Of a stretch of 64,000 bases of DNA, positions 1-64,000 are shown piece after piece (within the stretch, counting starts at the first letter, position 1; the number at the start of each line of letters is the position of its first letter). The position numbers and the translations under genes were made by a program. This stretch comes from Tateyamaria omphalii. Lineage in GTDB: Bacteria; Pseudomonadota; Alphaproteobacteria; Rhodobacterales; Rhodobacteraceae. The stretch lies in the NCBI RefSeq assembly GCF_019802125.1, contig NZ_JAHVHT010000005.1:1-64000 (forward strand), read 5' to 3'. The notes beneath the pieces were generated by a model. It had not been told where the DNA came from and ran no database searches. It saw only the letters and a list, made by a program, of their open reading frames with translations.

Positions 1-48
1 GAGACTCTGGAAGGTGCAACGCTGGATCGCATCAACGCAGCCAATTAA
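1..48 (+). CDS. C-terminal end of an unidentified protein (partial)
   Basis: Sixteen codons in an open frame, ending with the residues DRIN-AAN and a TAA stop at 46-48, are all that is visible of a gene that enters the window from the left. The next gene, 63 bases on, is the ATPase of a polyamine-type ABC importer, and such operons often begin with the periplasmic binding protein, so this may be its C-terminus. That is inference from position only; the residues are too few to identify a family. Confidence 0.5.
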   Translation, partial: ETLEGATLDRINAAN

Positions 49-111
49 GGCGCGATCGACTATGCAAGGGGCGCCGTACGGTGTCCCTTTTCCACTTCGT
101 GAGGGTGCATT

Positions 112-1221
112 TTGACCGAGACCAATCCCGATCTTGTTTGTCGCCATCTTTTGAAGGACTTCGACGGCTTCCGCGCTGTTGACCGCGTCAGTTTCGAGGT
201 GCCGAAAGGGTCGTTCTTTTCGATTCTTGGCCCTTCAGGCTGCGGAAAGACCACGCTTCTGAGGATGATCGCGGGCTTCCAGTCACCGACGCAGGGCGAT
301 TTGCTGATCAAGGGTCAGTCCATGATCGGCGTGCCGCCGAACAAGCGCCCGGTTTCTATGGTGTTCCAGCACCTTGCCTTGTTTCCGACCATGAGCATTG
401 GGGACAATGTGGGCTTTGGGTTGCGCCAGCGTGGCGTCGCACGTGCGGATATTGCCCACCGGGTGGATGAGGTTTTGGAGCGCGTGGGCTTGCCCGGTGT
501 TTCAGCTCGCCGCATTGATCAGCTGTCTGGCGGCCAGAAACAGCGCGTGGCCATCGCGCGCTGTATGATCCTTGAACCCGACGTATTGCTTTTGGATGAG
601 CCGTTGGGCGCGCTCGACCTGAAATTGCGCGAGCATATGAAGGTCGAGCTCAAATCCCTTCAGGCGGCGTTCGACACCACATTTGTCTATATCACCCACG
701 ACCAGTCCGAGGCCTTGGTCATGAGCGACAACATCGCCGTGATGAATCAGGGACGGTTCGAACAGATCGGTACGCCGCAAGACGTGTACCACGCACCAGC
801 GACGGCGTTCGTGGCGGGTTTCGTCGGTGAGGCGAACAATATTGAGGCTAAAGTCTCTGCTGCGAACGGGTCGATACTGACCTTAGTGTCGACGGCAGGC
901 ACCGAGATGAAGGTTGAAGCCGCAGGCGGTGATCTTGCTGTCGGCGATATGGTGCAGGTGTTCCTGCGCCCCGAAGCCATTGAGATGTCGAAGACAATGG
1001 AGGGCTTGGGCGCGGAGCTGAATGTTTCGCAATGCCGCGTGGACACGGTGCTGTTCAACGGTGCCAACAGTTCTGTGATGGTCCGCGACGCGGCGGGCAA
1101 TCTGATCAGCGTGGCGCTGCCGCAAACGGGCAGCTTTGCCGATCTGTGCGAAGGCGATGATGTGTTCACGGGTTGGCGTCCGGAGAAAGCCCGCTGCTAT
1201 CCGGCGGTGAGGACCCCGTGA
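112..1221 (+). CDS. ABC transporter ATPase, spermidine/putrescine (PotA-like) type
   Basis: A 369-residue cytoplasmic ATPase that would power import of a polyamine or similar small solute. Walker A (GPSGCGKTT) lies at about residues 40-48, the Q-loop at about 85, the ABC signature LSGGQ at 138-142, Walker B with LLLDEP at about 158-164, and the H-loop in YITHDQSEA. The last ~130 residues form a TOBE-type regulatory domain, which gives the length usual for PotA/FbpC/PotG. The start is a TTG after GTGAGGGTGCAT; no better in-frame start precedes it. The stop overlaps the next start by one base (TGATG), so the three transport genes are translationally coupled. Polyamine type is supported by the two PotB/PotC-like permeases that follow; the true ligand cannot be read from sequence. 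Confidence 0.9.
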   Translation: MTETNPDLVCRHLLKDFDGFRAVDRVSFEVPKGSFFSILGPSGCGKTTLLRMIAGFQSPTQGDLLIKGQSMIGVPPNKRPVSMVFQHLALFPTMSIGDNVGFGLRQRGVARADIAHRVDEVLERVGLPGVSARRIDQLSGGQKQRVAIARCMILEPDVLLLDEPLGALDLKLREHMKVELKSLQAAFDTTFVYITHDQSEALVMSDNIAVMNQGRFEQIGTPQDVYHAPATAFVAGFVGEANNIEAKVSAANGSILTLVSTAGTEMKVEAAGGDLAVGDMVQVFLRPEAIEMSKTMEGLGAELNVSQCRVDTVLFNGANSSVMVRDAAGNLISVALPQTGSFADLCEGDDVFTGWRPEKARCYPAVRTP

Positions 1222-2087
1222 TGCGGTCAGATGCGTCGAAACTGGGCTTCTATCTTTTGCTTGCGCCCATTTTGTTGTGGCTGGTTGTTCTGATCATTCT
1301 GCCGCATGTCGGCCTGTTTGTCGTTTCGATCAGTGAAAAGGTCGGCCCGCGCGAGTATCAGACGGGGTTGGGCAACTACGCCACGTTCTTTGGCGAACCG
1401 CTTTACTGGCGTACCTTTGCCCGGACTGCGATCATGTCCATTCTGGCAACGGCATTGACGTTGATCCTGGGTTTTCCGATCGCCTATTACATCGCGAAGC
1501 TGAGCAGGGGGCGGACAAAGACTACGCTGTTTTTGATGTGCATGATCCCGTTCTGGGTGTCCGAGCTGGTGCGTACCTTTGGCTGGATGATCCTGCTGCG
1601 CGAGACGGGTGTGATTTCGACCGGCTTGCAAAACCTTGGCCTGATCAGCGGGCCGATTGAACTTCTGTACAACGACGCAGCCATCATGGTGGGGCTCGTC
1701 TATACCTCGATCCTGTTCATGGTTGTCCCACTGGTCACAACACTTGACAGTCTTGACGACAGCCTGATCGAGGCGGGGTACGACTTGGGCGGCACGACGG
1801 TTTCGATCATGCGGGAGATTGTCATTCCACACGCGATGCCGGGGATCGTGTCCGGCTGTATTGTCGTGTTCATGCTGTCACTTGGAAACTACCTGACGCC
1901 AATCCTTCTCGGCGGCAAAGACAGCCTTTGGTTCACCGGGATGATCTACACGCAGTTCATCACGCGCTTTAACTGGGAGCTTGGCTCCGCCTTGGGCTTT
2001 CTGCTCTTGGGCCTGTCCTCTGCCATCGTGTTCCTTGGCCTGAAACTGTCGAAACAGTCGTTGTCAAACACCATGGGGCGCGCATGA
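1221..2087 (+). CDS. ABC transporter permease, PotB-like
   Basis: Inner-membrane permease of 288 residues with about six hydrophobic segments. The EAA loop that contacts the ATPase is visible as EAGYDLGGTT followed by IVIPHAMPGI. I chose the ATG at 1221 because it overlaps the stop of the ATPase (TGATG); an in-frame ATG 48 bases earlier would sit inside the ATPase gene. Its own stop overlaps the next start (ATGA). Together with the following PotC-like gene it would form the membrane channel of a polyamine-type importer. Confidence 0.88.
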   Translation: MRSDASKLGFYLLLAPILLWLVVLIILPHVGLFVVSISEKVGPREYQTGLGNYATFFGEPLYWRTFARTAIMSILATALTLILGFPIAYYIAKLSRGRTKTTLFLMCMIPFWVSELVRTFGWMILLRETGVISTGLQNLGLISGPIELLYNDAAIMVGLVYTSILFMVVPLVTTLDSLDDSLIEAGYDLGGTTVSIMREIVIPHAMPGIVSGCIVVFMLSLGNYLTPILLGGKDSLWFTGMIYTQFITRFNWELGSALGFLLLGLSSAIVFLGLKLSKQSLSNTMGRA

Positions 2088-2938
2088 TCCCAACGATCCC
2101 TCAACCGGCATTCGTCACGTGGTGCTACCGCGCTTACGTGACGGTGTTCTTCATCTACCTGGCGCTGCCCCTCACGGTAGTATGCGTCTTTGCGTTCAAC
2201 AACAGCGTCTTTCCATCACCACCTTGGGAGGGTTTCACGCTGGCCTGGTTCTTTGGCACAGAGGCGCCGTTCATCGGTGTGTTCAACGAACGGTCGATCA
2301 TGCGTTCGATCGGGACATCGGCCTTTGTGGCGCTCTGGGTTTCAGGGCTGGCCGTGACCGTCGGCACCTGCAATGCCTTCCTTTTCGTGCGGCATGAGTT
2401 CCGGGGCAAGGCGCTGCTGTACATGCTGATGCTCCTCCCGTTGATCATACCTGGTGTTATCCTGGGCATCTCGATCCTTGTCTTTTCCAGCGCCATCGCG
2501 AACACGTTGGAGGATGCCACAGGCCTCTGGTTCGATGGCTTGCGACCCGGTTTGATCTTGGTCATCCTTGGGCAATTCTCTTTCATCACGACGTTTGCGA
2601 CGCTGGTGATCTCTGCCCGATTGCAGAAGTTCGACCCCAGTTTGGAAGAGGCGGCGCTGAACCTTGGTGCCACGAAACTGGGCACCGTCCGGCAGATCAC
2701 ACTGCCCTTTCTCATGCCTGCGATCTTGGCATCCGCCATTGTGTCGGTCCTGATGAGCTTTGAAAATTTCAACACGACGCTCATGCTTGTTGGGTCGGAC
2801 TCGCCGCTGACAATCACGATGTTCGACAAGCTCAAGCAAGGATCCACACCGGTTTTGAACGCGGTGTCTCTTCTGCTGATCGTGATTTCGGCGGTGCTTG
2901 GACTGTTTTCGCTATTCTTTCCGCAGCGCAGGGGATGA
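2084..2938 (+). CDS. ABC transporter permease, PotC-like
   Basis: Second inner-membrane permease of the importer, 284 residues, with a long N-terminal hydrophobic segment (VFFIYLALPLTVVCVFAF) and an EAA loop (EEAALNLGAT, then LPFLMPAI). The ATG overlaps the upstream stop by four bases. Family length is about 260-290 residues, so the gene is complete. It ends the operon: 221 bases without a convincing gene follow before the amidohydrolase. Confidence 0.88.
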   Translation: MIPTIPQPAFVTWCYRAYVTVFFIYLALPLTVVCVFAFNNSVFPSPPWEGFTLAWFFGTEAPFIGVFNERSIMRSIGTSAFVALWVSGLAVTVGTCNAFLFVRHEFRGKALLYMLMLLPLIIPGVILGISILVFSSAIANTLEDATGLWFDGLRPGLILVILGQFSFITTFATLVISARLQKFDPSLEEAALNLGATKLGTVRQITLPFLMPAILASAIVSVLMSFENFNTTLMLVGSDSPLTITMFDKLKQGSTPVLNAVSLLLIVISAVLGLFSLFFPQRRG

Positions 2939-3159
2939 TGCGTTTTGCCTGCATCCTACTACCCCAAATGGAAAGGTCTTCAGTTGGGCAGCATGATCAG
3001 AGTTTTGACGCCGAAGTAAGTGGCAGTCGCGCGTGTTCATGGCGTGAACTTGATTGAAAAATGGACGTTGTTGCATTTGTCTGGCGGTTTCCGTGAAATC
3101 TTTAGGACTTTGGCGCCGCTGTATTTACCATATGATCAAAAATAGGGAGTCGGGGGATT

Positions 3160-4458
3160 CTGGATCTAGTCATCAAACAAGCGCGTTTGCCTGATGAGCG
3201 CGGGCTGCATGATATCGGCATCAAGGGCAGCAAGATCGTTGAGATTGCACCCAAGTTGGATGCGGAAGCGCATGAAGTCATCGATGCTGCTGGTCGACTT
3301 GTGGCGCCACCGTTTGCTGACCCTCATTTCCATATGGATGCAACGCTGAGCCTCGGTTTGCCTCGGCTCAATGTGTCCGGCACGTTGCTCGAAGGCATTG
3401 CGTTGTGGGGCGAGTTGAAGCCCATGCTGACGGTCGAAGCGGTCATGGAACGTGCATTGCGCTATTGTGATCTGGCCGTTGCACAAGGGCTGTTGTCGAT
3501 CCGCACCCATGTCGATGTTTGCGATGACAGATTGACGGCCGTAGAGGCGCTGATCGAAGTGCGCAAACGCGTCGCGCCTTACATTGATTTGCAGCTTGTC
3601 GCGTTTCCGCAGGACGGGCTCTACCGCTCTGCTACCGCCGAAAAGAACCTGCTGCTTGCATTGGATATGGGCGTGGACGTGGTTGGCGGCATTCCGCATT
3701 TCGAGCGTACGATGGCGGATGGGGCAAGGTCTGTCACCCGGCTTTGCGAGATCGCGGCGGAACGTGATCTCATGCTTGATCTGCACTGTGACGAAAGCGA
3801 TGACCCGATGTCGCGCCATGTCGAGACCTTGGCTGCCGAGACGACGCGGCTTGGTCTGGGGTCGCGCGTATCGGCCAGTCATGTCACCGCGATGCATTCC
3901 TATGACAACTACTACGCCAGTAAACTGATCCCGCTGATTGCTGAAAGCGGCATGAATGTGATCCCGAACCCGCTGATCAACATTACGCTGCAAGGGCGAT
4001 CCGACACTTATCCCCGCCGGCGGGGTCTGACCCGTGTACCCGAATTGCGCGCGGCCGGCGTCAACGTAGCCTTCGGGCAGGATTGCACGATGGATCCGTG
4101 GTACTCGTTGGGCTCTGCTGACATGCTCGAGGTTGCCCATATGGGCGTTCACGCTGTGCCCATGACATCGCGTGAGGCGATGGACTGGGCCTTTACCTCG
4201 GTTACGGAAAACGGCGCGCGCGCCATGGGTTTGCCGGATCCGACGCTTCGAGAGGGTGGACCCGCCAACATGGTTGTCCTGCAGGCACGAGACCGGATTG
4301 AAGCGGTGCGCCTCAAGGCGACGCGGCTTACCGTGATCAAACATGGAAAGGTTCTGGCGCGCACGGTACCACGCCTATCCACTCTCGACCTTCCCGGTCG
4401 ACCAACAACGCTTGATCCCGCCGACTACGCCCCGGCGGTGGAAGAAAAAGACATTTAG
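3160..4458 (+). CDS. Amidohydrolase, cytosine-deaminase (CodA)-like
   Basis: A cytoplasmic metal-dependent hydrolase of about 430 residues from the amidohydrolase superfamily. Visible hallmarks are the N-terminal metal motif DPHFHMD, THVDVCDD, GGIPHFERT, the metal/catalytic HCDE (LDLHCDESDD), the later histidine in SASHVTAMHS, and FGQDCTMDPWYSLG with the catalytic aspartate. This pattern is that of cytosine deaminase, which removes ammonia from cytosine or related rings; isocytosine or creatinine are possible alternatives. The start is unusual. Translation in frame gives (I/M)-LDLVIKQARLPDERG, but this stretch has no ATG, GTG or TTG before the TTG at 3187, which would cut off the first beta strand. 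A GGGAG motif at 3145-3149 suits a start at ATT 3157 or CTG 3160. I report CTG; 3187 is the conventional fallback. The neighbours are a BMP-type importer and an amidase, suggesting uptake and degradation of a nucleobase-like compound. Confidence 0.82.
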   Translation: MDLVIKQARLPDERGLHDIGIKGSKIVEIAPKLDAEAHEVIDAAGRLVAPPFADPHFHMDATLSLGLPRLNVSGTLLEGIALWGELKPMLTVEAVMERALRYCDLAVAQGLLSIRTHVDVCDDRLTAVEALIEVRKRVAPYIDLQLVAFPQDGLYRSATAEKNLLLALDMGVDVVGGIPHFERTMADGARSVTRLCEIAAERDLMLDLHCDESDDPMSRHVETLAAETTRLGLGSRVSASHVTAMHSYDNYYASKLIPLIAESGMNVIPNPLINITLQGRSDTYPRRRGLTRVPELRAAGVNVAFGQDCTMDPWYSLGSADMLEVAHMGVHAVPMTSREAMDWAFTSVTENGARAMGLPDPTLREGGPANMVVLQARDRIEAVRLKATRLTVIKHGKVLARTVPRLSTLDLPGRPTTLDPADYAPAVEEKDI

Positions 4459-4488
4459 AAAACTGCCAGCACGAGAGAGGATATTTCA

Positions 4489-5472
4489 ATGAAACTCAAA
4501 ACCAACCGTCGCCAACTTCTAATCGGTGCCGCCGCAACACTTGCGCTGCCCGCCTACATCCGGCGCGCGAATGCCCAAGGCGTCACGCGCGTTGCAGGTG
4601 TCCATATGTCGCCGGTGGAAAACGCATGGAACAGCCGCATTCACCTGGCATTGCAGGAAGCCGCCGCCGCAGGTCAGATCGAATATGAGTTTTCCGAAGG
4701 AGTGGCCCCCACAGACTATCCGCGTGCGATGCGCGAATATGCGGAGGGCGGCGCGCAGCTGGTCTGGGGCGAAGCCTACGCGGTTGAGCGTGAAGCCCGC
4801 GAAGTGGCTGGCGACTACCCCGACACGGCCTTCCTGATGGGCTCTTCCGGCGGACCGGAAGGGGACAATTTTGGCGTCTTCGGCACCCGCAATCACGAGG
4901 CGGCCTATCTGGCAGGCATGCTTGCGGGCAAGATGTCCGAAAGCAATGTCTTCGGCTCTGTAGGCGGCTATCCGATCCCCGAGGTCAACCTGCTGATCAA
5001 CGCCTTCCGCATGGGCGTGACCGAGGTGAACCCCGACGCGACCTTCCTCAACGGCTTTATCGGTGCCTGGTTTGACCCCGCCCGCGCGAAGGAGGCCGCG
5101 ATGGCACAAATAGATGCAGGCGCCGACATCCTGTTTGGTGAGCGCATCGGCACGGCAGATGCAGCGCAAGAGCGGGGGATCAAGGCGATTGGTTCGCTGA
5201 TCGACTACACGCCGCGCTATCCGGGCACCGTGTTCGCAAACGCGATCTGGAACTACGGACCAACCATCGATGCTATCGTTGCCGATATTCAGGCCGGCAA
5301 CCCCGTCGGACGTGATTACACCGAGTATTCATTCATGTCCTATGGTGGCAACGAGTTGATTTACGTTGCCGATGAGGTGCCCGCGGAAGCCATCCCGGCG
5401 ATGGAGGCCAAGCAAGCGGCGATCACGGCGGGCGAGTGGGACGTGCCAATCAACAATGACGAACCCGCCTGA
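4489..5472 (+). CDS. BMP-family ABC transporter substrate-binding protein
   Basis: Periplasmic binding protein of 327 residues. The N-terminus carries a Tat-type signal (NRRQLLIGAAATLALP, with export cleavage near ANAQG). The body matches the BMP/PnrA/Med family: HMSPVENAWN near the start, then GEAYAVEREA, FGVFGTRNHEAAYLAGMLAG, FGERIGTADAAQERG and NAIWNYGP. BMP proteins feed purine or other nucleosides, or related bases, to ABC importers with RbsA-like ATPases, and those follow at 6841-10332. The start ATG has a purine-rich site (GAGAGGA) about 7 bases upstream. An amidase gene lies between this gene and its transporter partners, which suggests the imported compound contains an amide or ureide. 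Confidence 0.9.
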   Translation: MKLKTNRRQLLIGAAATLALPAYIRRANAQGVTRVAGVHMSPVENAWNSRIHLALQEAAAAGQIEYEFSEGVAPTDYPRAMREYAEGGAQLVWGEAYAVEREAREVAGDYPDTAFLMGSSGGPEGDNFGVFGTRNHEAAYLAGMLAGKMSESNVFGSVGGYPIPEVNLLINAFRMGVTEVNPDATFLNGFIGAWFDPARAKEAAMAQIDAGADILFGERIGTADAAQERGIKAIGSLIDYTPRYPGTVFANAIWNYGPTIDAIVADIQAGNPVGRDYTEYSFMSYGGNELIYVADEVPAEAIPAMEAKQAAITAGEWDVPINNDEPA

Positions 5473-5485
5473 CGGGCAGTGATCC

Positions 5486-6844
5486 ATGCCTGATGCCACA
5501 GCACTTGCGGCCGCCATTTACGACGGGCGCACCAGCGTTCGCGCTGTGATGGAGGCGAGCATTGCCGCCTGCGAGACTCAGGTGGGTTTGGGCGCTGTGG
5601 TGATGCTGGACGCGGCCGCAGGACGGGCAGGGGCACGCGCCACTGATGCCCAACCTGCGGCACGCCGTGGCCCGTTTGGGGGCGTGCCGTTTCTAGGCAA
5701 GGACCTTGGTTCGGAGGCCAAGGGCTTGCCCATATCGGCGGGAGCATCGGCGTTGCGAGCGCGCGCTGTGCCGCCGGTGGCAGACAGCAATCTGTTTTCG
5801 GCCTTTCGCCATTCCGGGCTTGTCCCATTTGGCCTGACCGCGGTGCCGCCCTTTGGCCTGGCCCTCGACAGCTCACCCGAAGGGTCGACGCCCGCGCGCA
5901 ATCCCTGGGACCCCTCGCTGACGGCAGGCGGCTCGTCGGGCGGTGCCGCGGCTGCCGTTGCCTCTGGCATTGTCGCTATTGCGCACGCGACGGACGCCGC
6001 GGGTTCGATCCGCGTGCCAGCCGCTTGTTGTGGACTGGTCGGGCTGAAGCCGTCGCGGGGTGCCGTTGCTGCTGGCCCCGAGTTCAGCAATCACCTGATG
6101 GGGATCGTGTCAGAACTGGTGCTGGCGCGCTCCGTTCGCGATGTGGTGGGAGTATTCGACGCCGTTCGCGTATCGGCACCTTCCGCCGCCCATCAAGTCA
6201 GCGATCGCATCGCGCTTGCACTCCCCGCGCGTTGCGATCCCATGCAGATTGCAGCTGCGCGTTTAGCCGCGTCCGCCCTCGTCGAGGCGGGCTTTGAAGT
6301 AGAGGAAATCCCTGCTCCGGACGACCTTGGCCTGGAGGCTCACGCCATCGCGAGAACCATCTTGTCCGTTGGCCTTGCCGAGTGGCTCACCGCTCTTGAG
6401 ATATCGTGTGATAATGTCCCCCCGCTCATCGCCGCTGTTTCCGCAGAAGGTTGTAAGATGTCGGCAATCGACCTTTTTGCCGTGACAAAGCGGATGGCAC
6501 GGATATCGGATGCCGCGGTCAGGATGTTTGCCAATTTCGACGCGGTTTTGTGCCCGGTCCTGTCTTCGCCGCCACCACCCGTGGGCGCCTTCCCCCTCGA
6601 TCACACGGATACCGATAAGCATTTCGCGAAGATGGAGGCGTTTGCCCCGAACGCGGCCTTGGCAAATGTCACGGGTTTGCCGGCCCTGGCGCTGCCGTTC
6701 GGGATGCAGGGCAAGGTGCCCGTCGGCGTACAGCTTTGGGGCCCGCGTGGTGCGGATGGGCTGTTGTGTCGCCTGGCCAGTCTGATCGAACAGCACGCCC
6801 CGGCGCTGACATATCCATCCGACATCGCGGGTTTGCCGACGTGA
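5486..6844 (+). CDS. Amidase (amidase-signature family)
   Basis: A 452-residue hydrolase of the amidase-signature family, which cleaves amide bonds with a Ser-cisSer-Lys triad. The triad is visible as Lys72 (FLGKDLG), Ser150 in the AGGSSGG motif and the nucleophile Ser174 (AAGSIRVPA); the spacing agrees with characterised members. The C-terminal part has the usual PVLSSPPPPVGAF and LPFGMQGKVPVGVQLWG. It could be an allophanate-, ureido- or aryl-amide hydrolase; sequence alone does not decide. It starts 13 bases after the binding-protein stop, and its own stop overlaps the ATPase start (GTGA), so it is an integral part of the import operon and probably acts on the imported substrate or on the product of the neighbouring deaminase. 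Confidence 0.87.
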   Translation: MPDATALAAAIYDGRTSVRAVMEASIAACETQVGLGAVVMLDAAAGRAGARATDAQPAARRGPFGGVPFLGKDLGSEAKGLPISAGASALRARAVPPVADSNLFSAFRHSGLVPFGLTAVPPFGLALDSSPEGSTPARNPWDPSLTAGGSSGGAAAAVASGIVAIAHATDAAGSIRVPAACCGLVGLKPSRGAVAAGPEFSNHLMGIVSELVLARSVRDVVGVFDAVRVSAPSAAHQVSDRIALALPARCDPMQIAAARLAASALVEAGFEVEEIPAPDDLGLEAHAIARTILSVGLAEWLTALEISCDNVPPLIAAVSAEGCKMSAIDLFAVTKRMARISDAAVRMFANFDAVLCPVLSSPPPPVGAFPLDHTDTDKHFAKMEAFAPNAALANVTGLPALALPFGMQGKVPVGVQLWGPRGADGLLCRLASLIEQHAPALTYPSDIAGLPT

Positions 6845-8361
6845 CCCCGGCGCTTGAGCTTCGTGGCATAACCAAGCGTTTTGGTGCTTTGACGGCCAAC
6901 GACGATGTTTCCCTGTCACTGAGCCAAGGTGAGATCCTCGCCCTGCTGGGTGAAAACGGCGCTGGTAAAACCACGCTGATGAATATCCTGTTTGGTCATT
7001 ATGCAGCCGATCAAGGCACCGTGCATGTGTTCGGAAAAGAGCTGCCACCCGGCCAACCGCGCGCGGCGATTGATGCGGGCGTTGGTATGGTCCATCAGCA
7101 CTTTACCCTCGCGGGCAATTTGACCGTTTTGGAAAATGTCATGCTGGGATCGGAGCCGTTGTCGTCGTTTCGCTCGGCACGCTCTGCTGCTCGGAGAAAG
7201 CTTGTGCAGATCGCCGATCGGTTTGGCCTGCCAGTTGAGCCAGATGCGTTTGTGAACCAACTGTCCGTTGGTGAACGCCAGCGCGTCGAGATCCTAAAAG
7301 CGCTCTACCGAGATGCGCGTGTTCTTATCCTTGACGAACCAACTGCCGTTCTGGCGCGACCCGAGGCGCAACGTCTGTTCGAGACCCTGCGCGAGATGAC
7401 CAAGCAAGGTCTTTCGTTGATCTTCATCAGTCACAAATTGCACGAGGTCATGGCCGCCTCCGACCGGGTCGCCGTTTTACGGGCCGGGCAAATGGTCGCC
7501 GAACGCCAGACTTCCCAGACCAGCCCGGATGAACTCGCCGAACTTATGGTCGGACGCAAGGTAGAGCGACCCGTGCGGCAAGGGCATCAGATCGGGAAGC
7601 CAGTTCTGGTAGGAGAGAACGTGCGCGTTGAAGAACAGGGCGAGGCACGTTTGGACGATGCGTCGTTCGCCGTCCATGAGCGGGAGATCCTGGGCATTGT
7701 CGGGGTGTCCGGCAACGGGCAGGCGGCTCTGGGTTCGTTGCTGTCCGGGTTGATCCGACCAGCGGGTGGCACGCTCACCCTGTCCGGTCAAGACGTGCGC
7801 ACGCTGGGGCCGCGGGGGATGATCCGGGCCGGTGTTGGTCGCGTGCCCGAAGATCGTCATGCCGATGGCGCTGTGGGTGAGTTGGCTGTCTGGGAAAATG
7901 CGGTTCTTGAACGGCTGCGAAGTCCAGAGTTCTCGCGTCGCGGTTTTGTGCGCCGGGGTGCTTGCAAGTCCTACGCGGCTGGCCTGATAGAGCGTTTTGA
8001 CATTCGCGGTGCGACCCCTGACACACGGACGCGGCTTCTGTCCGGGGGCAATATGCAGAAGTTGATCCTGGGGCGCTGTTTATCTATTGGTCCCCGCTTT
8101 GTATTGGCCAATCAACCGACCAGGGGCCTTGACGAAGGTGCTATTGCAGCGGTCCACGCCGAGCTACTAGCCGCGCGGGCTGCAGGGGCGGCGATCCTGT
8201 TGATCTCGGAAGAACTGGAAGAGGCCGTTGCCTTGTCAGACCGTATCCAAGCCATCGTGAAGGGGCGGTTGTCGCAACCTGTATCGTCCGACGATGCCGA
8301 TGCGCGCAGGCTTGGACTGATGATGGCCGGTGTGTGGAAGGAAGACGGCCATGCGGCTTGA
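6841..8361 (+). CDS. ABC transporter ATPase, nucleoside/BMP type (tandem domain)
   Basis: A 506-residue ATPase with two ABC domains. The first has an intact Walker A (GENGAGKTTLMN) and Walker B (VLILDEPTAVL); its signature region reads LSVGERQRVEILKAL, as is usual for this family. The second half has a degenerate Walker A (GVSGNGQAAL) and signature LSGGNMQKLILGR. This asymmetry is typical of ATPases paired with BMP binding proteins. The GTG at 6841 overlaps the amidase stop by four bases and leads straight into TPALELRGITKRFG; a longer in-frame extension lies within the amidase gene and is rejected. Confidence 0.9.
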   Translation: MTPALELRGITKRFGALTANDDVSLSLSQGEILALLGENGAGKTTLMNILFGHYAADQGTVHVFGKELPPGQPRAAIDAGVGMVHQHFTLAGNLTVLENVMLGSEPLSSFRSARSAARRKLVQIADRFGLPVEPDAFVNQLSVGERQRVEILKALYRDARVLILDEPTAVLARPEAQRLFETLREMTKQGLSLIFISHKLHEVMAASDRVAVLRAGQMVAERQTSQTSPDELAELMVGRKVERPVRQGHQIGKPVLVGENVRVEEQGEARLDDASFAVHEREILGIVGVSGNGQAALGSLLSGLIRPAGGTLTLSGQDVRTLGPRGMIRAGVGRVPEDRHADGAVGELAVWENAVLERLRSPEFSRRGFVRRGACKSYAAGLIERFDIRGATPDTRTRLLSGGNMQKLILGRCLSIGPRFVLANQPTRGLDEGAIAAVHAELLAARAAGAAILLISEELEEAVALSDRIQAIVKGRLSQPVSSDDADARRLGLMMAGVWKEDGHAA

Positions 8362-9394
8362 GCGGCGCGCCCAGGTGCCGCTGCACCTTGTCATTGTCGC
8401 TCCGCTTGTCGCAGTAGCGGTTGCGTTGTTCCTGGCCGGGGGCCTGATCGCCGTTGCAGGGGTCAACCCGTTTGGCGCCTATGCCGAGATGTTGCGCGGT
8501 GCGTTGGGTTCGCGATTGTCGGTCACCGAGATGCTGACGCGTGCAACACCGTTGATCCTGACCGGCTTGGCGGCCGCCGTCGCTTTCCGTGCACGATTGT
8601 GGAACATCGGTGGCGAAGGTCAGTTTTTTGTAGGGGCGCTCGTGACTGCTTGGATCGGCCATTCCCTTCCTGTGCCCGGGCCCATCGGTATCCCCATCCT
8701 GATGGTGGCGGGCATGGCGGCCGGAGCGCTCCTTCTGGCCGTACCTGCGTATTTACGGCTGCGCTTCAGCGTGGACGAAGTGGTCACCACCCTTTTGCTG
8801 AATTTCATTGTCATCCTTTTTGTCGGCATGATGATCGAAGGGCCGCTACGCGATCCACTTGCGTTTGGGTGGCCGTCTTCGGTGCCGGTTGATGGTGATT
8901 TCAGATTGCCGGACCTCGTGCCACGTACGCGGCTTCATATCGGCTTCCTCTTTGCGCTCGCGGCTGCCGGGGCAATCTGGCTGATCCTGGCGCGCACGGT
9001 CTTTGGTACAGAAACACGGGCTGCCGGGTTGAACGCGTCGGCTGCAGCGTTTGCAGGTATCTCGCTGCCGCGGACCTTGATGGGCGTAGCCTTGTTGTCC
9101 GGCGCTTTGGCCGGGTTGGCGGGGTCTGTTGAAGTGTTGGGCGTCACGGCTGGCGTCACCACCACGATGTCACCTGGCTTTGGCTATGCAGGTATCGTGG
9201 TTGCCATGCTGGCAGCGCTGCACCCGGCGGGGGTGGTTGCTGCGGCGATCTTTGTGGCGACCGTCTTTGTCGGCGCTGATGCAATGAGCAGGGTGACGGG
9301 TGTCCCCAGTTTCATTGCGGATGTTGTTGTGGCGCTTTGTCTGCTCACGATGCTGGTTGCCTTGATGTTCACGACATATCGGGTACGCCGGTGA
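8351..9394 (+). CDS. ABC transporter permease, nucleoside/BMP type (first)
   Basis: Inner-membrane permease of 347 residues from the branched-chain/ribose permease superfamily (BPD_transp_2). The family signature LWNIGGEGQFFVGA follows a segment reading ATPLILTGLAAAVAF, and many hydrophobic helices follow. The ATG at 8351 overlaps the ATPase gene by 11 bases; the longer reading from further upstream is within the ATPase. Paired with the next gene, as BMP-type importers use two different permeases. Confidence 0.88.
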   Translation: MRLERRAQVPLHLVIVAPLVAVAVALFLAGGLIAVAGVNPFGAYAEMLRGALGSRLSVTEMLTRATPLILTGLAAAVAFRARLWNIGGEGQFFVGALVTAWIGHSLPVPGPIGIPILMVAGMAAGALLLAVPAYLRLRFSVDEVVTTLLLNFIVILFVGMMIEGPLRDPLAFGWPSSVPVDGDFRLPDLVPRTRLHIGFLFALAAAGAIWLILARTVFGTETRAAGLNASAAAFAGISLPRTLMGVALLSGALAGLAGSVEVLGVTAGVTTTMSPGFGYAGIVVAMLAALHPAGVVAAAIFVATVFVGADAMSRVTGVPSFIADVVVALCLLTMLVALMFTTYRVRR

Positions 9395-10332
9395 TGGAAG
9401 CGTTTGATCTGCTGCTGAATACCAGTCTTTGGGCTGCCGTGCTGCGCATCGCGACGCCGCTGATCTTTGGTGTTCTGGGTGCGCTTTTATGTGAGCGATC
9501 AGGCGTGCTGAACCTCGGGATCGAGGGGATCATGACAATGGGGGCCATGACCGGCTGGCTGACGGTTTACATGGGGGGCGACTTGTGGATAGGCTTGCTG
9601 GTCGCGGCGTTGAGCGGCGGGTTGATGGGACTTCTGCATGCAATGCTTACCGTGCCACTCGGTCTGTCGCAGCATGTGTCCGGGCTTGGCATCACGTTGT
9701 TCGCATCGGCTCTGTCTTACTATCTGTACCGGCTGATCGTTGTTGTTGGCGATCTGCCCCCGACGATTGAGCCGTTCCGACCGGTCAATATCCCGATCTT
9801 GTCTGAGCTTCCGTTCCTTGGTCCGATCCTGTTTTCGCAAGCGATGCCAACATATCTGGCACTCGGTGCGGTCGTGGTGATGGCTTACCTGCTTGCGCGC
9901 ACGCCGCTCGGCCTAGCTATCCGTATGACAGGTGAAAACCCACATGCGGTTGAGGCGCAAGGTCTTGATCCTATGCGCATCCGTATAGGTGCCGTCGTGG
10001 CGGGATCGGCGCTGATGGCTCTGGGAGGTGCGTTCCTGACAACCGCCGCGTTCAATAGTTTCTTTCCAGAAATGGTTCAGGGCCGCGGCTGGATCTGCAT
10101 TGCACTGGTCGTCTTTGCCTCGTGGCGACCGGGCAAAGCGTTGATTGGCGCACTGCTTTTTGCATTCTTTGATGCCTATCAGCTGCGTCTGCAAACAGTC
10201 GTCGAGGATGTGCCCTATCAGCTTTTCCTGATGGCGCCGTACTTCCTGTCCATCGGTGCGCTTGTCCTTGTCGCGCGCCGCGCAAAAGTGCCTGAGGCCC
10301 TAATGACGCCGTACCGTCGTGGTGAGCGCTAG
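9394..10332 (+). CDS. ABC transporter permease, nucleoside/BMP type (second)
   Basis: Second permease, 312 residues, with the hallmark ERSGVLNLGIEGIMTMGA near residue 40 and a later motif AIRMTGENPHAVEAQGLDP. The ATG overlaps the preceding stop (TGATG). It closes the operon that began with the amidohydrolase; a hairpin about 75 bases downstream lies between it and the convergent binding-protein gene. Confidence 0.88.
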   Translation: MEAFDLLLNTSLWAAVLRIATPLIFGVLGALLCERSGVLNLGIEGIMTMGAMTGWLTVYMGGDLWIGLLVAALSGGLMGLLHAMLTVPLGLSQHVSGLGITLFASALSYYLYRLIVVVGDLPPTIEPFRPVNIPILSELPFLGPILFSQAMPTYLALGAVVVMAYLLARTPLGLAIRMTGENPHAVEAQGLDPMRIRIGAVVAGSALMALGGAFLTTAAFNSFFPEMVQGRGWICIALVVFASWRPGKALIGALLFAFFDAYQLRLQTVVEDVPYQLFLMAPYFLSIGALVLVARRAKVPEALMTPYRRGER

Positions 10333-10406
10333 GCCTCTGACAATTTTGCGGGCAAACCGGCAGGCCTGACGTACAAACGGGCTGTTTGTGGGTGCAATGT
10401 GAGTAT

Positions 10407-10431
10407 GTGGCCCCACGTGGTGCGGGGCCAC
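10407..10431. terminator. Hairpin between convergent operons
   Basis: Eight-base perfect arms (GTGGCCCC and GGGGCCAC) separated by nine bases sit in the 111-base gap between the convergent permease (ends 10332) and binding-protein gene (ends 10444). Position and stem strength fit a bidirectional terminator, though neither side has a clear T run. Confidence 0.55.
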
Positions 10432-10443
10432 AATGCGTTTCAA

Positions 10444-11484
10444 TTACCTGGCCGGCAAGGGCATCCAGTCGGCCATCGCCACATCGGCATGTTGGAATTG
10501 CGGCATCTTCGAACCGAGGTCTTCCATATTGCGGATGTCCTCATTGTTCAGGAAATCCTGGGTGATCAGCGTGGGAGGTACGATCACCGATGCACCGGGA
10601 TCTTCGCCTGCGAGCATGAGAGCAAGCGCACGGACGGAAACTTCGCCCACGACGGCTGGATTGGTCGCGACAGTGGCCTTCCAGGCGCTGTTCGCTTCCC
10701 GCATCAATGCTATGTCCGCTGTCGAGATATCAGCAGAATAGATGCTCATGTCGCCGCTCAGGCCAAGTTCGTCGGTGGCAATCTTAACGCCCTTGGCAAA
10801 CTCATTGTACGGCGCGAAAAAGACCGAGATATTCGGGTTCGCCTGAAGCGCTGCGCGCGCCTGGTTGGCGTTGGCGTTGGCAATTGGGTTGTCCAGAGTT
10901 CCGATGCGGGCGGCTTCGGTGATGCCTGCATTTGCCTCCTTGACTTCTTCCCAGGCGACATGCCGGCGGTCGAGCGGCGCTATGCCCGGCACATAGACAT
11001 ATCCGGCCGCAAAGCTGTCTCCATTGTCTTCGATTGCCTGTTCCAGAGCGAGCTTGCCCAGAAGATAGTCCGACTGTTCGATCTGCGGGATCGCGGCGTT
11101 TTCGACGTTTACGTCGAAGGCGACGACCTTGATCCCCGCTTCTGCTGCTCTTGCAGCGGCCTCGCGCATCGATTCCGTCAAGCCGTGTTGAATAACGATG
11201 CCGTCCACGCCTAGCGCGATGGCTTGGTCTACCATGTCGGCCTGTAGTGCGGCGTCCTGACGGCTGTCGAACACGCGCAGGTTTACACCAAGCGCCGCAG
11301 CCTGGGTTTCAACGCCCGAAAGGTAGGCCTGAAAAAAGTCGCCGGTCGACAGATAGCGCACAAGCGCGATGGTCACATCTCCGGGATTGTCAAAGGGGGC
11401 GGGGGCCTCTTGCGCCGCTGCTGTACCCGCGCCAAGTGCCAGGGTTGTCGCGCTGGCCATTGCCATGAAGTGACGTCTCAGCAT
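10444..11484 (-). CDS. Sugar ABC transporter substrate-binding protein (RbsB-type)
   Basis: Periplasmic binding protein of 346 residues of the ribose-type (Peripla_BP_4) family. An N-terminal signal peptide runs through MASATTLALGAG to a cleavage near TAAAQEA. The two-lobed sugar-binding fold is suggested by VTIALVRYLSTGDFFQAYLSG, GVDGIVIQHG, IKVVAFDVNVEN and the C-terminal STADIALMREANSAW region. The start is preceded by GGGAGGA seven bases upstream. It is the last gene of a minus-strand importer (ATPase, permease, binding protein) divergent from methylthioribose kinase, so the ligand is probably a ribose-like sugar such as 5-methylthioribose or 5-deoxyribose (inference). Confidence 0.87.
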   Translation of the reverse strand: MLRRHFMAMASATTLALGAGTAAAQEAPAPFDNPGDVTIALVRYLSTGDFFQAYLSGVETQAAALGVNLRVFDSRQDAALQADMVDQAIALGVDGIVIQHGLTESMREAAARAAEAGIKVVAFDVNVENAAIPQIEQSDYLLGKLALEQAIEDNGDSFAAGYVYVPGIAPLDRRHVAWEEVKEANAGITEAARIGTLDNPIANANANQARAALQANPNISVFFAPYNEFAKGVKIATDELGLSGDMSIYSADISTADIALMREANSAWKATVATNPAVVGEVSVRALALMLAGEDPGASVIVPPTLITQDFLNNEDIRNMEDLGSKMPQFQHADVAMADWMPLPAR

Positions 11485-11510
11485 GTTGATGTCCTCCCTA
11501 TTGCTGATTG

Positions 11511-12521
11511 TCAGTGCCCCGCGCCTGATCGGCGCGAAGACAAGTAGAAGGTGAAGACAAGGGCTGCGACCAGGACGGCACCTTTGACGAAATCCTGCGT
11601 GTAGTAGGGGGCGTTCATCATCGTCATGCCTTGCAAGAGGATGCCCACGAACAGGGCGCCGATGGCTGTTCCAAATGCGTTTGGTCGTGCAGCACCCAAG
11701 ACTGCAAAGCCGATCAGTGCCGCAGCCACACTGTCGAGAAGAAGGTTGTTGCCACTCGCGATGTCACCTCGTCCCAGTCGTGCGGCAAGCAATATGCCAC
11801 CGATCGATGCGGTGACGCCCGAAATCATGTAGGCTGTGATTTTATACCGATTGACCGGTGTCCCGACGAGGCCTGCGGCGCGTTCGTTCGATCCAATCGC
11901 GTACATCAACCGTCCATGTCGTGTGAATCCAAGAAAAAGCCAGATCACCAATGCGATGCTGATGAAGATCACCACCGGCATCGGCAGCAGCCGTTCGATG
12001 AAAAGATCGATCCGGTGGCGACCCAACCATAAGAACGATGCAGAGAATGTGCCTTCGGCCACACTGCCATCCGTCAGGGTCATACCCGTTGCAATGGAAT
12101 TGCCTTGGGTTGGAATGCGCTGCAAGCCAATAAGTAGGAACATCATACCAAGCGTTGCCAGTAGATCCGGTACGCGAAATTTGACGATGAGGAGGCCGTT
12201 GATCAGTCCAACCAGCGCCCCCATGCACAAGCACAGTATCACCGCCACAAGTGCGGGATGTTCGAGGATGACCATCGAATAGGCTGACAGCATCAGGGCC
12301 GATGTCGCAACAGCTCCGATAGACAGATCGAACCCGCCCACAACCAATGTGCAGGTTACCCCAAGTGCAAGAATGCCGGTAATGGCGACAGATTGCAGAA
12401 CGAACGCCGCTGAAAGCGGGCCGAAGAAACCGGGCGCTGCGGCACTAAAGTAGACGATGAGCCCTACCAACAGGATCAGGAAGCCGTAGCGGATCGCGAA
12501 GTCGAGAAGACGGTCACTCAT
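11511..12521 (-). CDS. Sugar ABC transporter permease (RbsC-type)
   Basis: Inner-membrane permease, 336 residues, with the family hallmarks LALGVTCTLVVGGFDLSIGA and YAIGSNERAAGLVGTPVNRYK and a later GRGDIASGNNLLLDSVAA. The start overlaps the ATPase stop by four bases. It is the only permease in this set, so it would function as a homodimer as in RbsC. It precedes the binding-protein gene by 26 bases. Confidence 0.88.
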   Translation of the reverse strand: MSDRLLDFAIRYGFLILLVGLIVYFSAAAPGFFGPLSAAFVLQSVAITGILALGVTCTLVVGGFDLSIGAVATSALMLSAYSMVILEHPALVAVILCLCMGALVGLINGLLIVKFRVPDLLATLGMMFLLIGLQRIPTQGNSIATGMTLTDGSVAEGTFSASFLWLGRHRIDLFIERLLPMPVVIFISIALVIWLFLGFTRHGRLMYAIGSNERAAGLVGTPVNRYKITAYMISGVTASIGGILLAARLGRGDIASGNNLLLDSVAAALIGFAVLGAARPNAFGTAIGALFVGILLQGMTMMNAPYYTQDFVKGAVLVAALVFTFYLSSRRSGAGH

Positions 12522-14035
12522 GTCTGGGCGCCCGTGGGTGCAGCGACAGAGCCTGAGATGTCAGCAACCAACGCGGCAAGATCGATGTCTTGATTGGCAT
12601 GCTCACCCGCGACCGCGCTTTCGTGCAGGACGATGATGCGGTCTGCGATCTCCAGTGCTTCGTCTATTTCGGCCATGAATGCCACCGTCGCACGCCCTGC
12701 TGCAGTGGACCGAATGTGACGACCGATATCCCGGCGCGCGCCGATGTCGACGCCTTGGAAAGGTTCATCGAGAAGCAATACCTTTGCCGGTTCCATGAGC
12801 CAGCGGCCGATCATCACTTTCTGCTGGTTGCCTCCCGACAGCGTGCCAATCCCATCGCTGGGCGACTGGCAAACGATCCCGAGCCGCGAGATCATTTCAC
12901 GTGTGCGGCTTCGTTGCTTTTGAGCAGTTACAAAGGAACCGACACTCAGGGTCTTGAGAAATGGTAGGGTCATATTGTCTGCAATATCAAACGCCGGGAT
13001 GACGGCATTTGCGCCGCGGTCCTTGGGCGACATGAAGACGCCGTTTTTGATGGCATCCTCAACTGACTTGGGCTCATAGCGTTGGCCGTTGATCGTTATG
13101 GACCCATCCGTCGGTTGGCTTAGCCCAAAGAGCACTTCCGCAAGTTTGCTTTTGCCGCTGCCCAGCAATCCGACAATTGCCACAACTTCACCGCCACACA
13201 CCGTCATGTTTATGGGCGCCGCCAATGTGTGCAACCGCAAGTCAGCGAGTTGAAGAACAGGCGAGATGCCACGCTGTACTGCAACGTCAACATCTGTCAT
13301 TTGGTGGCCGAGCATGGCTGTGACGGCAGCCTCGTAATCCAATGGTTTGGAGTTGAAGGCGCCGGAGATCGCGCCGTCCCGCATGACGATGATACGGTCC
13401 GCAATGCGGCGGATATCCGACATTCGGTGCGAGATGTAGAGGATCGCAACGCCTTGCGCTCGCAATCGATCGATCAGGGCAAACAGACGATCAGCTTCTG
13501 TCGCAGACAAGGAGGATGTTGGTTCATCCAGAATCAGAACCTTTGGCGCGCGCGCCATGGCGCGGGCAATGGCGATCATCTGACGGTCGGCGACGTTCAA
13601 ATCGGAAACGCGTTTGCGCAAATCAACTTCTATGCCCATCGCGGCGGCGACCTTGGCAGCCTCTGCCCTGAGGGCTCGTTCGCGAACAAAAAGGCCGTGG
13701 CGCGGGTCGACCAAGCGGTCGAGCATCAGGTTGTTTGCGACATCCAGATCGGGGATTACGCCGTCATCAATCGACTGATGGACAGTCACCACACCCTGAC
13801 GGATTGCATCTGCCGCATCGGTCGGAGCAAAGGGTTGATCCATCAAAGACAGTGTCCCGCCATCGACGGCATGTTGCCCGCAGATCACCTTGACGAGCGT
13901 AGACTTTCCCGCGCCGTTGGCGCCCATCAAAACGGTAACCGTCCCCGGAGCAAGCGATAGATCAACTCCGCGCAGCACATGGTTATTGCCGAACGACTTT
14001 TGCAAGCCATTCACAGTGAGTGCGTCCACCGACAC
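12518..14035 (-). CDS. Sugar ABC transporter ATPase (RbsA-type, tandem domain)
   Basis: A 505-residue ATPase with two ABC modules. Module one has GANGAGKSTLVK and VLILDEPTSSLSATEAD; module two has GLLGSGKSKLAEVLFG and TLSGGNQQKVMIGRWLM. The second P-loop keeps an apparently intact GSGKS, which is often degenerate in this family. A GTG start at 14035 is six bases downstream of a strong GGGAGG site. It is the first gene of the minus-strand operon, reading away from the methylthioribose kinase gene across a 131-base shared promoter region. Confidence 0.9.
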   Translation of the reverse strand: MSVDALTVNGLQKSFGNNHVLRGVDLSLAPGTVTVLMGANGAGKSTLVKVICGQHAVDGGTLSLMDQPFAPTDAADAIRQGVVTVHQSIDDGVIPDLDVANNLMLDRLVDPRHGLFVRERALRAEAAKVAAAMGIEVDLRKRVSDLNVADRQMIAIARAMARAPKVLILDEPTSSLSATEADRLFALIDRLRAQGVAILYISHRMSDIRRIADRIIVMRDGAISGAFNSKPLDYEAAVTAMLGHQMTDVDVAVQRGISPVLQLADLRLHTLAAPINMTVCGGEVVAIVGLLGSGKSKLAEVLFGLSQPTDGSITINGQRYEPKSVEDAIKNGVFMSPKDRGANAVIPAFDIADNMTLPFLKTLSVGSFVTAQKQRSRTREMISRLGIVCQSPSDGIGTLSGGNQQKVMIGRWLMEPAKVLLLDEPFQGVDIGARRDIGRHIRSTAAGRATVAFMAEIDEALEIADRIIVLHESAVAGEHANQDIDLAALVADISGSVAAPTGAQT

Positions 14036-14085
14036 CCGCTTCCTCCCAATTCGTGAACGCTACGGTAGGCTCCTGCAAATACATT

Positions 14086-14102
14086 TGTCAAATGAATTGA
14101 CA
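14086..14102. promoter_or_regulatory. Candidate operator in the divergent import/MTR-kinase promoter
   Basis: An inverted repeat TGTCAA-(5 bases)-TTGACA lies in the 131-base gap between the divergent ATPase and kinase genes. It overlaps the region where a -35 element for the adjacent TATAAT (14107-14112) would be. The natural candidate to bind here is the SorC-type regulator encoded in the same operon (16530-17525); this is inference. Confidence 0.45.
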
Positions 14103-14106
14103 TAAG

Positions 14107-14112
14107 TATAAT
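14107..14112 (+). promoter_or_regulatory. Probable -10 element of the MTR-kinase operon
   Basis: A consensus TATAAT lies 55 bases before the kinase start. The hexamer 17 bases upstream (TTTGTC at 14084-14089) is a weak -35 match and is covered by the inverted repeat, as expected of a repressed or regulator-dependent promoter. Confidence 0.4.
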
Positions 14113-14166
14113 CATCAGGCGATTTACGACGCTCTGCGTGTCAAAGTAGGAAAGGGAGAGCCGCTT

Positions 14167-15426
14167 ATGGACGCACGACCTGCATATGAGGCGTTGACAG
14201 TCGAAACCTTACCGGACCGCTTGGTCACCATTTCCGTTTTGGCCGACAGGGTGGGGCCGGACCCATCCGCGTGGACGGTGGAAGAGGTTGGTGACGGCAA
14301 TCTCAACCTTGTGTTCATCGTGGGCGGGGACCGTGGTACGGTCATCGTGAAACAGGCATTGCCCTATGTGCGCCTTGTTGGGGACAGTTGGCCATTGCCG
14401 CTGTATCGCGCTTTCTTCGAGTACCACGCCTTGACACGTCAAGCGGCCCGCGATCCTGGTGCCGTGCCGGAAGTCTATCATTTCGACGAAACTCAGGCGT
14501 TGATCGTGATGGAATACCTTTCGCCGCATGTCATTCTGCGCCGCAAACTGATCGCCGGAGAGCGCGTTGCGGGCTTGGCGGAGTTCTTGGGGCGCTACTG
14601 CGCGCGAACGTCGTTTCGCGGATCGGAATTGTCGATGGCGAGCCGGGACAAGAAACGCGACGTGGCGCTTTTCGCCGGAAATGTCGAGATACCGGCAATC
14701 ACGGAAGCACTGGTGTTCACTGACCCTTATCGCGATGCCGATATGAATAGTCATACCGATGGATTGGAGCCGTTGGTGGCGCAACTGCGCGCAGACATTG
14801 AGCTGAAGGTAAAGGTGCAGCAAGCGTTGCAGCGTTTCGTGTCCAACACCGAGACGATGTTGCATGGTGATCTGCATTCGGGCTCCATCATGTCGACAGA
14901 TCGCGAGAGCCGCGTGATCGACCCCGAGTTTGTCCAGTATGGTCCAATGGGTTTTGATGTCGGAATGCTCTGCGCGAATTTTCTGATGGCATATTTTAGT
15001 CAACCGGCACATCGGGGAGAGGATTTGGACGAGTATCAGTGCTGGGTGTTGGAGGTGATCTCCGAGCTGTGCTCGGTTTTTGACAAAGAGTTTCGATCCT
15101 TGTGGAGGTCGGAGCGAACCGGGATTTTGTACCCGACAGTGCTTTTTGAAGATCAAGGCCAAGACAGCACACCTGCCTGCGACGCCGTTCTGGCTGGGCT
15201 GTGGCGGGATGCGTGGATGGTATGCGGGATCGAAATGCATCGCCGCTGCTTGTCGCTGGCGCACAACGCCGATTTTGAAGACATCGCAGATACGACTGTC
15301 CGCGCACGTCTGGAAGCGCGCAATCTTATGATGGGTGCTGAACTGCTTCGCAGGGCAGGCACGCTTGAGGATGCAGGTGCTGTTTGCGCCATGGCACGTG
15401 AGTTCAATGGAAAGGATATCCTATGA
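14167..15426 (+). CDS. mtnK: S-methyl-5-thioribose kinase (or 5-deoxyribose kinase)
   Basis: A 419-residue cytoplasmic kinase of the aminoglycoside-phosphotransferase fold that phosphorylates the anomeric hydroxyl of 5-methylthioribose. MtnK hallmarks are YEALTVETLP at the N-terminus, the nucleotide-binding VGDGNLNLVFIV at about residues 41-52, and the catalytic loop HGDLHSGS at 233-240 with Asp235; length matches MtnK (about 400). It starts 131 bases from the divergent importer with a GGAAAGGGAG site upstream, and its stop overlaps mtnA. The downstream aldolase, in place of the mtnB-mtnC-mtnD genes of the methionine salvage pathway, argues for the DHAP shunt. Homologous kinases also act on 5-deoxyribose, so the substrate is not settled. 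Confidence 0.9.
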   Translation: MDARPAYEALTVETLPDRLVTISVLADRVGPDPSAWTVEEVGDGNLNLVFIVGGDRGTVIVKQALPYVRLVGDSWPLPLYRAFFEYHALTRQAARDPGAVPEVYHFDETQALIVMEYLSPHVILRRKLIAGERVAGLAEFLGRYCARTSFRGSELSMASRDKKRDVALFAGNVEIPAITEALVFTDPYRDADMNSHTDGLEPLVAQLRADIELKVKVQQALQRFVSNTETMLHGDLHSGSIMSTDRESRVIDPEFVQYGPMGFDVGMLCANFLMAYFSQPAHRGEDLDEYQCWVLEVISELCSVFDKEFRSLWRSERTGILYPTVLFEDQGQDSTPACDAVLAGLWRDAWMVCGIEMHRRCLSLAHNADFEDIADTTVRARLEARNLMMGAELLRRAGTLEDAGAVCAMAREFNGKDIL

Positions 15427-16526
15427 AGATCGACGGCAGGCACTATCGATCGCTTTGGTGGAACGATGAGAAAGGTGTCCTTGAGATCATCGACCAATGT
15501 TGGTTGCCGCACGACTTCAGGGTTGTTCCAGTCGAGACCATGCAGGAATTTTCGGATGCAATCTATGAAATGCGCGTACGCGGTGCTCCGTTGATTGGCG
15601 CAACGGCAGCGTATGGAATGGCTTTGGCCATGGCGGAAGACCCATCTGACGCAAATATGGACGCAGCTTGGACATATCTCGAGAAAACGCGCCCGACAGC
15701 GATCAACCTGCGTTGGGCCTTGGATCGTGCCCGCGCCACACTGCTGCCCATGCCAGAGCGCGAACGGGCTGCGGCGGCCCTGGCCCTGGCGCACGAAATT
15801 GCTGATGAGGATGTCGAGATCAACCGCCGGATTGGCGAGAATGGTCTGGCGCTGATCCGCGAGATTGCCGCGGGAAAGCCCGAGGGCGAACCTGTCCGTC
15901 TATTGACCCATTGCAATGCGGGCTGGTTGGCAACCGTGGATTGGGGCACAGCGACGAGCCCCATGTATCAGGCGCATGATGCGGGTATACCCTTGCACAT
16001 TTGGGTCGATGAAACACGCCCGCGCAACCAGGGCGCGCTGACATCATGGGAACTGGGCAAACATGGGGTGCCGCACACCTATATTACCGACAATGCCGGT
16101 GGGCATCTGATGCAACATGGTATGGTCGATATGGTCATCACTGGCACCGACCGCACGACACGCTGCGGCGATGTTTGCAACAAGATCGGCACGTATCTGA
16201 AAGCTCTGGCGGCGCAGGACAATGGCGTCCCGTTCTATGTCGCGCTCCCATCACCGACCATCGACTGGACCGTTCGCGACGGTGTTGCAGAAATCCCAAT
16301 CGAAGAACGCAAAACTGAGGAAGTCACGCATATCCAAGGACGGACGGAAGCTGGCGCAATCGATGCAGTGCAAGTGACACCGGATGGAACACCCGGCGGA
16401 AATCCTGCCTTCGACGTCACACCCAATCGCTTGGTCACTGGCCTGATTACGGAGCGCGGTGTTTGCGAAGCTTCAGAACAGGGGCTGACAGGTTTGTTCC
16501 CCGAATTTGCGCAAGCGGCAGAATAG
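15423..16526 (+). CDS. mtnA: S-methyl-5-thioribose-1-phosphate isomerase
   Basis: A 367-residue isomerase of the eIF2B-related family that converts the aldose 1-phosphate from MtnK to the ketose 1-phosphate (5-methylthioribulose 1-phosphate, or 5-deoxyribulose 1-phosphate). Motifs are RVRGAPLIGATAAYG at about 51-65, LLTHCNAGWLAT with catalytic Cys164, VDETRPRNQGALTSWEL and the catalytic Asp243 in GTDRTTRCGDVCNK; the Cys-Asp spacing matches characterised MtnA. Length is normal. It overlaps the kinase by four bases and is followed three bases later by the regulator gene. Confidence 0.93.
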   Translation: MKIDGRHYRSLWWNDEKGVLEIIDQCWLPHDFRVVPVETMQEFSDAIYEMRVRGAPLIGATAAYGMALAMAEDPSDANMDAAWTYLEKTRPTAINLRWALDRARATLLPMPERERAAAALALAHEIADEDVEINRRIGENGLALIREIAAGKPEGEPVRLLTHCNAGWLATVDWGTATSPMYQAHDAGIPLHIWVDETRPRNQGALTSWELGKHGVPHTYITDNAGGHLMQHGMVDMVITGTDRTTRCGDVCNKIGTYLKALAAQDNGVPFYVALPSPTIDWTVRDGVAEIPIEERKTEEVTHIQGRTEAGAIDAVQVTPDGTPGGNPAFDVTPNRLVTGLITERGVCEASEQGLTGLFPEFAQAAE

Positions 16527-16529
16527 GCG

Positions 16530-17525
16530 ATGCCCAATTCTGCGCCTCTCGGAAAACCGCGCGCTACACAAGAAGCCACGCGGCTCGCGCTACGCGACGA
16601 TGCTCCATTTGTTGAGGCGGCTTGGCTCTATTATCACGAGGGGCTGAACCAAAACGACATCGCTGAAAGAATGCGGATCAGTCGTGCGTCAGTGGTGAAT
16701 TATCTGAATGAAGCGCGTAGCAGAGGTTGGGTGCGTGTGCATCTTGACAGTGATGTTTTTCGGGGCCACCGCCTGGCAGAAACGCTTCGAGAGGCATTTG
16801 GGCTGGCGGAGGCTCTGGTCGTGCCAGACGATCCCATTGATCCGACAGGTGCAAGTCGAGTTACACGTGCCGCGGCGGATTGGTTGCCAAGATTGCTTGA
16901 GCCCGGTGATAGGCTCGGTGTGTCTTGGGGGGCAACGGTCTATCAGATGGCGCAGCAGGTGCCGCAGCTTCCGGTATCTGATCTGACGGTGATCCAGCTT
17001 CTGGGCTCGCGCCCTGCTGCGCTCGGATTTGCGGCGGAGGCTTGCACGGCGATGCTTGCGCAGAAGCTCGGGGGGCAATGCATCAACCTCCATGTGCCCT
17101 TGATCCTGTCGGACAAGACTTTGCGCGATGCGCTTTGCAATGAACCTGTCGTGCAGCGGCAGCTTGATGCTTTGGCCACCTGCAACAAAACCGTTCTCGC
17201 CTGCGGTACATGCGATGCTGAGGCGCACGTCGTACGAACCGGGATTTTAAGCGCGGAAGAGATGGCTCTTCACCGTGAGAATGGTGCTCAAGGGGTCATA
17301 TGCGCCCGGTTAATCGACGCCGCGGGAGATCCGGTCGTAACTGAAGTTGAAGAGCGCATGATTGGCGTGTCCCTCGATCAGATGAAGGGCAAGGAGATGT
17401 CGCTTCTCATCGCCGCGGGGCCGGGACGTGCACGTTCTGCACGGGCCGCGCTGGTTGGCGGCTATGTCACACATCTGGCGACAAGCACCCGTGTCGCGGA
17501 ACAGCTATTGGAGATGAGCACATGA
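16530..17525 (+). CDS. SorC-family sugar-binding transcriptional regulator (first copy)
   Basis: A 331-residue DNA-binding protein. The N-terminal helix-turn-helix spans about residues 31-65 (AAWLYYHEGLNQNDIAERM, then ISRASVVNYLNEARSRGWV). The rest resembles the SorC sugar-phosphate-binding domain (LEPGDRLGVSWGATVYQMA, TVIQLLGSRPA). SorC regulators respond to phosphorylated sugars, so a pathway intermediate such as the ketose 1-phosphate could be the effector (inference). It sits inside the operon, three bases after mtnA and overlapping the aldolase start by four bases. The probable target is the divergent promoter at 14036-14166. A second SorC gene lies at 25740; the two differ in sequence. 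Confidence 0.85.
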   Translation: MPNSAPLGKPRATQEATRLALRDDAPFVEAAWLYYHEGLNQNDIAERMRISRASVVNYLNEARSRGWVRVHLDSDVFRGHRLAETLREAFGLAEALVVPDDPIDPTGASRVTRAAADWLPRLLEPGDRLGVSWGATVYQMAQQVPQLPVSDLTVIQLLGSRPAALGFAAEACTAMLAQKLGGQCINLHVPLILSDKTLRDALCNEPVVQRQLDALATCNKTVLACGTCDAEAHVVRTGILSAEEMALHRENGAQGVICARLIDAAGDPVVTEVEERMIGVSLDQMKGKEMSLLIAAGPGRARSARAALVGGYVTHLATSTRVAEQLLEMST

Positions 17526-18202
17526 CATTCGCTGCACCATTTCCCGATACGCAAGCGACGCGGCAATCCATGATTGATGCCTGCTTGTGGATGAATGCAC
17601 GGCATCTGAACCAAGGGACGTCCGGCAATATCTCTGTCCGGATTGACGGCGGCATTCTGATCACGCCATCCGGCGTAGCATACGACGCGTTGACGCCAGA
17701 TGCGCTTGTCACCATTCCATTAGACGGTTTGCCGGATCGCGATGGTCCTAAACCATCTACGGAGTGGCCGTTCCATCAAGGGATGCACCAGGCGCGGCCT
17801 GATATGCCTGTGGTTCTTCATGCACATCCTCCCTATTGCAGCGTGCTTGCCGTGCAACGGCGCAAAATCCCTGCTTGTCACTACATGGTCGCCGCATTTG
17901 GCGGAAACGATGTGCCCTTGGCAGACTATGCGCTTTTCGGAAGTCCTGAGCTGTGCGCGAATATGGCCGAGATCATGGCAGATCGGCATGGGTGCTTGAT
18001 GGCCAATCACGGCGCTACGGTTTTGGGCGAAACAGTCGACAAAGCCTGCTGGCGGTTGGAAGAGCTCGAAACGCTTGCCAGAACCTATCTGTTCAGCAGC
18101 ATTGGCGGTGCCCCCCACATCTTAAGCGATGAAGAGATGTCCGAGGTGATTTCGGCGTTCAAAGACTATGGGCCGAGCCCGTCAGATGCATCGGCAAGCT
18201 AG
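17522..18202 (+). CDS. Class II aldolase (fuculose-1-phosphate / methylthioribulose-1-phosphate type)
   Basis: A 226-residue zinc aldolase of the AraD/FucA family. The zinc ligands are His100 and His102 (VLHAHPPYCSVLA) and His163 (LMANHGATVLG); the catalytic glutamate is Glu81 in STEWPFH; the phosphate-binding motif is NQGTSGNISVR at 30-40. In the DHAP shunt such an enzyme cleaves 5-methylthioribulose 1-phosphate to DHAP and 2-methylthioacetaldehyde, or 5-deoxyribulose 1-phosphate to DHAP and acetaldehyde. The operon position directly after mtnK-mtnA and a regulator supports that role over L-fuculose degradation. The start overlaps the regulator stop (ATGA). Confidence 0.88.
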   Translation: MTFAAPFPDTQATRQSMIDACLWMNARHLNQGTSGNISVRIDGGILITPSGVAYDALTPDALVTIPLDGLPDRDGPKPSTEWPFHQGMHQARPDMPVVLHAHPPYCSVLAVQRRKIPACHYMVAAFGGNDVPLADYALFGSPELCANMAEIMADRHGCLMANHGATVLGETVDKACWRLEELETLARTYLFSSIGGAPHILSDEEMSEVISAFKDYGPSPSDASAS

Positions 18203-18211
18203 GAGATGACT

Positions 18212-19291
18212 ATGGAGTATCGGACACTGGGATCCACTGGGCTTAAGGTCTCTGTCATCACCATGGGTACATTCACGTTCGGCGGCCGCGGTGATTTCGG
18301 GCGCACTGCCACTCAAGACGTCCAAAAGGCGCGCCGCTTGGTGGATACCTGTATCGATCACGGTGTGAATATGTTTGATACGGCCAACATGTACTCAACC
18401 GGGCTGTCCGAAGAGATCCTGGGAGAAGTGCTGGAGGAGCGATACGACGATCTTCTGGTGACGTCCAAGGCCCGCATGCCGATCGGACAGGGACCCAACG
18501 ATGAGGGCGTTTCAAGATGGCACCTGATCCGTGAATGCGAGCGCTCGCTCAAGCGACTGCGCACCGATCATATTGATCTTTACTACATGCACGAATGGGA
18601 CGGGCTGACGCCGGTCGATGAGAAAATGGCCGCGCTCGACACCCTGATCCAGCAAGGCAAAGTGCGCTATGCTGGCTGTTCCAACTACTCGGGCTGGCAG
18701 GTGATGAAGTCGCTTGCGGCGGCCCCCAGCTTTGCCAGCCGTTTTGTGGCGCAACAAATCCACTACACGCTTGAAGCGCGTGAGGCCGAGTATGAGTTGC
18801 TGCCGCTTTCCGTGGATCAGGGCTTGGGGGTGCAGGTCTGGTCGCCGTTGGCTGCAGGTCTGCTGTCTGGCAAGCATCGGCGTGGATCTGGACCGGCAGA
18901 AGGGTCGCGGCAGGCGGCGGGATGGAACGAACCCCCGATCCGCGACATCGAGCGCCTTTGGGATATCGTCGACGTTTTGGTTGAGATCGGAGAGGCCCAT
19001 GGCGTCGAAGCTGCACAGGTCGCATTGGCGTGGTTGTTGACCCGTCCCGCCGTCTCGTCATTGGTTGTTGGTGGGCGCAATGCCGAACAGTTCGAGCGCA
19101 ATTTTCGGGCTGTTGATTTGGTCTTGTCGGATGATGAGCTGAACCGTTTGAACGATGTCAGCCGTTTGCCGTTGGTTTATCCGTACTGGCACCAACACAA
19201 CTTTGCGCGTCCACGCTTCAGCACGGCAGACCAGGCACTTCATGCGGACTACCCCGATCGCCACTATGGTGGAGAAGACCCGCTAGTGTAG
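18212..19291 (+). CDS. Aldo-keto reductase
   Basis: A 359-residue NADPH-dependent oxidoreductase of the aldo-keto reductase superfamily (potassium-channel beta-like group). Visible are the beta-barrel start MEYRTLGSTGLKVS, the catalytic FDTANMYSTGLSEE (Asp and Tyr), LVTSKARMP (Lys), LYYMHEWDG (His) and the cofactor region SSLVVGGRNAEQFERN. The ATG at 18212 has AGGAG six bases upstream; the ATG at 18206 touches the AGGAG and is less likely. As the last gene of the operon it could reduce the aldehyde made by the aldolase (methylthioacetaldehyde or acetaldehyde) to an alcohol; this is inference. Confidence 0.85.
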   Translation: MEYRTLGSTGLKVSVITMGTFTFGGRGDFGRTATQDVQKARRLVDTCIDHGVNMFDTANMYSTGLSEEILGEVLEERYDDLLVTSKARMPIGQGPNDEGVSRWHLIRECERSLKRLRTDHIDLYYMHEWDGLTPVDEKMAALDTLIQQGKVRYAGCSNYSGWQVMKSLAAAPSFASRFVAQQIHYTLEAREAEYELLPLSVDQGLGVQVWSPLAAGLLSGKHRRGSGPAEGSRQAAGWNEPPIRDIERLWDIVDVLVEIGEAHGVEAAQVALAWLLTRPAVSSLVVGGRNAEQFERNFRAVDLVLSDDELNRLNDVSRLPLVYPYWHQHNFARPRFSTADQALHADYPDRHYGGEDPLV

Positions 19292-19355
19292 CGCGCCGCA
19301 TCCAAGAGAACGTCTCGGCCAGGTTTTCTTGATGACCGTTGGCAGTTGTGATGCT

Positions 19356-19958
19356 TCAATGTCGTGCCACGGCCGCCTTCACGACCGATTGCATTGCTAA
19401 CATGCCGGGATCATCCATACCGATACTCTTGTCGCCAAAAATGCGGGCCCGGCCCGCCGTTGCGGGTTTGTCGCGGAAGTCCTTGAGTGCGGTATCCACT
19501 GCCTGTGCAGCAGCCGTTGCCTTGTTTTCGGCACTCGCCAAGGCCTTTGCCAGGTAGTCCAGACTGTCGAGCACTGTCTTGCCGCCAAGGGCCGCCTTGC
19601 CGCGCTCTTGCATCTTGTCTCGTGCACCCGCGATCAGGCCAGACATGTCCTCGGGGTCGATATGGTCCTTGCCTCGCAATGTTTTCGCCGCAGACATCAA
19701 GCCCGTGGCGACCAAGGTGCCGTAAGACGATCCCGACGACTTGGTGAAAGCCTGTGCACATTGGAACAGTGCCATACCGATGTCCTCGGGCAAATCGTCC
19801 TTCGTTTCGCTGATCGCGCGCATTCCCCGGGTCATGGTGACACCCAGATCACCATCGCCCAAGGCACCGTCCGCTGCATTGAGCATGTCGAAATCCCGTT
19901 CCATCGCTGCTGCGATACGGTCGATGGCAGACAGCAGCCCGTTGTGGGTGATGGTCAT
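19356..19958 (-). CDS. dhaL: DhaL-type subunit of dihydroxyacetone (ketose) kinase
   Basis: The nucleotide-binding subunit, 200 residues. The magnesium-binding loop is complete: Asp30, Asp35 and Asp37 in AADGALGDGDLG match the three aspartates of characterised DhaL. A further hallmark is SGSSYGTLVATGL. The ATG at 19958 overlaps the DhaK stop (ATGA); a longer reading is inside dhaK. No DhaM (PTS phosphoryl donor) gene is present, so either ATP is used directly, as in fused ATP-dependent kinases, or DhaM is elsewhere. It is the last gene of the minus-strand operon. Confidence 0.9.
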   Translation of the reverse strand: MTITHNGLLSAIDRIAAAMERDFDMLNAADGALGDGDLGVTMTRGMRAISETKDDLPEDIGMALFQCAQAFTKSSGSSYGTLVATGLMSAAKTLRGKDHIDPEDMSGLIAGARDKMQERGKAALGGKTVLDSLDYLAKALASAENKATAAAQAVDTALKDFRDKPATAGRARIFGDKSIGMDDPGMLAMQSVVKAAVARH

Positions 19959-20956
19959 CCAACCCTCCAGAACGCGCAGTCGCACGGGGCCCTTAGCAAA
20001 CGCTCCAACTCGTCATCCAGTTTGCACAACGTGAACGATACACCGCTCATTTCCATAGACGTGGCGTATCGGCCCACCAGTGGCATGATGATCCGCGCGC
20101 CCGTTGCGTCGAGACGCTCTTTGACGATGCGGTAGAGGATGTACAACTCCTCGGGTGGCGTTGCCCCGAGTGAATTGACCAGGACCGACACCCGGTCACC
20201 ATTGGCCAATGGCATGTCGGCCAGGAGACGATCCATCATTTCGTTGGCGATCTCATCGGCGGATTGCAGTTTGCCGCGCCACACGCCGGGCTCACCGTGG
20301 ATGCCCATGCCCATCTCCATTTCGTCATCCGCGATCTCGAAAGTGGGCTTGCCCGCTTGCGGTACGGTGCAGGGTGACAAGGCGGCCCCGATCGAGCGGC
20401 ATGCATCCGCGGCTTTCTGAGCCACGGCGGTGACAGCAGCAAGGTCACGCTCTTCTTCGGCGGCGGCTCCCGCAATCTTGAACGCATATACCATACCGGC
20501 AACGCCACGACGCTTTTCGGCTTCGTCCGGCGGGGCAGAGGCGACGTCATCCGCGAGCAGCACCGTAGAACAGGTGATGTCTTCGAACTCGACCAGTTCA
20601 CCTGCCATATCGAAATTCATCACGTCTCCGCCGTAATTTCCGTAGAGGCGCAAGACACCAGCGCCATTGTCGGCCACTCGGATCGCGTCGGCCATCTGCT
20701 CAGCGGACGGAGAGGCAAAAACGTCGCCGACGGCGCAAGCATCCAGCAACCCTTGGCCGACGTAACCGGTGAACACCGGCAGGTGACCCGATCCACCACC
20801 CGTGACGATACCGACCTTCCCAGGCTTGCCCGGCTTTGCGCGCGCAACCACTTTGCCGCTGTCCCCGTACATTTGGTAGTGCTCGGAATGCGCGGCAATC
20901 AGGCCTGCCAGCATTTCGTCGACATAGGCGTCCGGGCTGTTCAGTATCTTCTTCAT
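19955..20956 (-). CDS. dhaK: DhaK-type substrate-binding subunit of dihydroxyacetone (ketose) kinase
   Basis: Substrate subunit of 333 residues. DhaK binds its ketose covalently through a histidine: His220 in GMGIHGEPGVWRG is the equivalent, with His58 in GGGSGHLP and Asp111 in NYGGDVMNFD also in place. The segment GHLPVFTGY departs from the GHEPAH usual in dihydroxyacetone kinases, so the substrate may be a different short ketose such as erythrulose (inference). GGGAGGA lies six bases before the start. It follows two sugar permeases, in the same operon as a complete importer, so it probably phosphorylates the imported sugar or a breakdown product. Confidence 0.9.
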   Translation of the reverse strand: MKKILNSPDAYVDEMLAGLIAAHSEHYQMYGDSGKVVARAKPGKPGKVGIVTGGGSGHLPVFTGYVGQGLLDACAVGDVFASPSAEQMADAIRVADNGAGVLRLYGNYGGDVMNFDMAGELVEFEDITCSTVLLADDVASAPPDEAEKRRGVAGMVYAFKIAGAAAEEERDLAAVTAVAQKAADACRSIGAALSPCTVPQAGKPTFEIADDEMEMGMGIHGEPGVWRGKLQSADEIANEMMDRLLADMPLANGDRVSVLVNSLGATPPEELYILYRIVKERLDATGARIIMPLVGRYATSMEMSGVSFTLCKLDDELERLLRAPCDCAFWRVG

Positions 20957-20972
20957 CTTGTCCTCCCAAAGG

Positions 20973-21983
20973 TCAGGATGCAGGCTTGGCGCTGCGTCGT
21001 AGCGCCGTGATGGCGTGTGTGTTGATGACCATGACCAGGATCAGCAAAACGCCCCAGATCAATTCGCGTGCGAAGTTCGACACCTGCAGCATGTTCAAAC
21101 CGCTCGACAGAAATTGCATGGACAGCACGGCAAGAACCACGCCAATCACACGGCCATACCCGCCGTAAGGGTTTACGCCGCCCAAGACCGCTATCAGGAC
21201 TGCCAGCAACAGGTAGGACGAGCCGTAGTCCGCCTTGGCCGAATTCGCGCGGCTCATGATGATCAGACCTGCCACGGACGAAAACATTCCCGCAATCACG
21301 TAGACTTTGAGCAGCATCCGGTTGATGTCGATGGCGGCATAAAGCGCTGCCAGCGGGTTCGCACCGTACATTGTCACACGCAAACCGAATGCTGTGCGTG
21401 TCAGAAGCAGGTGCAATATGCAGGCAAGAAGCGCAAATAGGATCAATGGCACAGGGACGCCAAGGACCTGCGCATTTCCGATCAGCGCGACAGTTGCCGG
21501 GAATCCCATGACCGCACTGCCACCCGTCATTGCGATCGCAAAGCCAGTGAAGACCAAGCCCGACCCAAGTGTTGCCAAGATGGGTGGTAAGCCGAAAAAG
21601 GCGACAAGTGCTCCATTCAACAGCCCGGCGACCGCGCCAATGGCCATGGCCACTGCAATGGCAACGCAAAGCCAAACAGCAGATTGTGATGCAGGCATCG
21701 ACGGGTCCGAAAAATGCGTGAGGATCAGCGCAGCTACCACGGCCGAAAGGTTCGCCACGCCTACCACAGACAGGTCGATGCCGCCTGTCATCATGGTGAT
21801 GGCCATCGCCAGAGCAAGGATGGCGAACTCGGGGAACTGAAATGCCATTGATGTCAGGTTCTGCGATGACAGGAACCTGTCTGGTGACAGCACCGACATC
21901 AGGCCAAAGACCAAGGCTGCAATCAGGAACAAACGGAATTCCGGTGCAGCGGTTATGTCGCGAGGTGTCGTGTGTTGCTTCAT
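20973..21983 (-). CDS. Sugar ABC transporter permease (second of a pair)
   Basis: RbsC-family inner-membrane permease, 336 residues. Hallmarks are LALAMAITMMTGGIDLSVVG, TMYGANPLAALYAAIDINR, LAVLIAVLGGVNPYGGYGR. It follows another permease by seven bases; two different permeases in one operon suggest a heterodimer. It ends 16 bases before dhaK. The start ATG is at 21983; no strong ribosome site is obvious. Confidence 0.87.
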   Translation of the reverse strand: MKQHTTPRDITAAPEFRLFLIAALVFGLMSVLSPDRFLSSQNLTSMAFQFPEFAILALAMAITMMTGGIDLSVVGVANLSAVVAALILTHFSDPSMPASQSAVWLCVAIAVAMAIGAVAGLLNGALVAFFGLPPILATLGSGLVFTGFAIAMTGGSAVMGFPATVALIGNAQVLGVPVPLILFALLACILHLLLTRTAFGLRVTMYGANPLAALYAAIDINRMLLKVYVIAGMFSSVAGLIIMSRANSAKADYGSSYLLLAVLIAVLGGVNPYGGYGRVIGVVLAVLSMQFLSSGLNMLQVSNFARELIWGVLLILVMVINTHAITALRRSAKPAS

Positions 21984-21990
21984 TTTGCCT

Positions 21991-22992
21991 TCATCCTGCG
22001 CGTGCCGCGGCCCGCTTGGCGCGGTAGGCCGGTACGCCCGTCCCCAAAAGGATCAGGATGCCGATGGTGACCGATTGCCAGGTGGTTGGAATGCCGATCA
22101 CGATCAAGCTGTTCTGAACGATCACGATGAGAGCTACGCCGAGAAGCGTACCGGTCAGAGTGCCATAGCCTCCGATCAGTCGCGCACCGCCCAGAACAAC
22201 CGCAGCGATCACGGACAGCTCGAGACCGACAAGGGAAAATGGGTCGGCCATACGTCCAACCGACCCGTGTATGATCCCTGCAAGCCCGGCGAGTGCGCCA
22301 ACGTACACATAGACGAAAAATTGCGTCCACTTGACATTGATCCCGATGCGCCGTGCGCTTTCGACCGATCCGCCGATGGCATAAATTGACCGGCCGAGCA
22401 TCGTTTTCTTCAAGATAAACCAAGTCGCTATAATCACGAAAAGCAACGCAAGGGCGGCCCAAGGGATGGAATAGAAATTTCCTGCTTCCGTGGTGCCACG
22501 CGCCAGCACCCCGCGTGAGAAGTCCCGCATCGAAGGGGGCAGAGCGGAGATACGCTGCGAGCCGATGAATGTCAGGAGGAAGCCCCGAAAAATCGAAAGT
22601 GTGCCAAGCGTTACGATCAACGTCGGGAGGCCAAGGAAGGCGATGAAATAGCCATTTATCGCTCCCAAAATGGCGCCGAAGACGATGGATATGGCAAAGA
22701 TGAGCGGCCACGGCGCCTCGGGCCATACAGCAAGGAAGAGAACTGTCGAGGAATACATCGCAAAGACGGCGATGGCGGTGAAACTGACGTCGATACCGCC
22801 GGATACAAGCACCAGCATGGCGCCGACGGCCAAGATGCCGATGACGATCGACGCCCGCAGAAGATCGGATACCGTGGTGATTGTGAAAAACCGTGGATCG
22901 GAGAGCGTCGCGACGACACAGAACAAAACGATCACACCTGCAACCAACGTTTCGTTGCGCGTCCAGATATCCTTGGGCAGCCAGCCGTTCAT
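21991..22992 (-). CDS. Sugar ABC transporter permease (first of a pair)
   Basis: RbsC-family permease, 333 residues, with AVGAMLVLVSGGIDVSFTA, YAIGGSVESARRIGINV and ELSVIAAVVLGGARLIGGYG. The ATG overlaps the ATPase stop by four bases. It is about as long as its neighbour but clearly different in sequence, consistent with an old duplication and a heterodimeric channel. Confidence 0.87.
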   Translation of the reverse strand: MNGWLPKDIWTRNETLVAGVIVLFCVVATLSDPRFFTITTVSDLLRASIVIGILAVGAMLVLVSGGIDVSFTAIAVFAMYSSTVLFLAVWPEAPWPLIFAISIVFGAILGAINGYFIAFLGLPTLIVTLGTLSIFRGFLLTFIGSQRISALPPSMRDFSRGVLARGTTEAGNFYSIPWAALALLFVIIATWFILKKTMLGRSIYAIGGSVESARRIGINVKWTQFFVYVYVGALAGLAGIIHGSVGRMADPFSLVGLELSVIAAVVLGGARLIGGYGTLTGTLLGVALIVIVQNSLIVIGIPTTWQSVTIGILILLGTGVPAYRAKRAAARAG

Positions 22993-24485
22993 GAGGCCAA
23001 CCTGTGTGCAAGATCGTCTTCGGTCACGGACTTGCCGTCGAGATTGTCAATAATCTTTCCGTCCCGCATGACCAGGATGCGGTGGCAGGTGGCAAGCAAT
23101 TCTGGCAGATCGTCGGAAATGACGATAATGCCGATGCCCTGAGTGGCTAGGTTACGAATGATATCGTGGATATCCGCCTTCGACCCAACATCAACGCCCA
23201 CGCTGGGTCCATTCAGGATCAGGACCCGCGGTGCGCGTGACAGCCAGCGCGCCAATGCGACGCGCTGCTGGTTTCCGCCGGACAGTGACTGAACTGGCGC
23301 GTGCACATCGGGCGCTTTGACTTTGAGTTTCGTCAGCCATTCAGACGCTTCGCCAGCCAAGTTGCCCATGTCCAGGAGACCGCGATTGCTGTGCGTATCC
23401 AACCGTCCTACCGCAACGTTGTGCAGAATGGATTGGCTGAGGAACAGGCCCTCTGTCAGCCGGTCCTCGGGGACATAGCCAATACGCGCCTGCGACGCAG
23501 CTTGCGGGTCGCCTGTTGGCACCGGCTTACCATCAACTGCAATCGTACCTTCGTCCGGAGCCACGAGACCAAACAGAGCCTTGGCAACCGAGGTGCGTCC
23601 GCTGCCCAAAAGGCCGGTGATGCCAAGAACCTCTCCGACTTTCAGGTCGAATGTGATGTCTGAGAACGAGTCCGCTTTTGTCAGCCTCTTTACCTGCATG
23701 AGCGTTTCGGCTCCCGCCGTCACATCGCTCGGCGGCACCTCGGGCACATCACGACCTGTCATGTGATAGGTTAGAGATTGGGTGTCGAAATCCTTTGCCG
23801 GCCCTTCGGCGACCTTCTTGCCGTTGCGCAGCACTACAACTCTCTCCGAAACCTCGAGAACCTCGGCCAGTTTGTGACTTACGAAGATCACCGCAACGCC
23901 CTCGTCCTTGAGCATGCGGATGATGCTCTGCAGGCGTCGCACCTCCTTTTCCGTAAGTGCGGTCGTCGGTTCGTCCATGATAATCAGCCGCGCTTGCGAC
24001 GCGAGTGCGCGGCAGATTGCGACGAGTTGTTTCTGAGCGACGGGCAGAGCCTCGACCCGAGCATCGAGATCAATTTCGACCCCGATCCGGTCAAGCGCTT
24101 TGCGTGCGATGTCACGTGTCGCACCTGATTTATAGAAACGTTCATGCTGCGAAAGTTGAGTCGCGAAGGAAATGTTCTCTGCAACACTCAAGTTTGGAAA
24201 CAGCGAAAAATCCTGAAAAATCACCATAACCCCGGCCGCGGCAGATATGCGGGGGTTCAACACCGTGCGCTCTTCTCCAGCGATGTGAATGGTGCCTTCG
24301 GTGGCGGGCTCAACGCCCGAAATGATTTTGATAAGTGTCGATTTGCCCGATCCGTTTTCACCGGCCAGACAAACTGCTTCACCCGGCTGAACCGTGAAAT
24401 CGACGCAATCAAGCGCTGTGACTCCTGCATATCTCTTGGTGATTGCGCGGAGATCTATAAAGGCGCTGCCGCAGTCTGAAGACAT
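22989..24485 (-). CDS. Sugar ABC transporter ATPase (RbsA-type, tandem domain)
   Basis: A 498-residue tandem ATPase. Module one has GENGSGKSTLIK and LIIMDEPTTALTEKEV; module two has GLLGSGRTSVAKALFG and SLSGGNQQRVALARWLS. I start it at the ATG at 24485 (MSSDCGSAFIDLRAITKRY). A reading extending to 24533 would begin inside the hairpin at 24520-24546 and is unlikely. It lies between the binding protein and the permeases, with the hairpin separating it from the binding-protein gene. Confidence 0.88.
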   Translation of the reverse strand: MSSDCGSAFIDLRAITKRYAGVTALDCVDFTVQPGEAVCLAGENGSGKSTLIKIISGVEPATEGTIHIAGEERTVLNPRISAAAGVMVIFQDFSLFPNLSVAENISFATQLSQHERFYKSGATRDIARKALDRIGVEIDLDARVEALPVAQKQLVAICRALASQARLIIMDEPTTALTEKEVRRLQSIIRMLKDEGVAVIFVSHKLAEVLEVSERVVVLRNGKKVAEGPAKDFDTQSLTYHMTGRDVPEVPPSDVTAGAETLMQVKRLTKADSFSDITFDLKVGEVLGITGLLGSGRTSVAKALFGLVAPDEGTIAVDGKPVPTGDPQAASQARIGYVPEDRLTEGLFLSQSILHNVAVGRLDTHSNRGLLDMGNLAGEASEWLTKLKVKAPDVHAPVQSLSGGNQQRVALARWLSRAPRVLILNGPSVGVDVGSKADIHDIIRNLATQGIGIIVISDDLPELLATCHRILVMRDGKIIDNLDGKSVTEDDLAHRLAS

Positions 24486-24519
24486 GAACGACCAACTCAA
24501 ATTGTGTGTACAGAGAAAC

Positions 24520-24546
24520 AAGGAGCAGCCCACTGGGCCGCTCCTT
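24520..24546 (-). terminator. Hairpin (partial terminator) between binding protein and ATPase
   Basis: Arms AAGGAGC-A-GCCC and GGGC-C-GCTCCTT pair with one mismatch around a three-base loop. On the minus strand it is followed by GTTTCTCTG. It stands 12 bases after the binding-protein stop and 35 bases before the ATPase start. Such attenuators commonly allow more binding protein than transporter to be made. Confidence 0.6.
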
Positions 24547-24557
24547 GGATCGTCGGA

Positions 24558-25547
24558 TCAGAACGGATAGTCGCCCATATTCTCGGCGCTCACGTTTACC
24601 CAGGCCTGGCCGTAGATCACTTTGCCATCCAGTGAGATACTCTCGTATCCCGGCAAGCCAAGATCCATACCGTCGGTAACATCCTCGCCGTTCATCACCA
24701 TGACCGCGAGTTTGTTCATCGCTTCACCTGCGACGGCAGGATCCCAGAAGCCGATGCCGTCGACAGCACCAGTTTCGAGATATTGCCCAGCAATGGATGG
24801 CAAAGATGTACCGAACACGCATGTGCCGTCTTCCATCCCGCGCTCTTCAATCGCGCGACCGATGCCAGCGACATCTGTTGAGGCTGATCCTTGCATTCCC
24901 TTGATGCTCGGGAAAGCGCGCAGCACTTCCTGCGCCTTTGTGTAGGCCTGTTCCGCGTCGTCGAAGGTTTCGTTCTTGTCCCCGACGAGGGTCATGTTTG
25001 GATAGTTGGCTTCCTGATGGGCGATTGCACCATCCACCCATTGATTGTGCGTTTGCGACGTAAGCGAGCCAACGAAAACCGCATATTCACCTTCGCCACC
25101 CATGCAGGTCGCAAGCTGTTCCATGAGGTTTGCGCCGAAGTCCTCGTTGACGAACGCCTCGAGATCGTACGCTGTGTTCTGCTGTGCTGCGGCCTCGTGC
25201 GTAATGACAGCGATACCTGCATCCATTGCGCGTCCCAAAACCGGCTCCAGTGCTTCGGGTGACATTGGCACAACAGCCAGAGCGTCCACGCCCTGGGCAA
25301 TCATATCTTCAATCAGTGCAACCTGCTGCTGTGGGTCGGCTTGCGCGGGCCCGACCTGAAAAGCGTTCATGCCGCTTTCGTCGGCGAACTTTTTTACGCC
25401 CTCTTCCATGCGGTTGAACCACTGGATACCCGCGATCTTGACCACTGTGGCAATGTCCTTTGAGTGGCCGTCAGCAACCACCTGCGTACTGAAAAGTGCG
25501 GTAGACGCGAGGACCGCACCGGAGAGTAATCTGAACTTCATTTTCAT
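24558..25547 (-). CDS. Sugar ABC transporter substrate-binding protein
   Basis: Periplasmic binding protein, 329 residues, of the ribose/autoinducer-2-type family. A signal peptide ([16 protein letters not shown]) ends near VVADGHS. Family features are [50 protein letters not shown] and the C-terminal [17 protein letters not shown] is eight bases upstream of the ATG at 25547; an alternative ATG lies two codons in. It heads the operon binding protein-ATPase-permease-permease-dhaK-dhaL. The ligand is unknown; the presence of DhaKL suggests a short-chain or branched sugar, or a polyol. Confidence 0.87.
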
Positions 25548-25683
25548 CAATTTTTCCTCCCTATGCCCGCATTGCGGACCATTGTCCGGCACAAACGTTT
25601 TTCGCAAGACCGGCAGAAAAATGTGACATCGCAAAGGGTTAATCGACAGAAGTGAATCTGAAATACCCAAGCGTGTAACACTT

Positions 25684-25715
25684 GTGCATTGACTGCACGT
25701 TTGTGACTATATAAT
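25684..25715 (+). promoter_or_regulatory. Candidate promoter and operator of the epimerase/E1-E2/kinase operon
   Basis: TTGACT at 25689-25694 and TATAAT at 25710-25715 are separated by 15 bases, a little short for a sigma-70 promoter. The -35 lies within an inverted repeat GTGCA-(5)-TGCAC (25684-25698). The region is the 192-base gap between divergent operons, so a SorC regulator bound here could control both; inference. Confidence 0.4.
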
Positions 25716-25739
25716 TGACTAACGCAAGGTCAAGCCATT

Positions 25740-26747
25740 TTGTCGCAGGTAACTCGGGAGCCCTTTCGCGCCATGCTCATGCAAAAACGCCAGGCTGATG
25801 ACGACATCGCGCAGGTGGCTTGGCTGTACTACGTCGGGAATCTCAGCCAGCAGGAGGTCAGCAAACGGCTGGGCGTGTCCCGTTTCAAAGTCCTCCGCAT
25901 GCTTGCCGATGCTCGCGAGCAGGGGCTGGTTCGCATCACGGTTGAGCATCGGACGGCCGGAACGCTGGCGCTTGCGGATCGCTTGACCAAGGTCTTCGAC
26001 CTACAAGAAGCCCAAGTTGCGCCAGTAGGTGCCGTGATGAATGACGACGAACTGGCGCGCAATGCGGTGGCGATTTTAGCCAGTGGATACTTGACACGCA
26101 TCGCGAGCTCGGAAGGTGCCATCACGGTTGGGGTCGGTTGGGGGCGCACTTTGTCGGCAATGGCGGACAATCTCACCGGTGTTCGCAATAGCGGGATGAC
26201 GTTCGTATCTTTGATGGGGTCAGTTGCATACGCCTCGCACACGGCACCGGGCGACGTGTGCGTTCGGCTCGCGGCGCAGACGGGCGGACGCGCCATTTTA
26301 CTCCCCGCACCGTTCGTAGCGGACAGCGCTTTAGCCTGCGAAGATATCATGGCTCAACGGCTTGTGCGCGATGCGCTTGATGCAGCGCGTGGGGCAAGCC
26401 ATGCGTTGATGAGTGTCGGCGAATGTCGCGAGGGCGCGATCCTATTCGAAAGCGGCATCTTTAGCCCGGAGCAGATCCAGCAATTGCGCGATGCCGATGT
26501 TGTCGGAGATTGCTGTGGCGTCTTCTACAAGGCGGACGGGACGGTGGCGGATATTGAACTGAACCACTGCACACCATGCGTTCAGCCAACAGATATGACC
26601 GAAATGGACACCGTACTCTTGGCCGGTGGCTCCGGAAAACTGGCAGCCACGCTGGCGGTTCTGCGGGCTGGTTTCGTCAAGAAGCTGTTGGTCGACGAAG
26701 GTTTGGCCGTCGCACTGCTCGAAGCCAGTGAGTCGCAGGACGCATAA
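25740..26747 (+). CDS. SorC-family sugar-binding transcriptional regulator (second copy)
   Basis: A 335-residue regulator with an N-terminal helix-turn-helix (VAWLYYVGNLSQQEVSKRLG, then VSRFKVLRMLADAREQGLV) and a SorC effector domain (GVGWGRTLSAMADNLTGV, VSLMGSVAYASH). The start is uncertain: TTG 25740 gives the longest product; ATG 25773 or ATG 25779 are alternatives and keep the whole helix-turn-helix. The stop overlaps the epimerase start by one base. It stands between two divergent sugar operons and is the likely local regulator. Confidence 0.83.
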   Translation: MSQVTREPFRAMLMQKRQADDDIAQVAWLYYVGNLSQQEVSKRLGVSRFKVLRMLADAREQGLVRITVEHRTAGTLALADRLTKVFDLQEAQVAPVGAVMNDDELARNAVAILASGYLTRIASSEGAITVGVGWGRTLSAMADNLTGVRNSGMTFVSLMGSVAYASHTAPGDVCVRLAAQTGGRAILLPAPFVADSALACEDIMAQRLVRDALDAARGASHALMSVGECREGAILFESGIFSPEQIQQLRDADVVGDCCGVFYKADGTVADIELNHCTPCVQPTDMTEMDTVLLAGGSGKLAATLAVLRAGFVKKLLVDEGLAVALLEASESQDA

Positions 26748-27595
26748 TGCAGGGTTTTGGTGTCCATACCAGCATGTGGACAATGTCCTGGGATGCGGCA
26801 GGGTGTGAACGGGCGGTGGCGAAGGCCCAATCGTACGGTATGGATTTTCTTGAGATTGCTCTTCTCGACCCGCTAAGCGTCGATGTAAAACACAGTCGCC
26901 AAGTGCTGGAAGCGGCAGGGATGCGCGCAGTCTGTTCACTTGGATTGCCGCAGCCGATTTGGGCGTCACACAATCCCGACGGTGCGGTCGAATTCCTGAC
27001 AACTGCGTTGGATAAATGCGCGGCCATTGGTGCCGAAGCGTTGTCAGGCGTGGTCTACGGCGGCATCGGGGAACGCACTGGCCAACCACCGACGCCGGCC
27101 GAGCTGGACAACGTGACCGATGCACTCGTTCGCACTGCGAAACACGCAAAATCGCTTGGGCTTCCGCTCGGGATCGAACCCGTCAACCGGTACGAAACGC
27201 ACTTGCTCAATACCGGCTGGCAGGCGGTCGAGATGATTGAACGGATCGGTTTGGACAACATGTTTGTGCATCTCGACACCTATCACATGAACATCGAGGA
27301 AAAAGGTATTGCGCAGGGCATCGTCGATGCCCGTGAGCACCTGCGTTACATCCACCTGTCGGAGTCTGATCGGGGAACGCCAGGTGCCGGCACAATTGCC
27401 TGGGACGAGGTCTTCGGTGCCTTGCGTGCAGTGGGCTTCAAGGGCGGCCTCGCCATGGAGAGTTTTGTCAATATGCCGCCCGAAATCGCCTCTGGCTTGT
27501 CGGTCTGGCGACCCGTGGCGTCTGGCGAAGCGGAAGTAATGGGAAACGGCCTGCCATTCCTGCGCAACAAGGCGCGCCAGTACGGTCTGATCTGA
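26747..27595 (+). CDS. Sugar isomerase/epimerase, D-tagatose 3-epimerase type
   Basis: A 282-residue TIM-barrel enzyme (AP_endonuc_2 family). The four metal ligands of ketose 3-epimerases are visible: Glu144 (GIEPVNRYE), Asp177 (HLDTYHMN), His203 (YIHLSESDRG) and Glu238 (AMESF). Their spacing (33, 26, 35 residues) is the same as in D-tagatose 3-epimerase. Such enzymes invert C3 of free ketoses and tolerate deoxy and short ketoses. It is the first enzyme of the plus-strand operon, overlapping the regulator stop, and would process the imported sugar before kinase or cleavage steps (inference). Confidence 0.87.
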   Translation: MQGFGVHTSMWTMSWDAAGCERAVAKAQSYGMDFLEIALLDPLSVDVKHSRQVLEAAGMRAVCSLGLPQPIWASHNPDGAVEFLTTALDKCAAIGAEALSGVVYGGIGERTGQPPTPAELDNVTDALVRTAKHAKSLGLPLGIEPVNRYETHLLNTGWQAVEMIERIGLDNMFVHLDTYHMNIEEKGIAQGIVDAREHLRYIHLSESDRGTPGAGTIAWDEVFGALRAVGFKGGLAMESFVNMPPEIASGLSVWRPVASGEAEVMGNGLPFLRNKARQYGLI

Positions 27596-27611
27596 TGGGG
27601 AGCCAAAGCGT

Positions 27612-28625
27612 ATGAAAAACTCAACGCTTCCGGAACTGTACGAAGAGATGCGCCGTGTGCGTACATTCGAGGAAAGGGTAGGGGAGTTGTTTGTGCGCGG
27701 ACAATCCGCAGGCTCCATGCTGCATTTGTCCATCGGTGAAGAAAGTGCAGCTGTCGGGGTTTGTGCGAGTATGCGCGACGGAGATACGTTCACCACCCAT
27801 CATCGTGGCCACGGTATCTTTCTCGCGCGCGGTGCCGATCCAAACCGCATGATGGCAGAGATCGCAGGCAAACAAAACGGTTACTGCCAAGGCAAAGGCG
27901 GCTCGATGCACATTGCTGACATGGGCCTCGGCCACCTCGGGGCCAACGCCATTGTCGGCGGTGGTATTCCAGCGGTGGTTGGTGCAGGGCTGTCTGCACG
28001 GCATACGCAGTCCGGCGCGGTATCCGTGGCCTTTTTTGGCGATGGCGCGACGGGGCAGGGCATTCTCTACGAAAGCATGAACATGGCCGCGCTCTGGAAC
28101 CTGCCTGTCATGTTTGTTTGCATCAACAATCAATATGGCATGGGCACGAGGATTGATCAGGCCACAGCCAATCCGAACCTGCACGAACGCGCTGAGGCGT
28201 TTGGCCTTGCTGCAAGGACGGCGGACGGTCTGGATGTCGAGGAAGTCGTCGACGCGGCAGGCGTACTTCTTGATGGTGCGCGATCAGGCAAGCCGGCATT
28301 CCTTGCCATCGACTGCTACCGTTTTTACGGCCACGCAAGGAAAGACAAGTCTCCCTATCGCACCGACTCGGAAGAAGAAGAGGGACGCAAGAAAGATCCG
28401 TTAATCCATGCGCGCGGAAAGTTGATGGCAAGCGGTCTGATGTCCGAGGCCGACATCAATGCGCTGGATGCCAGAGTGGCGGTGGAAATGGATGCGTCAA
28501 TCGATTTTGCAGTTGCTGGTCAAGAGCCACAGATGGCGTCGATGTTCCGCGATGTCTATGACGCGGCTCAGCCAGAGCCTGAACCGGTGCGCACCCGCAT
28601 CGACCGTGTTCTGGCGCAGGGGTGA
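27612..28625 (+). CDS. Thiamine-diphosphate dehydrogenase E1 alpha subunit (acetoin/pyruvate dehydrogenase type)
   Basis: A 337-residue E1 alpha subunit. The thiamine diphosphate/magnesium motif runs from FGDGATGQG (Gly143 on) to CINNQYGMG about 30 residues later, and the phosphorylation-loop region YRFYGHARKD is conserved. The short length and the YCQGKGGSMHIAD segment resemble acetoin dehydrogenase AcoA as well as pyruvate dehydrogenase. With E1 beta and an AcoC-type E2 downstream, the complex would cleave an alpha-hydroxyketone and trap the acyl fragment as an acyl-CoA. Whether the substrate is acetoin or a ketose is the key open question. It starts 17 bases after the epimerase. Confidence 0.87.
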   Translation: MKNSTLPELYEEMRRVRTFEERVGELFVRGQSAGSMLHLSIGEESAAVGVCASMRDGDTFTTHHRGHGIFLARGADPNRMMAEIAGKQNGYCQGKGGSMHIADMGLGHLGANAIVGGGIPAVVGAGLSARHTQSGAVSVAFFGDGATGQGILYESMNMAALWNLPVMFVCINNQYGMGTRIDQATANPNLHERAEAFGLAARTADGLDVEEVVDAAGVLLDGARSGKPAFLAIDCYRFYGHARKDKSPYRTDSEEEEGRKKDPLIHARGKLMASGLMSEADINALDARVAVEMDASIDFAVAGQEPQMASMFRDVYDAAQPEPEPVRTRIDRVLAQG

Positions 28626-28630
28626 TAAGC

Positions 28631-29614
28631 ATGGCGATGCAGGAAGCAACCTATCGCGATGCACTGCGCATGGCCTTGAGTGACGCCATGTCTTTTGACG
28701 ACAGCGTCATTGTCATGGGTGAGGAGGTGGGCCGATACGGTGGCGCTTACGGCGTAACGAAGGACTTGATAGCCGAGTTTGGACCCGAAAGAGTCATCGA
28801 TACACCGATTTCAGAAGCGGCAATTGTCGGGACGGCAGTCGGCGCGGCAATGACGGGCCTGCGACCGGTTGCTGAACTGATGTATGTCGACTTCATCGGT
28901 ATGACGATGGACCAGTTGGCCAATCAAGCGGCCAAGATCCGCTACATGTTTGGAGGCCAGATCGGTGTGCCCATGGTTCTGCGAACCCAGGGCGGGACGG
29001 GCAGGTCCGCAGGCGCTCAGCATAGTCAGAGCCTCGAAGCGTTTGTTATGCACACGCCCGGTTTGCGACTTGCGATGCCTGCAACGGTCGATGATGCCTA
29101 TCACCTGTTGCGTCAGGCGATGACTCAACCGGATCCCGTTGTGTTTATCGAACACAAGAGCCTCTACACGATGAAGGCCCCATTGAACCCAAATGCCGAA
29201 CCCGTGGGATGGGGGCAGGCCAATGTTCTGCGTGAAGGCGACGATCTTGTGATGGTGACGTATTCGCGGCAGGTGCACTATGCTCTGGCTGCGGCGCAAA
29301 CGTTGCAGACCGATCACGACATCTCGGCAGCCGTGGTCGACTTGCGCACACTGAATCCGCTGGACTTCGAAACGATCCGCCCTTTGGTTGAAAACGCTGG
29401 AAAGGCGATGGTGATTTCGGAGGCTGTTTTGACCTGCGGTGTCGCGGCGGAATTGGCAGCGCGGATCACCGAAGAATGCTTTGACTTCCTTGAGGACCCG
29501 GTCGTGCGTGTGGCCGGTGAGGACATTCCGATTTCGGTTTCACCTCTGTTGGAAAACAACTCGGTGCCGACGCCGGAGCTGATCATCGAAACAGCAAAGA
29601 AAATGTTCGTATGA
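28631..29614 (+). CDS. Thiamine-diphosphate dehydrogenase E1 beta subunit (acetoin/pyruvate dehydrogenase type)
   Basis: A 327-residue transketolase-like E1 beta subunit: VIVMGEEVGRYGGAYGVTKDL, TPISEAAIVGTAVGAAM, the potassium-site region and the C-terminal domain VVDLRTLNPLDFETI. ATG 28631 has AGGGG about eight bases upstream; a GTG at 28622 overlapping the alpha stop is a weaker alternative. The stop overlaps the E2 start (ATGA). It pairs with the preceding alpha subunit in an alpha2beta2 E1. Confidence 0.9.
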   Translation: MAMQEATYRDALRMALSDAMSFDDSVIVMGEEVGRYGGAYGVTKDLIAEFGPERVIDTPISEAAIVGTAVGAAMTGLRPVAELMYVDFIGMTMDQLANQAAKIRYMFGGQIGVPMVLRTQGGTGRSAGAQHSQSLEAFVMHTPGLRLAMPATVDDAYHLLRQAMTQPDPVVFIEHKSLYTMKAPLNPNAEPVGWGQANVLREGDDLVMVTYSRQVHYALAAAQTLQTDHDISAAVVDLRTLNPLDFETIRPLVENAGKAMVISEAVLTCGVAAELAARITEECFDFLEDPVVRVAGEDIPISVSPLLENNSVPTPELIIETAKKMFV

Positions 29615-30816
29615 ACGACGCGATCAAGCTCACCATATCGATGCCGCGTCTTGGGGAGACAATGGAGGAAGGCACCATTGCTGCTTGGCTCATCGAACCC
29701 GGCAACAGCTTCAAGCGCGGCGATCCGTTGGTGGAGGTCGAGACCGACAAGACGCTTGTCGAGTATCCGGCACTTGGCGACGGCACGCTGATCGAAACGC
29801 TGGTGACGCAAGGTGATGTTGTAGAGGTAGGCACACCGATTGCGGTCATTGAAACGGCGGATGCGTGGGACGGGGGCCAAGGCGCTGATATCCCAGATCA
29901 GACACCTATGGTTGAGGAACACGAGCCCGAGAAACAAATTATTGCAAGACGTAAATCAGACAGTCTCCGCCCGCGCGCGACGCCGTTGGCGCGACGCATC
30001 GCGTATCAGAGCGGCATTGATCTGATAAAGATCACCGGCAGCGGTCGACGGGGCCGGATCGAAGCTGACGATGTCCGCGCAGAAATCTCTGGAATAGGTG
30101 CGAGAACGCGATCTTTGCCTAGAAAGACTGGTGCGTATTACTTCGTTCACGGCTTTGCGGGTTTGGGATCGAATTGGGCCGCCCTGCGTGCGCATCTTCA
30201 ACGTGCCGGCGTTACAACCAAAGCGCCTGACTTGCCCGGTCACGGAAACAATGAGGCAGAGGCTCCGAACGTGGATGCCTTGTTGGATTGGCTTGTTCAG
30301 GATCTGACCAACCTGTCTGAGCCTGTACATTTGATCGGCCATTCACTCGGGGGCTATCTGGCGGCTCAAGCGGCCTTGCGGGAGCGATCGCGCGTTTCGC
30401 GTTTGACCCTGATCACGCCCGCCGGATGCGGTTTGAATATCAACGGAGCTTTCACAAGCGGCATGGCACATGCGCAGAGTGCTGGCGAAGTAGCACATCT
30501 CATGCGGCTGTTGGGGCGCAAGGCCGAAGCGTTGGATGTACAAGACATGACTGCCGGCCTGCAAGGCGCGCGCCTGTCCGGGCTTGCTGACGATATAGCG
30601 CGCGGAGATGTTCAACGAATTGATACGATTGCGCCGCTGAGAACTCTCGCAGGTGATCTACCGACTACTGCAATCTTTGGTTTGAACGACCAGATTATCC
30701 CGCGCAGCCAAGTATTTAATATGCCACCTTGGGTGGCCTGCCACATGGTTGATGCCGGACATATGCCCCATTGGGATGCATCGGAAACTGTTGCAGCCAT
30801 CATGACGGGCCCATGA
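29611..30816 (+). CDS. E2 component with lipoyl domain and alpha/beta-hydrolase domain (AcoC type)
   Basis: A 401-residue three-part protein. Residues 1-82 are a lipoyl domain with lipoylation site Lys47 (VETDKTLVEY). Residues about 118-152 resemble a peripheral-subunit-binding domain (ATPLARRIAYQSGIDL, then ITGSGRRGRIEADDV). Residues about 175-401 are an alpha/beta hydrolase with nucleophile Ser245 (LIGHSLGG), an acidic residue in FGLNDQIIP and His in DAGHMPHWD, replacing the usual acyltransferase domain. This architecture is that of AcoC, the E2 of acetoin dehydrogenase. No E3 (lipoamide dehydrogenase) gene accompanies it, so the housekeeping E3 would be shared. It is followed by the FGGY kinase 25 bases later. 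Confidence 0.9.
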   Translation: MNDAIKLTISMPRLGETMEEGTIAAWLIEPGNSFKRGDPLVEVETDKTLVEYPALGDGTLIETLVTQGDVVEVGTPIAVIETADAWDGGQGADIPDQTPMVEEHEPEKQIIARRKSDSLRPRATPLARRIAYQSGIDLIKITGSGRRGRIEADDVRAEISGIGARTRSLPRKTGAYYFVHGFAGLGSNWAALRAHLQRAGVTTKAPDLPGHGNNEAEAPNVDALLDWLVQDLTNLSEPVHLIGHSLGGYLAAQAALRERSRVSRLTLITPAGCGLNINGAFTSGMAHAQSAGEVAHLMRLLGRKAEALDVQDMTAGLQGARLSGLADDIARGDVQRIDTIAPLRTLAGDLPTTAIFGLNDQIIPRSQVFNMPPWVACHMVDAGHMPHWDASETVAAIMTGP

Positions 30817-30841
30817 AACGACGCAAAGGAGACGATCGGGT

Positions 30842-32335
30842 TTGGCGTATTTCCTGACAGCAGACGGCGGCACGGAAAGCCTGCGCGCACGGATCTATGA
30901 CTTGAGCGGGACGTGTATCGCCTCGCACGCGGAAGCTTACGAGACAGTCTTTTCGCCCGGTGCGCGTGCAGAGCAAAACCCGGAGCATTGGTGGGCGTGT
31001 TTGTGCAAAGCAACGCGCGCTTGTTTGGCAGAGGCAGGGCTGTCCGGAAATCAGATCGAGGCGATGGCGTATGCCACCACGTGCTGTACAGTTGTCGCCT
31101 TGGATCCGGCGGGTCAGCCACTCCGACCAGCCATCATGTGGATGGACGTGCGCGCCGACCACGAAGCCGGGGCTGTCCTGGCCACGGGTGACGCACGTTT
31201 GAAGCTGAATTCCGACGGGGCGGGGCCAGTGTCTGCTGAATGGATGATCCCCAAGGCGCTCTGGATCAAACGCAATGAACCGGACATCTACGCCGCTGCC
31301 GCGACGATCTGCGAATATCAAGACTATCTGACCCTTCGACTGACCGGCGAACGCTGCGCGTCACTAAACAATGTCGGCCTGCGTTGGCACTATGCGAACC
31401 GCGACGGCGGTTGGGCGGAAAGCCTTGTTTCAGCTCTGGATATGGCCGATCTGGTCGACAAATGGCCCGCCCGCGTTGCAGCACCTGGTGAAGTGGTCGG
31501 CCACTTGACGGCCGAGGCCGCCGCAGCACTTGGGCTGACAACCAGAACCAAGCTGGTGCAAGGTGGGGCAGATGCGCTAATCGGAATGATCGGCCTGGGC
31601 GTTTCGAAACCAGGCCAGCTTTGCCTGATCACGGGATCATCGCATTTGCAGTTCGGCGTAACAGAAAAACCATTTTACGCTCCGGGTATGTGGGGGGCAT
31701 ATGCTGATATCCTGTATCCGGACCGGTTCATAATCGAAGGCGGGCAAACGTCGACGGGCTCCATCATCAATTGGCTACGTCGCTTCGTGGGTGGTGAACT
31801 GGATTTTGAAACGATGAACCGCAAAGCTGCAGAGCTGTCACCCGGTTCGGATGGGCTGATCGTACAGGATCACTTTCAGGGCAATCGCACACCCTATACG
31901 GATGCACAGTCGCGGGGCGCGATTGCTGGACTAACACTCGCGCACGAGCCGCATCATGTTTTTCGCGCCGTGATGGAGGGAATCGCCATGGGCACTCGGG
32001 CGATCCTCGATGCCTTCGCAAAGGGTGGGTATCAAGGCACGGAGATGATCGCGGGCGGTGGCGCGACCAATTCCGATCTGTTCATGCAGATCCACGCAGA
32101 TACAGCGGGCATGCCTTTACGAATTCCGGCTTCTACCGATGGTCCATCATTGGGATCCGCGATCCTTGCCGCGCATGGCGCAGGGCACTTTGACACCATA
32201 GACGACGGCATAGAGGCAATGGTCAAACCTGGTCGAGTGATTGATCCAAACCCCCAAGCGGTTGTGGCATATGAAGAAATCTATGCGCGCTACACTGCTC
32301 TCTACCCGGCGCTTAAAAATGCCTTCGAGCGGTAA
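30842..32335 (+). CDS. FGGY-family carbohydrate kinase
   Basis: A 497-residue sugar kinase of the ribulokinase/xylulokinase family. The N-terminal phosphate-binding loop reads TADGGTESLRARIYD; IMWMDVRADHEAG is the substrate-binding segment; ITGSSHLQFGV and AGGGATNSDLFMQIHADTAG are the adenosine-binding motifs. A TTG start is preceded by AAGGAG nine bases upstream. It ends the plus-strand operon. With both an FGGY kinase and DhaKL in the divergent regulon, two phosphorylation steps or two substrates are implied. The exact sugar is not evident; a C4-C5 ketose or polyol is typical for the family. Confidence 0.87.
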   Translation: MAYFLTADGGTESLRARIYDLSGTCIASHAEAYETVFSPGARAEQNPEHWWACLCKATRACLAEAGLSGNQIEAMAYATTCCTVVALDPAGQPLRPAIMWMDVRADHEAGAVLATGDARLKLNSDGAGPVSAEWMIPKALWIKRNEPDIYAAAATICEYQDYLTLRLTGERCASLNNVGLRWHYANRDGGWAESLVSALDMADLVDKWPARVAAPGEVVGHLTAEAAAALGLTTRTKLVQGGADALIGMIGLGVSKPGQLCLITGSSHLQFGVTEKPFYAPGMWGAYADILYPDRFIIEGGQTSTGSIINWLRRFVGGELDFETMNRKAAELSPGSDGLIVQDHFQGNRTPYTDAQSRGAIAGLTLAHEPHHVFRAVMEGIAMGTRAILDAFAKGGYQGTEMIAGGGATNSDLFMQIHADTAGMPLRIPASTDGPSLGSAILAAHGAGHFDTIDDGIEAMVKPGRVIDPNPQAVVAYEEIYARYTALYPALKNAFER

Positions 32336-32369
32336 GGGCCGGTCGCGCACTTCTTTGGGCCATGCGCAA

Positions 32370-34379
32370 CTACTTCATTCGCCGTTTGGGTGTGGCGTTG
32401 CCGCCTTTTGCGATCTTTGCGGCGGCCCGCGCGCGGTTTTTCTTGCTGGTGGGCTTCCCTTTCGGGGGCGGAGGACCCTTCGGCTTCCGCGTACCTTGGT
32501 TGGACTGCTTGCGTGTCCCCGACGTCGACTTGGCTTTCGATGTGCCTTTTGGGTCCGAAGGAGAGGGTTGGCGTTTTTTCAGGGCTGAATGCACTGTCTC
32601 GTCTTTGTCGTTCGCTTGAGGCGTTTCACCTGTTGGCTTTGAAAACCTCGGATCATAGGGCTTTGGCTTGCGGCGATGCGGACCAAGCGCGTCGTTCCGA
32701 TGAATCGACCCAGCGTCCGCTTTGCCATGATGTGGTTTGCCGTTCGGCGCGCGGCGGGCTTTGTGTGAGCGCATGTGCGGAACATCCGGTGCCGAAGCCA
32801 GGCGCATGATGTCTTTTGATCCTTCGATCCGCATGTCAGCGCCAATGGCTGCTACGAACCCGGCTACGGCGGCATGCCGGACTTCAAAGTAAGAGAGATC
32901 GTCAGCGATGCGAATTGCGCCGATGTCTTCTTTCGTGATGTTTCCCGCTTTGCACAACATTGGCAGCAAATGACGTGGCGAAGCATTCTGGTTTCGTCCC
33001 TCCGATACTGAAAACCAAATGCTGTGACCGAAATCTGCCTTCGATTTCTCAACCCGGACTGATCCCAGTTCTTCAGGAGCAGAACGATCTTTTTTGTATT
33101 GGCGCAAATACGCAGCGGCCACTTGCTCGGGTGTGAAGGTCTTCAACAATTGATCGACCATCGCGCGTTCGCTGCCGGTAATTTCGGCCTGCCAGTGATC
33201 ATCGGTCAGCATCCGTGCCTCGTCGCGTTCATTCACCTGCTCAGCAGACGGCGCCGGGCCCCATTCGGCACTCAGTTTTGCAGATTTCAGAATACGTTCC
33301 GCCTTTTTCCGCGAAGGGGGGACAACCACCAGCACACTCACGCCCTTGCGACCTGCACGCCCTGTGCGACCGGACCTGTGCAAGAGAGTTTCATGACTCT
33401 TCGGCAGTTCAGCATGAACCACCAGGTCGAGATTGGGCAGATCGATCCCGCGCGCTGCCACATCTGTTGCCACGCAGACCCTTGCGCGCCCGTCACGCAT
33501 CGCTTGCAGCGCATTGGACCGCTCGCCTTGCGTCAATTCACCGGACAATGCCACGACCGAAAACCCACGGTTTGACAGCCGTGCAGTCAAGCGCGACACC
33601 ATCGCGCGGGTGTTGCAGAAGACAATTGCATTCGGAGCCTCGTAGAACCGCAACACGTTTACAATTGCATTTTCGCCGTCGTGATCGGCGACCATCATGG
33701 CACGGTATTCGATGTCCGCATGCTGCTTGTGTTCACCTACGGTCGATACGCGTTCCGCATCGCGTTGATAGTTTTGCGCAAGTCGCGCAATGGCGGCCGG
33801 TACAGTGGCTGAAAACAGCAGGGTCTGTCGTTCGTGTGGCGTTTCCTCGAGAATGAATTCCAGATCTTCACGAAATCCGAGGTCCAGCATTTCGTCGGCC
33901 TCATCCAGCACGACCGCACGCACCTGGGTCAACTCGATAGACCCTCGTACGATGTGATCACGCAAACGGCCCGGAGTGGCAACAACGATATGCGCACCAC
34001 GCGCAAGGGCGCGGCGTTCGTCACGCATATCCATGCCACCCACGCAAGATGCCAGACGGGCACCTGCATCAGCGTAGAGCCAGCCAAGTTCACGCTTGAC
34101 CTGCATTGCCAGTTCCCGTGTTGGCGCGATCACCAGGGCAAGCGGCGCACCGGGTGCTTGAAATACCTCGTCGCTGCCGAGCATCGCTGGCGCGATGGCC
34201 AACCCAAAACCTACGGTTTTACCCGATCCGGTTTGCGCGGAAACCAGAAGGTCACGACCTTCCAGCACTGGTTGAGTGACAGCCTGCTGAACAGGGGTCA
34301 AAGCATCATAACCCTTTCGGGCAAGGGCATCTGCGATGGTTTTTTTCACGGCGGAGGTTCTTTGCTTGGGACAGGCCAT
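32370..34379 (-). CDS. DEAD-box ATP-dependent RNA helicase
   Basis: A helicase of about 669 residues that unwinds or remodels RNA. All core motifs are visible in order: Q motif GYDALTPVQQAV, motif I AQTGSGKT, PTRELAMQV, GVxGMDMR-like region, motif II VLDEADEML, SAT, then VFCNTRAMVSRL, VATDVAARGIDL and HRSGRTGRAGRKG. After the core comes a DbpA-type RNA-binding domain region (IGAIRIADDLSYFEV) and a long basic tail rich in Lys, Pro and Gly that ends in GNATPKRRMK. The start is uncertain: ATG 34379 (MACPKQRTS) is reported; ATG 34409 and GTG 34352 (KKTIADALAR) are alternatives. It is convergent with the kinase operon. Confidence 0.9.
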   Translation of the reverse strand: MACPKQRTSAVKKTIADALARKGYDALTPVQQAVTQPVLEGRDLLVSAQTGSGKTVGFGLAIAPAMLGSDEVFQAPGAPLALVIAPTRELAMQVKRELGWLYADAGARLASCVGGMDMRDERRALARGAHIVVATPGRLRDHIVRGSIELTQVRAVVLDEADEMLDLGFREDLEFILEETPHERQTLLFSATVPAAIARLAQNYQRDAERVSTVGEHKQHADIEYRAMMVADHDGENAIVNVLRFYEAPNAIVFCNTRAMVSRLTARLSNRGFSVVALSGELTQGERSNALQAMRDGRARVCVATDVAARGIDLPNLDLVVHAELPKSHETLLHRSGRTGRAGRKGVSVLVVVPPSRKKAERILKSAKLSAEWGPAPSAEQVNERDEARMLTDDHWQAEITGSERAMVDQLLKTFTPEQVAAAYLRQYKKDRSAPEELGSVRVEKSKADFGHSIWFSVSEGRNQNASPRHLLPMLCKAGNITKEDIGAIRIADDLSYFEVRHAAVAGFVAAIGADMRIEGSKDIMRLASAPDVPHMRSHKARRAPNGKPHHGKADAGSIHRNDALGPHRRKPKPYDPRFSKPTGETPQANDKDETVHSALKKRQPSPSDPKGTSKAKSTSGTRKQSNQGTRKPKGPPPPKGKPTSKKNRARAAAKIAKGGNATPKRRMK

Positions 34380-34708
34380 CGCCTCGCAGACTTGCGGGCG
34401 GCGCTGCATCCGGGGTTAACGAGCGGCGTCTATCGGGTCCCACCAGAGTTGTATAGGCGCCCTTGCCAAGTTGTTTGGGAAATAGATCGTTTTTGCCGCT
34501 TTTTCCGTGCCCACGAGATAGTGCTAGCCGTTAGCACTCCTCCGGCGACGTGCAATTGGCAATCTTGTTTGATACCATCTTCGGTAAATCCAGCAGCCCG
34601 GATACCAGCCAAAACACTAGCATCCTTTGCGACCGATTGAGTTGCGTTCTGAGACGCAGCGTCCGCTGTGCCTACAATGAATTTACAATATTCCCCGGCA
34701 CACCTGCA
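34380..34708. other. Intergenic stretch upstream of the helicase
   Basis: About 330 bases between the helicase start and the stop of the desaturase-family gene; both genes read on the minus strand, so this must hold the helicase promoter. I see no convincing gene, RNA or terminator. Short open frames here lack a ribosome site or recognisable motifs. Confidence 0.5.
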
Positions 34709-35707
34709 TCAGCGTGTTCCATTGGTGAATTTCTTGCGCCGTTCGCGGATCTTGGCATCGGATTCAGCCGTCCCATCATGAAACGATCCGAACCACTTGT
34801 CCCAAGGCAACTCAAGCGAACCATAGTTACACTCGAAATACCTGTGGTGCATTTGGTGGTGGAACGTGCCCAGCTTCAGACGGTTTTTGTCCTTGATCAC
34901 CATGCCCTCAAAGCCTGTGTGGGTCGTGGCCGCGGTCAACGCATAGTACTGCAAGTGGAACAAGATATGGACAGGATGGGCCGCCACGACAAAGTGGACC
35001 AGCACAGAGCCAAGGAAGATCAGGTGCTCGACCGGATGCATCGCCATACCAGACCATGGGCCGACATTGATGTTGCGATGATGCAGCGCGTGTACGTGCC
35101 GGTAGAAGAACGGAATGTGCAGAAAGCGGTGTATCCAGTAAAAATAGAAGCTCTCCCAAACCGGAATGAGTAGAAAGAGAGCCACAAACCAGACGGGATG
35201 AGCGGCCCAGGTCAACATGGGCGCGTACCCGTTGGCCATGGCCCAGAACATCAACACTTCGTAGGCAGTCCAGACGGTGACACCGCTGGTGAGTGTCCAG
35301 AAAATGTTATCTCGGATCTGCCCCCCTAGCGTGAACTGCCGCCCATTTTTCATAAGGGGGCGCGAGTCATATTTCAGTTCCCGACCCTGTTTGGTGAAGG
35401 AGTAGAAATAAAGGTGCAGTCCACCGGCGACCAATGTCATCAACACGACATTGCGCACAAACATCTCGGCGATCCAACCAAACGCAAGCGTTCGTGTCTC
35501 TTCCAAAGGGGGTTGGAACCAGTAGAATGTTACGAAAGCGATACCGACAATAATCAGCCGCTCCGTCAGAAAAAACCATGAATTCCACAGCCACAGCAGC
35601 ATGGCTGCGGGACGGGGCGGCCAACTAAAAAATGGTGAAACCTGCAGCGGTACGTTTGGCGTGTGGTTCCAGCCTTTGAGTGGGGCATCGGACATCATAG
35701 GTCTCAT
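34709..35707 (-). CDS. Sterol desaturase / fatty acid hydroxylase family protein
   Basis: A 332-residue integral membrane di-iron oxygenase. The eight-histidine signature is visible: HRFLH, HVHALHHR, HPVEH and HHQMHHRYFECNYG, between hydrophobic helices (AMLLWLWNSWFFL, IIVGIAFVTFYWF, LFLLIPVWESFYFYW). The family hydroxylates or desaturates lipids such as sterols, carotenoids or alkyl ethers; the substrate cannot be assigned. Starts at 35707, 35698 and 35695 are all possible. It is divergent from the LysR regulator at 35799, which may control it. Confidence 0.87.
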   Translation of the reverse strand: MRPMMSDAPLKGWNHTPNVPLQVSPFFSWPPRPAAMLLWLWNSWFFLTERLIIVGIAFVTFYWFQPPLEETRTLAFGWIAEMFVRNVVLMTLVAGGLHLYFYSFTKQGRELKYDSRPLMKNGRQFTLGGQIRDNIFWTLTSGVTVWTAYEVLMFWAMANGYAPMLTWAAHPVWFVALFLLIPVWESFYFYWIHRFLHIPFFYRHVHALHHRNINVGPWSGMAMHPVEHLIFLGSVLVHFVVAAHPVHILFHLQYYALTAATTHTGFEGMVIKDKNRLKLGTFHHQMHHRYFECNYGSLELPWDKWFGSFHDGTAESDAKIRERRKKFTNGTR

Positions 35708-35778
35708 CTAAAGCACAGCTCGACAAATCCTGACACACCTTCACTGATCAGAAAAATAGTATTTAATGACATACATCA

Positions 35779-35791
35779 TCTGAAAATCAGA
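35779..35791. promoter_or_regulatory. Palindrome upstream of the LysR gene
   Basis: TCTGA-AAA-TCAGA is a perfect 5-base inverted repeat just before, and touching, the AGAGG ribosome site of the LysR gene. A CTGATCAG palindrome lies 35 bases upstream (35744-35751). Either may be an autoregulatory site; short repeats like these can arise by chance. Confidence 0.3.
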
Positions 35792-35798
35792 GGTTTTG

Positions 35799-36722
35799 AT
35801 GCCGCTTACCCTTAAGGCAATGGAATACTTCACCACTGCGCTGCGCCACGGCAACATCGCCAAGGCCGCCACCGAATTGAACATAGCCGCCTCGGCGGTC
35901 TCGGCTGCGATTGATCAGGTTGAGACCGAGTTTGATCTGACCCTTGTGAGCAGACATCGTGCGCGGGGGATACGGGCAACTGCCAGCGGCCGCCAAGTCG
36001 TGCAAAAATGCGAACGGTTGCTGGAAGAATATCGCGCCCTATTGGTTGAAGGCACCGACCTCAAGCGGGCACTGAGTGGAGTACTGCGGGTTGGCTACTA
36101 TGCCCCCATCGCGCCTGCCTTTTTACCGCAGGCCCTGTTAACCTGCCTACCGTCCGCTGCCGGCGTCACGCTCAAATTCGAGGAATGCAACAACGATGAA
36201 GCGCAAGACGGACTGCAGAACGGCAGATATGATGTCATTCTGTTTGTTGCCGAAGATGTCCAACCGGCCATTGAATATGACCCATTGATCGTCGCGCCAC
36301 CCTATTGCCTCTTGTCGGCCGGCCACGCACTTGCGCAGGCCCCGGTAGTCTCCATCGATCAAATCGCGCGTGAACCCTTGATCGTTTTGGATCGTCCCGT
36401 CGCGGCATCCTACTATGAGGGCCTGTTTGCAGATAGCACCCGCAAGGCACCTATTGTGGCGTATGCAAACTCCACCGAGATGGTCCGCAGCCTTGTGGCG
36501 GCCGGGCGTGGCTGCGCAATCCTCAACATGCGGCCATTGACGTCCGATACCTATTGCGGAGCGAAAGTTGTGGAGCGCCCGATCTCGGACGTGCTTCCAC
36601 CGCTTACGCTCGCGATCGGTTATGACAAGTCTCGCCCGCGTCGGATCGTCAGCGAGTTCGTAAGAGCCTGCCATGCTCACTTCACCCGCACCGGTTCGAC
36701 TCAATGCGTGGTAATACGCTGA
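35799..36722 (+). CDS. LysR-family transcriptional regulator
   Basis: A 307-residue regulator. The N-terminal winged helix is clear (MEYFTTALRHGNIAKAATEL, then NIAASAVSAAIDQVETEF, residues about 6-43), followed by the effector domain beginning GVLRVGYYAPIAPAF. The ATG at 35799 has AGAGG six bases upstream; the adjoining TTG is not needed. It is divergent from the desaturase-family gene with about 90 bases between, the usual arrangement of a LysR regulator and its target. Confidence 0.88.
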   Translation: MPLTLKAMEYFTTALRHGNIAKAATELNIAASAVSAAIDQVETEFDLTLVSRHRARGIRATASGRQVVQKCERLLEEYRALLVEGTDLKRALSGVLRVGYYAPIAPAFLPQALLTCLPSAAGVTLKFEECNNDEAQDGLQNGRYDVILFVAEDVQPAIEYDPLIVAPPYCLLSAGHALAQAPVVSIDQIAREPLIVLDRPVAASYYEGLFADSTRKAPIVAYANSTEMVRSLVAAGRGCAILNMRPLTSDTYCGAKVVERPISDVLPPLTLAIGYDKSRPRRIVSEFVRACHAHFTRTGSTQCVVIR

Positions 36723-36998
36723 AAGAATGCAAAAATTGTTGTGAAGTGGGTCCCAAACCTTTGCTGTGCAGCCAAAAAATGCGGTGCCAATATTTTACCG
36801 GGAAGCGAGACGCGGCGACACAGTAACCTCTGGCTGGATAGGCAAAAGCAGATCTGTCCGCAGGCTGCTCGCAATCGGCGCAGGCGGCGCTCATCCAATT
36901 TCACTCGTGCTAGTGTGCAGTTCGGATGGATCAGATCCTCTTCATCGGGAAATCCACCGACCTGTATACCGGTTCAGAAAGCACGTCTTCGTCAAAAC

Positions 36999-37565
36999 TC
37001 AAAGCGTTGAAATCCACACCACCCAAGCTGCGAAGCACAAGAATGGTCCGAACGGCAAAGCCACATGGATGGCGGCGCGCCCTCGCCACAATGAGCTGAT
37101 CAGCACAAAGCCCAAGGCAGCCATGGCCGCGATCAAGACCACCTGCGCCGAGCCAATCAGGCCGCAACACAAAGCGATTGGCGCCATGAGTTTCACATCG
37201 CCGAAACCAAGCCCGTCGAAACCCGATCTCCAAAGAAAAACCCGACGGATCAATTCAAAGGCGATTGGCCAGAATACGGCGGCCAGTACATGATCCTGCC
37301 ACGGTACACGTGCGTCCGTTGCAACCCAGTACAACGCGGCGCACGTCAATCCCAACGTTGCAAAATTCGGAATTTCAAACCGAATGAAGTCGACGACACT
37401 TGCCCAGATCAGGCATCCGCCGATGGTCCAAATCAGTATTGTGCCGGTCCAAGGGCCGAGCATCCTCAAACCGCTTGCGTAAGCAAGCAGATGCACGACA
37501 ATCAACACACCAATCAGGATGGGGATCGACCGATGTCGCGAAGCAAGAAGCTGTGAGTGAATCAC
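36999..37565 (-). CDS. gspO: Prepilin peptidase of the type II secretion system (short form)
   Basis: A membrane aspartic protease of the A24 family that trims pseudopilin leaders. The two catalytic aspartates lie in VVDFIRFEIPN and GFGDVK, with hydrophobic helices throughout. It lacks the N-terminal methyltransferase/zinc domain of full-length PilD/GspO, like archaeal and CpaA forms; N-methylation may be absent or done elsewhere. The start is uncertain: GTG 37565 gives 188 residues and ATG 37640 gives 213. Either overlaps the divergent gspK start at 37553, by 13 or 88 bases, so the shorter form is favoured. Confidence 0.8.
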   Translation of the reverse strand: MIHSQLLASRHRSIPILIGVLIVVHLLAYASGLRMLGPWTGTILIWTIGGCLIWASVVDFIRFEIPNFATLGLTCAALYWVATDARVPWQDHVLAAVFWPIAFELIRRVFLWRSGFDGLGFGDVKLMAPIALCCGLIGSAQVVLIAAMAALGFVLISSLWRGRAAIHVALPFGPFLCFAAWVVWISTL

Positions 37566-38272
37566 CTCGGCCCGTTCAGACCGGGAGAAGCAATGGCTAT
37601 GCCCTGATTGTTGTCTTGGGGGCGTTGATGGTTCTGACATTTCTCGCTTCGCTTAGCAGCAAAACGCTGCTTGCTGAATACCAAAGCAGTCGTGCGACCT
37701 TTGAGCTTCAGGAACGTCAGGCTGTGTCTCGTGATGCGGTAGCCTTTGTCATGGACTTGGCGCTTGGTGCACAAACGCCCGCGCATTTGGAATTGCCGGG
37801 GTCCCCCAACGTCCGGATCGATCTCGTGGACGTTGGGGGATTGATCGACTTGAAGACTGCGCATTCTGCGTTGTCAGCAAAGGTGATGGAACACCTCGAT
37901 TTGTCCCCTGATCAACAAAGAAAGTTCCGAAACTGGCGGCGCAATCCGGGAACCGAAGAGGATCTTTCTGCTTTCTTGCGCGTTATCGATGGAACACCTG
38001 ATCAGCTTGAACCGTTGTCGCAATTGGCGACGCTGCGCTCTGGTCGGCCAGGCATTTCACCACTGCATGCACCGCGTGAAGTTTTGGAAATGATCACGGG
38101 TACCGGTGAAGAACATGACAAACTGACAAAGCCGGTTCCAGACGCGTTTACAAGCCAGCCACGTCGGACGCTCGTGCAGGTTTGGGTCAACCGTGACGAT
38201 GCGCGATGGCTTGCCGGGGAGGTCCGATTGGCACGCAACCATAGCTCGGCTGCATGGCTGTGGGCACCATAG
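37553..38272 (+). CDS. gspK: Type II secretion minor pseudopilin GspK
   Basis: A 239-residue minor pseudopilin that caps the T2SS pseudopilus tip. The prepilin leader is short and ends in RSNG, cleaved before YALIVVLGALMVLTFLASL; GspK proteins characteristically lack the Glu5 seen in other pseudopilins, and it is absent here. The remaining sequence (DVGGLIDLKTAHSAL, SPLHAPREVL) resembles the GspK SAM-like domains, although the protein is shorter than the typical ~320 residues. GTG 37553 is the only start between the overlapping upstream frame and the leader. gspG follows after 115 bases. Confidence 0.8.
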   Translation: MSESPRPVQTGRSNGYALIVVLGALMVLTFLASLSSKTLLAEYQSSRATFELQERQAVSRDAVAFVMDLALGAQTPAHLELPGSPNVRIDLVDVGGLIDLKTAHSALSAKVMEHLDLSPDQQRKFRNWRRNPGTEEDLSAFLRVIDGTPDQLEPLSQLATLRSGRPGISPLHAPREVLEMITGTGEEHDKLTKPVPDAFTSQPRRTLVQVWVNRDDARWLAGEVRLARNHSSAAWLWAP

Positions 38273-38387
38273 TCACTGTAGATGGCGATCCCGTAAAGCA
38301 CTCGCCAGGGCCATTGTTTTGCTTGATCATCTGATTGTTCTGCAAGACATTGCAGGCATAGATCTTCCGCAACATTACAGGTGACTT

Positions 38388-38822
38388 ATGACTCGGAGTG
38401 CCAACCGGCGCCAGTGGAGCAGCCGTACGGGTGCGACCATTCTCGAAGTGCTTATTGTACTGTCCATTATCGCGATGATTGCGGCTGTCGTCGGTCCGCG
38501 TTTGGTCGGGTATCTCGGCAGGGCAAAGACTGAAACGGCAGCATTGCAAATTGATCAACTGCGCAACGCCCTACAGCTATTCTACATCGACGCCGGTCGC
38601 TATCCATCGAGCGCGGAGGGTTTGTCCGCGCTCTATGATCGCCCTGCCGGTCTGGGTCGATGGAATGGGCCATATCTGGAGACCAAGAATGCACTCATTG
38701 ATCCTTGGGGGCGGCCATACATTTACGACGCCCCGTCCCAGGATCATGATTTCGCTGTCTCAAGTCTTGGCCGTGACGGCGTATCCGGCGGCGATGGCGA
38801 AGACGCTGATGTGCCTGAATAG
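38388..38822 (+). CDS. gspG: Type II secretion major pseudopilin GspG
   Basis: The 144-residue major pseudopilin that builds the T2SS piston. The leader is cleaved after Gly15 (SSRTG/ATILEVLIVLSII), giving Glu at mature position 5. GspG hallmarks follow: LRNALQLFYIDAGRYPSSAEGL, WGRPYIYDAPSQ, and the C-terminal calcium-binding loop SLGRDGVSGGDGEDADV. Length is as expected. It ends one base before the convergent gspJ stop. Confidence 0.93.
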   Translation: MTRSANRRQWSSRTGATILEVLIVLSIIAMIAAVVGPRLVGYLGRAKTETAALQIDQLRNALQLFYIDAGRYPSSAEGLSALYDRPAGLGRWNGPYLETKNALIDPWGRPYIYDAPSQDHDFAVSSLGRDGVSGGDGEDADVPE

Positions 38823-39362
38823 CTATTCTGCGGAGAGGCGAGTCATCTCAACGAAATCATTCCAAAACAGCGGGTTGGCACCGGCAATGCGGATGAGCGT
38901 TGGCAGGCTGTCTTGACCGGTCCAGCCGTCATGCCAGCCGGCCTCGCCCGCCAATTCGCCATAGTAGCTCAGACGCAATTCCGCTTCAGACAGCAGCAAA
39001 ACTTGACCCAAACTCTCTTCACCATCCAGTAAATGCAGTTCTGTCCTTCCAGATACTGTTCGCAATTCGACAATGAAGCTTTCGGCGCGCCAGGCCAATG
39101 CGTTGTCGCTGCGGGCATGAAATATGATGGAGTCCGGACGGCCAACAAACTGCATTGCCTCGGTTGGATCTGCACGCTGGATCCACTGTCGCAGCAAAGT
39201 CCGATGGTGCATCTGTTCCGCTCGTTCACGCACGTCATCGCTGCGATCCAAAAGGCGGACCGAGTAGCCCATTATGGATGCGACAATGGCAGAGACCAGA
39301 GCAAGCAGGAACAACGAAATCAGCAGCTCAAACAACGTAAAGCCCGAGCGGCTGCGCATCAT
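38823..39362 (-). CDS. gspJ: Type II secretion minor pseudopilin GspJ
   Basis: A 179-residue minor pseudopilin. Prepilin cleavage follows Gly7 (RSRSG/FTLFELLISLFLLAL), with Glu at mature position 5. The WxxRADP-like region and the C-terminal LIRIAG segment fit GspJ. It is the last gene of the minus-strand T2SS operon; the start overlaps the gspI stop by four bases. Confidence 0.85.
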   Translation of the reverse strand: MMRSRSGFTLFELLISLFLLALVSAIVASIMGYSVRLLDRSDDVRERAEQMHHRTLLRQWIQRADPTEAMQFVGRPDSIIFHARSDNALAWRAESFIVELRTVSGRTELHLLDGEESLGQVLLLSEAELRLSYYGELAGEAGWHDGWTGQDSLPTLIRIAGANPLFWNDFVEMTRLSAE

Positions 39363-39712
39363 TGGGACGGTGTCCAGATCGTACGTTCAGCCAACAAGCG
39401 CTGGTACTGGCCATGCAGGGTGAATGTCACAGTCGTTCCAGAAACATCGTGGAAAACCTGCGGGCGGACCGTCCTGCTCATCTGCCATCCCAGCGGCAGA
39501 TCGAGTGTTCTTTCGGATGCATCCATGCCAGTCGCACGTTCAAGTGCCACCAACGACTGCATGACATCCCCAGCCAGCAATTGTTCATTGGATCGTTGCG
39601 CACGTGCGAACATGTCACCCTGTCCCGGCAACAACATCGAAACGACCAGTGCCATGATCACAAACGCGACCAGCACTTCGAGAATAGTAAACCCGCTCGC
39701 GTTCGACCTCAT
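39359..39712 (-). CDS. gspI: Type II secretion minor pseudopilin GspI
   Basis: A 117-residue minor pseudopilin: cleavage after Gly7 (RSNASG/FTILEVLVAFVIMALVV), Glu5 present. The start ATG at 39712 overlaps the gspH stop by four bases; the much longer open frame upstream lies inside gspH and is rejected. Length fits GspI (about 120). With H, J and K it forms the pseudopilus tip. Confidence 0.85.
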   Translation of the reverse strand: MRSNASGFTILEVLVAFVIMALVVSMLLPGQGDMFARAQRSNEQLLAGDVMQSLVALERATGMDASERTLDLPLGWQMSRTVRPQVFHDVSGTTVTFTLHGQYQRLLAERTIWTPSQ

Positions 39713-40089
39713 GGCGTCATGTGGTTCGCAAGCTGAACGCGACCTGTCAAAGGAGATACAGTGACGAAGTAAGTCGTGTCTTTCTGGCGTATGCAAAACG
39801 GCTCGCTTAGCGCGGAACCGTCCGACAGGTATACGACGCGGTCGTTTGGAGAGCTTGAACAGAAAAGGACGTCGGGCTTCCACACCTGCGCAATGCCGCT
39901 CCGAATAGCGCGCAAACGCACTGCAAGTGCTTCTCTTTCCAAGCGCGAAAGTTCCTCCTGCAAGGCCAAATGGCGCGGCGGTGGTCTGAAGGACGGGATG
40001 GCCACGCCAATGACCAGAGCCGTGATCGATAACACAATCAGTGTTTCCAGAAGCGACATGCCCAAGCAGTTTTCAGAAGGCGAGTTCAT
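39709..40089 (-). CDS. gspH: Type II secretion minor pseudopilin GspH
   Basis: A 126-residue minor pseudopilin. Cleavage after Gly10 (ENCLG/MSLLETLIVLSITALV) leaves Glu at mature position 5. The rest is typically diverged (SRLEREALAVRLRAI, WKPDVLF). It overlaps gspF by 17 bases and gspI by four. GspH is assigned by order and length. Confidence 0.82.
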   Translation of the reverse strand: MNSPSENCLGMSLLETLIVLSITALVIGVAIPSFRPPPRHLALQEELSRLEREALAVRLRAIRSGIAQVWKPDVLFCSSSPNDRVVYLSDGSALSEPFCIRQKDTTYFVTVSPLTGRVQLANHMTP

Positions 40090-41290
40090 TGAGGTCCATG
40101 ATCGCCGAAATCGTGGAAAGGACGACGATGCCTATCCCGCCACCGATAAGAAGCGTGATTATGGGAGTGATAAGCTGAACCACTTGCTTCAGCGTTCTTG
40201 CGGATTGTTGGTTCAGGTCAGTGGCAATGCGACCAAGTACGACGGTCAGCTGGTCTGACTGTTCGCCAGCGCGGATCATCGCGGCTGCGACTGGATCAAA
40301 ACCCTTTGCTGAGCATAAGTGATCCGACAGGAGAGCGCCGGCCTGCACTTCGCGTAGCGCATGGTCCATAAGTTCCGCATTGCCTCTTATGCGTGCCGCG
40401 TCCCGCGCGGTCGCAATGGCTGTTGTCAGCCTCGCGCCACTGCTCAACATCAGATGCAGGTTTCTGCAAATCTCGAGCGTTGCGTGTTGAACGATCATCC
40501 GACCAACAATCGGGAAACAACGCATTGCTGTTGCCGACGCCGCGTACAAAGCCTTTCGAGCAAAGAGGAATGCGCCCCCCAAACACGTGGCGAGTGCAAA
40601 GATAATGAACCAATAGTCTATCGCCAAAGATCGAAGGACCAGCATCACTTTCAGGGGGAGCGGGATGTCCGCACCCGCACTGACAAAAACCGGCGTGAGT
40701 GTCGGAACCAGATAGAAAACCAGAACTGCCATTACCAGAGCAGCCGTAGTAAGCAGGATGATTGGATAGACCATCGCCCCGCGGATTTCATGGTACAAAA
40801 AAGCTTCTGCATTGAGTAATTCAGCAATGCGCTGCGCAGTTTCCGACAGTGTATTCGAAGCCTCTGCTATGCCAACGAGCGTCACCAGACGTTCAGCAAA
40901 CAAACCATTCTCATCGTTCATTGCATCGCGCAGTGTCGAGCCGTTTTCGACCGACAGCGCAATACGACCAAGACTGCGCTGCATGCGCAGATCATGGGAT
41001 TGGTTTGCACAAAACCGCAAGCTGGCGCACAGCGGCAGATTTGCCGCCAACAAGGACGCAAATGTTGCAAAAAAGCGTTCAATTTCAATAGGCTTGTGGG
41101 CTGGAGTTGCGCCTGTAAGCGAAATCTCACGTGCCCACCAAGGGTCCTTGGTTGTCCCGGATTCGAGACTGATGGGCGTGACGCCCATAGCAGCGAGGGC
41201 ATGCAGCGCGGCGGCTTCCGATGTAGCGTCCAGATCTCCACCGGAGATCTGACCTGATGCGTCAAATGCTTCGTATGAGAACCGTGGCAT
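40073..41290 (-). CDS. gspF: Type II secretion inner-membrane platform protein GspF
   Basis: A 405-residue polytopic protein of the T2SS platform that couples the ATPase to pseudopilus assembly. Two GspF domains are visible: the first around IERFFATFASLLAANLPLCASL, the second around MLSSGARLTTAIATARDAA, each followed by long hydrophobic helices (TAALVMAVLVFYLVPTL near the middle; LITPIITLLIGGGIGIVVLS at the end). The ATG at 41290 overlaps the gspD stop by one base; a GTG one codon earlier is possible. Confidence 0.92.
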   Translation of the reverse strand: MPRFSYEAFDASGQISGGDLDATSEAAALHALAAMGVTPISLESGTTKDPWWAREISLTGATPAHKPIEIERFFATFASLLAANLPLCASLRFCANQSHDLRMQRSLGRIALSVENGSTLRDAMNDENGLFAERLVTLVGIAEASNTLSETAQRIAELLNAEAFLYHEIRGAMVYPIILLTTAALVMAVLVFYLVPTLTPVFVSAGADIPLPLKVMLVLRSLAIDYWFIIFALATCLGGAFLFARKALYAASATAMRCFPIVGRMIVQHATLEICRNLHLMLSSGARLTTAIATARDAARIRGNAELMDHALREVQAGALLSDHLCSAKGFDPVAAAMIRAGEQSDQLTVVLGRIATDLNQQSARTLKQVVQLITPIITLLIGGGIGIVVLSTISAIMDLNELAF

Positions 41291-43287
41291 CACTCGATGA
41301 TCCGATGCCCGACGTCTGGCGTGCGTATGCCGGACTGAACAAGACTTTCTGCACCTCGTATGCGACGGCGCAGTTCGTTTGTAACGCTCCGTGCATCATG
41401 CCCATTGTTCACAATCCTCGGCGTTATGAGGATCAAGAGCTCGGTCTTGCGCACGCGGTCCGATTTGCTGCGAAAGAGTGTGCCAAGAACAGGTACATCA
41501 CCCGCACCCGGCACTTTGGTCTGGCCGACCTCTCTGTCTTCCTGGATCAATCCGCCCATCGCGATGGTTTCACCATCTCCTACAACAACGGATGTTTGTA
41601 GTTGACGCGTCGAAATCGTGGGCGAGTCGATGCCCGATGATGTGGTGCTGGATACGCTCGAAACTTCCTGCTCGATGTCCAGTGTCACGAGACCGCTGTT
41701 CGACGTCCTGGGACGAACCGACAAGATGACACCGGTGTCCCGCAATGCAATTGAGTTGACCACGGGCGCGTTTGGATCGTCGGTGTCGCGAACCTCGCGC
41801 GTTGCGATTGGCACCTGATCCCCAATCTGCAATCGCGCCTCCTGATTATCGAGAACAAGCAGGCTGGGTGAGGAGACGACTTCGACATCGGTGACCGCGC
41901 TCAGCGCCGACAATGCCACTTTCGACGATGCGCTGCCTTCAAACAGAATGGCGAGCCCTGGGAAACTTCCGTTTACCGCTCCGTTCTCAAGATCGGAGAA
42001 AGTTGATTTAAAATTGCCCTGTTCGAAGAACCAACGCAGTCCGAAATTGAGCTCATCGTTCAGGGTGACTTCCGCGATCGTTGCTTCCAGCAGAACCTGA
42101 ACGGGCGTCGTGTCCAGCGTCTGGATCAACCGCGCAACGGCTTCTTGCTCGGAGCGGGTGCCCATCACCAACAATGCGTTGCGCCCTTTGTCTGCAACGA
42201 TCTGCGCGGCACTTACAGCTTCAGTTTCTTCACGACTGGCACTTTGCCCCATCATCTCGATGAGGAGAGGCGCAAGTTCTTCCGCGTTTCTGTGTTGGAG
42301 TGGAAAGACAGATGGCTGACGCTGCGCGCTTTCGGCAGCATGGTCCAAGTCGCGTATCCACCTTTCAGCCTCACCGAGATATTTGGACCGTGTCGACACT
42401 ACTATTACAGCGCCAAGCTGCTGTGACGGCAGGAACGACACCACGTCCTGCAAATTGCCACCTTCACCTGTTTCGAAGATGACGTTCAGCTCTTCAACGA
42501 TAGCCTCCGGTGTTGCCGACTTTACCGTGAATAACCCAACCGACTTTCCCTTGAGCACATCCACATCAAACAGGTTTACAGCGTCGATGGCCGCGTTGAT
42601 CTCACCGCGTGTTCCCGAAATCAGAACGACGTTCCGCTTTGGAATGGCCTGCAGTTGCACCTTGCTGCCCGCGATAGGCGTCAGCAGACGGATCATTTCC
42701 TCGGTTCCAATGTACCTTAGCGGCAGTGCGACAATGCGGGATCCGGCACCGGAGATATCTGACGGGCTGGAAATTCGGCGTGTGGCTCCTTCGGCCGGTA
42801 CAATTGTAATCAAGTCTCCCGCAGTTTGAAGCGTAGCACCGTTCAATTCGAGTACTGTTTGGAACGTGTCCAGCATAGCTCTCTGCGTCAGCGGTCTCGT
42901 CGTTTGCAGGGTCACCGTGCCAGATACACCGGGATCAATCGTGTAATTCTTGCTCAAGGCGTCCGCCAAGACTGCTTTGGCGGCTTGATCGATAGGCACG
43001 TTCACGAGGTTCAAGATTATGTCCCCGGAGGCTTCGACGCTGACCAAAGGCTGCGATGTGTCCGCCGCGTCGCTCACGAAACTATCCGTCCCGATGACAC
43101 GTCGGTCTGCATTCCGGCGTCCGAACAAGGGCAACCAGGGGCCACGATTTGTGCGGGCGCCTGTTCCCTCTACCGTATTGGCCAAAAGCGGCGCCTTTGC
43201 CGATTGTGTTACTGGTTCTGTCAACATACAGGCGCCAAGCAACAGCAGAGTAGTTACCGCAGCAATTGCGCGGTGTGCGATTTCCAT
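41290..43287 (-). CDS. gspD: Type II secretion secretin GspD (lipoprotein form)
   Basis: A 665-residue outer-membrane secretin. The N-terminus carries a lipoprotein signal with lipobox LGAC (Cys20), unusual for GspD and reminiscent of the self-piloting secretin HxcQ. N-domains follow (LNLVNVPIDQAAKAVLADAL; VVSTRSKYLGEAERWIRDLD). The secretin core contains PVQVLLEATIAEVTLND and the conserved C-terminal VPGAGDVPVLGTLFRS and ELLILITPRIV. The ATG at 43287 is chosen because it opens the signal peptide; the longer frame overlaps gspC. The lipid anchor may replace a separate pilotin, and no gspS is seen. Confidence 0.92.
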   Translation of the reverse strand: MEIAHRAIAAVTTLLLLGACMLTEPVTQSAKAPLLANTVEGTGARTNRGPWLPLFGRRNADRRVIGTDSFVSDAADTSQPLVSVEASGDIILNLVNVPIDQAAKAVLADALSKNYTIDPGVSGTVTLQTTRPLTQRAMLDTFQTVLELNGATLQTAGDLITIVPAEGATRRISSPSDISGAGSRIVALPLRYIGTEEMIRLLTPIAGSKVQLQAIPKRNVVLISGTRGEINAAIDAVNLFDVDVLKGKSVGLFTVKSATPEAIVEELNVIFETGEGGNLQDVVSFLPSQQLGAVIVVSTRSKYLGEAERWIRDLDHAAESAQRQPSVFPLQHRNAEELAPLLIEMMGQSASREETEAVSAAQIVADKGRNALLVMGTRSEQEAVARLIQTLDTTPVQVLLEATIAEVTLNDELNFGLRWFFEQGNFKSTFSDLENGAVNGSFPGLAILFEGSASSKVALSALSAVTDVEVVSSPSLLVLDNQEARLQIGDQVPIATREVRDTDDPNAPVVNSIALRDTGVILSVRPRTSNSGLVTLDIEQEVSSVSSTTSSGIDSPTISTRQLQTSVVVGDGETIAMGGLIQEDREVGQTKVPGAGDVPVLGTLFRSKSDRVRKTELLILITPRIVNNGHDARSVTNELRRRIRGAESLVQSGIRTPDVGHRIIE

Positions 43288-43306
43288 GATTGGTCCGTCG
43301 CTTTCG

Positions 43307-43804
43307 TCAGTAAAGCTCGATACGCAGTTCCACTGTTCCGGACTGCAATAGAACGCCATTGTCTTCGATTTTTTTGAGCGTCCAACCCGATATAATATCA
43401 TTCTCTCCGTACCAGTCCGGTGCGGAGGCATCTATTGACAAGAATGCTTTTGATAGCGCGCCGCTTATGGCGACGCCGTAGACTATAACTTCAGGTAGAA
43501 TATCAGATTGCGTAGTTTCCGCAATAGACTGAGATGCGTCGCGCCGCTCAACCGTCTCGACAGCACTCACTGGCCTCCTATTCGGTGCAAAGAGCGGACG
43601 GGCCAGTACCTGCGAAAAATCAGTGTCGTCAATTGGCGAAGCTTGTTCGAATTGTCTTTCAGCCGCAGGCAAACTGACCTCTGGTATTGACGGCATGACG
43701 CGAGGTGCGCCATAGCGAAACGTCTGGAATGCTTGCCACGCAAATAGACATGCAGCGAACCAAATGACGATACTCCCGATGATGGGTAAACCGCGCGATA
43801 TCAT
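43307..43804 (-). CDS. gspC: Type II secretion component GspC-like (short)
   Basis: A 165-residue inner-membrane protein: one N-terminal helix (IIGSIVIWFAACLFAW), a linker, and a homology-region domain (VLARPLFAPNRRP, then DILPEVIVYGVAISG, GWTLKKIEDNGVLLQSG). It contacts the secretin periplasmic domains. It has no C-terminal PDZ domain, so it is closer to the short GspC/HxcP form; GspN is a possible alternative name. It lies between gspM (4 bases) and gspD (19 bases). Confidence 0.75.
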   Translation of the reverse strand: MISRGLPIIGSIVIWFAACLFAWQAFQTFRYGAPRVMPSIPEVSLPAAERQFEQASPIDDTDFSQVLARPLFAPNRRPVSAVETVERRDASQSIAETTQSDILPEVIVYGVAISGALSKAFLSIDASAPDWYGENDIISGWTLKKIEDNGVLLQSGTVELRIELY

Positions 43805-43808
43805 GAGG

Positions 43809-44360
43809 TTACCTCACCGGTTCCGCAAATGTGACGGCGGCGACGCGAAACGAGACCTGAAGAACGGGCTGGTCCGTGTCTGCGCCCAAACCGGACGTTC
43901 TCCGTATCGCTGCGGCCTCCACGATCAGCGGTGGCTCATGGTTTTCGATCGCTTTGACAAGAGACAGAATCCGATCCAGCGGCGCACGCAATTCAAGGGT
44001 AAGAGCCACGACTTCAGCGTCCATCCCCAGTTCGGATTGTGCAGGAGATACTGCGGAAAAGGTGACACCCGTGTCTTGTGCCAGTCTCCCGAGCGCGGCT
44101 TGCACTTCCAGAACAACAGCGCGGCCGTCAGACGCGCGCCAAATCACATCCTCAACCGGAGCGGACTGAACCGCTTGCAGATCATGTTCCAGCGCTCTGA
44201 TGCCACTAACCAGCTGCAAATAAATGTTTTCGGCACGCGTCGCCTCGCGCAAGATGTCTCTTTTCCACGCGATTGCAGGCTCCACCAGCCCTATCCACGC
44301 CAGCGTCAGCAGTGCACAGGTTAAAAGCAAGGCGGGATATCGGGACCGGCCATACATCAT
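43809..44360 (-). CDS. gspM: Type II secretion component GspM-like
   Basis: A 183-residue bitopic inner-membrane protein with an N-terminal helix (ALLLTCALLTLAWIGLV), a coiled region and a ferredoxin-like C-terminal domain (VVALTLELRAPLDRILSLVKAI). GspM stabilises GspL and the platform. The sequence is weakly conserved; the assignment rests on topology and on its place after gspL, which it overlaps by four bases. Confidence 0.78.
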   Translation of the reverse strand: MMYGRSRYPALLLTCALLTLAWIGLVEPAIAWKRDILREATRAENIYLQLVSGIRALEHDLQAVQSAPVEDVIWRASDGRAVVLEVQAALGRLAQDTGVTFSAVSPAQSELGMDAEVVALTLELRAPLDRILSLVKAIENHEPPLIVEAAAIRRTSGLGADTDQPVLQVSFRVAAVTFAEPVR

Positions 44361-45367
44361 TGTGGACTGACGTGATCGTGGAGCAGCCAGAATTCTTCCG
44401 TCCCTGATATGGTTGCCTGAATATCCCCCTGCATGATCGCATTTGGTAACAGCGGCTGCTCGGCCAAGGCGTACAAAAGATCAACAGCGGATCCGTTCAC
44501 TTCGGCGAACATGCGTACTCCCGACGGGTCGAAGATGTATTGCGAAACCCAAACTGAATCTGGCAATGCAGTGGTCGCTGCGACGACAGCGTCAAACAGT
44601 AGCGGCGCATCCGAAACTGCGCTCAGAATGCGCTGTTGCCGTTCCTCGTCTGTTTTCTGACTTTCAACCTGTCTGCGCAGCTCAAGGGCCTGCGCCTGTA
44701 GGCGATCCGTCTCGGACGTCAGCCGCGCAACCCTGTCCGCAGCCTGAAGGCCGGGCAACGCCCAAAGATAGAGTGCGCAGGCAAATGCTATTGTCGCACC
44801 GGCGAGGTTGAAAACCGGCCATAAGCGCGCGTATGGACTGGTCGCTTTTTCAAAATCTGCAATCAAAACATCACGCCCACAAACACGTGCATAGACGCGC
44901 CGAAGTGGACGATTGGCTGCATCCATACGCTCTCGCCAAGCGACAAGGTCGGAATTCAGCGCAATGACTTGCGTCATTTGCACGTGGTCTTTCTCTCGAA
45001 GGACAGGACCGACTGCCCAGGTGATCTCATCGGCCTGCAGTGGTGTTTTCTGTGCAATGTCCAGCGTTCCTATCTGCAGCATCCTTGCAGCTGCTTTGCG
45101 GGGAAGGCTGACGCGGCGCGTCAGAAAAAGGCGTTCCGGGACTACGGCATCAATCGCATTGCGAGATGATGCAGCTGACGGTTTTTTGCCACCGACAAGC
45201 AAGCTTGCTGGCAGGGTGTGCCGATGATCGCTGCTCTTGCCATCAACAAAATGGCAAGTTCGGGCCATCGGGCGCCCCATACAGGCAGCCCTGATCCACT
45301 CAGGCACAAAGCTTGCCATAGAAGAAAGATACCATCGCAAGAAGCGAGACGGCTCACGTGTTGTCAT
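44357..45367 (-). CDS. gspL: Type II secretion component GspL-like
   Basis: A 336-residue inner-membrane protein: an N-terminal cytoplasmic domain, one membrane helix (LAGATIAFACALYLWAL at about residues 190-210), a coiled coil (ADRVARLTSETDRLQAQALE) and a periplasmic domain like PilN/GspL. It recruits the ATPase GspE, encoded divergently 57 bases away. The start is uncertain; ATG 45367 is taken, since ATG 45409 would run further into the divergent promoter region. It heads the minus-strand operon L-M-C-D-F-H-I-J. Confidence 0.78.
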   Translation of the reverse strand: MTTREPSRFLRWYLSSMASFVPEWIRAACMGRPMARTCHFVDGKSSDHRHTLPASLLVGGKKPSAASSRNAIDAVVPERLFLTRRVSLPRKAAARMLQIGTLDIAQKTPLQADEITWAVGPVLREKDHVQMTQVIALNSDLVAWRERMDAANRPLRRVYARVCGRDVLIADFEKATSPYARLWPVFNLAGATIAFACALYLWALPGLQAADRVARLTSETDRLQAQALELRRQVESQKTDEERQQRILSAVSDAPLLFDAVVAATTALPDSVWVSQYIFDPSGVRMFAEVNGSAVDLLYALAEQPLLPNAIMQGDIQATISGTEEFWLLHDHVSPQ

Positions 45368-45424
45368 GGAAAAGTGGCTCGAAGTATTGAAATATACTTT
45401 TGACACCACAACCCTAGGCTATGC

Positions 45425-47077
45425 TTGTCCAAGCGAAAAGCCGATTCTTCTGACATATTTCCGGACCTCAACGTGACCCAGTTTTTGGCAATAGACGACG
45501 TCGGCCTTTTGGCGGCGCTGAAATCAAAACATGATCTGACAGAAGCTGATGCCACGCGTTGCGTGGCAGCCAGCCATGAAACGCAGCTTCCGATCGAACG
45601 CAGCTTGCTTGAATTCGGGCTCATCGAAGAGGAGGAGCTGTACCGTGAGATCGCGCTTCAGTTGGACGTTCCATTTGCGACATCAGTGGTGCCTGAGGCC
45701 GACCTTGCCAAGCGATTGAATCTACAGCGAGAGTTCCTCAAATCTGCCGAACTGGTACCACTCAGGTTCGAGAAAAGCCTACTGACCGTTGCGTGCGCAA
45801 ACCCGCGCGCCCGGGATGCGTTGGCGTCGCTTGCGTTCCGACACAAAGCGGAGCTGCGGGTCACACTTGTTGCGCCATCGATCCTGACGGCGGCAATCGA
45901 AACTCTGGATTGGCCCCCATCCGACGACGCTGCTGCCGGCGTGTCGGATCTGGATGTCGAGAAGCTGAGTGCATTGGCCAATGGCGGACCGGTGATCAGG
46001 TTGGTCAACGACATCATCGCGCATGCCGCCAACGAAGGTGCCTCGGACATTCACTTTGAAGAAAGTGAAACCGAATTCGCCCTTCGCTTTCGAATAGACG
46101 GAGTTCTGCGCAATGGCGGCGTCATTCCACAAGCCAGCCGTGCGGCTGCTGTGTCGCGTCTCAAGATCATGGGTGGCCTTAACATCTCGGAACGGCGCCG
46201 CCCGCAGGACGGTCGCGCACAGGTTTCGGTGCGCGGGCGCGTCATTGATTTACGTATATCCACATTGCCAAGTCAGTACGGTGAGAGCATTGTCGTTCGA
46301 ATCCTCGATCGCACGCGCGTCAAACTGGATTGGACCCAGCTGGGCTATGACGCTGACATGGTGGGCCGATTGAGAAGTATGTTGCGGCAGCCTAACGGCC
46401 TCTTCCTCGTTGCGGGACCTACAGGAAGTGGGAAGACGACAACCTTGTACACCGCCCTGACGGACATCAACGACGGCAGTCGCAAGATCGTCAGCGTCGA
46501 AGACCCTATTGAATACGCTTTAAAGGGTATCGTTCAGGTGCCTGTGGACAACGCGATTGAAATGACCTTTGCACGCGCATTGCGTGCCATCCTTCGCCAG
46601 GATCCCGATGTCGTAATGGTCGGTGAGATCCGAGATGCTGAAACTGCAGAAATCGCTGTGCGCGCAGCGCTCATTGGACGCATGGTGTTGTCCACAATTC
46701 ATACAAATGACTCACCTTCGGCAATCTCGCGCCTGATCGATTTGGGCGTACCTCACTACCTCCTAAGCGCAACACTGCGCGGCGTCCTTTCGCAAAGATT
46801 GGTGGCGACGAAGTGCAAAGATTGTAAAGGGATGGGGTGTGACAACTGCGCAGGCAGCGGTCACGCGGGACGCACGGTTCTGGCCGAATTGCTCGAAATG
46901 TCGCCGGCATTGGCAACGGCTGTTTCCGAGGCTCGCCCTCTTGCAGAGCTTCGCCAATGCGCGGAAACCAACGGCTTTATCAGCATGGCACGACGTGCAT
47001 CAGATCCGGTATTTCGTCGAGCAATTGCAGAAAACCATCTTTCAGAAGTCATTGGCTCTGTTGGTCTGGATGCATAA
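45425..47077 (+). CDS. gspE: Type II secretion ATPase GspE
   Basis: A cytoplasmic ATPase of up to 550 residues. An N1E-type domain (LTEADATRCVAASHETQLP, DVPFAT) precedes the core. The core has Walker A GPTGSGKTTT at 331-340, the Asp box (VSVEDPIEYALKG), Walker B (DPDVVMVGEIRD), a His box (LSTIHTNDS) and the tetracysteine zinc site CKDCKGMGCDNC. The start is a TTG with a weak ribosome site; GTG 45473 is an alternative. An out-of-frame ATG at 45421 is not the start. It drives pseudopilus extension and is transcribed alone, divergent from the operon holding its partners. Confidence 0.93.
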   Translation: MSKRKADSSDIFPDLNVTQFLAIDDVGLLAALKSKHDLTEADATRCVAASHETQLPIERSLLEFGLIEEEELYREIALQLDVPFATSVVPEADLAKRLNLQREFLKSAELVPLRFEKSLLTVACANPRARDALASLAFRHKAELRVTLVAPSILTAAIETLDWPPSDDAAAGVSDLDVEKLSALANGGPVIRLVNDIIAHAANEGASDIHFEESETEFALRFRIDGVLRNGGVIPQASRAAAVSRLKIMGGLNISERRRPQDGRAQVSVRGRVIDLRISTLPSQYGESIVVRILDRTRVKLDWTQLGYDADMVGRLRSMLRQPNGLFLVAGPTGSGKTTTLYTALTDINDGSRKIVSVEDPIEYALKGIVQVPVDNAIEMTFARALRAILRQDPDVVMVGEIRDAETAEIAVRAALIGRMVLSTIHTNDSPSAISRLIDLGVPHYLLSATLRGVLSQRLVATKCKDCKGMGCDNCAGSGHAGRTVLAELLEMSPALATAVSEARPLAELRQCAETNGFISMARRASDPVFRRAIAENHLSEVIGSVGLDA

Positions 47078-47594
47078 AGCATAAGCGCCGAACTCAAAGA
47101 AAAGCCAACGCTCCAAACAGCTGCCACGGTACGGATTTTCTAAGCCAGAGGCCAAAACGAACCGGTCGTTCCCTCCAGACCTATAAAATTTTAGACATAG
47201 ATTTCAACTTTTGATTGAATATAAATATCGCCTCGGTATGTTGGCGATGTCAGGATACGGTTGCGAATACACGGCAACCGGGTGTTGACAACGAACGGTC
47301 GGCGTAAATTGTCGATCCGTGTTACTCATTGCCCGGCTCTGGCAGTACGGCACGGAAATATTCCGGCCAGAGCTAAAATCCCCAATATTCAGGGGATCAT
47401 CGCCCAACAACCAAATAGATGTGATCTAACCCGGCTTCTTCTTTGAGACGCCGATATCCGCTGCCACTCACGCACAGCTATATCGTCCTCGGCTTCGCTC
47501 CGCGGTTCGATTGAATTCGATTACGAACTCAAAACCAAAAAACGCTTTTCGCCACAATCACCTGTCCTCACAAACACAGAACTTGGAGAACCCC
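47078..47594. other. 517-base intergenic region before the lyase gene
   Basis: No gene is supported. The first part is AT-rich around 47180-47230. A 7-base perfect inverted repeat CGGTTGC-(9)-GCAACCG lies at 47258-47280, possibly an operator or a weak terminator of gspE. A TTGACA at 47285-47290 could be a -35, but no good -10 follows at 16-18 bases. A direct repeat TTCGATT (47506-47512 and 47516-47522) with one-turn spacing lies nearer the gene. The long leader suggests regulated expression of the lyase. Confidence 0.45.
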
Positions 47595-50500
47595 ATGCGC
47601 AAGACCGTCTTGACGGCCATGTCAGCGCTACTGTGCGGTGCCGCCCTAAGTGGCGCCGCTGCAGCAGAAACGCTGCTCTCGGCACAGAAACCTGTCACCA
47701 GCAACGTAAGTGACGCCATTGGCACCCTTGCCAGCATCACCGATGGTGACATGAGCAATGACGCGCCGTTTGTATTCAACAATCAATCGACGACTGACCG
47801 CTCTGTCACCATTGACCTTGGGCGCATTGCCTACGTGACCAGGCTTGGGATCCATACAGGCAACATGTACCGGGCGCAGGCCATTCGTAAGTTCCGAGTA
47901 TGGCACTCGGACGACGGCGAAACCTTTCTGAATGTGTTAGGCGCGACACGTCAGGGCCTCGGGTACTCCGACATCAAACAAGAGATCGAACTCGCCCAAC
48001 CCGTGAAAACCCGCTTCATCAAGTTCGAGAGCCTGGAGCGCTGGGGCGCATCAAAAATTCGGGAAATCGAGGTCTATGGCTCAGAACAGCGACCGGAAGC
48101 CGACATACGGCACTTCTTTCCGCTTGATCAAGCTGACTTTCCAGAAGGCGAGGCAGACCCGGCATTTCAGTCTCGCATCAGCGAGCTGAATGCTCAGGTC
48201 CTGAACCGTTTTGAGGAAAACCTTCCACGTGCGCATCCCCGCCTGCATGGGGATGAAGCGCAGTATTGGTCTTACTTCCGGCCATTTGAGACCGCCAATG
48301 CCGCTGACTACCAGGGCGAGAACTACAGCTATGCAACCGTCAAAAACATCTTTTCGGTCTACAACAACACCACTTACGGGATGAAGAAAGCGGGATGGGC
48401 TTACCCCCATACGCTTCGCAATGTTCCTGCGGCACGATTTTACCTGGACGTAAATCTGAACGCGAGCGATGAGGACCTGCCAAAAGGAAACGCGGCACGG
48501 GCCATGCAGGTACTGCACCTGATCCGCATGATTGACGGGTGTTTGGAATTCGATCCCGATTGCAGGTTCTTGCAAGCAAACAGCGACACTCCAAACTATG
48601 TCGAGGGTGAGCTCTGGGCGCTAAAGCGGAAGTTCATCCGGTATGAATTTCGCGAGTTCCAACGTCAATTGACACCAGCGCTGTCACGCAACAACTGCCC
48701 GGCAATTGATGGCAAGGCGGTTCCGCGACCTTATGCCTGGCACCACGGCGGCAACGGTTGCTACTTCGATCTTGGCGTCATCCGCATGTTCCGCCCATGG
48801 ACCGCGATCATGGACTACTACTGGAATGACAACCGGTACTGGGCCACGCCAGCTGACAAGGGCGAAGTTCTGGACTTCATGACAAGCTATGCAAAGATGT
48901 ATCTTGAGCAATCGGATCCATCCAGCAAGATCCATTGGACCGTTTCACTTCAAAACAACTGGAACTCGATTCTGGGTGAATCCGCACTGCGATTTGCAAC
49001 GCTGATCTATGACGAGCCCGGATATGAAGAGATGGCAAAGGAGTTGTTGGCAAATGTTCTGAAGTTCTCGTGGAACCATCGTCGGATCTATATGGATGAA
49101 GGCATGTACCAGGAGGGCGCGGGGTACATGGCCACGGACTATGCCTCGACCGGCCCGATCAACAACTTCTACATGCGTACAATCGGCGAGCCAATGCACG
49201 CCATGAAGTGGGGGATCGGCACTGATACAGCTACCTGGTACGTAAACGCGATGGCGCCAGACGGGCACACAGTGAACTTCGGTGACGCATGGAAAACCCA
49301 AGGCATCCGCAATGCCATGCCGCTTGATATGCTGCTTTGGAAAGAAATGATCGGTCTGAATGCCCCGGGCACGACCGAGCTAAGCACGGCAGAGCAATGT
49401 GTGGCCGGACGGTTCTTCGCCAACCATTACTTCGACAACGGGATGTCTGTTCCGATGTTGATGGGCGCGCACCTGGCGCGGGATTGGTATTCCGAAGTCG
49501 AGGCGTGTGGCGACCAGCTGCTTACAGATGAGTACGCAGCAGACTTCCCGTTCAACGAGTCCGTTTTTCGCATCAATACCAACCGCAAGACTTGGGCCGC
49601 AAGTGGTGACAACCCTTCGCAACATGTTCAGCAGTCCAATCAAAACATGATGGCGATGAGCTGTGTTCCAAACAACTTCCCCCACCGAGAATTGGACTGT
49701 TTTGACGTCAAATGGTCAGTGCACGGCAGCCGCTTCATCGACGACACCGGCTACGGCGATTTCACCAAGGGTTACAACTACTACGAAGTCAGGGGCACGA
49801 AAGGGCATGTGCCCCTAACAACTGCTTCGGATGCGTTGGAGTTCTATGCCAAGCCCGTCAAAAACGTGAACATGGACTATGCCTTCATCCTGCTGAATGT
49901 CGCGGGAAAATCGCAACGCATGTCCATCGGCGCCTGGATGAAAGACACCTCCCCGGATGAAAATGGGTGGCACCACATCAAAATCCCGTTGTCGGCCTTT
50001 AGCGACATCAAATCACATCACTGGAACGCTGTCGTGAATGGTGGTCAGGGGGTCGGGTCCATCACCTTCCTCCAGGGCAGTGGTTTGCACCTGTTTAGGG
50101 AAGCGAGCTTTGGCGTCGACGAGATCAGCTTTACCCAGGGCGGTGGCGCAAGAAAGCTTTGGTACGGGGACGACCGAACCAAATCCGTAGAAGGTGACGC
50201 ACTGCAATACAGCAGACATCGATTGTTCGTTGAAGAACGCGGGGACGGTGGTGCAAATGGCACTGACGGATGGCTCGAAATCGGAACCAATATCAAGGCG
50301 ACAGGTCCGGTAGTAAGTTACTATCACGATGTCGCTGATGATCGCGTCGTACAAAATTACTACGATGGTTTTGCCATTGGAGCGAACTCCTTGATCGTGC
50401 CGGACGCCAAGTTCGTCGACCCTTGGTTTGCGCGCCCGGATCAGACCCACATGGGCCAGATCTTTGGAAAAGTGGCTACAGGCGACAGCTTTGAGATCGA

Positions 50501-51227
50501 TACGCTTGAAGGCGACACGGGTCTCAGGGGTGTCTATTTCGATGCGTCGGAAGTCTACGGGAAAAGTGTCGCAGGCGGTTGGATGGAGAAAGCCATTCGC
50601 TACAAGTTGGCGTTGCCCAATGGCAACTTCATCATCGTCGATGATTTCCAGACGCGGCACGTATCAGGCAGCACCGGCCCACGCAAGAAATCACTCATTC
50701 AAGAGTTCTGGTATACACCATACGACAACGTCGAAACCTGTGATTTGCCGCGTAACGGTGGCGTCAGCCATCATGTCGACGTGGCATTCTCTGGCGTGAA
50801 TACAGTCGACTTCACTCCACGCTGCATGATCCTGTTCCGGGGTGGTAACGTGCGTGGAGAAGCAAAGGGGCGCATGACGGCAGCTTCGATGCGGGGTGAC
50901 GTCGAGCTGAAATTTGGCCCACCTTCGTTCATGGCCGACGACCCCTACTTCCGCCGCTTCGTCAATTTCGACACGATCACACAGATCAACCGCAAGCGCG
51001 GCACTGACACACGCCGTCTGCTACGGTTCGAACCAAACGACACAGTGAGCGAAGATGTCCGAGCGTTCCTGTTTCAAGGCGCCCTTAACCATCCGGGGTC
51101 GCAAAAGGTGCTGCAACCTCAGACCCTTGAAGTCGGCAATGACATCGACGGGTGCCAGACACAGAGTTTCTGCGTCAAAGCAACCATCGGTGCGCAAAGC
51201 TATACGGTGAACTTCGACGGTCTATGA
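47595..51227 (+). CDS. Secreted heparinase II/III-like polysaccharide lyase with F5/8-type domain
   Basis: A 1210-residue exported protein. A Sec signal peptide (TVLTAMSALLCGAALSG) is cut near AAAAE. Residues about 30-165 form an F5/8-type C (discoidin) domain: VTIDLGRIAYVTRLGIHTG, FIKFESLERWGASKIREIEV. The middle resembles the alpha/alpha toroid of heparinase II/III-type lyases: NNWNSILGES from residue 454, MDEGMYQEGAGY at 500-511 and NFGDA at 561-565. A segment near residues 770-850 (WHHIKIPLSAF, FGVDEISF) resembles an inserted carbohydrate-binding beta-sandwich. ATG 47595 has GGAGA upstream. Its position right after the T2SS genes makes it a likely T2SS substrate. The polysaccharide is unknown; catalytic residues need structural comparison, and a non-lyase role is possible. 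Confidence 0.75.
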   Translation: MRKTVLTAMSALLCGAALSGAAAAETLLSAQKPVTSNVSDAIGTLASITDGDMSNDAPFVFNNQSTTDRSVTIDLGRIAYVTRLGIHTGNMYRAQAIRKFRVWHSDDGETFLNVLGATRQGLGYSDIKQEIELAQPVKTRFIKFESLERWGASKIREIEVYGSEQRPEADIRHFFPLDQADFPEGEADPAFQSRISELNAQVLNRFEENLPRAHPRLHGDEAQYWSYFRPFETANAADYQGENYSYATVKNIFSVYNNTTYGMKKAGWAYPHTLRNVPAARFYLDVNLNASDEDLPKGNAARAMQVLHLIRMIDGCLEFDPDCRFLQANSDTPNYVEGELWALKRKFIRYEFREFQRQLTPALSRNNCPAIDGKAVPRPYAWHHGGNGCYFDLGVIRMFRPWTAIMDYYWNDNRYWATPADKGEVLDFMTSYAKMYLEQSDPSSKIHWTVSLQNNWNSILGESALRFATLIYDEPGYEEMAKELLANVLKFSWNHRRIYMDEGMYQEGAGYMATDYASTGPINNFYMRTIGEPMHAMKWGIGTDTATWYVNAMAPDGHTVNFGDAWKTQGIRNAMPLDMLLWKEMIGLNAPGTTELSTAEQCVAGRFFANHYFDNGMSVPMLMGAHLARDWYSEVEACGDQLLTDEYAADFPFNESVFRINTNRKTWAASGDNPSQHVQQSNQNMMAMSCVPNNFPHRELDCFDVKWSVHGSRFIDDTGYGDFTKGYNYYEVRGTKGHVPLTTASDALEFYAKPVKNVNMDYAFILLNVAGKSQRMSIGAWMKDTSPDENGWHHIKIPLSAFSDIKSHHWNAVVNGGQGVGSITFLQGSGLHLFREASFGVDEISFTQGGGARKLWYGDDRTKSVEGDALQYSRHRLFVEERGDGGANGTDGWLEIGTNIKATGPVVSYYHDVADDRVVQNYYDGFAIGANSLIVPDAKFVDPWFARPDQTHMGQIFGKVATGDSFEIDTLEGDTGLRGVYFDASEVYGKSVAGGWMEKAIRYKLALPNGNFIIVDDFQTRHVSGSTGPRKKSLIQEFWYTPYDNVETCDLPRNGGVSHHVDVAFSGVNTVDFTPRCMILFRGGNVRGEAKGRMTAASMRGDVELKFGPPSFMADDPYFRRFVNFDTITQINRKRGTDTRRLLRFEPNDTVSEDVRAFLFQGALNHPGSQKVLQPQTLEVGNDIDGCQTQSFCVKATIGAQSYTVNFDGL

Positions 51228-51272
51228 GATCATGCATTGTGCTTGGGGCGCTATTTGATGCCTCAGACTCAG

Positions 51273-51295
51273 AACGGCCCGCTTGGCGGGCCGTT
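51273..51295. terminator. Strong bidirectional terminator
   Basis: Perfect 10-base arms AACGGCCCGC and GCGGGCCGTT around a TTG loop, followed by a T on the plus strand and preceded by AGA on the other. It lies 46 bases after the lyase stop and 30 before the convergent regulator stop. Confidence 0.85.
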
Positions 51296-51324
51296 TCACG
51301 CTCCACTCGAGAAGGCATTTGCCG

Positions 51325-52341
51325 TCAGGTGGCAGCGTCAGAGCGCGACATGAACTTGGGGTGAAGGGGAAGCGCCGCGGCACCTGCCGCCAAGGCATCC
51401 TGACCAAAGTAACTGGGGACCACTTCGACATCCTGATCCTTTGGCATAGCTATGCTGTCGATCAAGGCCTGCAAGTGCTGAGATGGCGCATGAGACGCCA
51501 AAACGACCGTCGGAATCTTAGCCAGCAAAGAGGTGGTGCTGATCATGTTCCGAACAGCGAAAGATGCAGCATCGATCCAAGCCTCATCAACTTCGCTATC
51601 TCGCCCGGGCGATGTCGTATGGAACGGTGGCGGCGTTTGACCAGAATGAATTCGACCGCTCAAACACAGTCGCGGATGCAAACACGCATCAACGTAGCAG
51701 TATAGAAAATCACCCGACTTACGCGTTGCACCAAACAGGGTTTCAGCGCTGGCCAGCGCCGTCACGTCGTTCTGGATGAAAGTCTCAATGCCCGTATGGC
51801 CCTCGAGCAGCGTTTCGAACTCGATCTTTGAACCATGAATGCTGTCAAAATCATCAGGCAGCGTGACGCCAATGCCGGCGACTAACTTCCTCATCTGGGG
51901 GGAGCAGGCTCCGAGCAGTTCGTCGACCAACATTGTAAGCGACGAAGTAAGAACTTCTTGGCTTTCAAGCGGCACACGGACCGTTTCAACGACCTGGCCT
52001 ACGAAGTTGACGATTGCGCCGCTGAGCTCGTTGGCGGCCACATTTACACCAAGCGAAAATGCACCTTTTGGGTTCAGAATGATGGGCGTCGTCGGGGGGC
52101 CAACGCGCCCGCGCACCGCTTCGCCCTTCAAAATCAGATTATCCGCCTCAAGCGCGCGCACGATTACGGAGATTGTTTGTGCGGAAAGACCACTTTCCTG
52201 ACCAAGCTGTAGCCGGGTCATTCCATCGTTCTGCAGCAGAAGGGACGTGATCAACCGCTCGTTCAAAGTCCGCGCCAGCACTTGGTTCATTCCGCTCGCG
52301 GTATTGGACACCCGAACGGCGGGCGGCGGGGCAAATCTCAT
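51325..52341 (-). CDS. ROK-family-like transcriptional regulator
   Basis: A 338-residue protein with an N-terminal MarR-like winged helix (ERLITSLLLQNDGMTRLQLG, then ESGLSAQTISVIVRALEADN) and an ROK/actin-like domain (FSLGVNVAANELSGAIVNF; GIGVTLPDDFD; IQNDVTALASAETLFG). The ROK zinc motif (GHxxxxxxxxxCxCGxxGC) is not recognisable, and the protein is shorter than typical ROK repressors (~400), so it is a diverged member. ATG 52341 is chosen because the longer frame overlaps the esterase gene. It probably represses the divergent sugar operon through the palindrome at 53143-53171. Confidence 0.8.
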   Translation of the reverse strand: MRFAPPPAVRVSNTASGMNQVLARTLNERLITSLLLQNDGMTRLQLGQESGLSAQTISVIVRALEADNLILKGEAVRGRVGPPTTPIILNPKGAFSLGVNVAANELSGAIVNFVGQVVETVRVPLESQEVLTSSLTMLVDELLGACSPQMRKLVAGIGVTLPDDFDSIHGSKIEFETLLEGHTGIETFIQNDVTALASAETLFGATRKSGDFLYCYVDACLHPRLCLSGRIHSGQTPPPFHTTSPGRDSEVDEAWIDAASFAVRNMISTTSLLAKIPTVVLASHAPSQHLQALIDSIAMPKDQDVEVVPSYFGQDALAAGAAALPLHPKFMSRSDAAT

Positions 52342-52378
52342 ATCGGGCAATTTCAGTCTCCGCTGCTGGCGATGTCCA

Positions 52379-53041
52379 CTAAGTGATCCGGGGTTCTTCC
52401 GGAAGCCAGCCAATGGCCATGACTTCTTCGGCAATGGCCAATCCCAAGTCATGATGCGCTGCGGCATCAAGATGAAACCCGTCTGCATCGCTGGACTTCA
52501 CGACGATCGCCGCGTCGAAAAAGTGTACTTCGTGCATATCGGCGATGCGTTCATACTCTGCCGCCAATGCACGGGACTTCTCTTGCGCTCCGTCAAAGAC
52601 CCCAGACCATTCCTTCAGGTCCAACGCGGTTGGAGGTGGGGCCACGACCAGTATCTCCGGAACCTTACCATTGATACCTGCTGGCATCGACTTCACGTCG
52701 GTAATCAACGCACCAATTCCCATGGCAACTTCGCCGGGAGTCTTGTTGAAGCGAATCTTCAGGTCATTCGTCCCGAGCATGATAATGAGAAGATCCAGCG
52801 GCTTGTGACTCATGATACAGGGGCGCAGATAGGTCCGGCCATTTTTTTCCGAACCTTCGATCGGATCGTCGCTGACAGTCGTGCGACCACTCAAACCTTC
52901 TTCGATGACCATCCAGTTCGCGCCAAGCTCTTGCCTGAGAATGCCCGGCCAACGCACATCATGGGGATATCTGTCATCCGGCAAATTGGCAGTTGTTTGC
53001 CCGTACGTGTTGGAATCCCCATAACACAGAACCGTTCGCAT
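52379..53041 (-). CDS. SGNH/GDSL-family esterase
   Basis: A 220-residue hydrolase of the SGNH fold. Block I is CYGDSNTYG with nucleophile Ser10; block II glycine in GLSGRTT; block III GTNDL; and the catalytic Asp/His pair in DGFHLDAAAHH near the C-terminus. There is no signal peptide, so it is cytoplasmic. Family members are arylesterases, thioesterases or carbohydrate acyl-esterases. In this operon with an ROK regulator, divergent from a sugar importer, it may remove acyl groups from imported sugars (inference). It ends 37 bases before the regulator. Confidence 0.87.
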   Translation of the reverse strand: MRTVLCYGDSNTYGQTTANLPDDRYPHDVRWPGILRQELGANWMVIEEGLSGRTTVSDDPIEGSEKNGRTYLRPCIMSHKPLDLLIIMLGTNDLKIRFNKTPGEVAMGIGALITDVKSMPAGINGKVPEILVVAPPPTALDLKEWSGVFDGAQEKSRALAAEYERIADMHEVHFFDAAIVVKSSDADGFHLDAAAHHDLGLAIAEEVMAIGWLPEEPRIT

Positions 53042-53142
53042 CTCGCCCCCTGTAACTCGTTAGACAACTGATTTCAAAAGCATTTCACCAGACGTCACAG
53101 TACGCTTCCGATCACTAAGCTAGGCGGGAACCGGCGCTCAGT

Positions 53143-53171
53143 CAATAATCATTCACTCTGAATTATTATTG
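53143..53171. promoter_or_regulatory. 29-bp palindromic operator candidate
   Basis: Two 13-base arms, CAATAATCATTCA and TGAATTATTATTG, are reverse complements with one mismatch, separated by CTC. The site is in the 230-base gap between the divergent esterase-regulator and importer operons. A TTGACA -35 hexamer (53172-53177) directly abuts it. AT-rich palindromes of this kind are typical of ROK repressors, so the local ROK-like protein is the likely binder. Confidence 0.75.
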
Positions 53172-53271
53172 TTGACAACCTGTGTGAATTGAGGCTGTTT
53201 CAGGACGGACGGTGGCCGAATTCGCGTGAATTGATAGCCGACTGACGGCCCCGAGACCGCGGGAGTGATAA

Positions 53272-54255
53272 ATGAATTTTCTAAAATCTTTGAAGGTCGC
53301 CATTGCATCCCTGACGTTGGGCTTTGGTGCGGTTTCAGCCGCAATGGCCGATGATGACGGGCCGATACTTGTCGTGAGTGGGCCCTTGTCTTGGCCCTTC
53401 TTTGCAGCCGTCAAACAGGGGTTTGACGATGGCGCGGAAACCTTCGGCCTCGATTATCAGTACATCGCGGTGACCGACACATCGAATATGACCAGCGACT
53501 ATCCGCGCTTGCTCCAGCAGGCAATCAGTCGCAATCCCCGCATGTTGTTGGTTGGCGAGTTTTTCCCCGACGGAATGGATCCGTTGATCAAGGAAGCGAC
53601 TGCATCCGGCATCCCCGTGTTGATACACAACTCCGGCCAGACGCTCTGGGAGCAAAATGGTTCGATCGGCTTCATTGGAGAAGACCCGTTTCAAATGGGG
53701 TACAAGGCCGGTGAGCTTCAGGCCGAGGCAGGGGTGACAGTGGGCTTGTGCTTCAATCAGGTTCCTGGAAACCCGACAGTTGAAGAGCGCTGCAATGGAT
53801 ACATTGCAGCGATGGAAGCGGCCAGCGTGAAAACCATCTACCAAACGATCGGCACGGGGGACGCAACAAACCCGCAAGCCATGACACAAGCAATCAAAGG
53901 CACACTTCAGGCCAATCCAGATATTGATGGCATATACACCCTGAACGCAGTGCCTGCCATGTCTGCGCTCCGTGCTGTCGAAGAGATTGGTCGCCGTGGC
54001 GAGGTGATGATCGGTACTGCCGATCTTTCAAACGAAGCGCTGCTGGCAATTCAATCTGGTGATCTGGCATTTGCGATGGATCAGCAGCCCTATCTTCAAG
54101 GTTTCATGTCCATGCAGGTAGCGTTTCAGTATCTCAACTACGGCCTTCAACCCATTGGGCATGTCAAAACCGGACCGCTGGTAATTGACCGCTCGAACGT
54201 GGACAAAACGCTCGAGGTCAACCGGAAACATGCAGGCGTTCGTGGCGCGTCCTGA
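53272..54255 (+). CDS. Sugar ABC transporter substrate-binding protein
   Basis: Periplasmic binding protein, 327 residues, with a signal peptide (VAIASLTLGFGAVSAAMA, cut before DDDGP). Ribose-type features include GPLSWPFFAAVKQGFDDG, GIPVLIHNSGQ, DGIYTLNAVPAMSAL and DLAFAMDQQPYLQGF. GGGAG lies six bases before the ATG. It is the first gene of a five-gene sugar operon: binding protein, permease, ATPase, kinase, isomerase. The ligand is probably an aldopentose or 6-deoxyhexose, judged from the isomerase and kinase (inference). Confidence 0.88.
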   Translation: MNFLKSLKVAIASLTLGFGAVSAAMADDDGPILVVSGPLSWPFFAAVKQGFDDGAETFGLDYQYIAVTDTSNMTSDYPRLLQQAISRNPRMLLVGEFFPDGMDPLIKEATASGIPVLIHNSGQTLWEQNGSIGFIGEDPFQMGYKAGELQAEAGVTVGLCFNQVPGNPTVEERCNGYIAAMEAASVKTIYQTIGTGDATNPQAMTQAIKGTLQANPDIDGIYTLNAVPAMSALRAVEEIGRRGEVMIGTADLSNEALLAIQSGDLAFAMDQQPYLQGFMSMQVAFQYLNYGLQPIGHVKTGPLVIDRSNVDKTLEVNRKHAGVRGAS

Positions 54256-54302
54256 ACGACTCCATACTTGCTGAAGTCGCAGAAACGCCAGAGGGACCGA
54301 CA

Positions 54303-55271
54303 TTGAAAAACCTTGCGCGACGTCCTGAGACCGGAGCCATTGCGGCCTTTGTCTTGACTTACTTGTTCTTTGTGCTCGCCACACCGGGAACCGGTTTCGT
54401 ATCGATCAACGGTACTGCTGGCTGGCTGAACTTGGCAGCCGAACTGGGTATCGTCGCGATCCCCGTTGGCCTATTGATGATCTCGGGTGAATTTGACCTG
54501 TCAATCGGCTCGACCGTTGGCGCTGCCTCGATGATCCTTGCGCTGGGAACCAACCAGTTCGGAGCCCCGACATGGCCCATGATTGGGTTGGCGCTGGCTG
54601 CGGGGTGTCTGATTGGCCTGGCCAACGGTCTGGCCGTGGTCAAGACGAAACTGCCCAGCTTCATCGTCACGTTGGCAACAAATTTCATTGTCATCGGCGC
54701 AACCATGGGCATTTCCCGTTTGATCGCAAACGTCACCTCGTCATCCATCTTTGCGTCCGACAGCGCAAAACTGGCATTTGCAACGAGGCTCGGTCAGGCA
54801 AACATATCGATCCTTTGGTGGGCGCTTGTCGCATACATCGGATATCGAGTGCTTAGCAAAACCGGCTTTGGCAACTGGATTTACGCCACTGGCGGCAATG
54901 AAGATGCCGCGCGTGCTGCCGGTGTGCCGGTTGAACGGGTAAAGACCTTGTTGTTCGTTGCAACCGGCTTCTGCGCGGCCCTTGTCGGTATCCTGCAAGG
55001 CATCCAGTGGAACTCGGGCAATTCGACCTATGGCATGGGCTACGTTTTCCAGGCGCCAATCGTGGTCGTAATTGGAGGCGTGCTACTGACCGGCGGCTAT
55101 GGTTCCGTTATCGGGATAGTCTTTGGCACCGCGCTTTTTGGCGTGATTTCCAGTGGCATCTTCTACACGGGTTGGAACACTGATTGGATTCAGCTTTTCC
55201 TTGGCCTGCTTCTGGCCGTTGCGGTTCTGGCCAACAACTACGTCCGGCGCCTCGCGCTGACGGCACAGTAG
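54303..55271 (+). CDS. Sugar ABC transporter permease
   Basis: A 322-residue inner-membrane permease of the RbsC/FrcC family: IVAIPVGLLMISGEFDLSIG, YATGGNEDAARAAGVPVERV and VVVIGGVLLTGGYGSVIG. A TTG start is preceded by AGAGGGA. It lies 47 bases after the binding protein. Confidence 0.88.
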   Translation: MKNLARRPETGAIAAFVLTYLFFVLATPGTGFVSINGTAGWLNLAAELGIVAIPVGLLMISGEFDLSIGSTVGAASMILALGTNQFGAPTWPMIGLALAAGCLIGLANGLAVVKTKLPSFIVTLATNFIVIGATMGISRLIANVTSSSIFASDSAKLAFATRLGQANISILWWALVAYIGYRVLSKTGFGNWIYATGGNEDAARAAGVPVERVKTLLFVATGFCAALVGILQGIQWNSGNSTYGMGYVFQAPIVVVIGGVLLTGGYGSVIGIVFGTALFGVISSGIFYTGWNTDWIQLFLGLLLAVAVLANNYVRRLALTAQ

Positions 55272-55283
55272 GGGGCGTTGGTC

Positions 55284-56066
55284 ATGACCAGTGCGCTTAT
55301 GGAACTGCGCAATATCGACAAGTTCTTTGGCTCAACCAAGGCACTGAGGAATGTCTCGATGAGCGTGCAACCGGGCAAGATCCTTTGCTTGCTGGGCGAC
55401 AATGGGGCGGGCAAATCAACGTTGATCAAAGTCCTTTCGGGCTATCACCAACCCACAAACGGCCAACTCTTTTTCGAAGGCGGCGAGACCCGGTTCTCTG
55501 GCCCACGTGAAGCCCGGCAACGGGGCATCGCAACAGTGCACCAGAATGTGGGGTCCATTCCCCTCATGAGCGTCGGTCGCAACTTCTTCCTCGGGGCCGA
55601 ACCTACGAAGGGTCCGCGATTTTTCCGCAGCATCGACACGCAAAAAGCAAATGCAATCGCTGTAGAGCAGATGCAAAAATTCGGCCTCACACGTGTCACC
55701 AACGGCGAGCAGCTGGTCGGTACAATGTCAGGCGGAGAACGTCAGGTTCTCGCAATCGGGCGCGCCATGTATTTTGGAGCGAAGATGCTCATTCTTGATG
55801 AGCCGACCTCTGCGCTGGGGGTCAAGGAAGCATCCATTGTACTCAAGATGATGCGCATCGCGCGCAAGAACGGCGCGGGCATCGTGTTCATCACACATAA
55901 CGCACGTCACGCCATGAGTGTTGGCGATGACTTCTGTGTGTTGATCCAAGGTGAAGTGGCAGCGCGCTTCAAACGCAACGAAAAAAGCCGCGAAGAAGTC
56001 CTGAACCTCATGGCCGGGGGCGAGGACATGACGGAACTCGAAGACGACCTAGAGCAGATTGACTGA
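55284..56066 (+). CDS. Sugar ABC transporter ATPase (single domain)
   Basis: A 260-residue single-domain ATPase with GDNGAGKSTLIK, TMSGGERQVLAIGRA, MLILDEPTSAL and ITHNARHAM. It has half the length of the RbsA-type ATPases elsewhere in the window and resembles FrcA, the single-domain partner of fructose/ribose importers, working as a homodimer. ATG 55284 follows a GGGGG run at a normal distance; a TTG two codons earlier is too close to it. Confidence 0.89.
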   Translation: MTSALMELRNIDKFFGSTKALRNVSMSVQPGKILCLLGDNGAGKSTLIKVLSGYHQPTNGQLFFEGGETRFSGPREARQRGIATVHQNVGSIPLMSVGRNFFLGAEPTKGPRFFRSIDTQKANAIAVEQMQKFGLTRVTNGEQLVGTMSGGERQVLAIGRAMYFGAKMLILDEPTSALGVKEASIVLKMMRIARKNGAGIVFITHNARHAMSVGDDFCVLIQGEVAARFKRNEKSREEVLNLMAGGEDMTELEDDLEQID

Positions 56067-56071
56067 TCAAC

Positions 56072-57682
56072 ATGACCTATTTCATCGGGGTAGATGTGGG
56101 CACTGGCAGTGCGCGCGCAGGACTGTTCGACGTGGACGGCAACATGATCTACGCGTGTTCACACAAGATACAGACGTGGCACCCGCGCCCAGATTTTGCA
56201 CAGCAGTCGACGACAGATATATGGGCAGCCGTTTGCCATTGTGTGCATGATGTTATTCGCTACACGGAGACGGATGTTCGGCAGATCTCGGGCATTGGGT
56301 TTGATGCGACCTGTTCCCTTGTCGCCGCGGGCGCGAAGGGATCCACAATATCCGTCTCACCCGACGGAGAGAGCGATCAGGACGTTATACTGTGGTCTGA
56401 TCACAGAGCAAAAGACATCGCCAAGCGGATTGATGGAACAGGCCACGACAGATTGCGCATTTCCGGCGGGACAATCTCTCCTGAAATGCAGATTCCCAAA
56501 CTCGTCTGGCTGAAAGAGAACCTGCCATTCGCTTGGGAAGAAACAGCTCATTTCTTTGACCTACCAGACTGGCTGACGTGGAAAGCAAGCGGGTCCCTGA
56601 AACGGTCGTTGTGCACGGTGGTCTGCAAATGGACATACGATGCTACCAAGGGCGAGCATGGCAAAGGGTGGGACAACTCATTCTTCAAGCAAATTGGGCT
56701 GGGCGATCTTGCAACCGAAAACTACAGGCGGATTGGTCAGGAGATGGCCGCGCCCGGAGAGCCGGTTGGCAACCTCACAGACGAGGCAGCCCGCGATCTG
56801 GGATTATCCAAAAAAACCCGTGTAGCCGTAGGCATGATCGATGCGCACGCGGGCGCGCTGGGAACACTCGGATGCGCTGGCGACGGCGCCACAATGGCCC
56901 TGATCGCTGGAACATCCGCGTGTCACATCACCTTGTCGGGCGCGCCCGCCTACGTTCCTGGCGTCTGGGGACCCTACCTTGGGGCGGTTCTGCCGGGTCT
57001 TTGGGTAAATGAGGCTGGTCAATCCATGGCCGGCGCAGCGCTGGATACGATCATAAATCGTCATGCTGCCGGGTTCGAATTGCGTTTCAACGCGGCACAA
57101 GCAGGCCACACTCCTCACGGTTTGCTCGAGGAGAGGGTGCTTGGTGCTGCCGAACGCGGCTTTTATGACCAATTGGCCAAGAACCGCCACATCGTACCAG
57201 ACTTCAACGGAAACAGATCACCACTCGCCGATCCGTCACGATTGGGGATGATTGTCGGCCAGAATACCGCCACAGACATGGAAGACTTGGTCGTCGATTA
57301 TCTCGCTGGCATACAATCGTTGGCATACGGGACACGGCAGATCATTGAACAACTGGAAAGCCAGTCCGTTCCAACCACGCAAATCGTCGTGAGTGGAGGA
57401 CTGGCGAAGAACCGAATCTACTGCCAATCCCATGCCGATATCACCGGATGCAAGGTCGTCATACCGGACCAGCCTGAACCCGTGCTCTTGGGATCTGCCA
57501 TGCTCGCCGCGCGCGCGTCGGGCGCGTTCCCAACTACGCTCAAGGCAATGCACGGGATGTCCAGAGGGGGCAAAACACTAGTACCTCGTTCCGAGGTTCG
57601 CGCATTCCACGACAAGAAATACAATATTTTCAAATCGCTGCAGGACCAATTCAAATCCATTCAAACAGTCATGCACGGTTGA
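56072..57682 (+). CDS. FGGY-family pentulose kinase (D-ribulokinase type)
   Basis: A 536-residue cytoplasmic kinase. The N-terminal loop reads GVDVGTGSARAGLFD; substrate-binding ILWSDHRAKDIAKRI; adenosine site LIAGTSACHITLS; FGGY signature region VSGGLAKNRIYCQSHADITG. The NGNRSPLADP segment and length match the FGGY pentulose-kinase subfamily that includes D-ribulokinase. It begins six bases after the ATPase and precedes a probable isomerase; together they would yield D-ribulose 5-phosphate from D-arabinose, or an equivalent pentulose phosphate (inference). Confidence 0.87.
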   Translation: MTYFIGVDVGTGSARAGLFDVDGNMIYACSHKIQTWHPRPDFAQQSTTDIWAAVCHCVHDVIRYTETDVRQISGIGFDATCSLVAAGAKGSTISVSPDGESDQDVILWSDHRAKDIAKRIDGTGHDRLRISGGTISPEMQIPKLVWLKENLPFAWEETAHFFDLPDWLTWKASGSLKRSLCTVVCKWTYDATKGEHGKGWDNSFFKQIGLGDLATENYRRIGQEMAAPGEPVGNLTDEAARDLGLSKKTRVAVGMIDAHAGALGTLGCAGDGATMALIAGTSACHITLSGAPAYVPGVWGPYLGAVLPGLWVNEAGQSMAGAALDTIINRHAAGFELRFNAAQAGHTPHGLLEERVLGAAERGFYDQLAKNRHIVPDFNGNRSPLADPSRLGMIVGQNTATDMEDLVVDYLAGIQSLAYGTRQIIEQLESQSVPTTQIVVSGGLAKNRIYCQSHADITGCKVVIPDQPEPVLLGSAMLAARASGAFPTTLKAMHGMSRGGKTLVPRSEVRAFHDKKYNIFKSLQDQFKSIQTVMHG

Positions 57683-57695
57683 TGGGGTTTATCTG

Positions 57696-59315
57696 ATGGA
57701 TCAATGTACAGTCTATCTGTTTGCAAGCGGTGATAGCCGCCTCGCCGCGAACGTGACATGTTGGCCGGCGCAAGAGACGATGGAAGCTGCAGTCGTTCAC
57801 GCAGTCGAAGCCCTAGGCCATGTTGTCCAACGTGCGCACGTATTTGACCCTGACAAGGGGCATGGGTTCCTCGACAGCCAACGCGCGGGACTTGATGCGG
57901 TGGCTTCAATCCCACTGGACGCCCCGGTTGTCGTAGCGGAGGCCGTGTGGCAGTATTCACATCATATTCTGCCGGGGCTGATCAGCCATAGGGGTCCAAT
58001 CCTGACGGTCGCCAATTGGTCGGGACAATGGCCAGGCCTTGTCGGTATGCTGAACCTCAATGGTTCACTCGCCAAGGCTGGTGTCACGTATTCGACGCTC
58101 TGGAGCGAGGATTTCACCGACCCCTTTTTCAGAAACGGACTGCAGAGCTGGTTGGAGCGCGGTGTCCTGCGTCATCCACAGTCTCACGTAGCTGAATTTG
58201 ATACTTCCACTGTTCCCCCCAGACTTCGTGATATCGCCACAGAGATCGCAGCTGATTTACAGCATCGCAAAGCGATCATGGGGGTGTTCGACGAGGGGTG
58301 CATGGGCATGTACAACGCCATCATTCCGGACGAGGCGTTGGCGCCACTGGGTGTTTTCAAAGAGCGATTGTCACAGTCCGCTCTCTACGCAGAAACCATG
58401 AAGGTGCCAGACGAAGAAGGGCGGGCCGTTTGCGAATGGATGGTCGCCAGAGGATTGAAACTTGACCTCGGTAACGACCCTGAAACCGAACTGACGATCG
58501 ACCAAGTCCTCCTGCAATGCAAAATGTATGTCGCGGCAGTACGGATGACAGACAGTTTCGATTGCGATTTGATCGGCATTCAGTACCAGCAAGGCCTCAA
58601 GGATCTATTGCCAGCCTCCGACCTTGTAGAAGGCATGCTAAACAACTGCGACCGTCCGCCTGTCAAAAGGCGGGATGGCAGCGTCATTCGTCCAAACCTG
58701 CCCATCATCCATTTCAATGAAGTCGATGAATGCGCTGGTCTTGACGCGCTGCTAATCAATCGTGTCCACACAGCCATCGGCCAGCCTGTTGAAACGACGT
58801 TGCACGATATTCGATGGGGTGATGATGACGGCAGTCGCTGGCAGAATGACTTCATTTGGGTTTTCGAGATTTCAGGTGCAGCGCCACCAGCGCATCATAT
58901 TGGCGGATGGGCCGGGTCGGAGAGCAAAAGGCAGCCTCCGATGTATTTTCCTTCCGGTGGCGGCACCTTGTCAGGTGTGGCACGGCCGGGGAGCATTGTT
59001 TGGTCACGCATCTACCTGGAAGATGACGAACTTCGCCTCGATATCGGCCTCGGTCACAGCGTCGAACTACCGGCACACGAAACAAAACGACGCCGCGACG
59101 CGACCACACCTGAATGGCCCATCATGCACGCCACCTTGACTGGGGTAACACGGGATCAGTTGATGGGTCGCCATAAATCAAATCATGTCCAAGTGGTGTA
59201 CGCCACGGATGACACGGCAGCGCTTGACGCTTTGATCATACGTGCCGAACTGGCGCACCAAATGGGCATCAAGGTATCCGTATTGGGCCTGGGCGCCGAT
59301 TTTCATGCGTCGTAA
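57696..59315 (+). CDS. L-fucose/L-arabinose isomerase-like protein
   Basis: A 539-residue protein whose layout resembles the metal-dependent L-fucose/L-arabinose aldose isomerases. Suggestive segments are VFDEGCMGMYNAIIPDEAL (candidate metal/catalytic Glu), DLIGIQYQQGLKDLLP (candidate Asp region), LDALLINRVH and a C-terminal LGADFH. The match is distant; a non-isomerase member is possible. Placed directly after a ribulokinase-type gene, the simplest role is to convert the imported aldose to the ketose that the kinase phosphorylates. It is the last gene of the operon and starts 13 bases after the kinase. Confidence 0.7.
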   Translation: MDQCTVYLFASGDSRLAANVTCWPAQETMEAAVVHAVEALGHVVQRAHVFDPDKGHGFLDSQRAGLDAVASIPLDAPVVVAEAVWQYSHHILPGLISHRGPILTVANWSGQWPGLVGMLNLNGSLAKAGVTYSTLWSEDFTDPFFRNGLQSWLERGVLRHPQSHVAEFDTSTVPPRLRDIATEIAADLQHRKAIMGVFDEGCMGMYNAIIPDEALAPLGVFKERLSQSALYAETMKVPDEEGRAVCEWMVARGLKLDLGNDPETELTIDQVLLQCKMYVAAVRMTDSFDCDLIGIQYQQGLKDLLPASDLVEGMLNNCDRPPVKRRDGSVIRPNLPIIHFNEVDECAGLDALLINRVHTAIGQPVETTLHDIRWGDDDGSRWQNDFIWVFEISGAAPPAHHIGGWAGSESKRQPPMYFPSGGGTLSGVARPGSIVWSRIYLEDDELRLDIGLGHSVELPAHETKRRRDATTPEWPIMHATLTGVTRDQLMGRHKSNHVQVVYATDDTAALDALIIRAELAHQMGIKVSVLGLGADFHAS

Positions 59316-59425
59316 AGCGGTCGAGATAACTTCGCAGCCACGACAGTTTGCAGGTTTTCCTGCCAACGCCCGGAACAGATTGAAACAAGCAACTCAGCCT
59401 CCTGAAATAACCTTTCCAGTCATAT

Positions 59426-59452
59426 AAACAGTTGATACCAGCAGAACTGTTT
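59426..59452. terminator. Weak hairpin between convergent genes
   Basis: Eight-base perfect arms AAACAGTT and AACTGTTT with an 11-base loop touch the stop codon of the minus-strand RND gene. AT-rich with a long loop, so a terminator role is uncertain. Confidence 0.3.
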
Positions 59453-62400
59453 CAGCCTGCCACGCTTGATAAAGTCATCAGATGAACGTCATCATCTGAT
59501 TGTTTTGGGGGATCTGCATTGAACAGGATCCGATAAAACACAGGCGCTGCAATCAGTGTCAGGACCGTCGCAAAAGCGAGACCTGCCATGATGGTGACAG
59601 CCATTGAGACAAAGAAGGCATCACTCAGAAGCGGCAACATACCAAGAATGGTGGTGGCTGCGGCAAGCATCACGGGGCGCAACCTAGACGATGAAGCCGT
59701 AACGATTGCATCGTCTAAGTGATGCTGTTCGGTGCGCACCAGATCAATCTCCTCGACCAGAACAATACCATTCTTGATAAGCATTCCGGACAGGCTGAGC
59801 ATACCCAGAAGGGCCGTGAAACTGAATGGGAGATCCGTCGCCAACAGTCCAATCACGACGCCATTTGCCGCCATCGGAACCATCAGCCAGATGATCAGCG
59901 GCTGCCTCAGCGCATTGAAAAGCACAATGGAGATCACGACCATGAGGATCACAGCCAAAGGCAACTGCTGCGCAAGACTGACATTTGCCTCAAGCGTGTC
60001 TTCATACTCACCACCCCAAGCAAGCGCATAGCCCGGCGGCAAGTCAATCGCCTCGATGTCAGCTCGGATCTCGGCCAGTACTTCCGCAGCCGACACGTCA
60101 GGCGCGATTGCGCCGGACAGTGTCAATGTCGGAACCCGGTCGCGGCGGTGATAAATGGTATCCTGCGGTATCACCGACAGGCCCTCAATGACCTGCTGCA
60201 TCGGGATGAGCCGTTGCACACTATTGGAATAGACAAGGTGATCCGTCAGACCCATTTCAGTGTCGCGCGGTGCCCGAATGATAATCGGTATTTGGCGCTC
60301 ATCCTCGCGATATACGCCGGCAGGCACACCATCCGTTGCAAAGCGCATCGTTTCGGCAATGTCGTCCCTGCTGATGCCGACGGCCTTGGCCCGTTCCGTC
60401 GCATACACCGGATGAATGACAAGTTCCTGTTCGCGCCAATCCGTTCGTAGCACCGCAAAACTGTCAGTGGCCGCGCGCATTTTGCGTTCGGCCTCGATTG
60501 CGAGCGATCTTAGAACGGACGCATCCGGGCCAGAGATGCGAAGCTGGATCGGGTCGCCTTCGCCCGGACCAAAGGCAAGCTGTTTGGCAACCAGTTCGCC
60601 CTGGGGCAGGTTCTCCGCAGCAAAGACACGCATCTCAGCCATGATGTCTGGAATCTCCAACACGTCGTTTGCGCGTACAATCAAATGGCCGAAGCTGCTG
60701 TTTGCCTTTGCGGTTGGATAGGTCAGCATGAAACGCAGCGCGCCATCACCGGCATAGGTTGTATAAGCGGTCACCTTTTCCTGTGCATCCAGCCACGTTT
60801 CCAGCACCGCTATGTCTGCCTCGGTTTCGTGGATCGTTGCGCCCTGTGGCAGTTTGTAATCCACGAAGAACAACGGCGTGTTGGAATCGGGAAAAAACTG
60901 TTCCTTCACCTGACCAAAAGAGGCAAGACAAGCCGCTGTAATCGCGACGAGGGCCACAGACACCAGCCAACGAAAGCGCAGCGCGCCTTTCAACAGCCAA
61001 GCATAGCCGCGGAAAATCAAACCGCTATATGCGTCCTGTCCGTCTGCCTGCCCCTGCACAAAAGTGTAGTGACCGATGAGCGGGGTAACCGTCAGGGCGA
61101 GGAACCAGGACAGCAGAAGCGAAATGCCAATGACCGCAAAGAGTGAGAACATGAATTCGCCCGTCGAGTCCGGACTGAGACCGATAGGGGCAAAGGCCAG
61201 CACACCGATAACGGTGGCTCCAAGAAGCGGAACTTGGGTCTTTGACGCAGCTTCCGTTGCAGCCTCACGCGAAGACTTGCCGCGCGCCATGGCCGTCTGC
61301 ATACCCTCGGCAACCACGATTGCATTGTCCACGAGCATACCCATGGCAATGATCAGCGCACCGAGTGAAATGCGTTCCATTTCAATGGAAAACAACAACA
61401 TGAACAGGAGAGTACCCAGGACCGTCAGGAACAATGTCGTGCCGACCGTAAGGGCCGCGCGCGGACCCATGAAAACAGCCAGTACCACCACCACGATGGC
61501 CACCGACATCGCAAGGTTGATTAGAAAATTGTTTGACGCCTCGTTTACGATCTTGTGCTGTTCGTAGATCGGGTGAAGATCCACACCGAGGGGCAGGGTG
61601 GCCATGATCTCGGCCAGACGCTGTTCGACCCGCTCGCCCACCTCGACGATGTTTTCAGTGGCCAGACCCGCAATACCAATGGTGAACGTTTCGGCGCCAT
61701 TGTGGCGGATAAGAATCTCGGGATCTTCGACGCGCTCGCGTGACACCGAGGCAATGTCCACGATATTGAGCACAAGTCCGTCTACACCGACCGACAAGTT
61801 TGCAATGTCCGACACCGAATTGGTGCCATTGGCAATACTTAAACGGGTGTTGTCGAGTGTGCCCGCATCTGCAAGTGAGTTTGATGTCTCAAGCGCTCCC
61901 AGAAATGCTTCCACGGGGATATTCTGATTTGCGACAACGGCGAGATTTGGTTCAACAAAAATCGCTTCTTCCGGTAGCCCCGACAATTCAACGTCCGCGA
62001 CGCCCTCAACAGCAAGAACCTCACGGCGCAGATATCTGGCGAAAGTGTGCTTTTCCTGGTCGGAGAAACCTTCGGTTGTCACAGCATAGTACATGCCGAA
62101 AACGTCACCGAACGAATCGTTCACGTAAGGCTGCGATGCACCTTGCGGAAGAAAGAGCGCGGCATCGGAGACACGCGCGCGCAGTTTGGTCCAGATGTCC
62201 GGCAGTTCCGTACCGTCGATTGTGTCAACGATCTCGACCTCGATCACAGACAGTCCGGGCGTATTGCGTGAAGTGATCTGGCCCACCTCGTCCATCTTCT
62301 GGATAGCGCTTTCCAGCGGCTCCGACACTTCGCGTGCCAACTCTTCAGCGGATGCACCGGGATACTCGGTTATAATGGCCGACACCTTGATGGTAAATGC

Positions 62401-62514
62401 CGGGTCCTCGAGCCGTCCCAGAGACAGGAACCCGCCAATTCCACCAAACAGGAATGTCAAGATAAGCAGCCAGGTGATGATCGGCCGGTCGATACTAAAA
62501 CGCGCAATATCCAT
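59452..62514 (-). CDS. RND-family efflux transporter, inner-membrane pump
   Basis: A 1020-residue AcrB-like proton-driven pump. Features in order: N-terminal IARFSIDRPIITWLLILTF helix, ASAEELAREVSEPLESAIQ, the RND motif GMLVDNAIVVAEGM (charged Asp in TM4 region), LLSWFLALTVTPLIG, a large periplasmic domain, and the second-half helices (LPLAVILMVVISIVLF, SLSGMLIKNGIVLVEEID, PVMLAAATTILGMLPL). Length is typical. The substrate range is not predictable. It follows the adaptor gene by 11 bases; no outer-membrane factor lies in the window. Confidence 0.93.
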   Translation of the reverse strand: MDIARFSIDRPIITWLLILTFLFGGIGGFLSLGRLEDPAFTIKVSAIITEYPGASAEELAREVSEPLESAIQKMDEVGQITSRNTPGLSVIEVEIVDTIDGTELPDIWTKLRARVSDAALFLPQGASQPYVNDSFGDVFGMYYAVTTEGFSDQEKHTFARYLRREVLAVEGVADVELSGLPEEAIFVEPNLAVVANQNIPVEAFLGALETSNSLADAGTLDNTRLSIANGTNSVSDIANLSVGVDGLVLNIVDIASVSRERVEDPEILIRHNGAETFTIGIAGLATENIVEVGERVEQRLAEIMATLPLGVDLHPIYEQHKIVNEASNNFLINLAMSVAIVVVVLAVFMGPRAALTVGTTLFLTVLGTLLFMLLFSIEMERISLGALIIAMGMLVDNAIVVAEGMQTAMARGKSSREAATEAASKTQVPLLGATVIGVLAFAPIGLSPDSTGEFMFSLFAVIGISLLLSWFLALTVTPLIGHYTFVQGQADGQDAYSGLIFRGYAWLLKGALRFRWLVSVALVAITAACLASFGQVKEQFFPDSNTPLFFVDYKLPQGATIHETEADIAVLETWLDAQEKVTAYTTYAGDGALRFMLTYPTAKANSSFGHLIVRANDVLEIPDIMAEMRVFAAENLPQGELVAKQLAFGPGEGDPIQLRISGPDASVLRSLAIEAERKMRAATDSFAVLRTDWREQELVIHPVYATERAKAVGISRDDIAETMRFATDGVPAGVYREDERQIPIIIRAPRDTEMGLTDHLVYSNSVQRLIPMQQVIEGLSVIPQDTIYHRRDRVPTLTLSGAIAPDVSAAEVLAEIRADIEAIDLPPGYALAWGGEYEDTLEANVSLAQQLPLAVILMVVISIVLFNALRQPLIIWLMVPMAANGVVIGLLATDLPFSFTALLGMLSLSGMLIKNGIVLVEEIDLVRTEQHHLDDAIVTASSSRLRPVMLAAATTILGMLPLLSDAFFVSMAVTIMAGLAFATVLTLIAAPVFYRILFNADPPKQSDDDVHLMTLSSVAG

Positions 62515-62525
62515 CTGCCTTACCC

Positions 62526-63674
62526 CTAGTCGAAGTCGGCGGAGAAGCGGCGGATGGCGTCACCGCTGCGCAAAGAGCCAACGCCAGCCACGACAATTTC
62601 CGCGCCGTGCGCCAAGCCATCGGTGATCAGAATGTCACCTGACGCGGCAACGCCAACCGACACATCCTGTCGCCGCACGACAACCGCGCCATCCTGATCC
62701 TCGACCAGCATCACGAATTTGGTGCCATTGGGGTCTAAGCCAACCGCGGACGGTGGCACCGGTATACCCTCGGCCATTCCGTTCAGACGCGCGTGCACCG
62801 TAACGGATGCGCCGGGCAAAAGGAGCCGACCCTGCGGCGGGTCAAGAGTAAGTGTGACGCGAAAAGTCTGGCCGACTTGGGACGTCTCGGCGTTCACTTC
62901 ACGGAAAGCGAGCGGATACTCGGTATCCTGACCTTGAAGGCGCGCGGTAAGAGTTACGTCCGGATCCTCACCCAGCTCCTGCACAAGCACTTCGGGTACG
63001 TCAATATCGACCTGTAGTGCGGACAGGTCGTGCAAGCGAACAATCTGCGTTCCCGCCGCGATGGTAGAGAAGTTGGCGACATGGCGTGCAGCCACCACTG
63101 CATCGAATGGTGCGAATATCTCGGTCTGTTCAAGAGCGTATTCAGCATTCCGCAAGGCAACCCGCGCCAGATTCACCTCGGTTTGCGCATCCAGCACCTG
63201 CGCCTCGCTGACTGTACTGCCTGACAGCCTGTTAAAGCGGTTCAGAGTACGTTCCGATTGCTCAAGCGCCAGTCGAGCACGCTCAACCTCGATCTCGAAT
63301 GGTTCCTGATCCAATTGTGCGATACGCGTTCCTCTCGGCAGGAGTTCACCTTCCGGAGCCTTCAGGTCCACGATGCGACCATCGACCTGAAAACCCAAGT
63401 CAACCGTTTCGCGCGCTGCTATTTGACCGAAAAAGGTTCTTTGGACGGATGCTTCAACTTGATCCGTCACGATGGTTTTAACCAGGCGTGGCGCGTCCTG
63501 GCCCTCTGCGGCGCGTACCGAGAAACCGGTTACGATAGCCAGCATCAGAACGAGCGTTTTCAGAAAATTGACGGGCAGCCCATCGGTTCGAACCCGATCC
63601 CTGCGTTTGACTTTATCGGAATTCACCAGGCGAAACTCTAAGAAGCGGGAGGCAAAACCAGTGCAGCGGAACAT
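62526..63674 (-). CDS. RND efflux periplasmic adaptor (membrane fusion protein)
   Basis: A 382-residue adaptor linking the pump to an outer-membrane channel. The N-terminus has a basic stretch then a hydrophobic anchor (FLKTLVLMLAIVTGFSV). The barrel-sandwich half-motifs are GFQVDGRIVDLKAPEGELLP and EIFAPFDAVVAARHV, flanking a coiled hairpin (ERARLALEQSERTLNRFN). ATG 63674 has an ideal AGGAG six bases upstream; a longer frame to 63803 is not needed. It is the first gene of the two-gene efflux operon. Confidence 0.9.
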   Translation of the reverse strand: MFRCTGFASRFLEFRLVNSDKVKRRDRVRTDGLPVNFLKTLVLMLAIVTGFSVRAAEGQDAPRLVKTIVTDQVEASVQRTFFGQIAARETVDLGFQVDGRIVDLKAPEGELLPRGTRIAQLDQEPFEIEVERARLALEQSERTLNRFNRLSGSTVSEAQVLDAQTEVNLARVALRNAEYALEQTEIFAPFDAVVAARHVANFSTIAAGTQIVRLHDLSALQVDIDVPEVLVQELGEDPDVTLTARLQGQDTEYPLAFREVNAETSQVGQTFRVTLTLDPPQGRLLLPGASVTVHARLNGMAEGIPVPPSAVGLDPNGTKFVMLVEDQDGAVVVRRQDVSVGVAASGDILITDGLAHGAEIVVAGVGSLRSGDAIRRFSADFD

Positions 63675-64000
63675 GTACGTTCTCCTGTTTCCGTTGCCCC
63701 GCCATTCACAACGCGGAGCCAGATCGATCAAACCAAGAAGATGCGGAGCACCTTTTTCTGAATATTTTTCAGATATTCGATGCGCGCCAGAACAGTCAAC
63801 CAAAAATATGAGGATGTTTCATGTATGGATCTATAGACGCCTCAAATTTCCAAGCCTCAGCCATTTTTCTATTATTCCCTCGGTACAAATCGACTTTTTG
63901 AAGTGTTACTTAACCTCAAAGCAGTTTCCCGCGCAGGAGACTTGAAGAAGCCGGAGGTTTTGGGCGGAAAAGTGCCCGATGTTCTTGATCGGTCATCATA
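63675..64000. other. Region upstream of the efflux operon to the window edge
   Basis: I see no supported gene in these 326 bases. They should contain the efflux promoter. A 6-base inverted repeat GAATAT-(7)-ATATTC at 63760-63778 lies about 90 bases before the adaptor start and could be an operator for a TetR- or MarR-like regulator encoded beyond the window. A 26-codon minus-strand frame near the end has no supporting feature. Confidence 0.4.

What the first reader, a model, noticed from the sequence alone, without database searches (positions are those of the whole stretch)
19356..32335. Divergent sugar regulon joining DhaKL kinase to an acetoin-dehydrogenase-type complex
Seen: importer plus dhaK and dhaL on one strand; SorC regulator, tagatose-3-epimerase-type enzyme, E1 alpha, E1 beta, AcoC-type E2 and FGGY kinase on the other, sharing one 192-base promoter region. 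Established: Aco complexes cleave the acyloin acetoin to acetyl-CoA and acetaldehyde; DhaK phosphorylates short ketoses; such epimerases act on ketoses, including deoxyketoses. Inference: the complex cleaves the C2-C3 bond of an imported ketose (a 1-deoxyketose would give acetyl-CoA plus an aldose; an ordinary ketose would give glycolyl-CoA), and the kinases phosphorylate the other fragment. I know of no described pathway with this gene set, and no aldolase is present.
Basis: partly seen in the sequence, partly recalled or inferred. Interest (0 to 1): 0.85.

Follow-up and report, generated by a model that had tools for sequence, protein, structure and literature searches.

The report
Sugar regulon with carbon-bond-cleaving dehydrogenase complex
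A conserved gene set in marine and soil alphaproteobacteria seems to import an unusual sugar and split it with an enzyme complex related to, but distinct from, those that burn pyruvate or acetoin, which may be a way of eating 'deoxy' sugars not yet described.

Summary
In detail: importer-dhaKL and SorC/epimerase/E1α/E1β/AcoC-type E2/FGGY kinase lie divergently at 19356-32335. It is a real regulon. Of 80 epimerase loci, the 21 closest all carry further genes of the set, 18 of 21 with E1; the other 59 show no E1/E2 in the stretches held. A palindromic operator in the shared promoter is conserved; its exact form occurs once in the genome.

Corrections: an aldo-keto reductase (18206) belongs to most of these clusters, and a MtnK-MtnA-SorC-aldolase operon ('DHAP shunt' type) often adjoins, so an aldolase is next door. 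E1 groups with neither acetoin nor pyruvate E1s. E1-E2-FGGY travels as a cassette and recurs in a sister regulon with another importer and SDRs.

Best reading: FGGY phosphorylates a 1-deoxyketose and E1/E2 cleaves C2-C3 to acetyl-CoA plus triose phosphate. Support: more distant E1/E2 operons adjoin DRL (DXP reductoisomerase type II); a Priestia plasmid also has an FGGY kinase 40% identical; a basic residue pair in an E1α loop is shared with the DRL group. The substrate is not established. DhaKL's role is the weak point; apulose is a serious rival. I found no published pathway in open-access searches.

The parts
10444..14035 (-). second sugar-type ABC importer (binding protein, permease, ATPase) divergent from mtnK
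   Evidence: binding protein PF13407; relatives beside mtnA/mtnK in L042 and L050, and the ATPase in L041
14167..15426 (+). mtnK, methylthioribose/5-deoxyribose kinase
   Evidence: TIGR01767 445.6 bits, cut-off 275
15423..16526 (+). mtnA, (methylthio/deoxy)ribose-1-phosphate isomerase
   Evidence: TIGR00512 424.9 bits, cut-off 279
16530..17525 (+). second SorC/DeoR-type regulator
   Evidence: NF053881 181 bits, below cut-off 420
17522..18202 (+). class II (FucA-type) aldolase
   Evidence: NF005984 192 bits, below cut-off 264
18206..19291 (+). aldo-keto reductase of the core cluster, beside dhaL in most relatives
   Evidence: PF00248; 75-92% identical relatives in 21 of 41 tabulated rows, of which three pairs are the same contig
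19356..19985 (-). dhaL
   Evidence: PF02734
19955..20956 (-). dhaK
   Evidence: TIGR02363 379.9 bits; 3ct4 257.5 bits
20973..21983 (-). importer permease 1
21991..22992 (-). importer permease 2
22989..24533 (-). importer ATPase
24558..25550 (-). binding protein (probable start near 25550); closest solved relative 5bra
25679..25698 (.). palindromic operator CACTTGTGCA-N5-TGCAC in the shared promoter region
   Evidence: conserved in relatives, only exact copy in the genome
25740..26747 (+). SorC/DeoR-type regulator of the divergent regulon
   Evidence: NF053881 165 bits, below cut-off 420
26747..27595 (+). ketose 3-epimerase (T3E type)
   Evidence: 7dz5 466 bits; PF01261
27612..28625 (+). E1 alpha (ThDP)
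   Evidence: PF00676 219 bits; own clade
28338..28349 (+). E1α loop GHARKDK: Arg243 and Lys246, basic pair shared with DRL-linked E1s
   Evidence: R 36/36 and K 36/36 in this clade; K or R 8/8 and R 8/8 in the DRL group; the pair was not seen in the acetoin-type, PDH, Priestia or Clostridioides E1s (sites first picked)
28622..29614 (+). E1 beta
   Evidence: PF02779/PF02780
29611..30816 (+). E2: lipoyl + E3-binding + alpha/beta-hydrolase domain (AcoC architecture)
   Evidence: NF011457 312.2 bits, cut-off 307
30842..32335 (+). FGGY sugar kinase travelling with E1/E2

Best explanation
A SorC-controlled regulon for a ketose that ordinary sugar metabolism cannot use, most likely a 1-deoxyketose (a methyl-ketone sugar such as 1-deoxyxylulose or its C3 epimer). 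The CUT2-type importer brings it in; the T3E enzyme sets the configuration at C3; the FGGY kinase phosphorylates the far end. E1αβ then attacks the C2 carbonyl with ThDP, breaks C2-C3 as acetoin dehydrogenase does, and passes the acetyl group through the lipoyl arm of the AcoC-type E2 to CoA, giving acetyl-CoA and a triose phosphate. DhaKL (triokinase) and the aldo-keto reductase would recover triose formed when cleavage precedes phosphorylation. Shown: the genes, their linkage and exchange between regulons, the shared operator, E1 grouping with neither PDH nor acetoin E1s. Inferred: every chemical step, the substrate, and the order of kinase and cleavage. Weakest: the roles of DhaKL and AKR.
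For: E1-E2-FGGY is the unit that travels: FGGY is beside E1 in 32 of 36 E1 loci of this clade (window included), and the other 4 (L033, L047, L120, L130) end at a contig end. The cassette (E1α 71-76%, FGGY 66-71%) serves a sister regulon with another importer and SDRs in 8 loci, FGGY seen in 7, and E1s of the two types intermix in the tree (7-member mixed clade, UFBoot 99; similar). In the L050 genome the type-A cluster lacks E1/E2/FGGY, and a type-B E1 is present elsewhere (taken to be L118 because contig number, coordinates and score agree). More distant E1/E2 operons are preceded by DRL in 4 loci reached through E1 or E2 and 4 of 4 alphaproteobacterial loci fetched as DRL hits (two of these records were already in the E2 list). 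A Priestia plasmid has DRL, E1/E2/E3, a glucitol-type PTS and an FGGY kinase 40% identical to this one within about 16 kb. A basic residue pair in one E1α loop is shared with the DRL group. PMC3424233 (passages): purified PDH makes 1-deoxyxylulose from pyruvate and glyceraldehyde, aceE mutants make DXP, XylB phosphorylates 1-deoxyxylulose.
Against: No DRL hit in this genome (its controls were silent), which has an ordinary DXR, so DXP is by analogy. The window E1 clade is not sister to the DRL clade in the rooted trees, and its own support is only UFBoot 71 (0.995). The loop pair was picked after the fact from 37 clade-conserved E1 positions (18 in E1α, 19 in E1β), most of which are not shared with the DRL group; the loop's place at the active site is recalled, not tested. 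If FGGY acts first, DhaKL and AKR are not needed. L032's genome keeps importer, DhaKL, T3E and AKR without a close E1 (best 41%); L121, L125 and L131 have E1/FGGY/DhaKL without T3E in the stretch held. FGGY relatives at 39-49% also lie in clusters of other kinds. DRL in two Firmicutes has no E1 beside it.
Confidence: 0.4

Rival explanations
1. The complex cleaves a ketose with a free C1 hydroxyl. The most attractive case is apulose (from D-apiose): C2-C3 cleavage would give glycolyl-CoA and dihydroxyacetone, which DhaKL would phosphorylate; FGGY would be an apulose-type kinase and the TIM-barrel protein an isomerase rather than an epimerase.
For: Explains DhaKL directly. The E1α position that is Tyr in most PDH and acetoin-type E1s is Ser here, which might admit a more polar donor. 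No result excludes it.
Against: The TIM-barrel protein is closest to solved D-tagatose 3-epimerases (466 bits), not to a known aldose isomerase. Does not explain the DRL-linked relatives. FGGY and DhaKL would be redundant. The apiose chemistry is recalled; no paper on it was read.
Confidence: 0.2
2. Two pathways share one regulon: importer, T3E, DhaKL and AKR handle one sugar, and E1/E2/FGGY another step or substrate, brought together only by co-regulation.
For: L032's genome has the first set without a close E1. E1/E2/FGGY occurs without the first set in 7 of 8 type-B loci, the eighth being cut.
Against: 18 of 21 type-A loci keep E1 with the first set, in at least three gene orders, and L125 and L126 do so in yet another.
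Confidence: 0.15
3. A 2-oxo acid dehydrogenase: the sugar is turned into a 2-oxo acid that E1/E2 decarboxylates.
For: E1 and E2 belong to the 2-oxo acid dehydrogenase superfamily. The type-B regulon has SDRs.
Against: Among the genes scanned at 14167-32335 there is no evident dehydrogenase, lactonase or dehydratase to make such an acid. The genome has its own canonical PDH E1.
Confidence: 0.1
4. An ordinary acetoin or 2,3-butanediol operon with sugar genes nearby by accident.
For: E2 passes the AcoC model cut-off.
Against: E1 lies outside the 27-member acetoin-type clade (support 1.0). No acoX, butanediol dehydrogenase or sigma-54 regulator among the genes scanned at 14167-32335. Acetoin needs no ABC importer, epimerase or kinase.
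Confidence: 0.05

Closest known systems
Acetoin dehydrogenase system (AcoABC)
   Same: E1αβ plus an E2 of lipoyl and alpha/beta-hydrolase architecture over the AcoC model cut-off
   Different: E1 in a separate clade, no aco neighbours, sugar importer, epimerase and kinases instead
DRL (DXR type II)-linked E1/E2 operons of rhizobial plasmids and Priestia (no description met in what I read)
   Same: E1/E2 in sugar-type regulons, most with a SorC-type regulator, shared loop residues (rhizobial group), FGGY relative in Priestia
   Different: These have DRL and, where visible, PTS or CUT1 import, some with PfkB; no T3E or DhaKL; E1α only 40-46% identical
DHAP shunt / 5-deoxyribose salvage (PMC6079011)
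   Same: the neighbouring mtnK-mtnA-aldolase operon has its three steps
   Different: it has its own regulator and importer; acetoin and dihydroxyacetone kinase are not mentioned in that paper (word search)
AI-2 (Lsr) uptake and breakdown
   Same: distantly LsrB/RhaS-like binding protein, LsrR/DeoR-type regulator, FGGY kinase; Lsr yields acetyl-CoA + DHAP (recalled)
   Different: only one of six recalled AI-2-contacting residues is kept; the kinase is far below the LsrK cut-off (174 vs 528)
Apulose-4-phosphate transketolase route of D-apiose (recalled)
   Same: C2-C3 cleavage of a ketose with an FGGY kinase and an ABC importer
   Different: lipoyl-E2 complex instead of a transketolase

Membership tests
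Acetoin dehydrogenase (Aco) | E2 of AcoC type | tested here: met
   NF011457 312.2 bits, cut-off 307
Acetoin dehydrogenase (Aco) | E1 groups with AcoA/AcoB | tested here: not met
   36-member clade (0.995) apart from the 27-member acetoin-type clade (1.0), 102 sequences; 19 of the 27 are labelled by similarity only
Acetoin dehydrogenase (Aco) | activity on acetoin | not testable with these tools
   needs enzyme assay
Pyruvate dehydrogenase | E1α over the PDH model cut-off | tested here: not met
   TIGR03182 313.3 bits, cut-off 393.85; canonical PDH E1 elsewhere in the genome
Dihydroxyacetone kinase DhaKL | DhaK and DhaL families together | tested here: met
   PF02734, DhaK 3ct4 257.5 bits; both below the TIGR equivalog cut-offs
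Ketose 3-epimerase (T3E) | sequence relation to solved D-tagatose 3-epimerases | tested here: met
   7dz5 466 bits; below the NF051856 psicose-epimerase cut-off (157 vs 300)
DHAP shunt (neighbouring operon) | kinase and isomerase | tested here: met
   MtnK, MtnA
DHAP shunt (neighbouring operon) | 5-deoxyribulose-1-phosphate aldolase | tested here: inconclusive
   class II aldolase below every curated cut-off shown (25 of 28 families shown)
Lsr/AI-2 system | AI-2-contacting residues of the binding protein | tested here: not met
   one of six positions (list recalled) kept against SmLsrB
DXP-cleaving catabolic complex (proposed) | turnover of a 1-deoxyketose or its phosphate | not testable with these tools
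   inference from context and loop residues only

The most novel reading that the evidence does not exclude
A third branch of E1/E2 complexes, beside those for pyruvate and acetoin, exists for sugars: it cleaves 1-deoxyketose phosphates of the DXP kind to acetyl-CoA and triose phosphate, the DXP-synthase bond run backwards and coupled to NADH. With FGGY kinase it forms a portable cassette plugged into at least two kinds of regulon (T3E/DhaKL; SDRs), and its DRL-linked cousins (with PTS import of a polyol such as methylerythritol) do the same step, which would give bacteria a way to eat isoprenoid-pathway sugars.
Probability: 0.3. Interest if true: 0.85.

Novelty: new variant of a known kind. 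Interest (0 to 1): 0.62.

Why it matters
If right, it fills a gap: DXP is made by most bacteria and by plants (recalled), yet I found no described catabolic route for it or for 1-deoxyxylulose or methylerythritol in the searches listed. It would also correct annotations, since these genes are often named pyruvate or acetoin dehydrogenase parts in the records seen, and offer an enzyme that splits or makes 1-deoxy sugars. Even if the sugar is another one, a conserved, portable E1-E2-FGGY cassette is a testable new pathway type.

Tried and rejected
AI-2 import was considered because of the LsrB/RhaS-like binding protein, and rejected on residues.

A guess that S. meliloti SMc02774 was the sister-cluster binding protein was not borne out; that protein binds L-fucose (PMC3454389, passages).

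A second operator copy near mtn or AKR genes was sought: one match in the window at up to 3 mismatches, the known one.

Literature: looked for this gene set or a DXP/methylerythritol catabolic route; no listed title describes one (listings only; 20 of 162 papers listed, 12 of 22). PMC3847144 (word search) does not mention acetoin, pyruvate dehydrogenase or transporters. The library is open-access only, so absence from it is weak evidence.

More DRL-linked E1s were sought in 385 genomes at E 1e-110 and none was found (the tool warned that such an empty answer shows nothing), so that group rests on 8 plasmid loci plus Priestia. Of 111 plasmid records with a DRL match I opened 6 as DRL hits.

Rows not used: L134 was dropped from the trees (short match). 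L117, L119 and L122 seem to lie on the same contigs as L051, L042 and L041 (equal contig lengths); L117 was left out of the trees for that reason, while L041 and L042 were not in them because their E1 lies beyond the held stretch. The 41-row table holds both members of each pair. In one search the own genome's PDH is counted twice (L132, L186).
Full report
What is there. The window holds a divergent gene set at 19356-32335 as described (families). On the minus strand: dhaL, dhaK, two permeases, an ATPase and a binding protein. On the plus strand: a SorC/DeoR-type regulator, a ketose 3-epimerase, E1α, E1β, an AcoC-type E2 and an FGGY kinase. Two things were missed. The aldo-keto reductase at 18206-19291 belongs to most of these clusters. 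And the operon 14167-18202 (MtnK over its cut-off; MtnA over its cut-off; a second SorC-type regulator; a class II aldolase) recurs beside it, so 'no aldolase' holds only inside the stated borders.

Is it more than chance? Of 535 epimerase relatives, the best 80 loci were kept. The 21 with epimerase identity of 76% or more (L031-L051) all carry further genes of the set. E1 is in the held stretch in 16 of 21 and just beyond the edge in two more, L041 and L042; in L033 and L047 the contig ends before E2 and FGGY. The three exceptions: L032, whose genome has no close E1 (best 41%); L050, whose genome has a sister-type E1 elsewhere; and L040, whose stretch begins at a contig end and whose genome was not held. 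None of the other 59 loci shows an E1 or E2 match in the stretch held. Genes of the mtn operon (mtnK, mtnA, its regulator or its aldolase) appear in 15 of the 21, in several arrangements, including one in which mtnK-mtnA-aldolase sits between epimerase and E1α (L051). The E1 of this clade is rare: 16 of 394 genomes of the family at E 1e-100 and 2 of 385 of the class at E 1e-120, the own genome included in both; the one same-genus genome listed had none. This is an accessory system.

Regulation. The 0.2-kb divergent region contains a conserved element, CACTTGTGCA-N5-TGCAC. Its core, TTGTGCA-N5-TGCAC, is found in all twelve of L031-L042 with at most one mismatch, and within one mismatch between SorC and FGGY in the rearranged loci L125-L128. 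At that limit it was not found in L043, L044, L047 and L131, nor in L119, L122 and L124 (the first two begin inside the ATPase gene, so miss the region), nor in any of the 8 type-B loci, L123 or L130. In the own genome the exact form occurs once, at 25679-25698; with up to 2 mismatches the count (9) equals background (control 8). No copy lies near the mtn operon. The two arms are therefore likely co-regulated, and the mtn operon probably answers to its own regulator.

What travels with what. Searching outward from E2 and E1α showed a sister regulon in 8 loci opened (L111-L115, L118, L120, L129): SorC regulator, different importer, E1α, E1β, E2, a carboxymuconolactone-decarboxylase-like protein (6 of 8), FGGY (7 of 8, the eighth cut) and one or two SDRs where the stretch reaches them. 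E1α is 71-76% and FGGY 66-71% identical to the window's, while the binding protein is not recognisably related at the limits used. In trees the E1s of the two types are intermixed (53 sequences, 646 columns, 102 sequences, 629 columns), so the cassette has been exchanged between regulons. FGGY is beside E1 in 32 of the 36 E1 loci of this clade; the other four end at a contig end. FGGY and E1/E2 thus probably act in one pathway, while T3E, DhaKL and AKR are the part that changes.

What E1 is not. In the larger tree the window clade (36, support 0.995), the acetoin-type clade (27, 1.0), the PDH clade (26, 0.98, own PDH counted twice) and a clade of 8 DRL-linked E1s with one Priestia and one Clostridioides E1 (10, 0.979) are separate. 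In the smaller tree the window clade has UFBoot 71. Three acetoin-type loci were taken with their operon context; of 25 added ones, 5 have an upstream acoX match and 20 are labelled by similarity only. The genome has its own PDH E1 elsewhere. By descent this E1 is therefore neither an acetoin nor a pyruvate dehydrogenase E1, though the E2 passes the AcoC model.

The DRL link. Four more distant E1/E2 operons (E1α 42-43% identical) are preceded by a 441-aa protein that Pfam calls DRL catalytic domain (221-231 bits); one of them matches the solved 3upl/3upy at 720 bits (that these are the Brucella DRL, a type II DXP reductoisomerase, is recalled; the PMC3847144 abstract in the listing describes the enzyme type). 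Opening hits of the DRL search instead, 4 of 4 alphaproteobacterial loci had E1α, E1β and E2 directly downstream (two of the records were already known from the E2 search, and their DRL was identified by 57-90% identity, not by Pfam), whereas 2 of 2 Firmicute loci had the glucitol-type PTS but no E1 beside it. On a Priestia plasmid, DRL (233 bits), E1/E2/E3, glucitol-type PTS and an FGGY kinase 40% identical to the window's lie within about 16 kb. E2 in the DRL operons scanned is either the classical acyltransferase (L138, L141) or the alpha/beta-hydrolase form (L116), which suggests that the two do the same job. If DRL works on its known substrate pair, the sugar reaching E1/E2 in those operons is DXP.

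Residues. From 37 clade-conserved positions, one E1α loop stood out (window residues 240-250, GHARKDKSPYR). Position 243 is Arg in 36 of 36 of this clade and Lys or Arg in 8 of 8 DRL-linked E1s; it is Glu in 8 of 8 acetoin-type E1s supported by context, Glu in 15 and uncharged in 5 of the 20 labelled by similarity, and Met in 27 of 28 PDH-group sequences. The Priestia and Clostridioides E1s have Lys. Position 246 is Lys in 36 of 36 and Arg in 8 of 8, Ala or Pro in the 8 context-supported acetoin-type E1s, Pro in 27 of 28 PDH-group sequences, and Ala in Priestia and Clostridioides (the PDH group includes one branched-chain-type outgroup). That this loop lies at the active-site mouth is recalled from the human enzyme. 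A phosphate-binding role is inference, and the choice of site was made after the fact.

Mechanism proposed. PDH-type E1 enzymes already handle this chemistry: purified PDH forms 1-deoxyxylulose from pyruvate and glyceraldehyde, aceE mutants supply DXP, and XylB phosphorylates 1-deoxyxylulose (PMC3424233, passages). The proposed order is importer, epimerase, FGGY kinase, E1/E2 cleavage to acetyl-CoA and triose phosphate. DhaKL and AKR are then left for triose made without prior phosphorylation, which is unsatisfying; the apulose rival explains DhaKL better but not the DRL relatives. Against any single pathway stand L032, which has kept one half only, and L121, L125 and L131, which have no T3E in the stretch held.

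Known or new. No paper title in the searches listed describes this gene set or a catabolic route through DXP (open-access library, capped listings). Closest systems: acetoin dehydrogenase, the DHAP shunt next door (PMC6079011, passages), and DRL/MEP enzymes. I class it as a new variant of a known kind (2-oxo-acid/acyloin dehydrogenase complexes used in sugar breakdown).

Verdict. Observation confirmed and strengthened; interpretation partly supported and sharpened; substrate open. Interest 0.62.

Noticed in passing
window 3187-10332: Cytosine-deaminase-type amidohydrolase (NF005748, 731 bits), BMP-type binding protein, amidase and ABC importer; 46-70% identical genes lie beside the sister (type-B) E1/E2 cluster in 2 of 8 loci (L111 without the amidase, L114). 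Possibly a deoxynucleoside or base salvage operon.
   Followed up: partly
window 53272-59315: What looks like another ABC sugar importer (frames, not scanned) with an FGGY pentulose kinase well over its cut-off (TIGR01315, 603 vs 408.7 bits), followed by a 539-aa frame without any NCBIfam match.
   Followed up: no
L218 (Shinella sp. H4-D48 plasmid): A further, different E1/E2 cluster: E1α, E1β, a transaldolase-family protein, AcoC-type E2, E3, phosphatase, TIM-barrel protein, triose-phosphate isomerases, lipoyl synthase and three FGGY-type kinases, one 39.5% identical to the window's.
   Followed up: partly
L149 (Ligilactobacillus salivarius plasmid): DRL-type protein with glucitol-type PTS, fructose-6-phosphate aldolase and transketolase instead of E1/E2: perhaps another way to break the same sugar.
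   Followed up: no
L041, L042, L043, L044, L048: A roughly 700-aa protein that reads as an aldolase/short-chain dehydrogenase fusion (not scanned against models) lies beside the mtn genes, where the window has a single-domain aldolase.
   Followed up: partly
window 19955-19985, 28622-28625, 29611-29614: dhaL/dhaK, E1α/E1β and E1β/E2 frames overlap by a few bases, as in translationally coupled operons.
   Followed up: no
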